This document shows positions 1 through 45,085 of a stretch of 45,085 nucleotides of DNA, piece after piece. Position numbers and translations under genes: made by a program. This stretch comes from an uncultured Faecalibacterium sp. (GTDB lineage: Bacteria > Bacillota > Clostridia > Oscillospirales > Ruminococcaceae), in assembly GCA_944385995.1 (NCBI GenBank), contig CALWZL010000011.1:1-45085 (forward strand), given 5' to 3'. The notes under the pieces were generated by a model. The model was not told the DNA's origin. It was given only the letters and a program-made list of their open reading frames with translations, and did no database searches. Position 1 is the first letter of the stretch. The number at the start of each line of letters is the position of its first letter.

Positions 1-1044
<1,044 letters not shown>

Positions 1045-1071
1045 GCGGAAAACATATCCCAGAACCTGCAA

Positions 1072-1106
1072 GGGCAGTACAGTTTTCGGGCTGTACTGCC
1101 CTTCTT
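1072..1106 (+). terminator. Rho-independent terminator of eno
   Basis: An 11-bp perfect stem (arms 1072-1082 and 1091-1101) around an 8-base loop is followed by a T-rich tract. It lies directly behind the enolase stop codon. Confidence 0.85.
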
Positions 1107-1122
1107 GTCGTTCCCCGGCACC

Positions 1123-1163
1123 AAAAAACGCCGCACCCCCAACAGGCAGGGGCGCGGCGTTTT
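1123..1163 (-). terminator. Terminator of the RICIN-domain gene
   Basis: Read on the minus strand, a GC stem (GCGGCG arms with an extra CCCC/GGGG block) carries an A-run before and a T-run after it. It sits 12 bases past the stop codon of the minus-strand gene and faces the eno terminator tail to tail. Confidence 0.8.
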
Positions 1164-1174
1164 GGATTCAGGAT

Positions 1175-2080
1175 TTACTTCTTGCGGGAGCGGCGCTTGG
1201 CGGTGCTCTCAGCAGGGGCGGCGGTGTCGGCCTTCTTGGTCCGGGTGGTCCGCTTCTTGGGCGCGGCCTCGGCCTTTGCCTCGGCGGCCGGTGCCTCCTC
1301 AGCGGGGGCGGCTGCCTTCTTGGTGCGGCAGGCGCGGCGCTTGGGTGCGGCCTCTGCGGCCGGTTCAGCCTTGACCTCAGCGGGTGCAGCCTCTGCAACC
1401 GGTTCAGCCTTCACCTCAGCGGGTGCGGCCTCCACAACCGGCTCGGCCTTCACCTCGGCGGGAGCAGCCTCTGCGGCCGGCTCAGCCTTGGCCTCAGCAG
1501 GTGCGGCCTCTGCAACCGGCTCGGCCTTGACCTCAGCGGGTGCAGCCTCTGCAACCGGCTCGGCCTTGACCTCAGCGGGTGCAGCCTCTGCGGCGGGCTC
1601 CACAGCGGGCTCGGCGGGCTTGCGGTCCTTGACGGCCCGGATGGTCCACAGCTGATCGGCGCCCGGGCTCTCCTGCCAGATCTGCAGGATGGCGCCGGCT
1701 GCGCTGCCGATGCCCACCGTGTCCACACACTTGCCGCTGGCCCAGGGGCTGGTGATCCGCACAGTACCGTCGTTGACCGGCACCAGGGTCCACATCTGGC
1801 TGCTGCCCAGCACGTCATCCCACAGGTGCAGCCAGGTGCCGTTGTCGGTGCCGGCCATCATCAGGTCGATCACCTTGCCGTTGGCCCGGCAGTGAATCCG
1901 GTACGAATGCTCGCCCACCCGGTCAAACAGCCATTCCTGTTCCGGCTTGTGCTCGTACTTGCCCAGGCGCAGCTCGGCGCCGTCCTCGGCTTTCTCCACG
2001 TATCCGATCACATTGCCCGATGCCGCCGCAATCGTATAGTAACGGCCCGGCTCAATCAGGGTCTGTTCTACAGTTCTCAT
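1175..2080 (-). CDS. RICIN-type beta-trefoil lectin protein with Ala/Lys/Glu-rich repeat tail
   Basis: A 301-residue protein. Residues about 1-150 form a RICIN beta-trefoil shown by three QxW motifs (QEWLF, QMWTLV, QLWTIR), a sugar-binding fold. The rest is low-complexity: six 13-residue units of the type EAAPAEVKAEPVA, then three basic clusters (KRRACRTKK, KKRTTRTKK, KRRSRKK) like a bacterial histone-H1-like tail. No signal peptide or membrane segment is visible, so it is probably cytoplasmic, which is odd for a lectin domain. The ATG at 2080 was chosen because GGAGGG lies 8 bases before it; the frame extends 21 codons further upstream without a ribosome site. The gene is monocistronic with its own promoter and terminator. 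The function is unknown; binding to DNA, RNA or acidic polymers through the tail is only an inference. Confidence 0.85.
   Translation of the reverse strand: MRTVEQTLIEPGRYYTIAAASGNVIGYVEKAEDGAELRLGKYEHKPEQEWLFDRVGEHSYRIHCRANGKVIDLMMAGTDNGTWLHLWDDVLGSSQMWTLVPVNDGTVRITSPWASGKCVDTVGIGSAAGAILQIWQESPGADQLWTIRAVKDRKPAEPAVEPAAEAAPAEVKAEPVAEAAPAEVKAEPVAEAAPAEAKAEPAAEAAPAEVKAEPVVEAAPAEVKAEPVAEAAPAEVKAEPAAEAAPKRRACRTKKAAAPAEEAPAAEAKAEAAPKKRTTRTKKADTAAPAESTAKRRSRKK
1343..1600 (-). repeat. 39-bp tandem repeat inside the RICIN gene
   Basis: Six 39-bp units start at 1343, 1382, 1421, 1460, 1499 and 1538, with a partial seventh at 1577. They encode the 13-residue EAAPAEVKAEPVA-type unit. Unit length is a multiple of three, so copy-number change keeps the frame and could vary tail length between strains. 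Confidence 0.9.
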
Positions 2081-2156
2081 GGTCTTATCCCTCCATTGTT
2101 CAGATTCATACCAAAACGTACCCCGAAGGTACGGCTTTCCCACGTACGGTGCGTAA

Positions 2157-2185
2157 ATTATACCACCTGTCGTAATTTCTCACAA
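2157..2185 (-). promoter_or_regulatory. Promoter of the RICIN gene
   Basis: Minus-strand TTGTGA (2180-2185), 17-bp spacer and TATAAT (2157-2162), 77 bases before the ATG. A small hairpin (arms 2117-2122 and 2128-2133) lies in the leader. Confidence 0.75.
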
Positions 2186-2269
2186 GTCCGGCGGCTGGCT
2201 TTTGGCGTCTTGCACAAAACGCCCACACACACATCAGGATTTTTAGGTTTTTAGTGCGGTAAAGTGCCC

Positions 2270-3646
2270 TCATTCTGCGGGCTGGCCGGCGCGGACGCGG
2301 GCATCCATCCGGTCCAGTTCCCCCAGGAACTGCGCCATAAAGGGGATGGCCACCACAAAACTGAGGGCGTCGGCGATGGGCTGACTGTACTGGACGCCGG
2401 CCAGACCCCAGACCTGCGGCAGGACCACAATCAGGGGAATGAAAAAGATTCCCTGCCGGCAGCAGGACAGGAAGGTAGCCCGGCCCGACTTGCCGACGCT
2501 CTGGAACAGCATATTGCCGCACACCAGCACCGGCTGGAGCAGGGTGGCGATGCACTGCCAGCGGAAAGCGGGCAAGGCGATGGCGGTGACGGCATCGTCG
2601 TCCCGGAACAGGCGGACCAGGGTTTCGCCATTGAACAGACAGACCACCGTCAGGACCGACAGCAGAACAAAACCGGCCTCCATGGTAAAGATGCAGGCGG
2701 CCCGGACCCGGTGAAACTTTTGGGCGCCGTAGTTGTAGGAGGCCACAGGCTGGAATCCCTGTCCGACGCCCAGGGCCACCGACATCAGGAACTGGAAAAT
2801 CCGGCTGACGATGCTCATGGCGGCGACGGCAGCGTCTCCGTAGGGACGGGCGGCCACATTCAGCATCATGCTGGCAAAGCTGGCCAGGCCCTGCCGTCCA
2901 AAGCTGGGCAGGCCGGTGGTGAGGATGGTGACCAGGTCCCGGCCCTTCCGGGTGTAGTTGCGGAGGGCCAGTTTGCTCACCGTCTTGCCCCGCAGGTACA
3001 TGGACAGCAAGATGCCGAAGCTGACCAGCTGGCTCAGGCCGGTGGCCAGGCCGGCGCCGCCGGTGCCCATTCCCAGCCCGAAGATAAAGACCGGGTCCAG
3101 GGCTATGTTGAGGATGCCGCCGGTGACCAGGCCGACCATGGCAAAGCTGGCCTTGCCCTCATAGCGGAGGATGTTGTTCATCACCAGGCTGGACATCATA
3201 AAGGGAGCCGCCAGCAGAATATAAAAGGCATAGTCCCGGGCATGGGGCAGGATGGTCTCGGTGCTGCCCAGCAGGTGCATCAGGGGGGTCAGGCCGGCAA
3301 TGCCGAACACCCCCAGCAGAGCCCCCATCCCGACGGCGGTAAAGAAACTGGTGGAGGCGAACCGGGAGGCGGTATGCTGGTCGCCGCTGCCCAGGCTGCG
3401 GCTGATGACGCTGCCGGCGCCGTGGCCCAGCATAAAGCCGACGGCCTGGATCACCGCCATCAGGCTGGAGACAACGCCCACCGCGCCCGACGCGCTGGTG
3501 GACAGCTGGCCCACAAAAAAGGTATCGGCCAGATTATAGATGCTGGTAATCAGCATACTAAGGATGGTAGGCACAGCCAGTCCCATCACCAGCCGCGGGA
3601 TGGGGGTCTGGGTCATCTTGACAAACTGGGCCTGCTGCGGGGTCAT
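2270..3646 (-). CDS. MATE family multidrug/sodium antiporter
   Basis: Integral-membrane exporter of about 458 residues with twelve predicted hydrophobic segments in two homologous halves, typical of MATE proteins that expel cationic drugs in exchange for Na+ or H+. Family-like sequences are MTQTPIPRLVMGLAVPTI and NLADTFFVGQ near the N-terminus, and the second-half repeat GLPSFGRQGLASFASMMLN. The start is uncertain. The ATG at 3646 matches the usual N-terminus (MTPQQAQFVKM), but ATG at 3661 and GTG at 3688 are also in frame and no strong ribosome site separates them. It is the only gene behind its promoter. The substrate cannot be read from sequence. A second, distant MATE gene lies at 23770-25143. 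Confidence 0.93.
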   Translation of the reverse strand: MTPQQAQFVKMTQTPIPRLVMGLAVPTILSMLITSIYNLADTFFVGQLSTSASGAVGVVSSLMAVIQAVGFMLGHGAGSVISRSLGSGDQHTASRFASTSFFTAVGMGALLGVFGIAGLTPLMHLLGSTETILPHARDYAFYILLAAPFMMSSLVMNNILRYEGKASFAMVGLVTGGILNIALDPVFIFGLGMGTGGAGLATGLSQLVSFGILLSMYLRGKTVSKLALRNYTRKGRDLVTILTTGLPSFGRQGLASFASMMLNVAARPYGDAAVAAMSIVSRIFQFLMSVALGVGQGFQPVASYNYGAQKFHRVRAACIFTMEAGFVLLSVLTVVCLFNGETLVRLFRDDDAVTAIALPAFRWQCIATLLQPVLVCGNMLFQSVGKSGRATFLSCCRQGIFFIPLIVVLPQVWGLAGVQYSQPIADALSFVVAIPFMAQFLGELDRMDARVRAGQPAE

Positions 3647-3727
3647 GGTGGATTCCGGCATCGAAGCGCACACTTTCTGCGGCCGCACCGGGCCGGGCCC
3701 GGGCAGGCGCTGGTTTCTTTTGCTCTA

Positions 3728-3756
3728 AGTATACTGCATCCGCGCAGGTTTGTCGA
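3728..3756 (-). promoter_or_regulatory. Promoter of the first MATE gene
   Basis: Minus-strand TCGACA (3751-3756), 17-bp spacer, TATACT (3728-3733). Confidence 0.65.
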
Positions 3757-3841
3757 GTGGTGTACAAGACGGTCGAGTCCGCGGGGGGACGCTCTTTTTT
3801 CCCGCCCCGGGCCTGCCCGGCCCATGACCTGAAAATCCCGG

Positions 3842-3870
3842 TTGACAAACCCCTCCCCCCTGTGTATAAT
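3842..3870 (+). promoter_or_regulatory. Sigma-A promoter of the znu operon
   Basis: Perfect TTGACA (3842-3847), 17-bp spacer, perfect TATAAT (3865-3870). A promoter this close to consensus suggests control by a repressor, in line with the palindrome directly downstream. Confidence 0.9.
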
Positions 3871-3893
3871 AATTTGCAGTCAAGTTGCAAATT
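3871..3893 (+). promoter_or_regulatory. Palindrome overlapping the znu transcription start, candidate metal-repressor operator
   Basis: AATTTGCA (3871-3878) and TGCAAATT (3886-3893) are perfect inverted arms separated by 7 bases. The site starts at the last base of the -10 box and covers the expected start of transcription, a classic repressor position. It does not match the Zur or AdcR consensus sequences I know, so the regulator is not named. Confidence 0.55.
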
Positions 3894-3896
3894 CAC

Positions 3897-3953
3897 GGCA
3901 GGAGCGCTTGGAGCTCCTGCCGCTCATTTTGGCAGAGGGCAATTTTCTCTGCC
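3897..3953 (+). promoter_or_regulatory. Two hairpins in the znu leader
   Basis: Arms 3897-3905 and 3913-3921 form a 9-bp stem. Arms 3931-3937 and 3947-3953 form a 7-bp stem that ends just before the GGAGG ribosome site (3956-3960). They may affect mRNA stability or translation; no known riboswitch is recognised. Confidence 0.45.
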
Positions 3954-3973
3954 GCGGAGGTTTCAACAAGGTT

Positions 3974-5002
3974 ATGAAGAAGTTCCAAACGATTGCCGCC
4001 GCCCTGCTGGCCGTCTGCCTGGCGGGGGTTTTGCTGGCCGGGTGTGCCGGCAGCTCTTCCGGCGCAGCCAGCCCGTCGGGTTCCGCCGGGTCTGACAGCG
4101 GTTCGGACAGCGATTCCCTGCGGGTGGTCACCACCATTTTCCCGATTTACGACTGGACCCGGCAGGTGCTGGGGGACGTGCCCGGCGTGGAGCTGGTCTG
4201 GCTCCAGGACACCGGCGTGGACATGCACAGCTATCAGCCCTCGGCGGAAGATATGCTGAAACTGTCCTCCTGCGACCTGTTTGTGTATGTGGGGGGCACC
4301 TCGGACAGCTGGGTGGACGGCGCGTTGAAAGAAGCGGTCAACCCTGACATGAAAGTCCTGAGCCTGCTGGAGATTCTGGGGGACAACGCCCGCCTGGAGG
4401 AGCTGACCGAAGGGATGCAGGCCGAGGACCACGAGGGCCACGACCACGGCGATGAGGACGAGGACGAGTACGACGAACACGTCTGGCTCTCCCTGAAAAA
4501 CGCTTCCCTCCTGACCGGCTCCATTGCCGACGCCCTGAGCCAGCTGGACCCGGACCACGCCGGCACCTACGCCGCCAACGCCGCCGCCTATCAGGCCCAG
4601 CTTGCCGACCTGGATGCCGCCTATCAGGCGGCGGTGGACGCCGCGCCGGTCCACACCCTGCTGTTCGGAGACCGGTTCCCCTTCCGGTATCTGACCGAGG
4701 ATTACGGCCTGGAAGTATACGCCGCCTTCCCCGGCTGTTCGGCCGAGACCGAGGCCAGCTTTGAGACCATCGCCTTCCTGGCCGGCAAGGTGGACGAGCT
4801 CCACCTGCCCGCGGTGCTGACCATCGAGAATTCGGACCAGCGGGTGGCCCAGACCATCATCCAGAACACCGCCTCGAAAGATGCCGCCCTGCTGCGGCTG
4901 GATTCGATGCAGGGCACTTCGGCGGATGACGCGGCCGCCGGCACCACCTACCTGTCCATCATGGAATCGAACCTGGACGTGCTGAAGGACGCCCTAGCAT
5001 AA
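3974..5002 (+). CDS. znuA: Zinc/manganese ABC transporter substrate-binding lipoprotein (ZnuA/AdcA-like)
   Basis: Extracellular metal-capture lipoprotein of 342 residues. A signal peptide ends in the lipobox LLAGC, followed by a Ser/Gly-rich linker. The fold is a cluster A-I solute-binding protein: the GVDMHSYQPSAEDM segment carries the first metal His, and DEHVWLSLKNA the second. Between them is a His/Asp/Glu-rich loop (DHEGHDHGDEDEDEYDEH) typical of zinc binders. The usual third His segment is replaced by GDRFPFRYL and is followed by AAFPGCSAETEASFETI, a variant arrangement with Asp/Arg in that place. The start follows a GGAGG site 13 bases upstream; the lipoprotein signal confirms it. It is the first gene of a four-gene operon. 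Zinc is inferred from the His-rich loop; manganese cannot be excluded. Confidence 0.93.
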   Translation: MKKFQTIAAALLAVCLAGVLLAGCAGSSSGAASPSGSAGSDSGSDSDSLRVVTTIFPIYDWTRQVLGDVPGVELVWLQDTGVDMHSYQPSAEDMLKLSSCDLFVYVGGTSDSWVDGALKEAVNPDMKVLSLLEILGDNARLEELTEGMQAEDHEGHDHGDEDEDEYDEHVWLSLKNASLLTGSIADALSQLDPDHAGTYAANAAAYQAQLADLDAAYQAAVDAAPVHTLLFGDRFPFRYLTEDYGLEVYAAFPGCSAETEASFETIAFLAGKVDELHLPAVLTIENSDQRVAQTIIQNTASKDAALLRLDSMQGTSADDAAAGTTYLSIMESNLDVLKDALA

Positions 5003-5012
5003 AGGAGACATT

Positions 5013-5735
5013 ATGGCACTCATCACCTGCAAAGATTTGACCCTGGGTTACGAAAACACCCGGGTGGCGGAGCATCTCTCCTTCACGGTGGAGGAGGGGG
5101 ACTACCTGTGCATTGTGGGAGAGAACGGCTCGGGCAAGTCCACCCTGATGAAAACCCTGTTGGGCCTGCGGGCCCCGCTGGCGGGAACCATCACCTTCAG
5201 CGACGGCCTCCACAAGAACGAAATCGGCTATCTGCCCCAGCAGACTCCCCTCCAGCGGGATTTCCCCGCCTCGGTGCAGGAAGTGGTGTTGTCGGGGTGC
5301 CTGAGCCGGTGCGGCCTGCGGCCCTTCTTCTCCAAAGAGGAAAAAGCCCTGGCCGCCCGGAACATGGAGCGGCTGGGCATTGAGGGCCTGGCCCGCCGGT
5401 GCTACCGGGAACTGTCGGGGGGCCAGCAGCAGCGGGTTTTGCTGGCCCGGGCCCTCTGCGCCACCCGGAAGCTCCTTCTGCTGGATGAGCCGGTGGCCGG
5501 CCTGGACCCCAAAGTCACCGCCGAGCTCTACGACCTGATCGCCGAGCTGAACCGGACCGACCGCATCACCGTCATCATGATTTCCCACGACATCGCCGCG
5601 GCGGTCCGTTACGCCAGCCATATTCTCCACATTGGAGAAGGTCAGCGGCTGTTTTTCGGGACGGCATCCGCCTACCTGGCCAGTCCGGTGGGCCAGATGT
5701 TCGCCCCCTGCGAGAAAGGCGGTGACAAGGCATGA
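5013..5735 (+). CDS. znuC: Metal ABC transporter ATP-binding protein (ZnuC-like)
   Basis: Cytoplasmic ATPase subunit of 240 residues that powers metal import with the adjacent permease and binding protein. Walker A is GENGSGKS, the Q-loop YLPQQT, the ABC signature LSGGQQQR, Walker B LLLLDEP and the H-loop ISHD, all in standard order and spacing. An AAGGAG site lies ahead of the ATG and only 10 bases separate it from znuA. Its last four bases overlap the start of the permease (ATGA), so the two are translationally coupled. Confidence 0.96.
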   Translation: MALITCKDLTLGYENTRVAEHLSFTVEEGDYLCIVGENGSGKSTLMKTLLGLRAPLAGTITFSDGLHKNEIGYLPQQTPLQRDFPASVQEVVLSGCLSRCGLRPFFSKEEKALAARNMERLGIEGLARRCYRELSGGQQQRVLLARALCATRKLLLLDEPVAGLDPKVTAELYDLIAELNRTDRITVIMISHDIAAAVRYASHILHIGEGQRLFFGTASAYLASPVGQMFAPCEKGGDKA

Positions 5736-6583
5736 CACCTCTCCAGACCTTACAGTATTATTTTACCTTCCCCTTTGTCCGGTATGCCCTGATCGTAGGC
5801 GTCCTGATCGCCCTGTGCGCCTCCCTGTTCGGGGTAACCCTGGTTTTGAAGCGGTTTTCCTTCATCGGGGACGGCCTGTCCCATGTGGCTTTCGGCGCTT
5901 TGGCGGTGGCGGCTGTCTTCAACCTCACCGATGAAATGCTGTTGGTGCTGCCGGTGACGGTGATTGCCGCCGTCCTGCTGCTCCGCAGCGGCCAGAGCGC
6001 CAAGCTCCAGGGCGACGCCGCCATCGCGGTGCTGTCGGTGGGCACCCTGGCCATCGGCTACCTGCTGATGAACCTCTTTTCCACCAGCACCAACCTGTCC
6101 GGCGACGTGTGCAGCACCCTCTTCGGCTCCACCTCCATCCTCACCCTGACCCAGGCCGAGGTCTGGCTCTGCGTGGTGCTGTCGGCGGCGGTCATCGCCC
6201 TGTTTGTGGTGTTCTACAACCGGATTTTTTCCGTCACCTTTGACGAGGCCTTCGCCTCCGCCACCGGCCTGCCTGCCAGCCGCTACAGCCTGTTGATTGC
6301 GGTGGTGGTGGCGGTCATCATCGTCCTGGCCATGAATCTGGTGGGGTCTCTGCTGATTTCGGCCCTCATCATCTTCCCCGCCCTGTCGGCCATGCGGCTG
6401 TTCAAGAGCTTCAAGGCCGTCACCCTCTGCGCGGCGGTGGTATCGGTGGTCTGCGCGGTGGCGGGCATCCTGATTTCGATTCTGGCCGGCACCCCGGTGG
6501 GCTCCACCATCGTGGCGGTGGACCTGGTGGTCTTTGCCCTCTTTGCCCTGCTGGGGGCCGTCACAGGCGGGGTGCGCGGATGA
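5732..6583 (+). CDS. znuB: Metal ABC transporter permease (ZnuB-like)
   Basis: Membrane subunit of 283 residues of the ABC-3 permease family with eight or nine hydrophobic helices. Typical family segments are FPFVRYALIVGVLIALCASLF near the start, KRFSFIGDGLSHVAFGALA, and LLISALIIFPALSAMRL in the cytoplasmic coupling region. It overlaps znuC and the downstream lipoprotein gene by four bases each (ATGA both times), the tightest kind of operon packing. Confidence 0.95.
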   Translation: MTPLQTLQYYFTFPFVRYALIVGVLIALCASLFGVTLVLKRFSFIGDGLSHVAFGALAVAAVFNLTDEMLLVLPVTVIAAVLLLRSGQSAKLQGDAAIAVLSVGTLAIGYLLMNLFSTSTNLSGDVCSTLFGSTSILTLTQAEVWLCVVLSAAVIALFVVFYNRIFSVTFDEAFASATGLPASRYSLLIAVVVAVIIVLAMNLVGSLLISALIIFPALSAMRLFKSFKAVTLCAAVVSVVCAVAGILISILAGTPVGSTIVAVDLVVFALFALLGAVTGGVRG

Positions 6584-7119
6584 AAAAACAGACCCTTTCT
6601 GCCCTCCTGGCGGCCCTGACCGCCCTCCTTCCGCTGGCCGGCTGCGGCGGCTCCGCCGACGCCCCGTCTGCTCCGTCCATCTCTTCCAGCCAGCCCCCCG
6701 CCGCCTCCAGCGGTCCGGCTCTGCCGGAATCCCAGTCCGAGGCCCCTGCGGTGGATCTGGACCTGACCACCCTCAGCAGCACCATGGTCTTTGCGGAGGT
6801 GAGCAACCTTTTGTACGATCCCATCCCCTACCTGGGGAAAACGGTGCGGATGCAGGGAGAATTCTCGGTGGACCACGCCTACACCATGGAAGGTGAGCTG
6901 GACCTGAGCGAAAATTATTTCTACTGCATCATCGAGGACGCCCTGGCCTGCTGTGCCCAGGGTCTGGAATTCAGTCTGGCCGATTCGACCGCCGTCTATC
7001 CCGCAGACTACCCGGAAGAAGGCAGCCAGATCACGGTAGTAGGAACGGTGGAATTTTTTGAAGAAAACGGCTTCCGCCATCTCCGCCTCGGAAACGCCTA
7101 CTTTTCTGAAGAAAAGTAG
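6580..7119 (+). CDS. Lipoprotein with CC-motif domain, fourth gene of the zinc operon
   Basis: A 179-residue secreted lipoprotein: signal peptide ending in the lipobox PLAGC, a Ser/Pro/Ala-rich linker to about residue 60, then a small folded domain. That domain reads like an OB-fold: YLGKTVRMQGEF, YFYCIIEDALACCAQGLEF, GSQITVVGTVEFFEENGFRHLRL. The arrangement of a strand ending in a Cys-Cys pair followed by a G-x-x-V-x-G-T-V strand resembles the extracellular C-terminal part of YcgQ/DUF1980 (TIGR03943) proteins, which are also encoded with zinc-type transport partners. That resemblance is from memory and not searched. Overlap with znuB (ATGA) ties it to metal uptake. A role as metal chaperone or surface sensor is inference. 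Confidence 0.8.
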   Translation: MKKQTLSALLAALTALLPLAGCGGSADAPSAPSISSSQPPAASSGPALPESQSEAPAVDLDLTTLSSTMVFAEVSNLLYDPIPYLGKTVRMQGEFSVDHAYTMEGELDLSENYFYCIIEDALACCAQGLEFSLADSTAVYPADYPEEGSQITVVGTVEFFEENGFRHLRLGNAYFSEEK

Positions 7120-7288
7120 GCAAAAGACGTTCACTGTGTACCATCAAGTTTGCGAGTCTCCGAAGGCTCCGCGGGACCTTTTCGCTCTGGCTCGTTCGTT
7201 ACGTTTGCGCCTGCGGCGCGGTACGATACAAAGTTACAGATGGCCTATTTTCTATCTGATTTTACCCAATGTAAAATCTAGAATCAAA
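7120..7288. other. Intergenic stretch without a gene
   Basis: Between the zinc operon and the shared terminator no frame looks coding. The left half is GC-rich with short self-complementary pieces (for example GCGCCTGCGGCGC), the right half AT-rich. Nothing further is recognised. Confidence 0.5.
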
Positions 7289-7328
7289 ACAAACCCTCAC
7301 TCCATAGCTTTGGAGCGGGGGTTTTGTG
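7289..7328. terminator. Bidirectional terminator between znu operon and ZIP gene
   Basis: Arms 7291-7304 and 7311-7324 form a 14-bp stem (two G-U pairs) flanked by A-run and T-run, so it can serve the converging transcripts on both strands. Confidence 0.8.
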
Positions 7329-7396
7329 TTTGAATAAGTTTCAGGTTTAAAGCCCCAGGGGGGCGCGGCCACAGGCCGCAGGGGTTCCCCGTTCTT

Positions 7397-8185
7397 TCAC
7401 CCCAGCGCCACATCCAGCGCCATCATCAGGGTAAAACCCAGGGCAAAGGCCACCGGGCCGATGTCCGAATGTCCGCCCTCGGACAGTTCCGGGACCAGTT
7501 CTTCCACCACCACATAGAGCATGGCGCCGGCCGCAAAGCTCAGCAGCCAGGGCAGGGCGGGCACTACCAGGGTAGCGGCCATGATGGTAAACAGGGCGGC
7601 CAGCGGTTCCACCGCCCCCGACAGCACCCCATCCAGGAAGGCCCGGGGCCGGCTGGCCCCTTCTGCCCGCAGGGGCATCGAGACAATGGCCCCCTCGGGG
7701 AAATTCTGGATGGCGATGCCCAGCGAAAGGGCCAGGGCTCCCGCCAGAGAGACCTCCCCTTCTCCGGCCAGCCAGGCCGCATAGACCACCCCTACCGCCA
7801 TTCCTTCGGGGATGTTGTGGATGGTCACCGCCAACAGCATCATGGTGATCCGGGGCAGCCGGGCCGGCGGGCCTTCGGGGTTGTCGGCGTCCTGGTGCAG
7901 GTGGGGGATCAGGTGGTCCAGGGCCAGCAAAAACAGCACTCCCAGCCAGAACCCGCCCGCTGCCGGCACAAAGGACCAGACCCCCATGCCGGCAGACTCG
8001 GCGTCCTCCAGGGCCGGAATCAGCAAACTCCAGACCGACGCCGCCACCATGACGCCGGCCGCAAAGCCGATCAGGCCCCGCCGCACCCGCAGCCCCAGCT
8101 GCTGGCGCATCAAAAACACGCACCCCGCCCCCAGCGACGTGCCCGCAAAGGGAATCAAAATCCCCAAGATCATCTCTTTTGTCAT
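7397..8185 (-). CDS. ZIP family divalent metal transporter
   Basis: Membrane protein of 262 residues with eight hydrophobic helices, a passive importer of zinc or iron of the ZupT/GufA branch. The two hallmark motifs are present: HNIPEG in helix IV and QNFPEG in helix V, which together form the binuclear metal site. A cytoplasmic stretch HLIPHLHQDADN between helices III and IV is a His-rich loop. ATG at 8185 follows GGGAGA. It converges on the znu operon, giving two uptake routes for the same class of metal side by side. An inverted repeat GTTTGT-TTTG-ACAAAC lies about 100 bases upstream (8283-8298) and could be an operator, but no clear promoter accompanies it. Confidence 0.93.
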   Translation of the reverse strand: MTKEMILGILIPFAGTSLGAGCVFLMRQQLGLRVRRGLIGFAAGVMVAASVWSLLIPALEDAESAGMGVWSFVPAAGGFWLGVLFLLALDHLIPHLHQDADNPEGPPARLPRITMMLLAVTIHNIPEGMAVGVVYAAWLAGEGEVSLAGALALSLGIAIQNFPEGAIVSMPLRAEGASRPRAFLDGVLSGAVEPLAALFTIMAATLVVPALPWLLSFAAGAMLYVVVEELVPELSEGGHSDIGPVAFALGFTLMMALDVALG

Positions 8186-8311
8186 CGGTTCTCCCTCGTT
8201 TCGGTTGGATTTTCAGGGGCGGCTTTGCCCCCGCAGTTTTCCCATTCTATTCCGGGACGGCAGGTTGTTCCCCATCTTTTTGGTTTGTTTTGACAAACTT
8301 TCGTCCCTGCC

Positions 8312-8341
8312 AAAAGGCTGCCTCCCCACCGGCAGGCAGCC
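8312..8341 (-). terminator. Terminator behind the methionine gene pair
   Basis: On the minus strand GGCTGCCT and AGGCAGCC (8334-8341 and 8316-8323) form an 8-bp stem followed by TTTT. Confidence 0.75.
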
Positions 8342-8399
8342 CGGTCTGATGGATTCAGAATACCAAAGCGGCTTTGATTTTTCCGTGAGCGGGTCACAT

Positions 8400-8603
8400 T
8401 CAGCCTTTCCACCGCTTTTGCAGCCACAGCGCCAGCCGTGCCAGGCAGACCGCCCCGCAGGCGAACAGCAGGACGATCACCGCTTGCAGCGAGGCCGCCG
8501 CGGCCGGGCTCTGGGGAAACAGAAAGATGCAGACCACCCGGACCGCCGCCGCAATCACCAGCAGAATCCCCAGCCACTCGCTCAGTTCCTTCAGAGCATT
8601 CAT
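8400..8603 (-). CDS. Small two-helix membrane protein
   Basis: A 67-residue protein with two hydrophobic segments (LGILLVIAAAVRVVCIFLF and an Ala/Val/Leu-rich second helix) and a basic C-terminus (LQKRWKG). The ATG at 8603 lies one base after the TGA of the upstream methionine enzyme gene, with GAGGTG inside that gene's end as ribosome site, so the two are co-transcribed and coupled. No family is recognised. A link to methionine or folate metabolism is suggested only by position. Confidence 0.7.
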   Translation of the reverse strand: MNALKELSEWLGILLVIAAAVRVVCIFLFPQSPAAAASLQAVIVLLFACGAVCLARLALWLQKRWKG

Positions 8604-8604
8604 C

Positions 8605-10380
8605 TCACAGCACCTCACGCCGCAGGGCGGCAATCAGCTGTTCCATCAGTCCCACCCGGTTGAACGGGGTCATCAGATAAAAGCCGTCGGCATAAGGGGC
8701 GGCAGCACGGGCCATTTCCAGCGAGATTTCCAGCCCCAGGGCCTCCCCACGGGCCCGGTCCGCTCCTTCATAGCGGCGGATGATGGACTCCTCCACATGG
8801 ATGCCGTTGATTTCGTTTTCCATGTAGAGGGCGTTCCGCTGGCTCACCACCGGCATGATGCCGGCCAGGATTTTCGCTCCGCCCAGTTCTTCCCGGGCCC
8901 TCCGCAGGTTGTCCACCGCCGCCGCCGAAAGCACCGGCTGGGTCAGAAAACCCGCCATCCCGCTTTCCTGCTTTTCTTGGGCCCGGCGCAGCTCCACATC
9001 AAAATTCCGGGCGTTGAGGTTGAGGGCGCCGAACACCGTCATCCCCGGCAGGGCCTCCCCCGGCCCGGCCAGAGAATGGATGTACCGGGCCAGCTTGCGG
9101 GAGTTGAACTGGTAGACATTTTTCACCTCGTCCCGCTCGGCGGTGGGGATGGGGTCCCCGGTGATGGCCAGCACTTCCCGGACTCCCTCGGCGTAGAGGC
9201 CCAGCAACAGGGCCTTGGTGGCGTTGAGGTTCCGGTCCCGGCAAGTCATGTGGGGCAGGGCCACAATTCCCAGTTCCCGCCGCAGCTTGCAGGCGGTGAG
9301 GGAGGAATCCACCCGGGCCCGGGCGATGGGACAGTCGGCGATGGTGACGGCGTCGGCCCCCGCCGCCTGGAGCCGCCGGGCCCCTTCCAGATAGCCGGTC
9401 AAATCGGCGTCCTTGGGGGAGTCCAGCTCCACCGCGATGACCTTTTTCCCCTGGGCCAGCTTTTGGAGGAAGGGGTCGTCGGGGGTCAAAACCGGCGGGT
9501 CAGCCGGGGCGGAAACAGCGGGGACCGCCGCCCCAATGGGCATGGGTTCCCGTTCCAAGGCCTGGCGCAGGGCGGCGATGTGGGCGGGGGTGGTGCCGCA
9601 GCATCCACCCAGAATCACCCCGCCCCGCCGGCGAATCCGGCACATCTCCCGGGCAAAATAGTCGGGCCGGCCCTGGTACACCACCCGGCTCCGGGTCACC
9701 AGCGGATAGCCGCCGTTGGGCATGGCGGAAACCGGCAGGCCGCAGCCCGCCACCGCCGGCAGCACCGACGCCATGGCGCTGGGGGCCAGCAGGCAGTTGA
9801 GGCCCACCGCGTCCACCTGGCCGCATTTTGCCATCCGGGCGGCCAGTTCCCGGCAGGAACGGCCCTCCCGGGTGTAGCCGTCGGGCAGAGACGCAAAGGA
9901 CACCAGAACAAAGGCGCCGGGCCGCCGGGCCTTGATGAAGGCCGCCGTCTCGGCCACGCCCTCATCGGTGCTGAGGGTTTCAAACAGGAAATTTTCGGCC
10001 CCCAGATCCAGGAACACCTGAGCCGCTGCCTGGTAGGTCCGGGCGGCGGGGGCGGCGTCGGTGACCGGGGCGGGGCCCAGGTCGGCAAAGACTGCCGCAT
10101 CGGCGTCCCCGGCGGCCTGGCAGGCCAGACGCCAGCCGGCGGCGGCCAGTTCCTGCCAGCCCGGCTGGCCGGCGGCAGCCATCCGGGGCAGGCCGAAGGT
10201 GTTGGTCTTGATGGCCTGGGCCCCGGCGGCCAGGTATTCCCGGTGGACCGACAGAATCCCTTCCGGGTCCGAAAGGTTGGCCTGTTCGCATTCCAGGCCC
10301 GGCCGGCCCTTGTAATAGGTCCCCATGCCGCCGTCAAACACCAGGACCCGGTCTCTGAGAATCTCACGCGCGTTTTTCAT
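8605..10380 (-). CDS. yitJ: Bifunctional homocysteine S-methyltransferase / methylenetetrahydrofolate reductase (YitJ type)
   Basis: A 591-residue cytoplasmic fusion enzyme of methionine synthesis. Residues about 1-290 are a homocysteine S-methyltransferase: DGGMGTYYKGR, the GAQAIKTNTFG segment, and zinc Cys in GLNCLL and GGCCGTTPAHIAAL. Residues about 305-591 are a flavin-dependent 5,10-methylene-THF reductase barrel: VIAVELDSPKDAD, LPHMTCRDRN, VLAITGDPIP, FLTQPVLS and a final GFYLMTPFNRVGLM. Length and order match Bacillus YitJ. ATG at 10380 is preferred; GTG at 10389 is in frame but would sit on top of the GTGAG ribosome site. The leader is only about 30 bases, so there is no room for the SAM riboswitch seen before yitJ in Bacillus. 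Confidence 0.95.
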   Translation of the reverse strand: MKNAREILRDRVLVFDGGMGTYYKGRPGLECEQANLSDPEGILSVHREYLAAGAQAIKTNTFGLPRMAAAGQPGWQELAAAGWRLACQAAGDADAAVFADLGPAPVTDAAPAARTYQAAAQVFLDLGAENFLFETLSTDEGVAETAAFIKARRPGAFVLVSFASLPDGYTREGRSCRELAARMAKCGQVDAVGLNCLLAPSAMASVLPAVAGCGLPVSAMPNGGYPLVTRSRVVYQGRPDYFAREMCRIRRRGGVILGGCCGTTPAHIAALRQALEREPMPIGAAVPAVSAPADPPVLTPDDPFLQKLAQGKKVIAVELDSPKDADLTGYLEGARRLQAAGADAVTIADCPIARARVDSSLTACKLRRELGIVALPHMTCRDRNLNATKALLLGLYAEGVREVLAITGDPIPTAERDEVKNVYQFNSRKLARYIHSLAGPGEALPGMTVFGALNLNARNFDVELRRAQEKQESGMAGFLTQPVLSAAAVDNLRRAREELGGAKILAGIMPVVSQRNALYMENEINGIHVEESIIRRYEGADRARGEALGLEISLEMARAAAPYADGFYLMTPFNRVGLMEQLIAALRREVL

Positions 10381-10413
10381 AGATTGCACTCACTTTCAGC
10401 GGTTTATGGTAAC

Positions 10414-10441
10414 AGTGTAACGGTCTGGTGAGAATTGTCAA
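10414..10441 (-). promoter_or_regulatory. Promoter of yitJ
   Basis: Minus-strand TTGACA (10436-10441), 16-bp spacer, TACACT (10414-10419). It is back to back with the GNAT-hflX promoter; the -35 boxes are only 7 bases apart. Confidence 0.7.
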
Positions 10442-10448
10442 GCACTGC

Positions 10449-10477
10449 TTGCATAAAAGACGATTTTCCGTTATACT
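10449..10477 (+). promoter_or_regulatory. Promoter of the GNAT-hflX operon
   Basis: TTGCAT (10449-10454), 17-bp spacer, TATACT (10472-10477). Confidence 0.75.
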
Positions 10478-10511
10478 GGTCTGCGCACAAAAGAAAGGAT
10501 GATGATGCCGG

Positions 10512-11132
10512 ATGCGCCACATTGGCACCCAAACATTGGAAACCCCGCGGCTGGTTTTGCGCCGCCTGTTGCCGGAGGACGCCCCGGCCATGTACCGCAA
10601 CTGGGCCAGCAACCCGGCAGTGACCCGGTATCTCCGCTGGGAGCCTCACAGGAGCCTGGCCGAAACCTATGCGCTGTTGACGGCCTGGTCGGTGCTCTAC
10701 CAGAATCCCGACTATTATCAGTGGGCCATGGTGGAGAAGGACACCGGCGAAGTGATCGGGGCCATCAGTCTGACGGTCAGCTGCTGCAGCGAGCCGGAAG
10801 CCCTCCGCGCCTGGCAGGAGCGGGGCGCCGGCCTGACAGAAAAGATCTGGGAGCCGGGCTACTGCATCGGTCAGCCCTGGTGGAACCACGGCTATACCAC
10901 CGAGGCCCTGCAGGCGGTGACGGACTATTGGTTCGTCAAGGTGGAGGGAAACTGGCTGGCCTGCTGCCATGCGGTGGAAAACCCTGCCAGCGGCGCGGTG
11001 ATGCGGAAGGCGGGGTTTGTCTACGACCACGACGCGGTCTATCACAAATTTGACGGAACCCCGGTGGACTGTCATGTCTACCGTCTGACCCGGGCGGAAT
11101 GGACCGCCCACAAGAGAAAGGAAACACTTTGA
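10512..11132 (+). CDS. GNAT family N-acetyltransferase (RimJ/RimL-like)
   Basis: A 206-residue acetyl-CoA-dependent acetyltransferase. The start TLETPRLVLRRLLPEDAPAMY is the standard opening of RimJ/RimL-type GNATs. Strand 4 and the acceptor region follow (VEKDTGEVIGAISL), then WEPGYCIGQPWWNHGYTTEALQA for pantetheine binding, and the last motif ENPASGAVMRKAGFVYD. The substrate may be a protein N-terminus or a small amine; it cannot be read from sequence. ATG at 10512 gives the family N-terminus; the nearest AAAGG is about 13 bases upstream. The stop codon overlaps the TTG start of hflX. Confidence 0.92.
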   Translation: MRHIGTQTLETPRLVLRRLLPEDAPAMYRNWASNPAVTRYLRWEPHRSLAETYALLTAWSVLYQNPDYYQWAMVEKDTGEVIGAISLTVSCCSEPEALRAWQERGAGLTEKIWEPGYCIGQPWWNHGYTTEALQAVTDYWFVKVEGNWLACCHAVENPASGAVMRKAGFVYDHDAVYHKFDGTPVDCHVYRLTRAEWTAHKRKETL

Positions 11133-12391
11133 GCGAATTATATGATATTTTGGTAGAGACGCCTCCCACCCCCACCCTGCTTCTGGCGCTGGACCAGGGG
11201 GCCTGGGACTGTGAGCGGAGCCTGAAAGAGCTGGCGGCCCTCTGCGAAGCCAACCACATGGAGGCGGTGGCCGAGGTGGTGCAAAAGCGCGCCACCCCCG
11301 AGGCGGGCACGGTGCTGGGCAGCGGCAAGCTGGAGGAAGCCCGGATGGCCGCCGAACAGCTGGGTGCCCGGTGCGCCGTCTTTGACGGGGAGCTGACCGG
11401 CAGTCAGATTCGGAATATTTCGGCGGCGGTGGGGGTCGAGGTCATCGACCGGACCATGTTGATTCTGGAGATTTTCCGCAGCCGTGCGGTGACCAACGAG
11501 GGCAAATTGCAGACCGAGCTTGCCCTGCTGAAATACCGTCTGCCCCGCTTGCAGGGGATGGGCGAGAGCCTGAGCCGTCAGGGCGGCGGCGGCGGGGGCG
11601 GCGGCGGCGCCCGGCGCGGCGCCGGCGAGACCAAGCTGGAGCTGGACCGCCGCCACATCCACGCCCGCATCGACACCCTGGCCCAGCGTCTGGCCGAGAT
11701 GGAAAAGCGCCGGGGCGAGAGCCGCCGGGCCCGGGCCAAGACCGGAATGCCGGTGGTGAGCCTGGTGGGCTACACCAACGTGGGCAAATCCAGCCTGATG
11801 AACGCCCTGTGCGGTCCCAGCGTGGCCGAGGCGGACATGCTGTTTGCCACCCTGGACCCCACCAGCCGGAAGCTGGTTCTGCCCAGCGGCATGGCGGTTT
11901 TGCTGGTGGACACGGTTGGGTTTGTGTCCCGGCTGCCCCACAACCTGGTGGAGGCTTTCAAGAGCACCCTGGAGGAAGCCGCCTGGTCGGATGTCATCGT
12001 CCAGGTGGCGGACGCCTCCGACCCCCTGCGGGAAGAACAGCTGGCGGTGACGCAGGAAGTCCTGGACAGCCTGGACTGCACCGACATTCCCCGCCTCACC
12101 GTCTACAACAAGTGCGACAAGCCCGGGGCCGCCGCCTTTGACCCCGATATCCTCCTCACCAGCGCCAAGACCGGCCTGGGTCTGGACCGGCTGCTGCAGC
12201 GGCTGGATACCCTGCTCAGCGATCGGGTGCGGACCATCCGGGTCCTGCTGCCCTATGACGCTTTGGGTCTGGCGGCTCCCATGCGGGAGCGCGGCAGCGT
12301 TCTCTCCGAGGAGTACCGTCCCGACGGGCTCTATCTGGAAGGCATCGTCAAGCGGGAGGACCTGCACATCTTTGAAAATTATCTGGTTTAA
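11129..12391 (+). CDS. hflX: Ribosome-associated GTPase HflX
   Basis: A 420-residue GTPase that splits or rescues stalled 70S ribosomes under stress. The N-terminal HflX domain (about 1-185) contains TVLGSGKLEE and ELTGSQIRNI. A coiled coil with MEKRRGESRRARAK leads into the G domain, with G1 GYTNVGKSS, G3 DTVGF and G4 NKCD. The conserved glycine linker is expanded to nine consecutive glycines before ARRGAGETKLELD. The start is taken as TTG at 11129: AAAGGA lies 6 bases before it, it overlaps the GNAT stop (TTGA), and the in-frame codon at 11099 has no ribosome site and would extend deep into the upstream gene. Confidence 0.94.
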   Translation: MSELYDILVETPPTPTLLLALDQGAWDCERSLKELAALCEANHMEAVAEVVQKRATPEAGTVLGSGKLEEARMAAEQLGARCAVFDGELTGSQIRNISAAVGVEVIDRTMLILEIFRSRAVTNEGKLQTELALLKYRLPRLQGMGESLSRQGGGGGGGGGARRGAGETKLELDRRHIHARIDTLAQRLAEMEKRRGESRRARAKTGMPVVSLVGYTNVGKSSLMNALCGPSVAEADMLFATLDPTSRKLVLPSGMAVLLVDTVGFVSRLPHNLVEAFKSTLEEAAWSDVIVQVADASDPLREEQLAVTQEVLDSLDCTDIPRLTVYNKCDKPGAAAFDPDILLTSAKTGLGLDRLLQRLDTLLSDRVRTIRVLLPYDALGLAAPMRERGSVLSEEYRPDGLYLEGIVKREDLHIFENYLV

Positions 12392-12407
12392 GGTTTCTCT
12401 GTGATTG

Positions 12408-12460
12408 AAAACAGCTCTCTTGCCCGCAGGTTCAACGGGCGAGGGAGCTGTTGTGTTTTC
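12408..12460 (+). terminator. Terminator of hflX
   Basis: Long stem built from AACAGCTC (12410-12417) against GAGCTGTT (12445-12452), continued inward by TTGCCCG/CGGGCGA with G-U pairs, and followed by GTGTTTTC. Confidence 0.75.
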
Positions 12461-12490
12461 AGCAAGCGGGCGGCCTGCTCCACATTTATC

Positions 12491-12670
12491 ATCGAAACCC
12501 ACCCGCCGCCCTTTGATCGGTGTCCCCCTGCCGCTGCGCGGCATCCCCCTTCGGGGGACTGAACGTTTAGCTTTCCCCCATCCAGGAGGAGTAGTCTGTG
12601 TCTTAGAGCCCCGCCGGGGCGGGCCCGCAGGGCCGGGGGAACATTGAAAGGGCGGAGGGTGGGTTTCGAT
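12491..12670. repeat. 180-bp inverted-repeat element, MITE-like or structured RNA
   Basis: The ends 12491-12514 and 12647-12670 are inverted copies matching at 23 of 24 positions. Inside are further self-complementary blocks: GCCGC-TGC-GCGGC, CCCCC-TTC-GGGGG, CCCC-GCC-GGGG, and TGTCCCCC against GGGGGAACA just within the ends, so the whole piece can fold into a multibranched structure. No open frame of note and no clear target-site duplication are visible. It lies right after the hflX terminator. It could be a non-autonomous transposable element or a structural RNA. Confidence 0.65.
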
Positions 12671-12711
12671 CCAATTCAAATCAAAACCGGCTGTCTGTGG
12701 ACAATAACCCC

Positions 12712-12831
12712 CATACAACACAAAAACCCGCCTGGCAGCGGGTTTTTGTGTATAGAGGGGTGGGAAAGTATATAAAGCAGTAAATCTCATCTTGACGGCC
12801 GGCGCGCATCTGGGCGCAGCACAGCTCTGTG
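12712..12831 (-). ncRNA. Small RNA candidate of about 110-120 nt
   Basis: A minus-strand transcription unit without a plausible gene: near-consensus promoter at 12838-12865, predicted start near 12831, and a 14-bp perfect terminator hairpin ending near 12712. An open frame crosses it, but the only internal ATG (near 12811) has no ribosome site. The 5' part can form CACAG/CTGTG and a GC-rich stem. I recognise no known RNA family. It could also be the start of a leader for something beyond the terminator, but the next minus-strand gene is more than 2 kb away. Confidence 0.6.
12718..12751. terminator. Perfect bidirectional terminator hairpin
   Basis: Arms 12718-12731 and 12738-12751 are perfectly complementary over 14 bp around a 6-base loop, with A5 and T5 tracts at the outer side. 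It ends the small-RNA unit on the minus strand. Confidence 0.85.
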
Positions 12832-12837
12832 ATTTGT

Positions 12838-12865
12838 ATTATACCCAAATTGGATTTATTGTCAA
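12838..12865 (-). promoter_or_regulatory. Promoter of the small RNA candidate
   Basis: Minus-strand perfect TTGACA (12860-12865), 16-bp spacer, perfect TATAAT (12838-12843). It is one of the two strongest promoters in the window, yet no protein gene follows. Confidence 0.85.
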
Positions 12866-12898
12866 ATTGTAAATTTTCAAAATGCCTTATCATTTCAC

Positions 12899-12927
12899 TT
12901 TACTTTTTCGGGAAAACTTTATATAAT
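12899..12927 (+). promoter_or_regulatory. Probable promoter of the Lrp-type regulator
   Basis: TTTACT (12899-12904), 17-bp spacer, perfect TATAAT (12922-12927), within an AT-rich stretch that continues to the start codon at 13051. Confidence 0.5.
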
Positions 12928-13050
12928 TAAACCTAGATCCTGACTGTTTCATGTTTTCGGCCGAGTTTGTGATTTTTTACAACTCGAAACTTTATTTACA
13001 GAAAATTTTATCTATTTCACCGGAAATAGAGTGATGGAGGTAACACAACC

Positions 13051-13491
13051 ATGGATGATTTGGACCGTAAGATCCTCTCTCTTTTGGCACACAATGCGCG
13101 GATGCCCGTCAAGGAGATCGCCGAACATGTTTCCCTGACCAGTCCCGCGGTTTCCAGCCGGATTCACAAGCTGGAGTCAGACGGGATCATTGGAGGCTAT
13201 ACGGTGGTCCTCAACCGCCCCGCCAACCGCCTGTATGTGGACGCGCTCATCAGCCTGTCAGTGGCGCCGTCCGAGCGGGAGGGCCTGCTCAGCCTGCTCC
13301 AGAACAGCAAAGAGGTGCTCCAGTGCTACCATGTCACCGGCGAATATACCTTCCTGATTAAGGTCAGCTGCGGCAGCATGATGCAGCTGGAACAGCTGAT
13401 TCTCCAGTTCCAGAAGCTGGGCAGCACCTGCACCCAGATCATCTTGTCCACCCCCGTGGATCATGGTCCCCTGGAGGCTTTGCAGCTGTAA
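13051..13491 (+). CDS. Lrp/AsnC family transcriptional regulator
   Basis: A 146-residue DNA-binding regulator. Residues 1-50 form the winged helix-turn-helix (LDRKILSLLAHNARMPVKEI, then SLTSPAVSSRIHKLESDGII). Residues about 65-140 form the RAM ligand-binding domain with the CYHVTGEYTFLIKV core. Such proteins form octamers that sense amino acids. A strong GGAGG lies before the ATG. It has its own promoter and terminator. The long AT-rich leader (over 100 bases) may hold its own binding sites; autoregulation is common in the family. The ligand is unknown. Confidence 0.94.
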   Translation: MDDLDRKILSLLAHNARMPVKEIAEHVSLTSPAVSSRIHKLESDGIIGGYTVVLNRPANRLYVDALISLSVAPSEREGLLSLLQNSKEVLQCYHVTGEYTFLIKVSCGSMMQLEQLILQFQKLGSTCTQIILSTPVDHGPLEALQL

Positions 13492-13515
13492 ACTGGGAAA
13501 ATGGACGACCATCCC

Positions 13516-13555
13516 GGGCCTTTCTGCCGTATTTCGCGGCGGGAAGGCCCTTTTT
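13516..13555 (+). terminator. Terminator of the Lrp gene
   Basis: Arms 13516-13529 and 13537-13550 (GGGCC...GGCCC) with T5 following. Confidence 0.85.
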
Positions 13556-13743
13556 CGCGGGTGTGGGACCAAATGTAAATTGATTTTGAACGACCGCAAT
13601 TTTCCTCCCGGGCAGTTCGTATAGCATGTGACAGCACTTCACAGAGGCAGGGGCGGACGCATAAAACGGCCCCGTCCGGCCCATCCTGTGGGAAAGCGCC
13701 TCCCTGCGTCTGAACCAACTGCTAAGGAAAGGAACACAAACCT

Positions 13744-14301
13744 ATGAGAAAACTTCTGATTGCCGCCGTGGTTGCTTCCGTGGCCCTGTTCGCCCTTGCC
13801 GGCTGCGGCAAGACCGCCTCCAGTGCCGCCGAGCCCAAGGATTATACCCAGATCATCCATGACGCCCGCACCGACGAGGAGAACGAGAGCATGCTGATTC
13901 TCTCCACCGACGGCAAGGGCGGCTTCACCGCCACCGACGGCTACAGCACCGAGATGACCGCCGAGGACTGCAAGAGCCAGGCAGACAACTTCATCCTCCC
14001 CATGCTGGGCCTGACCGAGGGCGATTATGAGAGCCTGGCAGCTTCCGTCTCCCTGATGAACGTCCGCAGCTATGCGGTGGCCATTGTCAAGCCCGCCGAG
14101 GGCAAGACCGACGCCGTCCAGCAGGCCCTGGAAGATTACGTCACCGGTCAGCAGATGTCCATGCAGAACTACCTGGCCGACCAGTACGAGATCGCCAAGG
14201 CCGCCAAGGTGACCACCGTCCCCTCCGGCGAAGTGGTCCTGGTCTGCTGTGAAAACGCCGACGCGGTCCTCTCCTCCATCGAGGAAGCCCTGGCCGCCTG
14301 A
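13744..14301 (+). CDS. DUF4358-like lipoprotein
   Basis: A 185-residue secreted lipoprotein with signal peptide and lipobox FALAGC. The mature part contains FILPMLGLTEGDYESLAASVSL, VAIVKPAEGKTDAVQQALEDY, QQMSMQNYLADQYEIAKAAKV and GEVVLVCCENADAVLSSIEEAL. This matches my memory of the DUF4358 family, common in gut Clostridia and of unknown function. An AAGGAA site precedes the ATG. It is monocistronic, with a clear terminator behind it. The 250-base gap before it holds the lrp terminator but no promoter I can defend. Confidence 0.8.
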   Translation: MRKLLIAAVVASVALFALAGCGKTASSAAEPKDYTQIIHDARTDEENESMLILSTDGKGGFTATDGYSTEMTAEDCKSQADNFILPMLGLTEGDYESLAASVSLMNVRSYAVAIVKPAEGKTDAVQQALEDYVTGQQMSMQNYLADQYEIAKAAKVTTVPSGEVVLVCCENADAVLSSIEEALAA

Positions 14302-14317
14302 TTTTCCGGTTTCCCCC

Positions 14318-14352
14318 AGCCCGCAGCAAAAAGACGCTGCGGGCTGTTTTTT
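14318..14352 (+). terminator. Terminator of the DUF4358-like gene
   Basis: Arms 14318-14327 and 14336-14345 (AGCCCGCAGC with its complement), 8-base loop, then a T-run. Confidence 0.85.
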
Positions 14353-14364
14353 GTGGGGAAAATA

Positions 14365-14373
14365 TGCTATAAT
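14365..14373 (+). promoter_or_regulatory. Extended -10 promoter ahead of the glycosyltransferase
   Basis: TGCTATAAT: a TATAAT box (14368-14373) with the TGn extension. No good -35 is visible, as is typical for extended -10 promoters. Confidence 0.6.
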
Positions 14374-14377
14374 ACTG

Positions 14378-14540
14378 AGCGTGTCGAACAACGACACGCT
14401 TTAGGGGGAACCCATTTCTGCGCGCAGCCGCGCGGCAGAAATTCCTTTGATTGCGGTTCCCTGCTTTTGCGGCGGGCGTCGTGGCGCCCTTGCAAAAGGC
14501 AGACCGCGGCTCCTGCTCCGCTTCGCCTGTTTCTGCCGCA
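14378..14540 (+). repeat. Hairpin-rich leader of the glycosyltransferase gene
   Basis: Successive hairpins follow the promoter: arms 14378-14386 and 14392-14400 (AGCGTGTCG, 9 bp, perfect), 14415-14420 and 14436-14441, 14464-14470 and 14492-14498 with an inner GGGCG/CGCCC stem, and a CTGCC-GCA-GGCAG hairpin near 14525-14540. The AGCGTGTC stem recurs at 18851-18870 before polA. The region encodes no convincing protein. The leader of about 280 bases could be regulatory or contain dispersed repeats. Confidence 0.55.
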
Positions 14541-14660
14541 GGCAGCGGCTCAGCTCCGCAGTCCCTAATATCCCCTTTGGGACAAAATTTGGCATTCTGA
14601 GTGTCTGCATTGTGTGAAAAACAGGGCCGCCGGGGGCGGCCGCAGGGACAGGAGCGGCGC

Positions 14661-15659
14661 ATGAAAGCAACCATCATCATCCCCAACATCAACGGCAAGG
14701 GCTGGCTGAAGGACTCCATCGAGTCGGTTTACGCCCAAACCGAGCAGGATTTTCATCTGATTGTGGTGGACAACGGTTCCACCGACGAGAGTCTGGAGCA
14801 GGCCCGGAGCTATTGCAGCCGGCCCAACTTCACCCTGATTGAGAACGGCCATAACACCGGCTTTTCCCACGCGGTGAACCAGGGCATCGCCATGGCCGAG
14901 AGCGAATATGTGGTGTTGTTCAACAACGACGCCTTTGCCGAGCCCCAGTGGCTGGCCGAGCTGATCCGGGCAGCCGACAGCGACCCCCAAATTTTCGCCG
15001 TCCAGAGCCTGATGATCCGGCATTTCGAGCGGGAGCTGGCCGACGACGCCGGGGACTATGTGACCTGGATGGGCTTTGCCTGCAAGACCGGCGACGGCCG
15101 CCGGGCCAGCCGCTACACCCGGCAGAAGCGGATTTTTTCGGCCTGCGGCGGCGCGGCCCTCTACCGCAAGCGCATCCTGGACGAGATCGGGGTTTTTGAC
15201 GAGAACTTTTTCGCCTACTTTGAGGATGTGGACCTGAGCTGGCGGGCCAACAATGCCGGCTACAAAAACATCCTCTGCCCCGCCGCCCGGTGTTATCACA
15301 TCTGCGGGGCCAGCACCGGCGCGGTGCGGTACAACGCCTTCAAGAGCCAGCAGAGCGGCCGCAACAGCATCCTTCTGCCCCTGAAAAACGAGCCCGCCCT
15401 GATGCTGCTGGTCAACGCCCTGCCCCTGCTGGCGGGCTACCTGCTGAAATGTTACAAGTTCCACAGGCAGGGCTTCGGGGAGGCCTGGGACAAGGGGATG
15501 CACGAAGCCTTTGCGATTTTGCGGGAGGGCCGGCTGGGCAAGCGGCCTTTCCGCCTGCGGGACCTGCCCCACTACCTGCTGATGGAACTGTGGATGATCT
15601 GGAACATGGTGCCCTATCTGTGGTACCGGCTGGTCATCGTCCGCTTTGATCTGAAATAA
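14661..15659 (+). CDS. Glycosyltransferase family 2
   Basis: A 332-residue GT-A fold enzyme of the rhamnosyltransferase-like branch that transfers a sugar from a nucleotide donor to a cell-surface glycan or lipid. Visible motifs are TIIIPNINGKGWL, the donor-site DNGSTDES, FNNDAF (the DXD equivalent) and FFAYFEDVDLSWR with the catalytic Asp. The C-terminal 110 residues contain hydrophobic stretches (LMLLVNALPLLAGYLL and MELWMIWNMVPYLWYRL) likely to lie on the membrane. ATG at 14661 follows CAGGAG; the frame extends 20 codons further upstream without support. No sugar-pathway neighbours help to name the product. Confidence 0.92.
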   Translation: MKATIIIPNINGKGWLKDSIESVYAQTEQDFHLIVVDNGSTDESLEQARSYCSRPNFTLIENGHNTGFSHAVNQGIAMAESEYVVLFNNDAFAEPQWLAELIRAADSDPQIFAVQSLMIRHFERELADDAGDYVTWMGFACKTGDGRRASRYTRQKRIFSACGGAALYRKRILDEIGVFDENFFAYFEDVDLSWRANNAGYKNILCPAARCYHICGASTGAVRYNAFKSQQSGRNSILLPLKNEPALMLLVNALPLLAGYLLKCYKFHRQGFGEAWDKGMHEAFAILREGRLGKRPFRLRDLPHYLLMELWMIWNMVPYLWYRLVIVRFDLK

Positions 15660-15672
15660 ATCCAATCAACCA

Positions 15673-15717
15673 AAAAAGGCCGCCGTCCGGGGCGCAAACC
15701 CCGGGCGGCGGTCTTTG
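15673..15717. terminator. Bidirectional terminator
   Basis: A GC stem (CCGCCG...CGGCGG with an inner CCGGGG/CCCCGG block) flanked by A6 on the left and TCTTTG on the right. It lies between two converging genes. Confidence 0.8.
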
Positions 15718-15730
15718 TGCGTGTGTGGAA

Positions 15731-16660
15731 TCAGGCGGCCTGGTCGCTGGAGGCGGTGGAATCGGCCTCCTGGCTGGAGGCGGCCTCGCTGTCAGCCGCC
15801 TCGGAAGCGGTTTCACTGGAGGCCGTTTCCTCGGGGACCGCCTCGCTGGATGCGGCCCCGCTGGAGGAGGCGTTGGGATTGACCCCGGACAGGATGGCCT
15901 CCTGGAGCTCGTCGGGGTCCATCATGACCACCGAGTTGGCCTGCTGGGAGGAAGCGGAGGTTTCCGGCTTGGTGGCGCTCTCGGTCAGGCCGGTGAGATA
16001 CCAGCTGCCGCCGGTCCGCTCAAAGATATAGTCCATGTATTTGGTGGGGGTGTCGGACTGGGTGCCAATCAGGTCGTCCTGGGTGTTGATGGGGATATAG
16101 CCCACCGTCACATGGAGTTTGCCGTCCTCCTTGAACATCTTGGTGACATCGGCCCGGTAATAGCCCACCACGCCGGTGACCGGGATGCTGTAGCACTGGG
16201 TGGACTCATCAAAGGCGATGGTCATATCGTCCATCTCAAAACTGCGGTGGGTCAGCTGGAAGGAGGGGCCCACCAGCCGGGCCAGATAGGCGTCCACGTC
16301 CACCGCCGGCAGCAGCAGCTGTTCGGTCTCGGGGTCGTGGGCGTAGTTGTCAAAGTTGCCCTGGGTCTCCTGGATGCTGTAAATACAGCCCCAGACGGCG
16401 GCCTCCCGCAGGGTCAGGTCGTCGATGTTCTCGATGCCGTCAAAGGGGAGCGGGTCAAACAGGACCAGCCCTTCCAGCTTGTCCTCGTATTCCTCCATCT
16501 GTTCGGTGTTGTCAAAGAGGCTGGCCACCAGACGGTAGCCCGCTCCCAGCACCGTAAAAATCCCGATGACCACCAGCACTGCCATCACCAGCCCCAGCGC
16601 CTGACGGCGGCGGCGGCGGTGAATCCGTGCGTGTTCCTCCGGGGTGACATAGGTTCTCAT
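15731..16660 (-). CDS. Single-pass membrane protein of unknown function
   Basis: A 309-residue protein. A basic cytoplasmic N-terminus (RIHRRRRRQ) precedes one hydrophobic helix (about residues 20-40, LGLVMAVLVVIGIFTVLG). The extracellular part (about 60-250) looks like one folded domain, with EEYEDKLEGLVLFDPLPFDG, LREAAVWGCIYSIQET and GGSWYLTGLTES. The last 60 residues are a Ser/Ala/Glu-rich tail (SSSGAASSEAVPEETASSET). ATG at 16660 follows AGGAGA; upstream codons lack support. No family is recognised. The shape suggests a surface-exposed accessory protein, perhaps for envelope assembly. Confidence 0.8.
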   Translation of the reverse strand: MRTYVTPEEHARIHRRRRRQALGLVMAVLVVIGIFTVLGAGYRLVASLFDNTEQMEEYEDKLEGLVLFDPLPFDGIENIDDLTLREAAVWGCIYSIQETQGNFDNYAHDPETEQLLLPAVDVDAYLARLVGPSFQLTHRSFEMDDMTIAFDESTQCYSIPVTGVVGYYRADVTKMFKEDGKLHVTVGYIPINTQDDLIGTQSDTPTKYMDYIFERTGGSWYLTGLTESATKPETSASSQQANSVVMMDPDELQEAILSGVNPNASSSGAASSEAVPEETASSETASEAADSEAASSQEADSTASSDQAA

Positions 16661-16733
16661 CTTGTGTCTGTCTCCTGCCTTCCTATGATCTGCGGCCCGT
16701 ACAGGGGCCGGTTGGATGCGGTATTCTCCGTAT

Positions 16734-16762
16734 AGTATAGCACAATGTGTCCCACGGCGCAA
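16734..16762 (-). promoter_or_regulatory. Promoter of the single-pass membrane protein gene
   Basis: Minus-strand TTGCGC (16757-16762), 17-bp spacer, TATACT (16734-16739). Confidence 0.65.
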
Positions 16763-16806
16763 AAGATTGCCTATGGTAATTTTGTGAAATGATGGGTTTC
16801 TCTCCC

Positions 16807-16835
16807 TTGCCTGGGCCGCCCGGTGCGGCTATAAT
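16807..16835 (+). promoter_or_regulatory. Promoter of the threonine aldolase gene
   Basis: TTGCCT (16807-16812), 17-bp spacer, perfect TATAAT (16830-16835), 42 bases before the start codon. Confidence 0.75.
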
Positions 16836-16877
16836 AGAGCTGTTGTTGATTTACAGAGAAAAAGGAGTGTTTTTGGC

Positions 16878-17900
16878 ATGATCCGTTTCACCAACGATTA
16901 CAGCGAAGGCTGCCACCCCTCCATTCTGGAGGCCATGGCCGCCACCAACACCGAGGGCAACCCCGGCTACTCCACCGATCCCCACTCGGCCCGCGCCCAT
17001 GAGCTGATCCGTCAGGCCATCGGCCGGCCCGACGCCGACGTTCACATTCTGGTGGGCGGCACCCAGACCAACGCCACCGCCATTGCGGCCTTCCTGCGGC
17101 CCTATGAGGCGGCCATCGCCGCCGTCAGCGCCCATATCTGCGTCCATGAGACCGGCGCCATCGAGGCCACCGGCCACAAGTGCATCGCCTGCCCCGCGGT
17201 GGACGGCAAACTCACCCCCGACGCCGTCCGGGCCGCCGTGGCCGCCCATCCCGACGAGCACATGGTCAAGCCCAAGCTGGTCTACATCAGCCAGACCACC
17301 GAGATCGGCACCCTCTACAGCCTGGCCGAGGTGGAAGCCCTGCGGGCGGTCTGCGACGAGCTGGGCCTCTGGCTCTATCTGGACGGCGCCCGTCTGGCCA
17401 GCGGTCTGGCCGCCGGCGGTCCCTCTCTCACCGACCTGGGCCGGCTGTGCGACGCCTTCTACATCGGCGGCACCAAGAACGGCGCTCTGTTCGGCGAGGC
17501 TTTGGTCATCCTCAACCCGGCCCTCAAGCCCGATTTCCGCTACAACATCAAGCAGCGGGGCGGCATGCTGGCCAAGGGCTGGCTGCTGGGCATCCAGTTC
17601 GAGCAGCTGTTCCAGGAGAACCGCTATGTGGCCCTGGCCGACCACGCCAACCGGATGGCCCTCAAGCTCAAGGCCGGCATCGCCGCCCTGGGTTACCCCT
17701 TCTTCTGCGACAGCGTCACCAACCAGCAGTTCCCCATCTTCCCCGACGCCATTGTGGAGGCCCTCAAGCCGGACTTTGACTTTGAGTTTTCCTCCAAGCC
17801 CGACGGCACCCACACCTGCATCCGTCTGGTGACCAGCTGGGCCACCCCCGAAGCCAATGTGGACGCCTTCCTGGAGGCGCTGGGCGCACTGACCCGGTGA
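16878..17900 (+). CDS. ltaE: Low-specificity L-threonine aldolase (PLP-dependent)
   Basis: A 340-residue fold-type I PLP enzyme of the beta-eliminating lyase family that cleaves threonine (or allo-threonine) to glycine and acetaldehyde. Family signatures are FTNDYSEGCHPSILEAM at the start, the cofactor-stacking region GGTQTNATAIAAF and HETGAIEATGHKC, the Asp of YLDGARLASGL, and the PLP lysine in FYIGGTKNGALFGE. An AAAGGAG site precedes the ATG. Some related enzymes act on phenylserine or tyrosine, so substrate preference is open. It ends one base from the converging ArsC-like gene with no terminator between. Confidence 0.92.
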   Translation: MIRFTNDYSEGCHPSILEAMAATNTEGNPGYSTDPHSARAHELIRQAIGRPDADVHILVGGTQTNATAIAAFLRPYEAAIAAVSAHICVHETGAIEATGHKCIACPAVDGKLTPDAVRAAVAAHPDEHMVKPKLVYISQTTEIGTLYSLAEVEALRAVCDELGLWLYLDGARLASGLAAGGPSLTDLGRLCDAFYIGGTKNGALFGEALVILNPALKPDFRYNIKQRGGMLAKGWLLGIQFEQLFQENRYVALADHANRMALKLKAGIAALGYPFFCDSVTNQQFPIFPDAIVEALKPDFDFEFSSKPDGTHTCIRLVTSWATPEANVDAFLEALGALTR

Positions 17901-17901
17901 T

Positions 17902-18243
17902 TTACTCCCACCTGGCCCAGATGTCGGGCTGATAGCCCACGGTGGCCTGACGGCCGTTGCGGACGATGGGGGTTTTCAGCAGCTGCTGATTTTCAAACAG
18001 CTTGTCCTCTTTCTGCCAGTCGATCAAAGCGTCCAGCAAAGCCAGGGTCTGTTTGTCCTTGGCGGCGGGGTTGACCAGGTTTTGCCAGCCCCCCACCGCC
18101 CGGGCCACGTTGTCAAACTCCCCCCGGCTCATCCCCTTCTCTTTCAGGTCGATCATCTGGAAGCGGATGCCCCGCTCCTTGAAATACCGCTGGGCCTTCT
18201 TGGTGCCAAAGCACTTGCTGGTGCCGAAAATCTGAATGTTCAT
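17902..18243 (-). CDS. ArsC/Spx family thioredoxin-fold protein
   Basis: A 113-residue thioredoxin-like protein of the ArsC/Spx/YffB group. The start MNIQIFGTSKCFGTKKAQRY has a single active-site Cys followed by FGTKKA, not the CXXC of Spx. Further motifs are IRFQMIDLKEKGMSRGEFDN and the cis-Pro segment LLKTPIVRNGRQATVGYQ. The single Cys and small size fit a glutathione-independent arsenate-reductase-like or YffB-like protein. True arsenate reduction is unproven, and no ars genes are nearby. ATG at 18243 follows AAAGGAA. Confidence 0.88.
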   Translation of the reverse strand: MNIQIFGTSKCFGTKKAQRYFKERGIRFQMIDLKEKGMSRGEFDNVARAVGGWQNLVNPAAKDKQTLALLDALIDWQKEDKLFENQQLLKTPIVRNGRQATVGYQPDIWARWE

Positions 18244-18277
18244 GGTATTCTGTTCCTTTCCGGGTGTTGATGTGCCT

Positions 18278-18286
18278 ATTGTAGCA
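18278..18286 (-). promoter_or_regulatory. Extended -10 element of the ArsC-like gene
   Basis: Minus-strand TGCTACAAT, a TACAAT box (18278-18283) with the TGn extension. No convincing -35. Confidence 0.45.
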
Positions 18287-18379
18287 TACCGCCGCCGGAA
18301 AGTATAGACCGGCGGTTTTGGGGGCAGACTCTTGGGTGAGGGCGGCTTTCGCCCCATCCATCCAAAAAGGAGTGATCCC

Positions 18380-18568
18380 ATGAAAGCCTCTGTTGATCCC
18401 AATCTCTGCATCGGCTGCACCCAGTGCGCCGGCCTGTGCCCCGAAGTTTTCTCGATGGACGGCACCCTGGCGGTGGCCATCCCCGGCGAGATTCCCCCCG
18501 AGGACGTGCCCCAGGCCGTCAGCGCCGCCGAGGCCTGCCCGGTGGGCGCCATCCAGACCATCGAGTGA
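18380..18568 (+). CDS. Ferredoxin, single [4Fe-4S] type
   Basis: A 62-residue electron carrier. The cluster motif CIGCTQCAGLCP and the distal ACPVGAI supply the four ligand cysteines, as in the short monocluster ferredoxins of Thermotoga type. The usual second cluster is absent. AAAAAGGAG precedes the ATG. It is divergent from the ArsC-like gene. Its partner enzyme cannot be told from the neighbours. Confidence 0.93.
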   Translation: MKASVDPNLCIGCTQCAGLCPEVFSMDGTLAVAIPGEIPPEDVPQAVSAAEACPVGAIQTIE

Positions 18569-18604
18569 TCTCGCTGGTTTAGACGGGACTTTCGTTCAAA
18601 AAAC

Positions 18605-18870
18605 GTCCAGACCGGACGACATGTGCGTACGGTCTGGACACAACCAGGGAAATTTCCCGGCGGGAGTGTGCGAGGCCAAAGGCCGCGTGCACGGTTCGCC
18701 GGGAAATTTTGTCCCCAGGGGGCCTTTGCTACCTCTTGCGCTTAGCCAATTTTCTCCGCGGGCATGAATGCCCTTGTGAAAATTGGAGCGCAGCGCCAAA
18801 CACACCTCGCTGCATCGTCCACTGGACGCGCTTCGGTGTGTTTGCCCTGGAGCGTGTCGCAAGACACGCT
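18605..18870. repeat. Array of five perfect hairpins in the gap before polA
   Basis: Perfect inverted arms follow each other with little space: 18605-18613/18631-18639 (9 bp), 18650-18662/18697-18709 (13 bp), 18746-18754/18778-18786 (9 bp), 18798-18806/18835-18843 (9 bp) and 18851-18858/18863-18870 (8 bp). Most have a second, smaller stem nested inside, for example GGCC-AAA-GGCC, GGGCAT-GA-ATGCCC and CGTCC-ACT-GGACG. The arms share no primary sequence except the last, which repeats the AGCGTGTC stem of 14378-14400. No gene is visible in the 400-base gap. Confidence 0.75.
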
Positions 18871-18874
18871 GGTC

Positions 18875-18904
18875 TTGTTCCCGCAGGTCCTTTTGTGGTA
18901 TACT
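18875..18904 (+). promoter_or_regulatory. Promoter of polA
   Basis: TTGTTC (18875-18880), 18-bp spacer, TATACT (18899-18904). Confidence 0.6.
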
Positions 18905-18930
18905 GAGAGATAAAGCGCCGCAGACACACG

Positions 18931-18953
18931 GCCTGCCCGGAAGGCAGGCTTTT
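18931..18953 (+). promoter_or_regulatory. Terminator-like hairpin in the polA leader
   Basis: GCCTGCC (18931-18937) and GGCAGGC (18943-18949) form a 7-bp stem followed by TTTT, between promoter and ribosome site. It could be an attenuator or a leaky terminator. Confidence 0.45.
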
Positions 18954-18977
18954 GCACATACAGGGAGGAATCACGCC

Positions 18978-21557
18978 ATGTCTTTACTGGTCGTTGACGG
19001 CAACAGCATCGCCAACCGGGCCTTTTTCGGAATCAAGGTGCTGACCACCAAAGAGGGTCAGTACACCAACGCCATCTATGGGTTCATGAACATTTTGCTC
19101 TCCCTGACCCAGAATTATCAGCCCGGGGAGGTGGCCGTTGCCTTTGACCTGCCGGCCCCCACCTTCCGGCACAAGATGTACGACGGCTACAAGGCCAACC
19201 GCCACGGGATGCCGGAGGAGCTGGCCTCTCAGATGCCGCTTTTGCGTCAGCTGCTGACCGATCTGGGCTACCGCCTGGTGACCGCCGAGGGCTGGGAGGC
19301 CGACGACATCCTGGGGACCCTGGCGGCCGCCTGTGACCAGCGGGGAGAGACCTGCTATCTGGCCACCGGAGACCGGGACAGCCTCCAGCTGGTGAGCGAT
19401 ACCACCACCGTTCTGCTGGCCGCCACCTCCCGGGGGCACAGCGAAACCCGGGTGATGGATGTCCAGGCCATCCGGGAGCAGTACGGGCTTGCCCCCCGGC
19501 AGCTGATCGATGTCAAGAGCCTGATGGGCGACACCTCGGACAACATTCCCGGCGTCAAGGGAATCGGCGAAAAGACCGCCCTCTCCCTGGTGCAGAAGTT
19601 CGGGAGCCTGGCGGGGGTGTATGAACACATCGACGACCCGGCCATCAAGCCCAAACAGCGGGAAAACCTGCTGGCCCACCAGGCGGAAGCCCAGCTCAGC
19701 TACACCCTGGGCACCATCCGCACCGACGCCCCCATCGACACCGACCCGAAAGCCTACCTGCCCGGCGAGGGGAACAAGCCGGCGGCGGTCCGGCTGATGC
19801 TGGACCTGGAACTCCGGTCCCTGATCGGCCGGCTGGGCCTGGACGGGGTGGCCCCCGCCGGGAATCAGCCCGCCCCGGAGGCCCCGCCCCTGCCTGAGGC
19901 CACCGTCTCCCCCCTGCCTGAACAGCTGGAGGGCACCTATCTGGTGGCGGCCCGCCCGGCGGTCTACGGCAAAAAGGGCAATAAGATTGTAGAGGAGCGG
20001 CCCGCCCACTGGTATGCGGTCCAGGGCCGGACCGTCTATCCTCTCGCCGAGGACGACCTGCCCCGGCTGCTGGACAATCCCGCCGTCCGGGCCGAGGTCT
20101 TTGACTCCGCCCCCCTCTATGCCGCCGCCATGGCCCGGGGAGGCTGGGGCGCTTCCATCGCCTGGGACGGCAAGTTGGCCGCCTATCTGCTGGACGCCTC
20201 GGCGGCCAAGTACAGCATCGGCACTCTGACCGATTCCTATCAGATTCAGCCCGCCTTCACCTGCGCCGACTGGCCCGACGCCCCCTGTCTGGCGGGGCTG
20301 TTTGCCCGGATGAAAGCGGAGATTACCGTCCTGGGGGAGGATGACCTGTACAACAACATCGAATTCCCCCTGGCCCAGGTGCTGGCCGACATGACCCGCA
20401 CCGGCGTCCTGGTGGACCGGGAAGGGATCGAGCGGTTCGGCGTCCAGCTGCGGGAGAAGATCGACCGGGCCCTGGCCGCCATTCGGGCCCAGGTGGAGGA
20501 CCCCGATTTCAACCCCAACAGCCCCAAGCAGCTGGGAGAGATGCTCTTTGACAAGATGAACCTGCCCCACGGCCGCAAGACCACCCGGGGCTGGTCCACC
20601 GACAACGCCACCTTGCAGAAGCTGCGGCCGGCCTGCCCCCTCATCGACGACATTTTGGAGTACCGCTCCTACCAGAAGCTCTACTCCACCTATGTGGAAG
20701 GGCTGCTGAAGGTGATCGGCCCCGACGGGCGGATTCACTCCACCTTCAACCAGACCGAGGCCCGCACCGGCCGCCTCTCCTCTGACAACCCCAACTTGCA
20801 GAACATCCCCATCCGCACCGAGCTGGGCAGCCAGCTCCGGGGCTTCTTTGTGGCCCGGCCGGGCTGCGTCCTGGTGGATGCCGACTACAGTCAGATTGAA
20901 CTGCGGATTCTGGCCCACATCACCGGGGATGAGCACATGCAGGAGGCCTTCCGCAGCGGCCAGGACATCCACCGCAGCACGGCAGCCAAGATCTACGGCA
21001 TTCCCCTGGAGGAGGTCACCCCCCGGCTGCGCACCGCCGCCAAGGCCATCAATTTCGGCATCATGTACGGCAAGGGCGCCTTCAGCCTGTCGGAGGACCT
21101 GGGGGTGTCGATGCGGGAGGCCAGCTCCTTTTTGAAGAACTACCTGGACAGCTTTCCCAAGGTGGACAGCTATATGGAAAAGACCATTGCCGACGCCAAG
21201 GAAAAGGGCTATGTCAGCACCCTGTTCGGGCGGCGGCGGGCCCTGCCCGAGCTGGCCAGCTCCAACTTTGCAGTCCGCACCAGCGGAGAGCGGATGGCCC
21301 GCAACACCCCGATTCAGGGCACCGCGGCGGATGTCATCAAGCTGGCCATGGTGCACGTCTGGCGGCGGCTCCGGGCCGAACAGCTGGAAAGCCGGCTGAT
21401 TCTCACCGTCCACGACGAATTGATTGTGGAGGCCCCCGAGGCCGAGGCCGACACCGCGGCCCGGATTTTGAAAGAAGAGATGGAGGACTGCGTCCGGTTT
21501 GCAGTCCCCCTGGAAACCGATGTCCGCCAGGGCAAATCCTGGCTGGAAGCCCACTAA
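18978..21557 (+). CDS. polA: DNA polymerase I
   Basis: An 859-residue repair and Okazaki-processing polymerase. Residues about 1-290 are the 5'-nuclease domain (LLVVDGNSIANRAFFG, EGWEADDILGTLA, GDTSDNIPGVKGIGEKTA). Residues about 310-480 occupy the 3'-5' exonuclease position but lack the DXE motif, so proofreading is probably absent, as in Bacillus and Thermus enzymes. Residues about 490-859 are the polymerase: motif A DADYSQIELRILAH, the O-helix RTAAKAINFGIMYG, motif C TVHDELIVE. ATG at 18978 follows GGGAGG. tsaD follows 28 bases later and is probably co-transcribed. Confidence 0.97.
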   Translation: MSLLVVDGNSIANRAFFGIKVLTTKEGQYTNAIYGFMNILLSLTQNYQPGEVAVAFDLPAPTFRHKMYDGYKANRHGMPEELASQMPLLRQLLTDLGYRLVTAEGWEADDILGTLAAACDQRGETCYLATGDRDSLQLVSDTTTVLLAATSRGHSETRVMDVQAIREQYGLAPRQLIDVKSLMGDTSDNIPGVKGIGEKTALSLVQKFGSLAGVYEHIDDPAIKPKQRENLLAHQAEAQLSYTLGTIRTDAPIDTDPKAYLPGEGNKPAAVRLMLDLELRSLIGRLGLDGVAPAGNQPAPEAPPLPEATVSPLPEQLEGTYLVAARPAVYGKKGNKIVEERPAHWYAVQGRTVYPLAEDDLPRLLDNPAVRAEVFDSAPLYAAAMARGGWGASIAWDGKLAAYLLDASAAKYSIGTLTDSYQIQPAFTCADWPDAPCLAGLFARMKAEITVLGEDDLYNNIEFPLAQVLADMTRTGVLVDREGIERFGVQLREKIDRALAAIRAQVEDPDFNPNSPKQLGEMLFDKMNLPHGRKTTRGWSTDNATLQKLRPACPLIDDILEYRSYQKLYSTYVEGLLKVIGPDGRIHSTFNQTEARTGRLSSDNPNLQNIPIRTELGSQLRGFFVARPGCVLVDADYSQIELRILAHITGDEHMQEAFRSGQDIHRSTAAKIYGIPLEEVTPRLRTAAKAINFGIMYGKGAFSLSEDLGVSMREASSFLKNYLDSFPKVDSYMEKTIADAKEKGYVSTLFGRRRALPELASSNFAVRTSGERMARNTPIQGTAADVIKLAMVHVWRRLRAEQLESRLILTVHDELIVEAPEAEADTAARILKEEMEDCVRFAVPLETDVRQGKSWLEAH

Positions 21558-21585
21558 CGATACAGCGGAGGAACAAACGCGAACA

Positions 21586-22593
21586 ATGGTTATACTGGGA
21601 ATCGAATCCACCTGTGACGAGACGGCGGCCGCCCTGGTCGAGGACGGCCGGGTGCTGAAAAGCAACGTCATCGCCACCAGTGTCAAGGAACAGGCTCTCT
21701 ATGGCGGCGTGGTGCCCGAAATTGCCAGCCGGCGGCACTGTGAATACATCAGTGCCACGGTGGACAAGGCCCTGGCCGACGCCGGCCGCACCATCGACCA
21801 GGTGGACGCGGTGGCGGTCACCTTTGCCCCGGGCCTGATCGGGGCGGTGCTGGTGGGGGTCAACTTTGCCAAGGGCCTGGCCTACGCGGCCGGCAAACCC
21901 CTGGTCCCGGTCCATCACCTGCGGGGCCACATTGCGGCCCTCTACCTGACCCACCCCGAACTGAAACCGCCTTTCCTGTGCCTGGTGGCCTCGGGCGGCC
22001 ACAGCCACATCGTCCAGGTGGAGGACTACACCCGGTTCCATGTGCTGGGCCGGACGGTGGACGACGCCGCCGGCGAGGCCTTCGACAAGGTGGCCCGGAC
22101 CCTGGGCCTGCCCTACCCCGGCGGCCCCAGCATTTCAGCCGCCGCCAAGACCGGCAATCCCAAGGCCTACCGGCTGCCGGTGCCCCATGTGGAGGGCAAG
22201 TACAACGTCAGTTTTTCGGGCCTCAAGACCGCCGTCCTGAACGAGGTCAACCAGGCCCGGATGAAGGGCCAGGAGATCAGCGTCCCCGACCTGGCCGCCA
22301 GCTTCCAGGAGCGGATCGACGGCATCCTGGCCGAAAAGCTGCTGGCCGCCGCCGCCGACACCGGCGCCAAACAGGTCTGCATGGCGGGGGGCGTGGCCGC
22401 CAACGGCCGCCTCCGCCAGCTGGTCAACGACGGCGCCCAGAAGCTGGGGGCCCAGGTCTACCTGCCCCTGCTGAAGTTCTGCGGGGACAACGGCGCCATG
22501 ATCGCCTCCCAGGGCTATTATGAGTACATCGCCGGCCACACCGCCGGCCTGGACCTGAACGGCCTGCCCACCCTCCCCATCGACTACCAATAA
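21586..22593 (+). CDS. tsaD: tRNA N6-threonylcarbamoyladenosine synthase subunit TsaD
   Basis: A 335-residue ASKHA-fold protein that transfers threonylcarbamoyl from its adenylate to A37 of ANN-decoding tRNAs, with TsaB, TsaE and TsaC. Motifs are ILGIESTCDETAAALV, the metal-binding HLRGH within VHHLRGHIAALYL, LVASGGHSHIV, DDAAGEAFDKVARTLGLPYP, GVAANGRLR and FCGDNGAMIA. Length is that of the family. ATG at 21586 gives the standard N-terminus; GGAGGAA lies 12 bases upstream. It sits directly after polA. The partner genes are not in this window. Confidence 0.97.
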   Translation: MVILGIESTCDETAAALVEDGRVLKSNVIATSVKEQALYGGVVPEIASRRHCEYISATVDKALADAGRTIDQVDAVAVTFAPGLIGAVLVGVNFAKGLAYAAGKPLVPVHHLRGHIAALYLTHPELKPPFLCLVASGGHSHIVQVEDYTRFHVLGRTVDDAAGEAFDKVARTLGLPYPGGPSISAAAKTGNPKAYRLPVPHVEGKYNVSFSGLKTAVLNEVNQARMKGQEISVPDLAASFQERIDGILAEKLLAAAADTGAKQVCMAGGVAANGRLRQLVNDGAQKLGAQVYLPLLKFCGDNGAMIASQGYYEYIAGHTAGLDLNGLPTLPIDYQ

Positions 22594-22608
22594 GATACCC
22601 CCGGACAG

Positions 22609-22660
22609 AAAAAACCTGCCTCCGCAGCCATTCAGGCGCAGCGAGGCAGGTTTTTTGTTT
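22609..22660. terminator. Bidirectional terminator after tsaD
   Basis: Arms 22609-22622 and 22643-22656 form a 14-bp perfect stem with A6 at the left and T6 at the right edge. It serves tsaD and the converging CPBP gene. Confidence 0.9.
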
Positions 22661-23556
22661 CAGTTCTGGGCTTGGTCGGGGCCCGGCTGGCCAGCCGCCG
22701 CAGGCGGCGCCGGCTCGATGCCCGAGAAGATTCCGACTTCAGGCAGGCGGCTCTTCCGCAGCAGGATGACGGTGGGCACCAGATACAGCAAAACGCTGAC
22801 AAGCATGCTGGGGTCGTAGGTACTGACCACCTCGCTGATCCCCGCGGTCCCCTCATAGAGGCCCGAGTTGATGAGGGCGGCGGTGTCCTGGAATGCGTGG
22901 AGGAAGATGACCACCCACAGATTCCCGGTGCGGAAATAGATGGCGGCATAGAGCATTCCCAGGGCCATGGTGATGCAGCACTGAATCAAAACGCCCAGGG
23001 TAGCGCTTTCCAGCAGGTTGACGGCGTGGCCCGCCCCGAACAGGAAGCCGGACAGAACCACGGCTTTCCAGACGCCGGCCCGGTCCGGTCCGAAATGTTC
23101 CAGCAGGGTCTGGGCGATGACGCCCCGGAAAACCGCTTCCTCTGCCAGGCCGATCAGGAACATGGTAATCAGAAAGACTACCACCCGCCAGGGCGCCTTG
23201 GGGACGGCGCCTTCGGGCGGGCCCAGGACCCCCACATTGAGGCTGAGGCTGAGGCAGAGCAGGACAAAGGGAAACATGCCCACCAGCAGGCCATCCCAAA
23301 AACCGGTGCCCCGCCGGGTCAGCACCCCCAGCCGCCGGGTCCGCCACAGCAGCACCAGGGCCACCAGGAACCCAAACAGGTCGTTGACGGCCTGCAAGAG
23401 GTATTCTTCGATCAAAAAAGGCCGGAGAAAGGCCGGCCCCAACAGCGCCAGCAAAACGGCAAAGAGATTCAGGCCCACCATCATGACCACCACAAACAGG
23501 GCCACGGTCAGCAGGCAGTAGAGATACGGGTGATATTCCCGCAGTCGTTTCAGCAT
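22660..23556 (-). CDS. CPBP family intramembrane metalloprotease (Abi/CAAX type)
   Basis: A 298-residue membrane protein with about seven or eight hydrophobic helices. The catalytic motifs of the CPBP family are there: EEAVFRG (glutamate pair and Arg), FLFGAGHAVN with the first His, and FLHAFQDTAAL with the second His. Such proteins process prenylated or short peptides, handle bacteriocin immunity, or scaffold other enzymes. No peptide or bacteriocin gene is next to it, so the target is unknown. ATG at 23556 follows GGGAGGAA. A TACAAT box on the minus strand (23613-23618) could be the -10. Confidence 0.9.
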   Translation of the reverse strand: MLKRLREYHPYLYCLLTVALFVVVMMVGLNLFAVLLALLGPAFLRPFLIEEYLLQAVNDLFGFLVALVLLWRTRRLGVLTRRGTGFWDGLLVGMFPFVLLCLSLSLNVGVLGPPEGAVPKAPWRVVVFLITMFLIGLAEEAVFRGVIAQTLLEHFGPDRAGVWKAVVLSGFLFGAGHAVNLLESATLGVLIQCCITMALGMLYAAIYFRTGNLWVVIFLHAFQDTAALINSGLYEGTAGISEVVSTYDPSMLVSVLLYLVPTVILLRKSRLPEVGIFSGIEPAPPAAAGQPGPDQAQN

Positions 23557-23769
23557 TCGGTGTTCCTCCCGGATCAATCAGTCAGGGGCGCGGCGCAGCC
23601 GCTCCCCAGCCCATTGTACCACAAACCACAGGGGAAAAACAGACTTCACAGATTTTTCGCCCCTTGGGGGCCGGTCTGTGCCCCCGGGCCAATGTTGCCC
23701 CGGCTCCTCATACAGGGAAAGGCGAATCCGCCGGTTTTCGGCCAGACCCAAAGGGAGGTTTTTGCAGTT

Positions 23770-25143
23770 TTATTCAAACTCCACCCCGTCCCGGTCGGGC
23801 AGGCGGCGGTAAAGGGTCAGCCACATGGTGACAAAGCAGGCCAGGCCGCCCACGGCGTTGGAGATGGGCTCGGCCCAAAAGACGCCGTCCACCCCCATCC
23901 CCAGCCGGGGCAGCAGGATGGTGAGGGGCGCCACAATCACCGCCTTGCGCAGCAGGGAGAAGAAGATGGCCCGCTTGGGGCAGCGCAGGGAGGTAAAGCA
24001 GGACTGGCCCACAAACTGAAAGGCCATAAAGACAAAGCCGAAGAAATACTGTTTCAGGGCCACCTGGCCGGCCTGGAGCATGGCGGCGTCGCTGGTGAAG
24101 ATGGACACCAGCAGATGGGGCAGGGCAAGGACCACCGCCCAGGCCAGGACGGTGTAGCCCGCGCCCAGCAGGGCGGTGAACCGGATTCCCTCCCGGACCC
24201 GGCTGTAGCGCTGGGCGCCGAAATTGTAGCTGAGGACCGGCTGTGCGCCGCTGGTGATGCCGTTGACCGGCAGGGACAAAATTTCCCGCACCGAGTTCAA
24301 AATGGTCATGACGCCGACGTAGAGGTCGCCGCCCCAGACCCGGAGGGTGGCGTTGCAGACCACCTGCACCAGGCAGTTGGTGGCGGCCATGATGAAGCCG
24401 GACATTCCCAGCCCCAGAATGTCCCGCACCAGGTTCAGCCGGAGCCGCAGGTTTTCCCGCCGGATGCGGCAGACGCTCTGGCGTCCCGCAAAGAAGACCA
24501 GCACCCAGATCATGGAGGCCAGCTGGCTGATGACGGTGGCGATGGCGGCCCCCTGGACCCCCATGCCCAGCACAAAGATAAAGACGGGGTCCAGCACCAG
24601 ATTGAGGGCCGCGCCCAGCAGGGTGGTGCCCATCCCCACCCGCGGGTGCCCCTGGGCGTTGATGAAGCCGTTGAGGCCGGTGGCCAGCATGGTGCAGGGG
24701 GTGCCCAGCAGGTAAATTTTCAGGTAGGCGTCGGCGTAGCCGTAGGAGGCGTCGCTGGCCCCGAACAGATACAGCACCGGCCGCCGAAAGACATAACAGG
24801 CCCCCATCAGCACCAGGGCGCTGACGACCAGCAGGGTCACCACCTGGCCCAGAATCCGCTCGGCCCGCTTGTCGTCCCGGGCGCCCCGGGCGATGGCGAA
24901 CAGCGGCGCGCCGCCGTTGCCGTACAGATAAGTAAAAGCTGAAATCAGGGTGGTCAGCGGAAAGGCCAGCCCGATGCCGGTCAGGGCCATGGCGCCCACA
25001 TCCGGCAGGTGGCCGATGTAAATCCGGTCCACCACGTTGTAGAGCAGCTGGACCAGCTGGGCCACCGTCAAAGGCACCGCCTGGGCCACAATGCTCCGCC
25101 AAACCTTCCCCTTGGTAAAATCGCTGGTGTTTTTTGCTTCCAT
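23770..25143 (-). CDS. MATE family efflux transporter
   Basis: A 457-residue membrane protein with twelve predicted helices. MATE features are VAQAVPLTVAQLVQLLYNVV and DRIYIGHLPDVG in helix 1 and its loop, NLVLDPVFIFVLGMGVQGAA in the first half, and SLPVNGITSGAQPVLSYNFG in the second half. It groups by eye with the DinF/NorM-like branch of Clostridia and is clearly different in sequence from the MATE gene at 2270-3646. ATG at 25143 has AGAGG and AAAGGAA upstream; the frame runs 22 codons further without support. The substrate is unknown. Confidence 0.93.
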   Translation of the reverse strand: MEAKNTSDFTKGKVWRSIVAQAVPLTVAQLVQLLYNVVDRIYIGHLPDVGAMALTGIGLAFPLTTLISAFTYLYGNGGAPLFAIARGARDDKRAERILGQVVTLLVVSALVLMGACYVFRRPVLYLFGASDASYGYADAYLKIYLLGTPCTMLATGLNGFINAQGHPRVGMGTTLLGAALNLVLDPVFIFVLGMGVQGAAIATVISQLASMIWVLVFFAGRQSVCRIRRENLRLRLNLVRDILGLGMSGFIMAATNCLVQVVCNATLRVWGGDLYVGVMTILNSVREILSLPVNGITSGAQPVLSYNFGAQRYSRVREGIRFTALLGAGYTVLAWAVVLALPHLLVSIFTSDAAMLQAGQVALKQYFFGFVFMAFQFVGQSCFTSLRCPKRAIFFSLLRKAVIVAPLTILLPRLGMGVDGVFWAEPISNAVGGLACFVTMWLTLYRRLPDRDGVEFE

Positions 25144-25180
25144 CCTCTTTGGTTTCCTTTCTTTCCGCAATCTTTCTCTT

Positions 25181-25209
25181 ATTGTAGCACGCCCGGGGTC
25201 CGGGTGCAA
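25181..25209 (-). promoter_or_regulatory. Promoter of the second MATE gene
   Basis: Minus-strand TTGCAC (25204-25209), 17-bp spacer, TACAAT (25181-25186) with a TGC extension. Confidence 0.7.
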
Positions 25210-25225
25210 ATGGGGGCGGTTTCTA

Positions 25226-25255
25226 TTGACAGCACACCGCCGCCTCCCCTATACT
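25226..25255 (+). promoter_or_regulatory. Promoter of the M28 peptidase gene
   Basis: Perfect TTGACA (25226-25231), 18-bp spacer, TATACT (25250-25255). Confidence 0.75.
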
Positions 25256-25291
25256 AAAATCATCCAATCTTATGATCGAGGAGGTATCCGT

Positions 25292-27295
25292 ATGCACCGA
25301 ACCCGCTGTCTGGCCGCTCTGTCCGCCGCTGTATTTTTGGGTGCGTTTCTGACTGGCTGCGGCCCGGCCGGCACCCGTGAAAGCAGCACCGCCCAGGATA
25401 TTGTGGAAACCCTTGCCTCCCCTGATTTCGCAGGCCGCCTCAGCGGCAGCGAAGGCAACGCCAAGGCCGCCGCCTACATCGCGGAGTGTTTTCAGGATCA
25501 GGGTCTGGAACCTTATTTTGAGACTTACGATCAGGAATATCAGGGGCCGGTGTATCAGCCCGAACAGGCATCGCCCCAGCTGACCCTCACCACCGCCGGG
25601 GGCGAGACCATGGTGCTGGAAGCGGGAAAGGATTTTCTCTGTGCGCTGCCCCGGGCCGATGTCAGCCTGGAACTGCCGGTATACGCTGACCCGGAGGCCT
25701 GCCGGGATGGCGCAGGGATTTATTTTGCCCCGGATCGCCTTTCCTGCATCAACTGGCTGAACGAAACCCCCTATTCCGCGGCGGTATTCTGCGATGCAGT
25801 CCGCAGCGGTGAAACGTCGGCCATCCACACGAATGAACACACCCTCCTGATTCTTGACCATGCTTTTTCCTCCTGTCTGGCCGAAGGCGCCGTCCTCTCC
25901 TTCAGCGTCCATGCGTCCCATTCCGAGGGAACGGTCCAGAATGTTGTCGCCGTCCGCCGCGGCAGCGAAGGCAAAAGCGCACTGGTGTTCAGCGCTCACT
26001 TCGACGGCAGCGGCGTTCTGGGAGACCAGCTTTTTCCGTCGGCCCTGGACAATGCCTCCGGCGTCGCGGCCGTCCTGCGGATTGCCGCCCTGGTGCAGGA
26101 ACAGGCGCCCCAGCTGAAAAACGACCTGATCTTTGCGGCCTTCAACAGTGAGGAAACAGGGATGTCCGGTTCCCAGGCTTTCGCCGCCGCGGTGGCCGGC
26201 CAATACGACACCGTCAGCCTCATCAACATTGACTGCGTCGGGCTGAAAGATCAGCCTGTGTTTCTGATTGCAGAACAAAACGGCCAGAAGCTGTGGGAGG
26301 CCCTCAGCGAACTGCCTTTTTCCAGCGACATCCAGCCCAGTGACGCATCCTATACCAGCGATCAGATTTCCTTCAACATCTATCCCAACTGCGCTCCGGT
26401 GGTGTTTGGCAATGCCCGGTCCTACCTTGACCCCGGCCATGCCCACACCCCGCTGGACCAGCCCGGGCAGCTGGATGGTTCCGTCATCGAAGATCTGGCC
26501 GCCCGGCTGGCGGATTTTGCCGCAGAACACGGAGACGAATCCTTTGCCTCTTTGCAGACCGCAGAGACCGAGGAAGAAGACGCCTGGGAACTGTTCTGGG
26601 ATGAGATGCAGGCGCTGCGGGTCCAGGTCACCGAGGAATACGGTCTGGCCTACAACCAGGCGCTCTGCGTCACCGCCGAAACGCCCTTCCAGGGTAGAAC
26701 CCAGAACTATCTGCTGTACGGCATGGATTTCTTTGACAGCCTGGACGCTTTCACCCGGCAATTTCCCTTTCTGACCCTGCCCGGGTCGCTGGGCGACTAC
26801 ACCTTTTCCCGGGCGGCGGTTCGGATGGACCGCTTCGCCGAAGAATCCACCACCGATCGTGCCGCCCAGGACAACCAGCCGGACCAATATGTCCCTGGCG
26901 AAATCTACGAATTTGAGCTTGACCCCGAGAAGCTGGAAATTTTGAGCGCCGAATACCTTGCGCCCGACGGCTCCGCCCTTCTGCTGACCTACTCAAAAGG
27001 ACGGGATATCATGATCGTAGACCCCATTGGCCGGGGCGAAGATCTGGACGCCGCCCTGACCGGCTGGGAAATGCTGGGATATCAGCCGGATAACCTCTAC
27101 CATGCCGCCAAGTACCGGCAGGATAACGATGTGCTGCTTTTGCTTTTTGAGGAAAGCCCCGGCGAGGAGTCCAGTGACCCGACCTGGATTTCCTCGGGCA
27201 GAATAGCTCTCCTCAGCCCCGAGGAAATCACTGCACGTCTGACCCGGATGGACCTGGACGGGCTTGTGCGGACGCTGTTTGAATCGGCCGGATGA
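25292..27295 (+). CDS. Secreted M28 family metallopeptidase lipoprotein
   Basis: A 667-residue lipoprotein: signal peptide with lipobox FLTGC, then an M28 (aminopeptidase Y-like) zinc peptidase domain to about residue 410. The metal and catalytic positions all appear in order: His-Asp in FSAHFDGSG, bridging Asp in SALDNASGVAA, Glu-Glu in FNSEETGMSGS, Asp in LINIDCVG, and the last His in GHAHTPLDQPG. The remaining 250 residues are an acidic C-terminal extension with no family I recognise (WELFWDEMQALRVQ, DPIGRGEDLDAALTGWEMLG). It probably trims peptides outside the cell. The ATG follows GGAGG. The gene stands alone between promoter and terminator. Confidence 0.9.
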   Translation: MHRTRCLAALSAAVFLGAFLTGCGPAGTRESSTAQDIVETLASPDFAGRLSGSEGNAKAAAYIAECFQDQGLEPYFETYDQEYQGPVYQPEQASPQLTLTTAGGETMVLEAGKDFLCALPRADVSLELPVYADPEACRDGAGIYFAPDRLSCINWLNETPYSAAVFCDAVRSGETSAIHTNEHTLLILDHAFSSCLAEGAVLSFSVHASHSEGTVQNVVAVRRGSEGKSALVFSAHFDGSGVLGDQLFPSALDNASGVAAVLRIAALVQEQAPQLKNDLIFAAFNSEETGMSGSQAFAAAVAGQYDTVSLINIDCVGLKDQPVFLIAEQNGQKLWEALSELPFSSDIQPSDASYTSDQISFNIYPNCAPVVFGNARSYLDPGHAHTPLDQPGQLDGSVIEDLAARLADFAAEHGDESFASLQTAETEEEDAWELFWDEMQALRVQVTEEYGLAYNQALCVTAETPFQGRTQNYLLYGMDFFDSLDAFTRQFPFLTLPGSLGDYTFSRAAVRMDRFAEESTTDRAAQDNQPDQYVPGEIYEFELDPEKLEILSAEYLAPDGSALLLTYSKGRDIMIVDPIGRGEDLDAALTGWEMLGYQPDNLYHAAKYRQDNDVLLLLFEESPGEESSDPTWISSGRIALLSPEEITARLTRMDLDGLVRTLFESAG

Positions 27296-27302
27296 AAACC
27301 CG

Positions 27303-27343
27303 AAAACCGCCCCCACAGCTTGACCTGTGAGGGCGGTTTTCTT
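27303..27343. terminator. Terminator after the M28 gene
   Basis: AAAACCGCCC and GGGCGGTTTT with an inner CACAG/CTGTG stem, 10 bases past the stop. The symmetric A and T runs also allow use by the converging reductase gene. Confidence 0.85.
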
Positions 27344-27380
27344 TACGGGTTTACGTGTTTTTCAAAAAGGCGCAGTCCGA

Positions 27381-29423
27381 TTAGACGTTGTCGATGCCGG
27401 CCATCTGCTTGATGGCCTTGATGGCGAAGGTCAGGGTGCGGCCGCAGGCGGTGCCGCCCATGACGCAGGGGTAGTTGTTCTGGAAGAAGCTGCCGGACAT
27501 GTCGCCGGTGACGTACAGGCCGGGGATGGGATCGTTGTTGTCGTCCTTGGCCTGGCAGTTGGGGGTAATGGAGATACCCTGCAGGCTGCACAGCAGGGAG
27601 GCGCCCAGCCAGCAGCCGTAGAAGGGAGCGGTCTTGATGGCGCTCAGACGGCTGGCGGGCTTGCCGAAGTCCTCGTCCTTCTGCATGTCGTACAGCTCGT
27701 TGTAGCGGGCCACGGTGGCGACGAAGGTGTCCTTGTCGGCGCCGGTGAAGCCCATCTTGTCGGCCAGCTCCTCAATGGTGTCGGCCTTCATGATGAGGCC
27801 CTCGGCCTCGTACTCCTCCAGCTGGCTCTCCATCATGCCGGGAATGTAGCGGGTCAGAGCCGAGCAGCCGATGGTGTGGAAGCGGTCCACATCCTCGCGG
27901 AAGTTGGCGTCGTGGATCATGGCGTAGACGTGGCCGGGCTGCTGGAAGGAGGCGTGGGAGGCGTTGTCGTACTCCTGGCTCTCGTTCATGAACCGCTCGC
28001 CGTGGCGGTTGACCTTCAGGAAGGGCTGGCTGCCGGGGTTGTACTGGCCCACGGTGCCGGGGAAGGCCTTGCCGCCGAAGGAAGAAGCCGACTCCACATA
28101 GCCGGAGTTGACGCCGGGGGCCACCAGGCCGCGGTCGAACAGGACGGGGGCTGCCTCGGCGTCCAGATGAGCGCCGGCCCAGATGGCGGCGCGGATGCCG
28201 TAGCCCTTGTCAGCGGGGGCATAGGAGCAGGCGGTGGTGACGCTGGTGCCCAGGGGGTCCAGCTGCTCCATCATGTAGGGGTTGCCGGCGTAGCCGCCGC
28301 AGGCCAGCAGAACGCCCTTGGCGGCGTTGATGCGGATGAAGTGGCCATCCTCGGTGCTCTGGGCAATGACGCCGGTGATCCGGCCGGTGTCGTCCTTCTC
28401 CAGCTTGGCCAGGCCGGTGTTGAAGTCGATGGAATAGCCCTTGCTCTCGACGTACTCCTGGAACACCTGGTTGCGGGGCTTTTCGGCGCTGCTGTAGTCC
28501 ACCTGCTGGACCGGGAACATCAGCTTGGTCTGGCTGACCTGGGTGTCGTCGGGCCACTTGGCCTCGTCGCCCAGGGTCAGGTTGCAGGTGTAGTTGTAGG
28601 GAGCGCTCTCCAGGATGCCGGCCACAAAGTCGTGCATGGCGGCGGACTCGTCGATCCAGGTCTTGACCACCCGCTGATCGCAGCGGCCGCCCATGGAGCG
28701 GGAAATCTCGCTCAGCAGCTCGGCGCGGTCCACCGGCTCGACGCCCTGCTTTTTGGCCTCGCTGCTGTCGATGGTGCCGTACCAGTGGCGGGTCTCCATG
28801 ACGGCGGAATTCTGCTCGATGATGCGGAAGTTCAGGCCGTTCTGGGCGGCGAAGGCGGCGGCGCACATGCCGCCGTTGCCGGCGCCCACGATGACGATAT
28901 CGGTGTCCCAGGTCTCGGTGATGGAGGCCTCGTCGATGTCGGGCTCGGTGCCCAGCCAGTCATTCTCGTCGCCGGTGGGCAGCTGAACCGAAGTCACCAC
29001 CGTCTCGCCCATGGCCTGGGCAAAGCAGCTCTTGGCGGCCTTCATGACGGCCTCGGAAGTGACGGTGGAACCCGACACGCCGTCGATCTCAGCCGAACCG
29101 GCGGCCAGCAGCTGCTTCTGCAGCTCCTCGGCCGCGGCGGCGCCGTAGGAAGCAGTTTCACCCGAGGTATCCACCACCACGTCGGTGACAGCGTTCTCGC
29201 TGAAGGTCATGGTGACCTTGACGGTGGAGGAAATGCCCTCGGCGGTACCCTCATAGGTGCCGGGGATGTAGGTGGCGCCGGCGGCCACAGAGCCTGCGCC
29301 CGAAGCTGCGCTGGATGCCCCCGAGCTGGCAGCCTGGCAGGCGGCCAGTGCGCCGGCGGTCACGCTGCCCATGGCGGCGGCAGCGGCGATCTTCAGAAAG
29401 CCTTTGCGGGAAATCTTTTCCAT
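27381..29423 (-). CDS. Secreted FMN/FAD-dependent reductase (fumarate/urocanate reductase-like)
   Basis: A 680-residue exported flavoprotein. The N-terminus has a Tat-like SRKGFLK followed by a hydrophobic stretch ending in AAC, so it is probably a Tat-exported lipoprotein. Residues about 50-135 are an FMN-binding domain with DGVSGSTVTSEAV, the motif in which Thr carries covalent FMN added by ApbE. Residues about 170-680 are an FAD_binding_2 reductase: DIVIVGAGNGGMCAAAFA, ACGGYAGNP, GSQPFLKVNRHGERFMNES, and PIPGLYVTGDMSGSFFQNN. Such enzymes reduce enoate-type acceptors outside the membrane in anaerobic respiration. The acceptor is unknown. AAGGAG precedes the ATG. The divergent LysR gene is the likely regulator. 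Codon use is highly biased, suggesting strong expression. Confidence 0.92.
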   Translation of the reverse strand: MEKISRKGFLKIAAAAAMGSVTAGALAACQAASSGASSAASGAGSVAAGATYIPGTYEGTAEGISSTVKVTMTFSENAVTDVVVDTSGETASYGAAAAEELQKQLLAAGSAEIDGVSGSTVTSEAVMKAAKSCFAQAMGETVVTSVQLPTGDENDWLGTEPDIDEASITETWDTDIVIVGAGNGGMCAAAFAAQNGLNFRIIEQNSAVMETRHWYGTIDSSEAKKQGVEPVDRAELLSEISRSMGGRCDQRVVKTWIDESAAMHDFVAGILESAPYNYTCNLTLGDEAKWPDDTQVSQTKLMFPVQQVDYSSAEKPRNQVFQEYVESKGYSIDFNTGLAKLEKDDTGRITGVIAQSTEDGHFIRINAAKGVLLACGGYAGNPYMMEQLDPLGTSVTTACSYAPADKGYGIRAAIWAGAHLDAEAAPVLFDRGLVAPGVNSGYVESASSFGGKAFPGTVGQYNPGSQPFLKVNRHGERFMNESQEYDNASHASFQQPGHVYAMIHDANFREDVDRFHTIGCSALTRYIPGMMESQLEEYEAEGLIMKADTIEELADKMGFTGADKDTFVATVARYNELYDMQKDEDFGKPASRLSAIKTAPFYGCWLGASLLCSLQGISITPNCQAKDDNNDPIPGLYVTGDMSGSFFQNNYPCVMGGTACGRTLTFAIKAIKQMAGIDNV

Positions 29424-29496
29424 GATCCTAACTCCTTTTTTTCGTTCCTTCTCAGAAAAACCTTCCTCTTCCGCACAGATTGCGGATTTCTTAACA

Positions 29497-29525
29497 ATTG
29501 TAGCGAATCCCGGCCCGATTTACAA
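29497..29525 (-). promoter_or_regulatory. Promoter of the secreted reductase
   Basis: Minus-strand TTGTAA (29520-29525), 17-bp spacer, TACAAT (29497-29502). Confidence 0.75.
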
Positions 29526-29547
29526 ATCATAGTTTTTATATTACACT

Positions 29548-29561
29548 TTAGGAAAACCTAA
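29548..29561. promoter_or_regulatory. Inverted repeat between reductase and LysR genes, likely LysR site
   Basis: TTAGG-AAAA-CCTAA is a perfect 5-bp dyad. It lies 22 bases upstream of the reductase -35 and 21 bases before the LysR start codon, next to a TATATT box (29537-29542) that could drive lysR. That is where LysR regulators usually bind to activate the neighbour and repress themselves. Confidence 0.6.
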
Positions 29562-29582
29562 TGATAAACGGAGGGTTCTCCC

Positions 29583-30488
29583 ATGACCGAACGATCTCTG
29601 GCAGGCTTTGTCAAAGTGGTGGAACTGGGCAGCTTTACCGCGGCGGCAGATGCCCTGTTTATCTCCCAGTCTGCCCTGTCCCAGCAAATCCGCACCCTGG
29701 AAAATCAGCTCAACTTCACCCTGTTTCAGCACGGCGCCCGCCAAATGACCCTGACGGCGGCCGGGCGGAGCTTTTACCCCAAGGCCAAACAAATCTTGCG
29801 GCTGTACGAAACGGCGGTGAAAGAGGGCATCGCGGTGGAACAGAACACCCGCCCGCCCCACCGGCATCTGTTTCTGGCCTGTCAGGACTCCACCGTGGCC
29901 ACCTTCTGCTATGAGCTGTTCGCCCTGACCCCCGAGCTGTGCATGGAATTTTCCCCCCTGGTCCAGTATTGCCCCAACCGCGCCGAGGTCTGGCGGGCCC
30001 TGGACACCGGGGAGGCGGACCTGTCCTTCCAGCTGGAATGCGCCGACATTGCGGCCCGGGGTCTCCACTTCACCCCCCTGCTGCATCTGCCCGAGCTCTG
30101 TTTTCCCTTCAACGTCCCGGACAGTCTCCCCCAGCAGGTCCTCTCTCTGGAGGACGCCCTCACCTGCCGGTGGATTTTTGCCTTTCCCTTCAATGAGACG
30201 CTGTATGAAACCGAGCTGATCCACCAGGCCGAAAAGCAGGGCGGCTTTGTGATCCGGCCCGGGATGGTGGAAAGCGCCGCCTACGGCCTGCCCACCCTGA
30301 TGCTGACCCCCTGCATCTATCACCGGCGGCCCAACTTTGACTCGGTTCGGATGCTTCGCTGGGGCGAAGGCTGCCGCTTCGGCATCGTAACGGCGGCCAG
30401 GCCGGACGAGACCATCTGTCAATACATCGAGGAAATCCGGCCTGTCATCCAGGCCAAACAACACCAGCTGTTCGGCGTTTTGGGCTGA
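29583..30488 (+). CDS. LysR family transcriptional regulator
   Basis: A 301-residue regulator. The N-terminal winged helix-turn-helix is standard: LAGFVKVVELGSFTAAADAL, FISQSALSQQIRTLENQLNF, LFQHGARQMTLTAAGRSF. Residues about 95-295 form the periplasmic-binding-protein-like effector domain. GGAGGG precedes the ATG. It is divergently transcribed from the secreted reductase, the typical arrangement of a LysR protein and its target; the effector may be the reductase substrate. It is followed by a clear terminator. Confidence 0.94.
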   Translation: MTERSLAGFVKVVELGSFTAAADALFISQSALSQQIRTLENQLNFTLFQHGARQMTLTAAGRSFYPKAKQILRLYETAVKEGIAVEQNTRPPHRHLFLACQDSTVATFCYELFALTPELCMEFSPLVQYCPNRAEVWRALDTGEADLSFQLECADIAARGLHFTPLLHLPELCFPFNVPDSLPQQVLSLEDALTCRWIFAFPFNETLYETELIHQAEKQGGFVIRPGMVESAAYGLPTLMLTPCIYHRRPNFDSVRMLRWGEGCRFGIVTAARPDETICQYIEEIRPVIQAKQHQLFGVLG

Positions 30489-30497
30489 ACGGTGCGC

Positions 30498-30540
30498 CCG
30501 CCGGGCTTTCTGATCTGCCAGAAGGTCCGGCGGTTTTTTG
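30498..30540 (+). terminator. Terminator of the LysR gene
   Basis: CCGCCGG (30498-30504) and CCGGCGG (30527-30533) with an inner TTCT/AGAA pairing, then T6. Confidence 0.85.
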
Positions 30541-30581
30541 CGGCATTTGGGCGGGCCTGAGGGCAGCTCGGGTCCCTTCGG

Positions 30582-30611
30582 TTGCTTTGGCGCAGGACGG
30601 TCTGTTATACT
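30582..30611 (+). promoter_or_regulatory. Promoter of the second small RNA candidate
   Basis: TTGCTT (30582-30587), 18-bp spacer, TATACT (30606-30611). No protein gene follows on this strand before the terminator. Confidence 0.55.
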
Positions 30612-30617
30612 TGCATT

Positions 30618-30768
30618 GCGGCAGGGACCTGCCAGACATCCGGGAAAGGAGCTGTCCCTTTGGGGCGCGGCGGCGTGCCGCGCCTTCCAGGAGGGCTTCC
30701 GGCTGAAGGAAAACCGAATCAAAATCAAAAAGAGACAGGCACCTTTCGGGGTGTCTGTCTCTTGTCTG
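30618..30768 (+). ncRNA. Structured small RNA candidate of about 150 nt
   Basis: Between a promoter and a strong terminator the sequence holds four consecutive hairpins: GGCAG/CTGCC (30620-30633), AAAGG/CCTTT, GGCGCGGC/GCCGCGCC (about 30664-30684, 8 bp, perfect) and the terminator. A GGAG sits inside the second hairpin, and a TTG frame follows it, so a short peptide cannot be fully excluded, but the frame shows no recognisable protein. No known RNA family is recognised. Confidence 0.45.
30731..30765. terminator. Bidirectional terminator
   Basis: AGAGACAGGCACC (30731-30743) and GGTGTCTGTCTCT (30750-30762), 13 bp (perfect), with A-run and T-containing flanks. It ends the small-RNA unit and the converging Tat-signal gene. 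Confidence 0.85.
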
Positions 30769-30784
30769 TCAGGTCAAAACGGCG

Positions 30785-31414
30785 TCACTGATACCCGATC
30801 TGGACGCTGTCGGGGGTGCATTTCTGCGGGAATTCCACCGCAAACGAATAGGTGGAATGATGGGCGTCGGCATTTGCGCCGTGTTGTTCCGGCGGGGTGA
30901 GGGTGAGGGACAGGGTGCCGGCCTCGCTGGCCATGCTGCCGGTGATGGTCAACTGGATGGTCTCCCCGGGATTGACGCCATAGGAGACACAGAGATTCTT
31001 GCCCTCGTCGGTGGACTGGTCCAGTTTGACCATCTGATCGCTCAGCACCATCTGGGTCTGAATGGCCTGACCCTGGAACGTTCCGGCGGCGCAGTTGGAG
31101 CCGTCGTAATACTCTCTCATCGGATAGCCATGGACATGATAGAGCCAGACCGGCGCCGCCGTCAGGTTGGTGACCGAAAATCCCAGCATCACCAGGCTGG
31201 AATCGGGGTTGTCCTTGTTCGCCGAACGGGAAACCGTGTCCAGGGTAATCCGCAAGTAGCCATCCTCTGCGGCAGACTGCAGGATTTTCACCTCATCCAA
31301 TCCGTTTTGTTCCTGATCGCCCTCCGCGGCAGCGGCCAGCGGAAAGGCCAGCATCAACGCGGCCGCGCCGACTCTGGCGCCGCCCTTCAAAAAAGCTCTG
31401 CGGGAAATCATCAT
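30785..31414 (-). CDS. Tat-signal exported protein, immunoglobulin-like (DUF4352/DUF5067-like)
   Basis: A 209-residue exported protein. The N-terminus carries a textbook twin-arginine signal, ISRRAFLKGG, a hydrophobic core and an AAAAA-type cleavage region before EGDQ. The mature part alternates beta strands (YLRITLDTVSRS, SLVMLGFSVTNLTAAPVWLY, GETIQLTITGSM, STYSFAVEFP), in the manner of DUF4352/DUF5067 immunoglobulin-like modules; this assignment is tentative. There are two adjacent ATGs; 31414 is used, with GGAGGG about 8 bases upstream. The frame runs on upstream with no support. Tat export suggests folding or cofactor insertion before secretion, yet no cofactor motif is visible. Confidence 0.8.
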   Translation of the reverse strand: MMISRRAFLKGGARVGAAALMLAFPLAAAAEGDQEQNGLDEVKILQSAAEDGYLRITLDTVSRSANKDNPDSSLVMLGFSVTNLTAAPVWLYHVHGYPMREYYDGSNCAAGTFQGQAIQTQMVLSDQMVKLDQSTDEGKNLCVSYGVNPGETIQLTITGSMASEAGTLSLTLTPPEQHGANADAHHSTYSFAVEFPQKCTPDSVQIGYQ

Positions 31415-31490
31415 ACTACACGCCCTCCTCGCTGCTGGATGATGGGCGGTCCTGCCCTTCACGCGGGAGAAAAAGCAGATCGCCGCCTCT

Positions 31491-31499
31491 AGTATAGCA
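31491..31499 (-). promoter_or_regulatory. Extended -10 element of the Tat-signal gene
   Basis: Minus-strand TGCTATACT, a TATACT box (31491-31496) with the TGn extension. No good -35. Confidence 0.45.
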
Positions 31500-31625
31500 C
31501 GCCGCGGCCGCTTTGGCAGGAATTCGGGACCGCATTTCGGCCAAACCCCTAAATTCATTGAACTATACAATTTTGCAGACCTGGATTTGTGGGGTTTGAC
31601 AAATGCCGTCCGCTTTTGGTTTGGC

Positions 31626-32948
31626 TCAGAACTCCACCGCCTGGCGGCTGTCAAAGCCCTGCTTCTTGAAATCCGAACAGAGATAGTCGATCCGCTCCGG
31701 CTGCACACGGATCAGGTGCATGGGATGGGGCAGCTGCCGCAGCGCTTCCAGCGGAATCTTTTGATGGGCGGCGTGGGCCTTGTAGGCCTCCGAGAAAGGC
31801 TCGATCAGCTCCGCCTTGCCGGTCACCTGCATCCCGTGGAGGGTGCCGAAGCCGTTGTACTTGTCATAGATGGCGAGGCAGACGTTGGGGTTGCGGGCCA
31901 GGCCCAGAAACTTTTTGCCGCCCTCCGAGAACATCCAGAAAGCCCCGTCGTGGTAGCTGTACTCGATGGGGGTGCAGCGGATGAACGTCCCCGCGCCGGT
32001 GGCCAGGGCGCAGGTGTTGTTGGCCCGAATGTAGGCCTCCATCGCCTGCATCAGCTGTTCCCGGGGCATTTTGACGCCGGCGGCGTCCTTTTGGTCCCAG
32101 TAGCCGGCCGCCTGTGCAAAGTCCTGCCGGGTCATCTTCCAGCCCGCAGGATGGCCGGGGACCGGCGGATAGGCCGCCTCAAAGGCCTTCAGGATGTCCA
32201 GCTGCCGGTCATCCAGGAAGTTCAGCGCCTGGCTGCGGATGTCGTCGGGAATGCCGTAGTAGGCCTCCGCCACACCCCCGCAGATGGCCGCCAGGGTATC
32301 GCTGTCCCCGCCCAGGGAGACGGCATTGCGGATGGCGTCCTCAAAGCCGGTGGACTCAAAAAATGCCTCCAGCGCCTGGGGCACCGTCCCCTGGCAGCTC
32401 TCGTCAAACCGGTAGCTGTCCCGGATGCCGTCCAGGGTAAAATCCATCCGATAGTAGTGTTTCTGGATCATCTCCCGAATCTCCGGGATGCTGCTGCCGG
32501 TCCGGGCCAGATAGATGGCCGCCGCTGTCGCCTCTGCCCCTTTCAGGCCCTCCGGGTGGTTGTGGGTCACCTCGGTGATTTTCCGGGCCAGCTCTTTGGC
32601 CTGTTCCAGGCTGGCTGCCGCAAATCCCGCCCCGCTGACCCGCATGGCCGCGCCGTTTCCAAAGCTTTGGTAGGGCTGGGGATGGTCCGAAAAAATCCAG
32701 TGGTAAAACCGCCCGCCGTAGCCGCAGTTCGGATACTGCCGCCCCACTTCCTGCATGTACTTGACCGCATTTTGGGAAAGATCGCGGTAGTCCGGCCTGC
32801 TGGCCAGAATCGCCCTGGCCAGGGCCAGGGTCATGATGCTGTCATCCGTCGGTCTGCACTGGCCGGTGAAGAGGGCAAACTCTTTGCTCTTGATGTTGTG
32901 CCACTCAAACCGGGAACCCACAATATCTCCAATGATTGCTCCCAACAT
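31626..32948 (-). CDS. ADP-ribosylglycohydrolase fused to a PNPOx-like flavin-barrel domain
   Basis: A 440-residue two-domain protein. Residues 1 to about 265 are a DraG-type ADP-ribosylglycohydrolase: GAIIGDIVGSRFE, the metal-binding TDDSIMTLALA, YPNCGYGGRF, GNGAAMRVSG and LGGDSDTLAAICG with the second metal site. Residues about 272-440 are a PNPOx-like split barrel: MTRQDFAQAAGYWDQKD, NNTCALATGAGTFIRCTPIEY, FSEGGKKFLGLARNPNVCLA, GFGTLHGMQVTGKAELIEPF. The second domain starts with what is normally the N-terminus of a free-standing protein, so this is an in-frame fusion of two complete proteins. The ATG joining them lacks a ribosome site. ATG at 32948 follows GGAGG. The reaction of the second domain is unknown (flavin, heme or F420-type cofactors occur in the fold). 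Confidence 0.9.
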   Translation of the reverse strand: MLGAIIGDIVGSRFEWHNIKSKEFALFTGQCRPTDDSIMTLALARAILASRPDYRDLSQNAVKYMQEVGRQYPNCGYGGRFYHWIFSDHPQPYQSFGNGAAMRVSGAGFAAASLEQAKELARKITEVTHNHPEGLKGAEATAAAIYLARTGSSIPEIREMIQKHYYRMDFTLDGIRDSYRFDESCQGTVPQALEAFFESTGFEDAIRNAVSLGGDSDTLAAICGGVAEAYYGIPDDIRSQALNFLDDRQLDILKAFEAAYPPVPGHPAGWKMTRQDFAQAAGYWDQKDAAGVKMPREQLMQAMEAYIRANNTCALATGAGTFIRCTPIEYSYHDGAFWMFSEGGKKFLGLARNPNVCLAIYDKYNGFGTLHGMQVTGKAELIEPFSEAYKAHAAHQKIPLEALRQLPHPMHLIRVQPERIDYLCSDFKKQGFDSRQAVEF

Positions 32949-33000
32949 ATCGTCTTGCCTCCTGTCCTGAAATCTTTCCAATGGCCGTCCTTTCCCTGCA

Positions 33001-33029
33001 AGGATAACGCCGGCGGGGCGCGGTGTCAA
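33001..33029 (-). promoter_or_regulatory. Promoter of the ADP-ribosylglycohydrolase fusion
   Basis: Minus-strand perfect TTGACA (33024-33029), 17-bp spacer, TATCCT (33001-33006). Confidence 0.7.
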
Positions 33030-33103
33030 GGGTTTGCTGCGGTTTGGGCCAAGGGCGTTTCCCGGTCCCGCGGCATCCAAAGGGTTGACCCCCGGCCGCC
33101 GCA

Positions 33104-33132
33104 TTGACGCAGGATTTCCGCCATGCTATACT
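33104..33132 (+). promoter_or_regulatory. Promoter of the ProX-AmmeMemoRadiSam operon
   Basis: TTGACG (33104-33109), 17-bp spacer, TATACT (33127-33132). Confidence 0.75.
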
Positions 33133-33180
33133 TTCGAAAAGAGCAATGTATTTTGCAGGAATGGCGGGGTGAAAACCAGA

Positions 33181-33672
33181 ATGAACAAACAAGAAATCTA
33201 CCGTTTTCTGGAAGAAAAACAGATTTGGCACCAGATCACCGAGCACGCCGCGGTCTACAATATGGAGCAGCTGGACCAGGTCCAGCTCCCCTATCCCGAC
33301 TGTGACGCCAAGAATCTCTTTGTCCGGGACGACAAGCGGCGGAATTACTACCTGATTACCGTCAAGGGAGACAAGCGGGTCAACCTGAAAGATTTCCGGC
33401 GCAGGCAGGGCACCAAGCCTCTGACCTTTGCATCGCCGGAGGAATTGGGGGAGATTCTGGGTCTGATTCCGGGGGCGGTGACCCCCTTCGGACTTCTGAA
33501 CGACCCGGAATGCCGGGTGCAGTTTTATATCGACCAGGATTTCTGGCGCTCGCCGGGGCTGATCGGCGTCCACCCCAACGACAACACCGCCACCGTCTGG
33601 CTGAAAGCCGAAGATCTGGCGGCGCTGCTGCGGGAGCACGGCACCGCCGTCCATCTGGTGGAGCTGGACTGA
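33181..33672 (+). CDS. Prolyl-tRNA editing protein (ProX/YbaK family)
   Basis: A 163-residue YbaK/ProX-fold deacylase that removes mischarged amino acids such as alanine from tRNA(Pro). Family segments are YRFLEEKQIWHQITEHAAVYNM, CDAKNLFVRDDKRRNYYLITV, the LTFASPEELGEILGLIPGAV region with the glycine turn, VTPFGLLND, and a final GLIGVHPNDNTATVWL. The catalytic-lysine region (KNLFVRD) is kept. The start at 33181 matches the family N-terminus; a GGGGTG lies upstream. The AmmeMemoRadiSam genes follow after 32 bases, and all three probably share the promoter. Confidence 0.92.
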   Translation: MNKQEIYRFLEEKQIWHQITEHAAVYNMEQLDQVQLPYPDCDAKNLFVRDDKRRNYYLITVKGDKRVNLKDFRRRQGTKPLTFASPEELGEILGLIPGAVTPFGLLNDPECRVQFYIDQDFWRSPGLIGVHPNDNTATVWLKAEDLAALLREHGTAVHLVELD

Positions 33673-33704
33673 ACCACGGCATTGCCTGAAAGGAGTGACT
33701 GTTT

Positions 33705-35093
33705 ATGCCGATGCTGGGCGCTGTTTTGACCCCTCACCCGCCGGTTCTGCTGCCCGAAGTGGGCCGGGGCCGGGAGCGGGAAATTGCCGCCACCGGCCGC
33801 GCCATGGAGGCGGCGGCCCGGGAGGCGGCCCGCTGGAACCCGGATGTCCTGATTGTGGCGTCGCCTCATACCATTTTGTACGGGGACTATTTTCACATTG
33901 CCCCCGGCAGCGGCGCATCCGGTTCCATGTCCGCCTTTGGGGCGCCCCAGGTGCGGTTTGAGGTCCGGTACGACGCCCCCCTGCGGGAGGAAATCATCCG
34001 GCAGGCCGGCGCCGCGGGGCTGGAAGCCGGCACCCTGGGTCAGCGGGACCCGTCCCTCGACCACGGCGTCCTGATTCCCCTCTACTACCTGCGGAAAGCC
34101 GGCATCTCCTGCCCCATGGTGCGGATGGGTCTGTCCGGCTTTTCGCCCCTGGACCATTACCGGCTGGGCCAGTGTGTCGCCCGGGCGGTGGAAGCGCTGG
34201 GCCGCCGGGCGGTGTTTGTGGCCAGCGGCGACCTCTCCCACAAGCTGAAGGCCGACGGCCCCTACGGCTTTGCCCCGGAAGGCCCGGCGTTCGACGAGGC
34301 CGTCACCCAAACCATGGCCTCGGGGGATTTTCTCCAGTTTTTGACCATGGACCCCGGCCTCTGCGACCGGGCCGCTGAATGCGGCCTGCGGTCCTTCCAG
34401 ATGATGGCCGGCGCCCTGGACGGGCTGGCGGTGCATCCCCAGCTTTTGAGCCACGAGGGCACCTTCGGGGTGGGGTACGCGGTGGCCCTCTTCCCGGTCA
34501 CCGGCCGGGATGCGGACCGCTGTTTTGCCCCGGCCTGTGAGGCGATCCAAAAGGCCCGGCTGGCAGCCCGCCGGGCCAATGAGGACCCCTGGGTCCGGCT
34601 GGCCCGCCTGTCCTTGGAAACCTACATCCGCACCGGCCATCCTCTGGACCGTCTGCCCGACGGCCTCCCTGCCCAGATGACCGGCCAGGCGGCGGGAACT
34701 TTTGTCTCCCTCCACGAGAACGGGCGTCTGCGGGGCTGCATCGGGACCACCGGCCCCACCGAATCCAATGTGGCCTGGGAGATTGTCCACAACGCCGTGT
34801 CGGCGGGCACCCGGGACCCCCGGTTCCCGGCTTTGCGGGCGGAGGAGCTGGACCGGCTGGAATACAGTGTGGACGTGCTGGGCCAGCCCGAGCCGGTGGA
34901 CTCCCCCGCCCAGCTGGACCCCAAACGCTATGGGGTCATCGTCAGCTATGGCCGCAGGCGGGGCCTGCTGCTGCCCGACCTGGACGGGGTGGACACGGTG
35001 GAACAACAGCTGGACATTGCCCGCCAAAAGGGCGGCATCCGGCCCGAGGACCCCTACACCCTCCAGCGGTTCAAGGTGGTGCGGCATCTATGA
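33705..35093 (+). CDS. AmmeMemoRadiSam system protein B-A fusion (MEMO-like dioxygenase fold + AMMECR1)
   Basis: A 462-residue fusion. Residues 1 to about 265 are the LigB/MEMO-like part: MLGAVLTPHPPVLLPEVGRG, IVASPHTILYGDYFHI, LDHGVLIPLYYL and FVASGDLSHKL, in which His and Asp residues would bind a metal. Residues about 280-462 are an AMMECR1 domain with the invariant core GRLRGCIGTTGPT, DPRFPALRAEELDRLEYSVDVL and GLLLPDLDGVDTVEQQL. AAGGAG precedes the ATG. The stop overlaps the radical SAM gene (ATGA). The pair defines the AmmeMemoRadiSam locus, whose biochemical role I do not know to be established. Confidence 0.92.
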   Translation: MPMLGAVLTPHPPVLLPEVGRGREREIAATGRAMEAAAREAARWNPDVLIVASPHTILYGDYFHIAPGSGASGSMSAFGAPQVRFEVRYDAPLREEIIRQAGAAGLEAGTLGQRDPSLDHGVLIPLYYLRKAGISCPMVRMGLSGFSPLDHYRLGQCVARAVEALGRRAVFVASGDLSHKLKADGPYGFAPEGPAFDEAVTQTMASGDFLQFLTMDPGLCDRAAECGLRSFQMMAGALDGLAVHPQLLSHEGTFGVGYAVALFPVTGRDADRCFAPACEAIQKARLAARRANEDPWVRLARLSLETYIRTGHPLDRLPDGLPAQMTGQAAGTFVSLHENGRLRGCIGTTGPTESNVAWEIVHNAVSAGTRDPRFPALRAEELDRLEYSVDVLGQPEPVDSPAQLDPKRYGVIVSYGRRRGLLLPDLDGVDTVEQQLDIARQKGGIRPEDPYTLQRFKVVRHL

Positions 35094-35914
35094 AAACCGT
35101 CTGTGACCTGTGCTTCCACCACTGCGCGCTGGCGGAAGGCCAGACCGGCCTTTGCCGGGCCCGGGCCAGCCGGGGCGGCCAGATCGTCCCCCTGAACTAT
35201 GGCCGTCTCACCGCGCTGGCTCTGGACCCCATCGAGAAAAAGCCGCTGCGGCGGTTTCATCCCGGCAGCATGATCCTGTCGGCGGGGAGCTTCGGCTGCA
35301 ATCTCCACTGTCCCTTCTGCCAGAACGCCGAAATTGCCGCGGCGGGGGCGGAAAGTTTCACCCGGGAGTGTTCCCCGGAACAGCTGGTGCAGACGGCCCT
35401 GGACCTGCGCGCCCGGGGAAACATCGGGGTGGCCTACACCTACAATGAGCCCCTGGTGGGCTACGAATATGTCCGGGACTGCGCCGGGCTGGTGCATCGG
35501 GCGGGGATGGTGAATGTCCTGGTGACCAACGGCACCATCGAGGCAAAGCCCTGGCAGGCCCTGCTGCCCCTGCTGGACGCGGTCAACATCGACCTGAAGG
35601 GCTTCACCCAGGGCTGGTACCGCACCCTGGGCGGCGACCTGGAAACGGTGAAGCGGTCCATTGCCCTGGCGGCCCAAAGCTGCCACGTCGAAGTCACCAC
35701 CCTGGTGGTGCCGGGTGAAAACGATTCAGACCAGGAGATGGAGTCCCTGGCCCGGTGGCTGGCTTCGGTCAGCCCTAAAATCCCCCTCCATGTCTCCCGC
35801 TTTTTCCCGCGGCACCAGATGCAGGACCGGCCGCCCACCCCGGTGGACACCGTGTATCACCTGGCCGATGTGGCCCGGAAACAGCTGCGGTACGTCTACA
35901 CCGGCAACTGCTGA
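35090..35914 (+). CDS. AmmeMemoRadiSam system radical SAM enzyme
   Basis: A 274-residue radical SAM protein related to pyruvate formate-lyase activating enzymes. The SAM-cluster motif CNLHCPFC (CX3CX2C) is in the GSFGCNLHCPFCQN segment. An N-terminal Cys-rich part, CDLCFHHCALAEGQTGLCRA, is typical of this subfamily and may bind another metal. Later motifs are AYTYNEPLVGYEY, VLVTNGTIE, VNIDLKGF and HVSRFFPRHQM. It is translationally coupled to the preceding fusion gene by a 4-base overlap, so the proteins are probably made in fixed ratio. The substrate is unknown. Confidence 0.94.
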   Translation: MKTVCDLCFHHCALAEGQTGLCRARASRGGQIVPLNYGRLTALALDPIEKKPLRRFHPGSMILSAGSFGCNLHCPFCQNAEIAAAGAESFTRECSPEQLVQTALDLRARGNIGVAYTYNEPLVGYEYVRDCAGLVHRAGMVNVLVTNGTIEAKPWQALLPLLDAVNIDLKGFTQGWYRTLGGDLETVKRSIALAAQSCHVEVTTLVVPGENDSDQEMESLARWLASVSPKIPLHVSRFFPRHQMQDRPPTPVDTVYHLADVARKQLRYVYTGNC

Positions 35915-35923
35915 ACTGCAAAC

Positions 35924-35970
35924 AACCGGAGGAGCCTGAACAGACCGTTCAGACTCCTCCGGTTTTGTTT
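35924..35970. terminator. Bidirectional terminator after the AmmeMemoRadiSam operon
   Basis: AACCGGAGGAG (35924-35934) and CTCCTCCGGTT (35954-35964) with an inner CTGAAC/GTTCAG stem, T-rich flank. It lies between converging genes. Confidence 0.88.
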
Positions 35971-35976
35971 TGAGCT

Positions 35977-36450
35977 TTAATTGAGAATCCAGACCCCCAG
36001 ATTGAGGTACCCGGCAAAGGTCACCCATACCAGGTAGGGAATCTGGAGCCGTGCGGCGGCGGTATCTGTCCCGGCAAAGACCGTTATCATCCAGAGGATG
36101 ACGCCCCAGAGGGCGGCCAGCCAGATCAGGGCCAGCCCGAACAGCTGGAACTTGAAAAAGAGCATGCTCCAAAAGAAATTCATGGCCAGCTGCAGCCCAA
36201 AAATCCACAGGCCGTGGAGCCGTTCCTGGCTGGCCGGGGTCAGGGCCACCCGGGCCGCGCTGATGCCCATCAGGGCATACAGGATGGTCCAGACCACCGG
36301 GAACACCAGCGCCGGCGGCGACAGGGGCGGCTGGACGATGCTCTCGGTGTAGATTTTGACATCCTCCCGGATCAGCCAGCCGGCCAGGCCGCCCACCGCC
36401 TCGGCCAGCAGAATCCACAAAAGATAGGTCTTGATTTTGGATCGGTTCAT
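35977..36450 (-). CDS. tspO: TspO/MBR family tryptophan-rich sensory protein
   Basis: A 157-residue membrane protein with five helices. Family motifs: the PPLSPPALVFPVVWTILYAL segment with the loop that covers the ligand pocket, LMGISAARVAL, AMNFFWSMLFF with the paired aromatic residues, and VWVTFAGYLNLGVWILN at the C-terminus. TspO proteins bind and sometimes degrade porphyrins and bind cholesterol-like compounds; the role in an anaerobe is uncertain. ATG at 36450 is chosen because GGAGGG lies 6 bases upstream. The ATG at 36456 would touch that site. Confidence 0.93.
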   Translation of the reverse strand: MNRSKIKTYLLWILLAEAVGGLAGWLIREDVKIYTESIVQPPLSPPALVFPVVWTILYALMGISAARVALTPASQERLHGLWIFGLQLAMNFFWSMLFFKFQLFGLALIWLAALWGVILWMITVFAGTDTAAARLQIPYLVWVTFAGYLNLGVWILN

Positions 36451-36517
36451 ACGCATCCCTCCACCACAGGGTATGCAGAAAGGGCGGAGGTATACACTGG
36501 GAAATATTTGGCGGCCT

Positions 36518-36970
36518 TTAATGCTTGATTGCTGCCTCTCCTGTCCACAGATTATAAACGGTCTTTCCTTGTTTTTGTGCCTCGTTGGCAAACTTGGCTG
36601 CCCCACCCCAGGAATGGGCCACATACGTCACTACATAATCGGTATGCTTCAACATCCAACGATTGCGCCAGCAGATAGCGAACCTTCTGGGAACTTTCTC
36701 AATTCCTTCAGGCAGCAAGGTACATATATTTTCTTCCTTTGATTTTCCGGGCATATAAGCCAGAACGACTGTATAGGAAATCTCCGGGTATTCAAGCGCC
36801 AATTCTCGCAAAACGGCTATAGCCATTGCATCAAACGCCCCATGATTTCCCACATAAAACACTTTGACGCCTTGCTGTTCGATCAGCTTTACCAGTAGCT
36901 CCCGCAATTTTGGCTTGACCAATGCAGGACAATCCCGATGCCCGAAGAAAGTACATCCTTTCTCTTTCAT
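36518..36970 (-). CDS. SLOG-family (DUF1273-like) Rossmann protein
   Basis: A 150-residue protein with a Rossmann-like SLOG fold by eye: strand-loop TFFGHRDCPAL, YVGNHGAFDAMA, SYTVVLAYMPGKSKEEN and KHTDYVVTYVAHSWGGAA, which parallels the nucleotide-binding GHR, G-x-x-G-x-D and Y-x-x-x-x-GG-A blocks of DUF1273/YpsA-type proteins. SLOG proteins sense or process nucleotide-derived ligands and often sit in defence or stress modules. The gene is visibly AT-richer than its neighbours, suggesting transfer. A GGAGG site precedes the ATG at 36970. It is divergent from a small XRE repressor gene. The ligand is unknown. Confidence 0.8.
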   Translation of the reverse strand: MKEKGCTFFGHRDCPALVKPKLRELLVKLIEQQGVKVFYVGNHGAFDAMAIAVLRELALEYPEISYTVVLAYMPGKSKEENICTLLPEGIEKVPRRFAICWRNRWMLKHTDYVVTYVAHSWGGAAKFANEAQKQGKTVYNLWTGEAAIKH

Positions 36971-36997
36971 ATGCTCCCCTCCAAAATAGTCTATGTG

Positions 36998-37028
36998 TAG
37001 CCTATATAGTAGCACGCATAGCCTATAT
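36998..37028. promoter_or_regulatory. Direct repeat in the SLOG/XRE promoter region, candidate operator
   Basis: TAGCCTATAT occurs at 36998-37007 and again at 37019-37028, exactly 21 bp (two helical turns) apart. One copy falls in the spacer and the other on and just past the -10 of the SLOG promoter. The divergent XRE protein is the natural candidate to bind here. Confidence 0.6.
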
Positions 37029-37035
37029 TGTACAA
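37006..37035 (-). promoter_or_regulatory. Promoter of the SLOG gene
   Basis: Minus-strand TTGTAC (37030-37035), 18-bp spacer, TACTAT (37006-37011). Confidence 0.55.
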
Positions 37036-37078
37036 CTGGATTGTTTATCCTAAAAGAAAACATCCAGGAGGAAAACAT

Positions 37079-37321
37079 ATGGAGACCGTCGCTGCCGTCC
37101 GAAATCGGATTTTGACTCTTTGCGGAGAGCGCTCCATCACCATCAATAAACTGGCCACCCTCTGCGCGCTGCCGCCGTCCAGCATCAAAAACATCCTGTA
37201 CGGCAAGAGCCAGAATCCCAAACTGTTGACCATCAAGATGATCTGTGACGGCCTGGGCATCACCCTGGGCGAGTTCTTTTCCACACCGGAGTTTGACGCG
37301 CTGGAACAGGAAATCAAATAA
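37079..37321 (+). CDS. Small XRE-family helix-turn-helix regulator
   Basis: An 80-residue protein consisting almost wholly of a Cro/C1-type helix-turn-helix: VRNRILTLCGERSITINKLA, LCALPPSSIKNILYGKSQNP, KLLTIKMICDGLGITLGEFF. There is no ligand domain. GGAGG lies 7 bases before the ATG. It is divergent from the SLOG gene across a 108-base gap holding the direct repeat, so it probably represses that gene and itself. A terminator follows directly. Confidence 0.92.
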   Translation: METVAAVRNRILTLCGERSITINKLATLCALPPSSIKNILYGKSQNPKLLTIKMICDGLGITLGEFFSTPEFDALEQEIK

Positions 37322-37324
37322 AAT

Positions 37325-37361
37325 GCCGCCCGGAGAAAGAAGCCTTTCCGGGCGGCGTTTT
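37325..37361 (+). terminator. Terminator of the XRE gene
   Basis: GCCGCCCGG (37325-37333) and CCGGGCGGC (37348-37356), then GTTTT. Confidence 0.8.
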
Positions 37362-37379
37362 GCTGGGTGTGATTGGGTT

Positions 37380-37763
37380 TCAGGTCTCGATGTCATAGGG
37401 CCAGGTGTTGATCCCGCCGAACTCATAAATCCCGGTATACCCCAGCTCTGCCAAGGCCTTGGCGGCCCGTTTGCTGCGGTTGCCGCTGCGGCAGTAGACC
37501 AGGACGGTCGTGTCCTTTTCGGGGATGACGGCGGCGGCGCTCTCCTCGTCGATGGTGCCCACCGGCAGCAGGACCGCGCCGGGAATGTGGCCGCTGTCGT
37601 ATTCGTCCTGCTCCCGTACATCCAGAATCAGGACTTCCTGGGTGTCCATCATCTCTTTGGCCTTTTCCTGGCTGATTTTCTGGTAGGCGTCGGAAGCGGC
37701 CGCCCCGCAGGCGGTCAGCATCATCAAGACAGAAAACAAGATGGGCAGAATGCGCTTTTTCAT
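37380..37763 (-). CDS. Rhodanese-like lipoprotein
   Basis: A 127-residue surface lipoprotein: signal peptide with lipobox LTAC, then a single rhodanese domain. Visible are VLILDVREQDEYDSGHIPGA and the active loop VYCRSGNRSKRAA with the catalytic Cys that carries persulfide, followed by GYTGIYEFGGINTWPYDIE. The likely activity is sulfur transfer or sulfide handling outside the membrane. GGAGG precedes the ATG, which overlaps the stop of the SGNH gene by four bases (ATGA), so they form an operon. Confidence 0.93.
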   Translation of the reverse strand: MKKRILPILFSVLMMLTACGAAASDAYQKISQEKAKEMMDTQEVLILDVREQDEYDSGHIPGAVLLPVGTIDEESAAAVIPEKDTTVLVYCRSGNRSKRAAKALAELGYTGIYEFGGINTWPYDIET

Positions 37764-38296
37764 CGAAATACCTCCTTGTACAATCCCGCCGCAAAGGCCC
37801 TGTGGCCCTGCTCGGTGAAGTGGACGCCGTCATAGGCCAGGGTGACACCCCAGGCCCCGGCATCGGCAAACCGGACCCCCAGCCGCGCCGCCAGGTCCCG
37901 GCAGCGCCGGGCAAACTCTTTGGAAGCATCCACCAAACGCTGGTCCTGGACCCATTCCCCAAAGGTCACCGGCGGCGGAGCCACCAGCAAAATCCGGTCC
38001 CGTTCCAGGTCCAGCCCGGTGAGAAACCCTTCCATCCGCCCGGCCGCAGCCGCCGGGGTACAGCCCTGCAGCAGGTCATTGGTGCCCAGCATCACCACCA
38101 GCAAACCGGTGTCCGCCGGGCAGGAAACCGGCTGCCGGGGAATCTCCCGGCCGTTCTGGCCCCGGTTCTGAATCTCCCAGCCGGTTTTCCCGGCCAGAAT
38201 GTCCACCCACCGGTTTTCGGGGCCGTATCGTCCCCCCAGCCAGGACCGCGGGTCATAGCCATAGGTATTGGAATCTCCATAACAGATAACCTTCAT
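37760..38296 (-). CDS. SGNH/GDSL family hydrolase
   Basis: A 178-residue esterase-like hydrolase without signal peptide, so probably cytoplasmic. Block I is ICYGDSNTYGYDP with the nucleophile Ser, block II NRGQNGREIPR, block III GTNDLLQG, block V DGVHFTEQGHRAFA with the catalytic Asp and His. It resembles GDSL esterases of the arylesterase/acyl-CoA thioesterase type. ATG at 38296 follows GGGAGGA. It is the first gene of the two-gene operon with the rhodanese lipoprotein. Confidence 0.92.
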   Translation of the reverse strand: MKVICYGDSNTYGYDPRSWLGGRYGPENRWVDILAGKTGWEIQNRGQNGREIPRQPVSCPADTGLLVVMLGTNDLLQGCTPAAAAGRMEGFLTGLDLERDRILLVAPPPVTFGEWVQDQRLVDASKEFARRCRDLAARLGVRFADAGAWGVTLAYDGVHFTEQGHRAFAAGLYKEVFR

Positions 38297-38337
38297 CGCT
38301 TTGTCCTCCCGTCGGGCTGTGTGTTGTCTGTACCGCC

Positions 38338-38366
38338 ATTATAGCATGACGCCGCCCGGTTCACAA
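38338..38366 (-). promoter_or_regulatory. Promoter of the SGNH-rhodanese operon
   Basis: Minus-strand TTGTGA (38361-38366), 17-bp spacer, TATAAT (38338-38343) with a TGC extension. Confidence 0.8.
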
Positions 38367-38467
38367 TGGCCCTTTGCCCCCACTGTGACCCGAGCACAGT
38401 CTTTCTTTTTCCACGGCATTGTGTTACAATATAAAAAAGAGTTTTTCTTTGAAAGGAGCGTGTTTCA

Positions 38468-38746
38468 ATGGGTGAAATTTTGGTAGAGCTCGGCTCCTTT
38501 CTGCTGAGCGAAGGGCTGTACGCCCTGCGGGAAAAGCACCCCGTCCTCTACGGTCTGGCCATGGGCTGCATTCTGGTGCTGTTCGGGGGGATGGCCGTTT
38601 TCTTTTACGCCGTGGGCGCCCCGGTGAAGGGCACCTTCATGGCAGTGTTCACCCTGGCGATGGGGGTGTTGTTTGTTTACGGCCTCCGCAAGGACCCCAA
38701 ACCCGCCCGCCGGACCTGGAACTCCTGGTTCGCCAAGCGCCGGTGA
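38468..38746 (+). CDS. Small membrane protein, two helices
   Basis: A 92-residue protein with an amphipathic start (ILVELGSFLLSEGLYALREK) and two hydrophobic helices (HPVLYGLAMGCILVLFGGMA and VKGTFMAVFTLAMGVLFVYG), ending in a basic tail (RRTWNSWFAKRR). AAAGGAG precedes the ATG. A TACAAT box (38425-38430) probably drives it, with no good -35. No family is recognised. It sits just before the sigK fragment; that position alone says nothing about function. Confidence 0.75.
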   Translation: MGEILVELGSFLLSEGLYALREKHPVLYGLAMGCILVLFGGMAVFFYAVGAPVKGTFMAVFTLAMGVLFVYGLRKDPKPARRTWNSWFAKRR

Positions 38747-38796
38747 ACCGGCTTCTGTCTGGGAGAACCTTTCCAAAATCACAACTGCAATCTCTG

Positions 38797-38825
38797 TCCC
38801 CGCTGCCCGGCGGGGGCTTTTTTTG
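38797..38825 (+). terminator. Terminator before the sigK fragment
   Basis: Short GC stem (CCCCGC with GCGGGG across TGCCCG) followed by a T7 run. Confidence 0.65.
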
Positions 38826-38909
38826 TTTTTCTGCTGCCCCGGCGGCGGGCAAATTTTTGCAGCAGGACTCATACATTGAAACGAGTCTATCCAAGGGAGG
38901 TTTTTGTCC

Positions 38910-39356
38910 ATGCTGCTGCAACTGCTGCAATTTTTCTCCGCCCAGTTTCTCTACCTGGCCCTCCATCTGGAGTCGGGCAGTTTTCCCCGTCCCCTCACCC
39001 CCCGGGAGGAGGCCGCCGCCTTTGAGGCCCTCCGGGCGGGGGACCCCGCGGCCCGGGAAAAGATCATCCGCCACAACCTGCGGCTGGTGGCCCACATCGC
39101 CAAAAAATACTATGCCCTCCCCGGGGACCAGGACGATTTAATCAGCATCGGCACCATCGGCCTGATTAAGGCGGTGAACACCTTCGACAGCACCCGCCGG
39201 GCCCGGTTTTCCACCTATGCCAGCCGCTGCATTGAAAATGCGACCCTCTCGCCAAGGCCCTTTTGGAGGACCTGGCTGGAAAAGCGGGGCGGATTTTCAA
39301 GCTCCCGCCGGGGTGGAGCTTCTTTGGACAAATTGCGCCCCGTATCTTCCTTTTGA
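38910..39356 (+). pseudogene. sigK: Interrupted sporulation sigma factor K, N-terminal part only
   Basis: Residues 1-110 match SigK: a hydrophobic pro-sequence-like start, GSFPRPLTPREEAAAFEAL, HNLRLVAHIAKKYYALPGDQ, DDLISIGTIGLIKAVNTFDS and RARFSTYASRCIEN, covering sigma region 2. In intact proteins CIEN is followed by EILM and regions 3-4. Here homology stops at codon 110 (39237-39239), and 38 unrelated residues follow to a stop. This is the codon where the skin element interrupts sigK in Bacillus subtilis. GGGAGG lies 9 bases before the ATG, so the 5' end is intact. The missing half is not in this window. It may be a live skin-type split gene or a relic in a non-sporulating lineage. Confidence 0.88.
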
Positions 39357-39862
39357 GCCGCGGTGGGACCTTATTTGCACCTCTTTGCCTCCACTCGTTC
39401 CGCCTGTCTCCGGCCTGCCGGTTATCGGAAGCACGAAAACTCCATCACCTTGGCGGCAGCTATGCACAAGCAGTCACCGTACCTGAACGGCTACGATGGC
39501 TCCGCCACAGCCAAGGCCTGCTGCAGAAGGAAGCCGCCGCCCAGGCGGGCATCCCCCTTCCCCGTTACATCGACATGGAGACCGGCGCCTGTACCCACTA
39601 CCCCGCCGCCGTCATGGACAAGCTGGCGGCGCTCTATCAGGTGCCAGTAGAGGAGCTGCTGGACGAGTACAACCTTTTCCTTTACAAAGGCCAGGCCCGT
39701 CAGATCATCGCCCTGCGGGAGAAGCTGGGCCTGAGCCGCACCGCCTTTGCCCGGCAGTTCGGCATCAGTGAGCGCTCCCTGCGGGCGTGGGAGAGCGGGG
39801 AGAAGGTTATCAGCAAGGGGTGTTGGGAGAGGTATTTTCAGAAGCTGGCGGGGGTATTGTGA
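39263..39862 (+). CDS. Tandem helix-turn-helix (XRE-like) protein, start unclear, possibly 5'-truncated
   Basis: The frame opens just before the sigK break (an in-frame TGA at 39233-39235 precedes it) and runs to 39862. From about 39440 it encodes a convincing regulator: LGGSYAQAVTVPERLRWLRH, QGLLQKEAAAQAGIPLPRYI, the first XRE helix-turn-helix, then VPVEELLDEYNLFLYKGQAR, and a second helix-turn-helix IALREKLGLSRTAFARQFGI, SERSLRAWESGEKVISKGCW. No ATG or GTG with a ribosome site is found upstream of the domain; only TTG codons at 39263 and 39352 are available. The N-terminal 60 residues match nothing I know. It is either a gene cut by the same event that broke sigK or one with an unusual start. 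Confidence 0.6.
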   Translation: MEDLAGKAGRIFKLPPGWSFFGQIAPRIFLLSRGGTLFAPLCLHSFRLSPACRLSEARKLHHLGGSYAQAVTVPERLRWLRHSQGLLQKEAAAQAGIPLPRYIDMETGACTHYPAAVMDKLAALYQVPVEELLDEYNLFLYKGQARQIIALREKLGLSRTAFARQFGISERSLRAWESGEKVISKGCWERYFQKLAGVL

Positions 39863-39882
39863 CAAAACGAATCTCACCTTTA

Positions 39883-39940
39883 AAAACAAGAAAGCACCTG
39901 CGGCAAGCCGTTTCGACCTGCCGCAGGCGCTTGTTTTCTT
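39883..39940. terminator. Bidirectional terminator after the helix-turn-helix frame
   Basis: AAAACAAG (39883-39890) pairs with CTTGTTTT (39930-39937), with an inner CCTGCGGCA/TGCCGCAGG stem. Confidence 0.8.
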
Positions 39941-40071
39941 TTGGGGAATGCTCTCGTATTTTTCTTGCGCAGGTTTCGCTTCAAAGCCCTGTGGGGATGT
40001 TCAGGAAGGCAAAGCCAGACTTATGCAGTAACCATCGAGTTTACGCCATACAGAACTGCACCAGGCTGCAG

Positions 40072-40122
40072 AAAAGCGGCGCCCCTTTCTCCCACAAGAG
40101 AATGAGAGGACGCCGCTTTTAC
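40072..40122 (-). terminator. Terminator of the bgl operon
   Basis: AAAAGCGGCG (40072-40081) and CGCCGCTTTT (40111-40120), 10 bp (perfect), with an inner imperfect CTTTCTC/GAGAATG-like pairing. It lies just past the bglA stop. Confidence 0.8.
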
Positions 40123-40124
40123 TT

Positions 40125-43428
<3,304 letters not shown>

Positions 43429-43512
43429 CGTATTCCTCCTTTTGGATGCCGGGCCTAAAGCCCATAAATAAAACAGGCAAATTCTATGTCCAGCAGGGGC
43501 CGCGGTCCCCTG

Positions 43513-44367
43513 TCAGTCATCGGGTCGGGTAATACGCCGGATGTAGACTGTGAGATACATCATTTCCTCTTCAGGAATGGCAATGGCGTAGTCCTGCCAG
43601 ATCATGGCGGCAATCTTTTCAGCACAGGTGTATTCTTGGCGGTACTGTGTCCGCACCAATCCCTGCAGCTCTTGGTCATCGGTGTCAAGCATCTCGTCTT
43701 TGAACAATCGTTGAGCAAAGAACTTCAGATGTGTGATAAATCGCGTATAATGCAGGGATCTTTCGTCCAGTTCCACTCCGATGCTGTCCCTAAAGACACG
43801 CAGGATCTTTTGGATCAGACGGGTAGTTTTGGTAGCCTGATTTAAGTTATCATACTGCAGTTCACCATTGACGAGATGCATAGCAATCGCGCCAGCCTCG
43901 TCTTCCGGCAGAACAAATCCCGTCTTTTCCCGAATCTGCTCCAAGCCGTATAGCGCCACCTGGAATTCCTGCGGATAAAAGGTCCGTATCTCTGGCAGAA
44001 GAGAATTATGAAAACCAAGTCCCTTTTTCAGCCGTGTCACCGCAAAACTGATGTGATCCACCAAATCCAAGTAGACGCCCTCATCCAGCTCAGTATGCAC
44101 CAGTTCCTGAAATTTTTCCAGAATCGCCTCAACAACTTCCAGATAGACTACTGGCACATCCGCCAGCATTGCATAGCGCTGATTACCCACCACTTTGTTT
44201 TTGGGAACGAATTCCCTCACTACAATGCGGCGGTCCACTTCGGCGCCAGGATGCTGCTTGAAGCCGACTCCCTTTCCCAGCAGGACACGCTCCTGTCCCC
44301 GTTCGTTGACAGCCAGCACGACATTGTTATTGACGATACTGCGGATCCAAAGACGCTCGCTGCCCAT
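43513..44367 (-). CDS. licT: BglG/LicT family transcriptional antiterminator
   Basis: A 284-residue RNA-binding regulator. The CAT RNA-binding domain occupies residues 1-55 (RSIVNNNVVLAVNERGQERV, LLGKGVGF). Two PRD domains follow, each with conserved histidines: PRD1 around LVDHISFAVTRL and LPEDEAGAIAMHLVN, PRD2 around YTRFITHLKFFAQRL. With inducer present, the dephosphorylated form binds the RAT and melts the leader terminator. The RAT and terminator are upstream at 44424-44508. GAGGTGAC precedes the ATG at 44367. Confidence 0.96.
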   Translation of the reverse strand: MGSERLWIRSIVNNNVVLAVNERGQERVLLGKGVGFKQHPGAEVDRRIVVREFVPKNKVVGNQRYAMLADVPVVYLEVVEAILEKFQELVHTELDEGVYLDLVDHISFAVTRLKKGLGFHNSLLPEIRTFYPQEFQVALYGLEQIREKTGFVLPEDEAGAIAMHLVNGELQYDNLNQATKTTRLIQKILRVFRDSIGVELDERSLHYTRFITHLKFFAQRLFKDEMLDTDDQELQGLVRTQYRQEYTCAEKIAAMIWQDYAIAIPEEEMMYLTVYIRRITRPDD

Positions 44368-44423
44368 AGTGTCACCTCTTTCTCAACACAGTCCGCGGGC
44401 ACCATTGCCCGCAAAATGGGCAG

Positions 44424-44483
44424 AAAAAAACCTGATACTGCCCTGGCCGGTACGTCAACCATACCAGCCGGCCAATATCAGGT
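44424..44483 (-). terminator. Leader terminator (attenuator) of the bgl operon
   Basis: On the minus strand, ACCTGATA (44476-44483) pairs with TATCAGGT (44430-44437), extended by GGCCGG/CCGGCC blocks, and is followed by T7. Its first three stem bases overlap the RAT, so the two structures are mutually exclusive. Confidence 0.9.
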
Positions 44484-44508
44484 GTTGCCTGTTTGCCAGT
44501 TACAATCC
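44481..44508 (-). promoter_or_regulatory. Ribonucleic antiterminator (RAT) for the LicT/BglG protein
   Basis: The 28 bases read on the minus strand begin GGATTGTAACTGG and end AACAGGCAACACC. This is close to the LicT/SacT RAT consensus as I recall it (GGATTGTTACTG... ...CAGGCAAAACC), with both internal-loop elements kept. The protein bound to this hairpin prevents formation of the adjoining terminator. Confidence 0.88.
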
Positions 44509-44537
44509 CGACGGATCCTACTCAGCTTTGCCTTTAT

Positions 44538-44566
44538 ACTATACAGTTTTTGTTTTTGAATGTCAA
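44538..44566 (-). promoter_or_regulatory. Promoter of the bgl operon
   Basis: Minus-strand perfect TTGACA (44561-44566), 17-bp spacer, TATAGT (44538-44543), about 30 bases before the RAT. Confidence 0.85.
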
Positions 44567-44812
44567 CAACCCAAAGAAAAATTCCACGCAACGCACAAGT
44601 TTCACACCTTGATTTTATGCATTTGGCTCAAATTCTTGCTTCGACGGCACAGAAAAATAGCACCTGTTCAGGCGCCAGGCTTTTTCCACTGGTTGCTGCC
44701 AGAAAACGCTGCGTGTCCCAGTTGACAGGGATCCCGCTTTGCTTTCCAAGGCGATCAATAGTACGGGAGCTTTTGATTTAGCTGTTTCCCTGCTGCACTG
44801 CCCCGTTTTATT
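44567..44812. other. Non-coding stretch right of the bgl promoter
   Basis: No frame on either strand looks like a protein; short open frames on the plus strand have no recognisable content or ribosome site. Composition is mixed and nothing repetitive stands out. Confidence 0.5.
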
Positions 44813-44959
44813 TCATGCTGCAGCGGCACTTCTCATCCAAACGCCCCCTGCAACGCCACAGAACACGCTAAAACCATGAAATGTTCCTGCCACTTCTTCC
44901 AACTGTACCTTTACGCCTGCGCGGGCAAGGGCCGCCGCGTAGTTATTTTCTATTTGACA
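44813..44959 (-). pseudogene. Possible remnant of an alpha/beta-hydrolase (C-terminal piece)
   Basis: Minus-strand frame with 48 codons between stops. The segment NNYAAALARAGVKVQLEEVA followed by GTFHGF is very like the last strand and the catalytic-His turn (GTFHGF) of hormone-sensitive-lipase-type esterases. A TGA interrupts the frame just upstream, and neighbouring frames offer only short continuations, so it looks decayed. The C-terminus after GTFHGF does not fit the family. The assignment rests on about 25 residues. Confidence 0.35.
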
Positions 44960-45085
44960 TCAAGCAGACTGCCAGGCGCACCTATCTGCTTTCAGCGTTC
45001 GCAGGAATGCGCAGCCGCAGAAAGAACTTCTGCGTTCAACTGGGGTTTGGGGCGTGCACCAACAAGTATCGTCTGGCAAAGTGGA

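Follow-up and report, generated by a model that had tools for sequence, protein, structure and literature searches.

A probable skin-like element in sigK of Faecalibacterium, with an attachment site that appears to lie within its recombinase gene

Faecalibacterium is a leading human gut commensal and is regarded as non-sporulating. What, then, is to be made of a sigK gene in this genus that ceases to match its family after codon 110, at the very base where a second reading frame begins? The window considered here, that is the whole stretch of 45,085 nucleotides analysed, comprises the entire contig C11 of G000, an uncultured Faecalibacterium assembly of 2.25 Mb in 114 contigs with a completeness of 87.7%. 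Its features are compiled in Table 1.

Table 1. Features of the window, with their positions, strands and the basis of each assignment
Feature	Position	Strand	Basis
Putative relic: promoter and ribosome site of an earlier sigK, at the place where G014 still keeps its sigK 5' half	23659-23762	+	Alignment score 92
15-kb block, inferred former interior of an earlier element	23774-38736		blastn synteny
Candidate sigma-E-like -10 of sigK, CATACATT	38870-38877	+	Sequence only
sigK 5' half, codons 1-110 (through region 2)	38910-39239	+	SigK profiles; dN/dS 0.04 versus G015
attL core AAAT	39236-39239	+	attR of relatives: AAAT, AAAC or GAAT
Element arm of attL, GCGACCCTCTCGCCAAGGCC	39240-39259	+	Matrix of 21 other arms
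Start-less C-terminal tail of serine recombinase: conserved domain of ~76 aa, then two helix-turn-helix (HTH) regions	39236-39862	+	Frame continuity, profiles; model mean pLDDT 80.2
Family 1 glycosidase, probable cargo	40125-41534	-	Pfam
PTS EIIBCA sugar transporter, probable cargo	41563-43428	-	Pfam
Antiterminator with CAT-RBD and PRD domains, probable cargo	43513-44367	-	Pfam

The break in sigK and the attachment site

The sigK 5' half starts with ATG at 38910 behind an SD at 38893-38900 (upstream letters AAGGGAGG, read directly), and CATACATT farther upstream is presumably a sigma-E-like -10. The frame is unbroken to codon 110 (39237-39239) and then reads ATLSPRPF and onward until a stop at 39354-39356. 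Over codons 1-110 the top models are those of SigK (NF004471, 1.8e-36; TIGR02846, 1.3e-34), the TIGR02846 match spans profile positions 2-111 of 227, and Pfam detected sigma region 2 alone. The preliminary description, according to which a SigK-like frame runs from a ribosome site to codon 110 where its homology ends, is thus borne out by direct reading and by the end of the profile match.

Relatives were drawn from a set of 31 Faecalibacterium genomes, G000 included, in which sigK 5' halves were tallied at E 1e-30 and 3' halves at 1e-10, with SigE-like matches of 35-39% set aside. Comparison of their sigK loci across the break, as had been suggested, revealed other genomes of the genus broken at the identical codon. 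A SigK C-terminal half had been expected elsewhere in the genome; none was found in G000's own assembly, at its 87.7% completeness, whereas five relatives (G005, G007, G014, G021 and G029) carry both halves on one contig and on the same strand, 19-53 kb apart.

Junctions in the genus read ...GAAAAT or GAGAAT|GCTAT... on the 5' side and ...GATAGC(AAAT, AAAC or GAAT)|GA... on the 3' side. Both arms of one element are inverted repeats, with 13 to 17 of the first 18 bases alike in the five splits, and the short core with inverted-repeat arms that characterizes skin elements is present. The arms of the window, G004 and G008 are a diverged form of the genus arm. The matrix used for scoring comprised 21 arms, all of them taken from loci other than the window's own; against it the 20-bp arm ranks among the top three of 90,130 window positions, itself counted; since it scores 12.4 and the best window position 16.5, the arm alone is not unique. 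As judged from the relatives, a true attachment site is located after sigK codon 110. The break presumably falls at the skin site of B. subtilis. The sigK sites of B. subtilis and C. difficile differ from each other, according to an extract of PMC6957869.

The start-less frame and the recombinase

To the right of the break, the second frame follows a TGA at 39233-39235 and stays open until the stop at 39860-39862, and Pfam confirmed that it runs into helix-turn-helix domains (PF13560, 1.6e-14; PF01381, 8.1e-14; two stretches each), as had been described. The accompanying statement that it has no start codon holds for ATG and GTG, which are absent from the first 110 codons counted from 39242, but not for TTG, which is present as codon 8 and again as codon 38. 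Eleven other loci, one of which (L083) is G007 of the same genus, were used to build a profile of the start-less domain. Of the 773 segments obtained from the window in six frames, it matched this frame alone (E 5.3e-8), and the tail is located at the same element end in all 12 genus genomes with a match.

Across 297 genomes of the order, a profile of 12 tails gave matches in 18, of which 14 lie directly beside a sigK 5' half and one beside a 3' half; one lies elsewhere (G233) and two comprise the HTH part only (G055, G102). Three of the matched genomes (G000, G007, G104) are rows of that profile, and 12 of 15 matches are at sigK when they are excluded. The tails of G007 and G305 contain stops. 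Searching the phage and plasmid collections with one query gave no match. At L322 (G233) the tail follows an att-like arm away from sigK, and on two viral contigs (L266, L267) a recombinase tail stands, by eye, beside an apparent terminase end and not beside sigK.

What is the tail a part of? In all five split relatives a large serine recombinase lies flush at one element end. It adjoins the sigK 3' half in G005, G007, G014 and G029; in G021, whose element is inverted, its neighbour is the 5' half. The G005 enzyme has Resolvase, Recombinase and Zn-ribbon domains (Pfam), and NCBIfam matches to CcrB and XisF are far under cut-off. When the element ends were joined in silico, the recombinase read in frame into the tail at all five loci with both ends and a tail. 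This places attP within the recombinase gene, so that integration severs both genes at a single point. In seven of nine loci the recombinase stop is formed by the final T of the core together with GA of sigK codon 111, the exceptions being G005 and G029, where no stop is formed at the junction. That both frames are cut at one base, which had been pointed out before, is explained by the second frame being the severed tail of the element's own recombinase. The earlier suggestion of one end of a skin-like element, or the scar of one, is likewise backed by the splits in relatives, the arms, the recombinase and the tail at the same end. We consider it very probable that a sigK-intervening (skin-like) element has its left attachment site at 39236-39259, with attP inside the recombinase gene and two genes cut by its integration.

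The large serine recombinase that had been predicted near the C-half is thus flush at the att site in the five relatives, but none of this type was found at E 1e-30 in G000, nor in G004 and G008. The sole G000 protein with PF00239 above cut-off (C16:29518) was considered as the missing enzyme and rejected, as it is of another kind and only 22% identical. At the tail matches in the 297 order genomes, inspection of ~1.5 kb of upstream DNA revealed neither a recombinase nor an unbroken fusion of recombinase and tail belonging to this family. Among natural fusions the nearest is a recombinase of 703 aa with a C-terminal HTH on the viral contig L298, which is distant in sequence; as unrelated HTH proteins scored equally in that search, its HTH likeness is weak evidence. 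A 3.5-kb sigK element at L116 of Candidatus Alloruminococcus (2183-5668) has the recombinase and no tail.

What keeps a serine recombinase from undoing its own reaction? The usual answer is a separate directionality factor. No small ORF upstream of the recombinase is common to all five relatives. The comparison of relatives shows the element inserted behind codon 110 of sigK, the end of its recombinase gene marking one of the junctions. Integration splits sigK into N- and C-terminal halves; of the recombinase it leaves an ordinary-sized catalytic part and, detached from it, a two-HTH tail that has no start, which in the window (39236-39862) stands beside sigK-N. We propose that excision, probably in the mother cell, would rejoin sigK and at the same time fuse the tail to the recombinase, so that the enzyme would differ between the integrated and circular states: a self-splitting recombinase, short in the chromosome and long with a double HTH in the excised circle. 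A single recombination event would then turn on sigK and, in the same step, convert the recombinase from one form to the other. That the tail blocks the circular form from cutting sigK again, or otherwise sets direction, is plausible, and we put it forward tentatively. If true, a recombinase whose gene is severed and restored by the reaction it catalyses would serve as a built-in state record and as a ready part for one-way DNA switches, and the sigK and circle junctions would directly test whether the late sporulation switch is still run in Faecalibacterium.

Several known systems resemble parts of this arrangement, and the comparisons below draw on extracts of the papers cited. The B. subtilis skin (SpoIVCA, Skr) also splits sigK, has a large serine recombinase with att sites and a far 3' half, but no start-less recombinase tail is described in the extract; Skr overlaps the spoIVCA start there, whereas no directionality factor was recognised in the Faecalibacterium elements (PMC6957869). 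In the C. difficile skin (CD1231, CD1234), which is excised in the mother cell, the serine recombinase 3' end likewise adjoins a sigK half; this is the 5' half there and the 3' half in four of the five split Faecalibacterium relatives, and the extract does not describe a split recombinase (PMC5025042). Excision in both species depends on a small directionality factor in addition to the recombinase (PMC6957869, PMC5025042).

Mycobacteriophage BPs and its kin place attP in a coding gene, remove its C-terminus and produce a junction TGA on integration (PMC9262239). The recombinase-tail frame agrees with them in having attP inside a coding gene that is shortened on integration. It differs in the gene that is split: in BPs this is a repressor beside a tyrosine integrase, whereas the Faecalibacterium element severs its own serine recombinase gene and, in addition, a gene of the host. 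Directionality factors fused to serine integrases favour attL x attR and reduce attP x attB (PMC5737554), an instance of a fused partner altering integrase direction; these integrase-RDF fusions are man-made, whereas the Faecalibacterium join is predicted in the excised circle only. The phages MMB025 and phiS63, the latter named in PMC13141910, are also (pro)phages in sigK with a SpoIVCA-type integrase. They are reported to be able to form particles, and in MMB025 recombination is reported to occur at a site upstream of the integrase gene (PMC13141910); the 20 proteins scanned from the G005 element region included none of phage structure. Four Faecalibacterium prophages occupy intergenic sites (PMC11792537). 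Among the open-access matches listed, there was no report of a Faecalibacterium skin element or of a recombinase split by its own att site, and neither a split recombinase nor a Faecalibacterium skin element occurs in the extracts of PMC12946183, PMC5883640, PMC11792537, PMC5025042, PMC3533761, PMC8340488, PMC9262239, PMC13141910, PMC6957869 and PMC11959909.

Alternative readings and selection on the gene parts

The window might instead hold a dead scar, the break having arisen through decay of a former element in the course of an ongoing loss of sigK and sporulation. We regard this as possible, if somewhat doubtful. With no C-half and no such recombinase in the G000 assembly, the element may indeed be dead here, and two relatives point the same way: in G027 (99% complete) neither SigK half reached the thresholds used, and the C-half of G029 carries a stop. 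The break is however at the att core and not random, the assembly is incomplete, and the contig ends 5.8 kb past the break, near the end of the block shared with G004 and G008.

Substitution rates also argue against a scar, with the reservation that pairwise dN/dS is blind to when along a branch selection acted. The window's sigK-N compared with G015 gives a dN of 0.008 and a dS of 0.218 (dN/dS 0.04). Compared with the nearest intact gene, the C-halves of G005, G007, G014 and G021 give dN/dS of 0.04-0.17, and the damaged C-half of G029 gives 0.20. Median pN/pS is 0.29 for the C-halves (68 pairs) versus 0.32 for the intact genes of 17 genomes, a set that omits G002, G019 and G024 (270 ordered pairs, each pair counted twice and two without synonymous change dropped). 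Among G000, G004 and G008 the start-less 76 codons of the tail yield 0.16-0.30 and the HTH part 0.08-0.16; the start-less part in the G005 group yields 0.27-0.77 on few changes. By these comparisons the sigK halves and the tail look to be under purifying selection. As the start-less residues are apparently translatable only after rejoining, their conservation argues that the circle matters, an argument that an internal start would weaken.

Such an internal start is central to another reading, in which the right-hand frame is a stand-alone HTH regulator and its meeting with the recombinase frame is coincidental. HTH regulators are common at element ends, six genus tails have an ATG at codon 74, and the window has a TTG at codon 8. 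In a structure comparison of the tail model, all 50 matches listed cover the first HTH, which is predicted to resemble repressors; the strand part of the model is of low confidence (block means 50-75, against a mean pLDDT of 80.2 for the whole). We find this reading improbable: no start codon is common to all 20 tail loci examined, which were picked for having a tail, the ~76 residues before the HTHs are a domain conserved across genera, and the frame is continuous with the recombinase in five of five loci, the inverted element included. A MAG assembly chimera at the junction is extremely improbable, since the window is one of 114 contigs but the same junction recurs in G004 and G008 and the same architecture in the one-contig genomes G021, G029 and G012 and in G007.

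Splitting, repair and cargo across the genus

Besides the five splits on one contig, sigK occurs in several states among the 31 genomes. It is contiguous only in 14 (G001, G002, G009, G010, G011, G015, G016, G017, G019, G020, G022, G023, G024 and G028; in G002 and G024 the gene runs into a contig end), contiguous with an orphan 5' half in five (G003, on two contigs, G006, G012, G026 and G030) and contiguous with an orphan 3' half in G025. The 5' half alone was found in G000 and G004, a 5' half with a 3' fragment on a different contig in G008, and the 3' half alone in G013. Neither half was found at the thresholds used in G018 and G027, though both have the SpoIVA ATPase family, which is present in 31 of 31. 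Among the split genomes, G021 has an additional 3' fragment.

Some loci deserve separate mention. The SigK 3' half of G013 (C93:15013-15354) begins 3 bases from a contig end, as if the assembly broke at att, and may reflect mixed integrated and excised forms. The orphan 3' half of G025 (C1:1085486-1085827) lies 26 kb upstream of the intact sigK, and its junction and first 40 bases are the same as those of G021. Between their sigK halves, G021 and G005 contain one and the same element pointing in opposite directions, the core being alike at both junctions; that element ends A and B are two tandem elements was rejected, as the gene order of G021 is the inverse of that of G005.

Outside the genus, a break at codon 110 next to a similar arm was recognised in 17 of the best 80 named loci, from at least 495 relatives with a sigK 5' half (by script in 14, by eye in three); one of the 17, L083, is G007 of the window's own genus. 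Six of the 80 were judged by eye: L113, L141 and L156 are broken, L089 and L155 are intact, and L112 ends at a contig end. Codon-110 breaks outside Faecalibacterium were seen in Gemmiger, Fournierella, Massilioclostridium, Ruminococcus-named MAGs and others.

The five genomes that combine an intact sigK with an orphan 5' half are read as cases of repair. In these genomes the upstream sequence common to both 5' halves extends over ~60-130 bp, and the halves themselves show 0-20 differences in 330 bases. A truncated recombinase immediately precedes the second 5' half in G012 and G030 and likewise the sole sigK of G010, and for this reason we dropped the reading of an element that carries its own sigK 5' half like a gene-restoring phage, which fits less well than later repair. 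No recombinase remnant was found before the second 5' half in G003, G006 and G026, and the repair reading is therefore weaker for these. By eye, recombinase-like DNA also precedes the first 5' half in G029 and G030. In the genomes with intact sigK the tail is whole in G006 and G026 and shortened or frame-broken in G012 (without most of the start-less part), G025 (a frame of 25 codons) and G030 (frame-broken in the HTH). Elsewhere the L122 tail has 35 codons, and G014 has no tail, its frame stopping 8 residues past the junction. In Faecalibacterium the sigK split thus seems to have been made and repaired repeatedly, and apparent repair by a duplicated 5' half would be a natural experiment on escape from programmed rearrangement.

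The window itself may record such a history. Its 15-kb block is colinear, with gaps, with DNA upstream of the intact sigK in G015 and G001 and between the sigK halves in G014 (blastn). Immediately before the block, the putative promoter relic gives a local alignment of 92 with the DNA upstream of the G014 sigK 5' half, compared with a maximum of 46 in 1096 other windows; the upstream of the window's present sigK, outside those 1096, scores 69 versus G014. The relic was not found in G015 or G001. We infer for the window an earlier split that was repaired and was followed by the present, possibly decaying one, the direction of these events being likewise our reading of the sequences. More broadly, it can be proposed, though only tentatively, that sigK is interrupted by elements of this kind in many genera across the order, that in Faecalibacterium the split has repeatedly been undone by a second 5' half that breaks the recombinase, and that the recombinase is self-splitting, its tail setting one-way excision or reserving integration for the circle.

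The genes at 40125-44367 are probable element cargo. The block at 40093-44600 matches at 93% only in G004 and G008 among the 31 genomes, both of which have the window's attL type, with partial matches of 65-73% in nine others. A prophage nature of the element was considered and rejected, as a scan of 20 G005 proteins, out of 57 ORFs called in the region, turned up no structural protein of a phage. Between tail and glycosidase, the window is without ~7 kb that is present in G004, where a Wadjet set is encoded (JetD, an SbcC-like protein of 1118 aa, DUF4194/MksE and JetA by Pfam; L202, G004:C76, about 35647-42543); the same DNA occurs in G008:C194. G004 and G008 are 99-100% identical over ~12.3 kb of cargo, compared with 86-89% over the first 0.9 kb, which comprises sigK-N and the tail.
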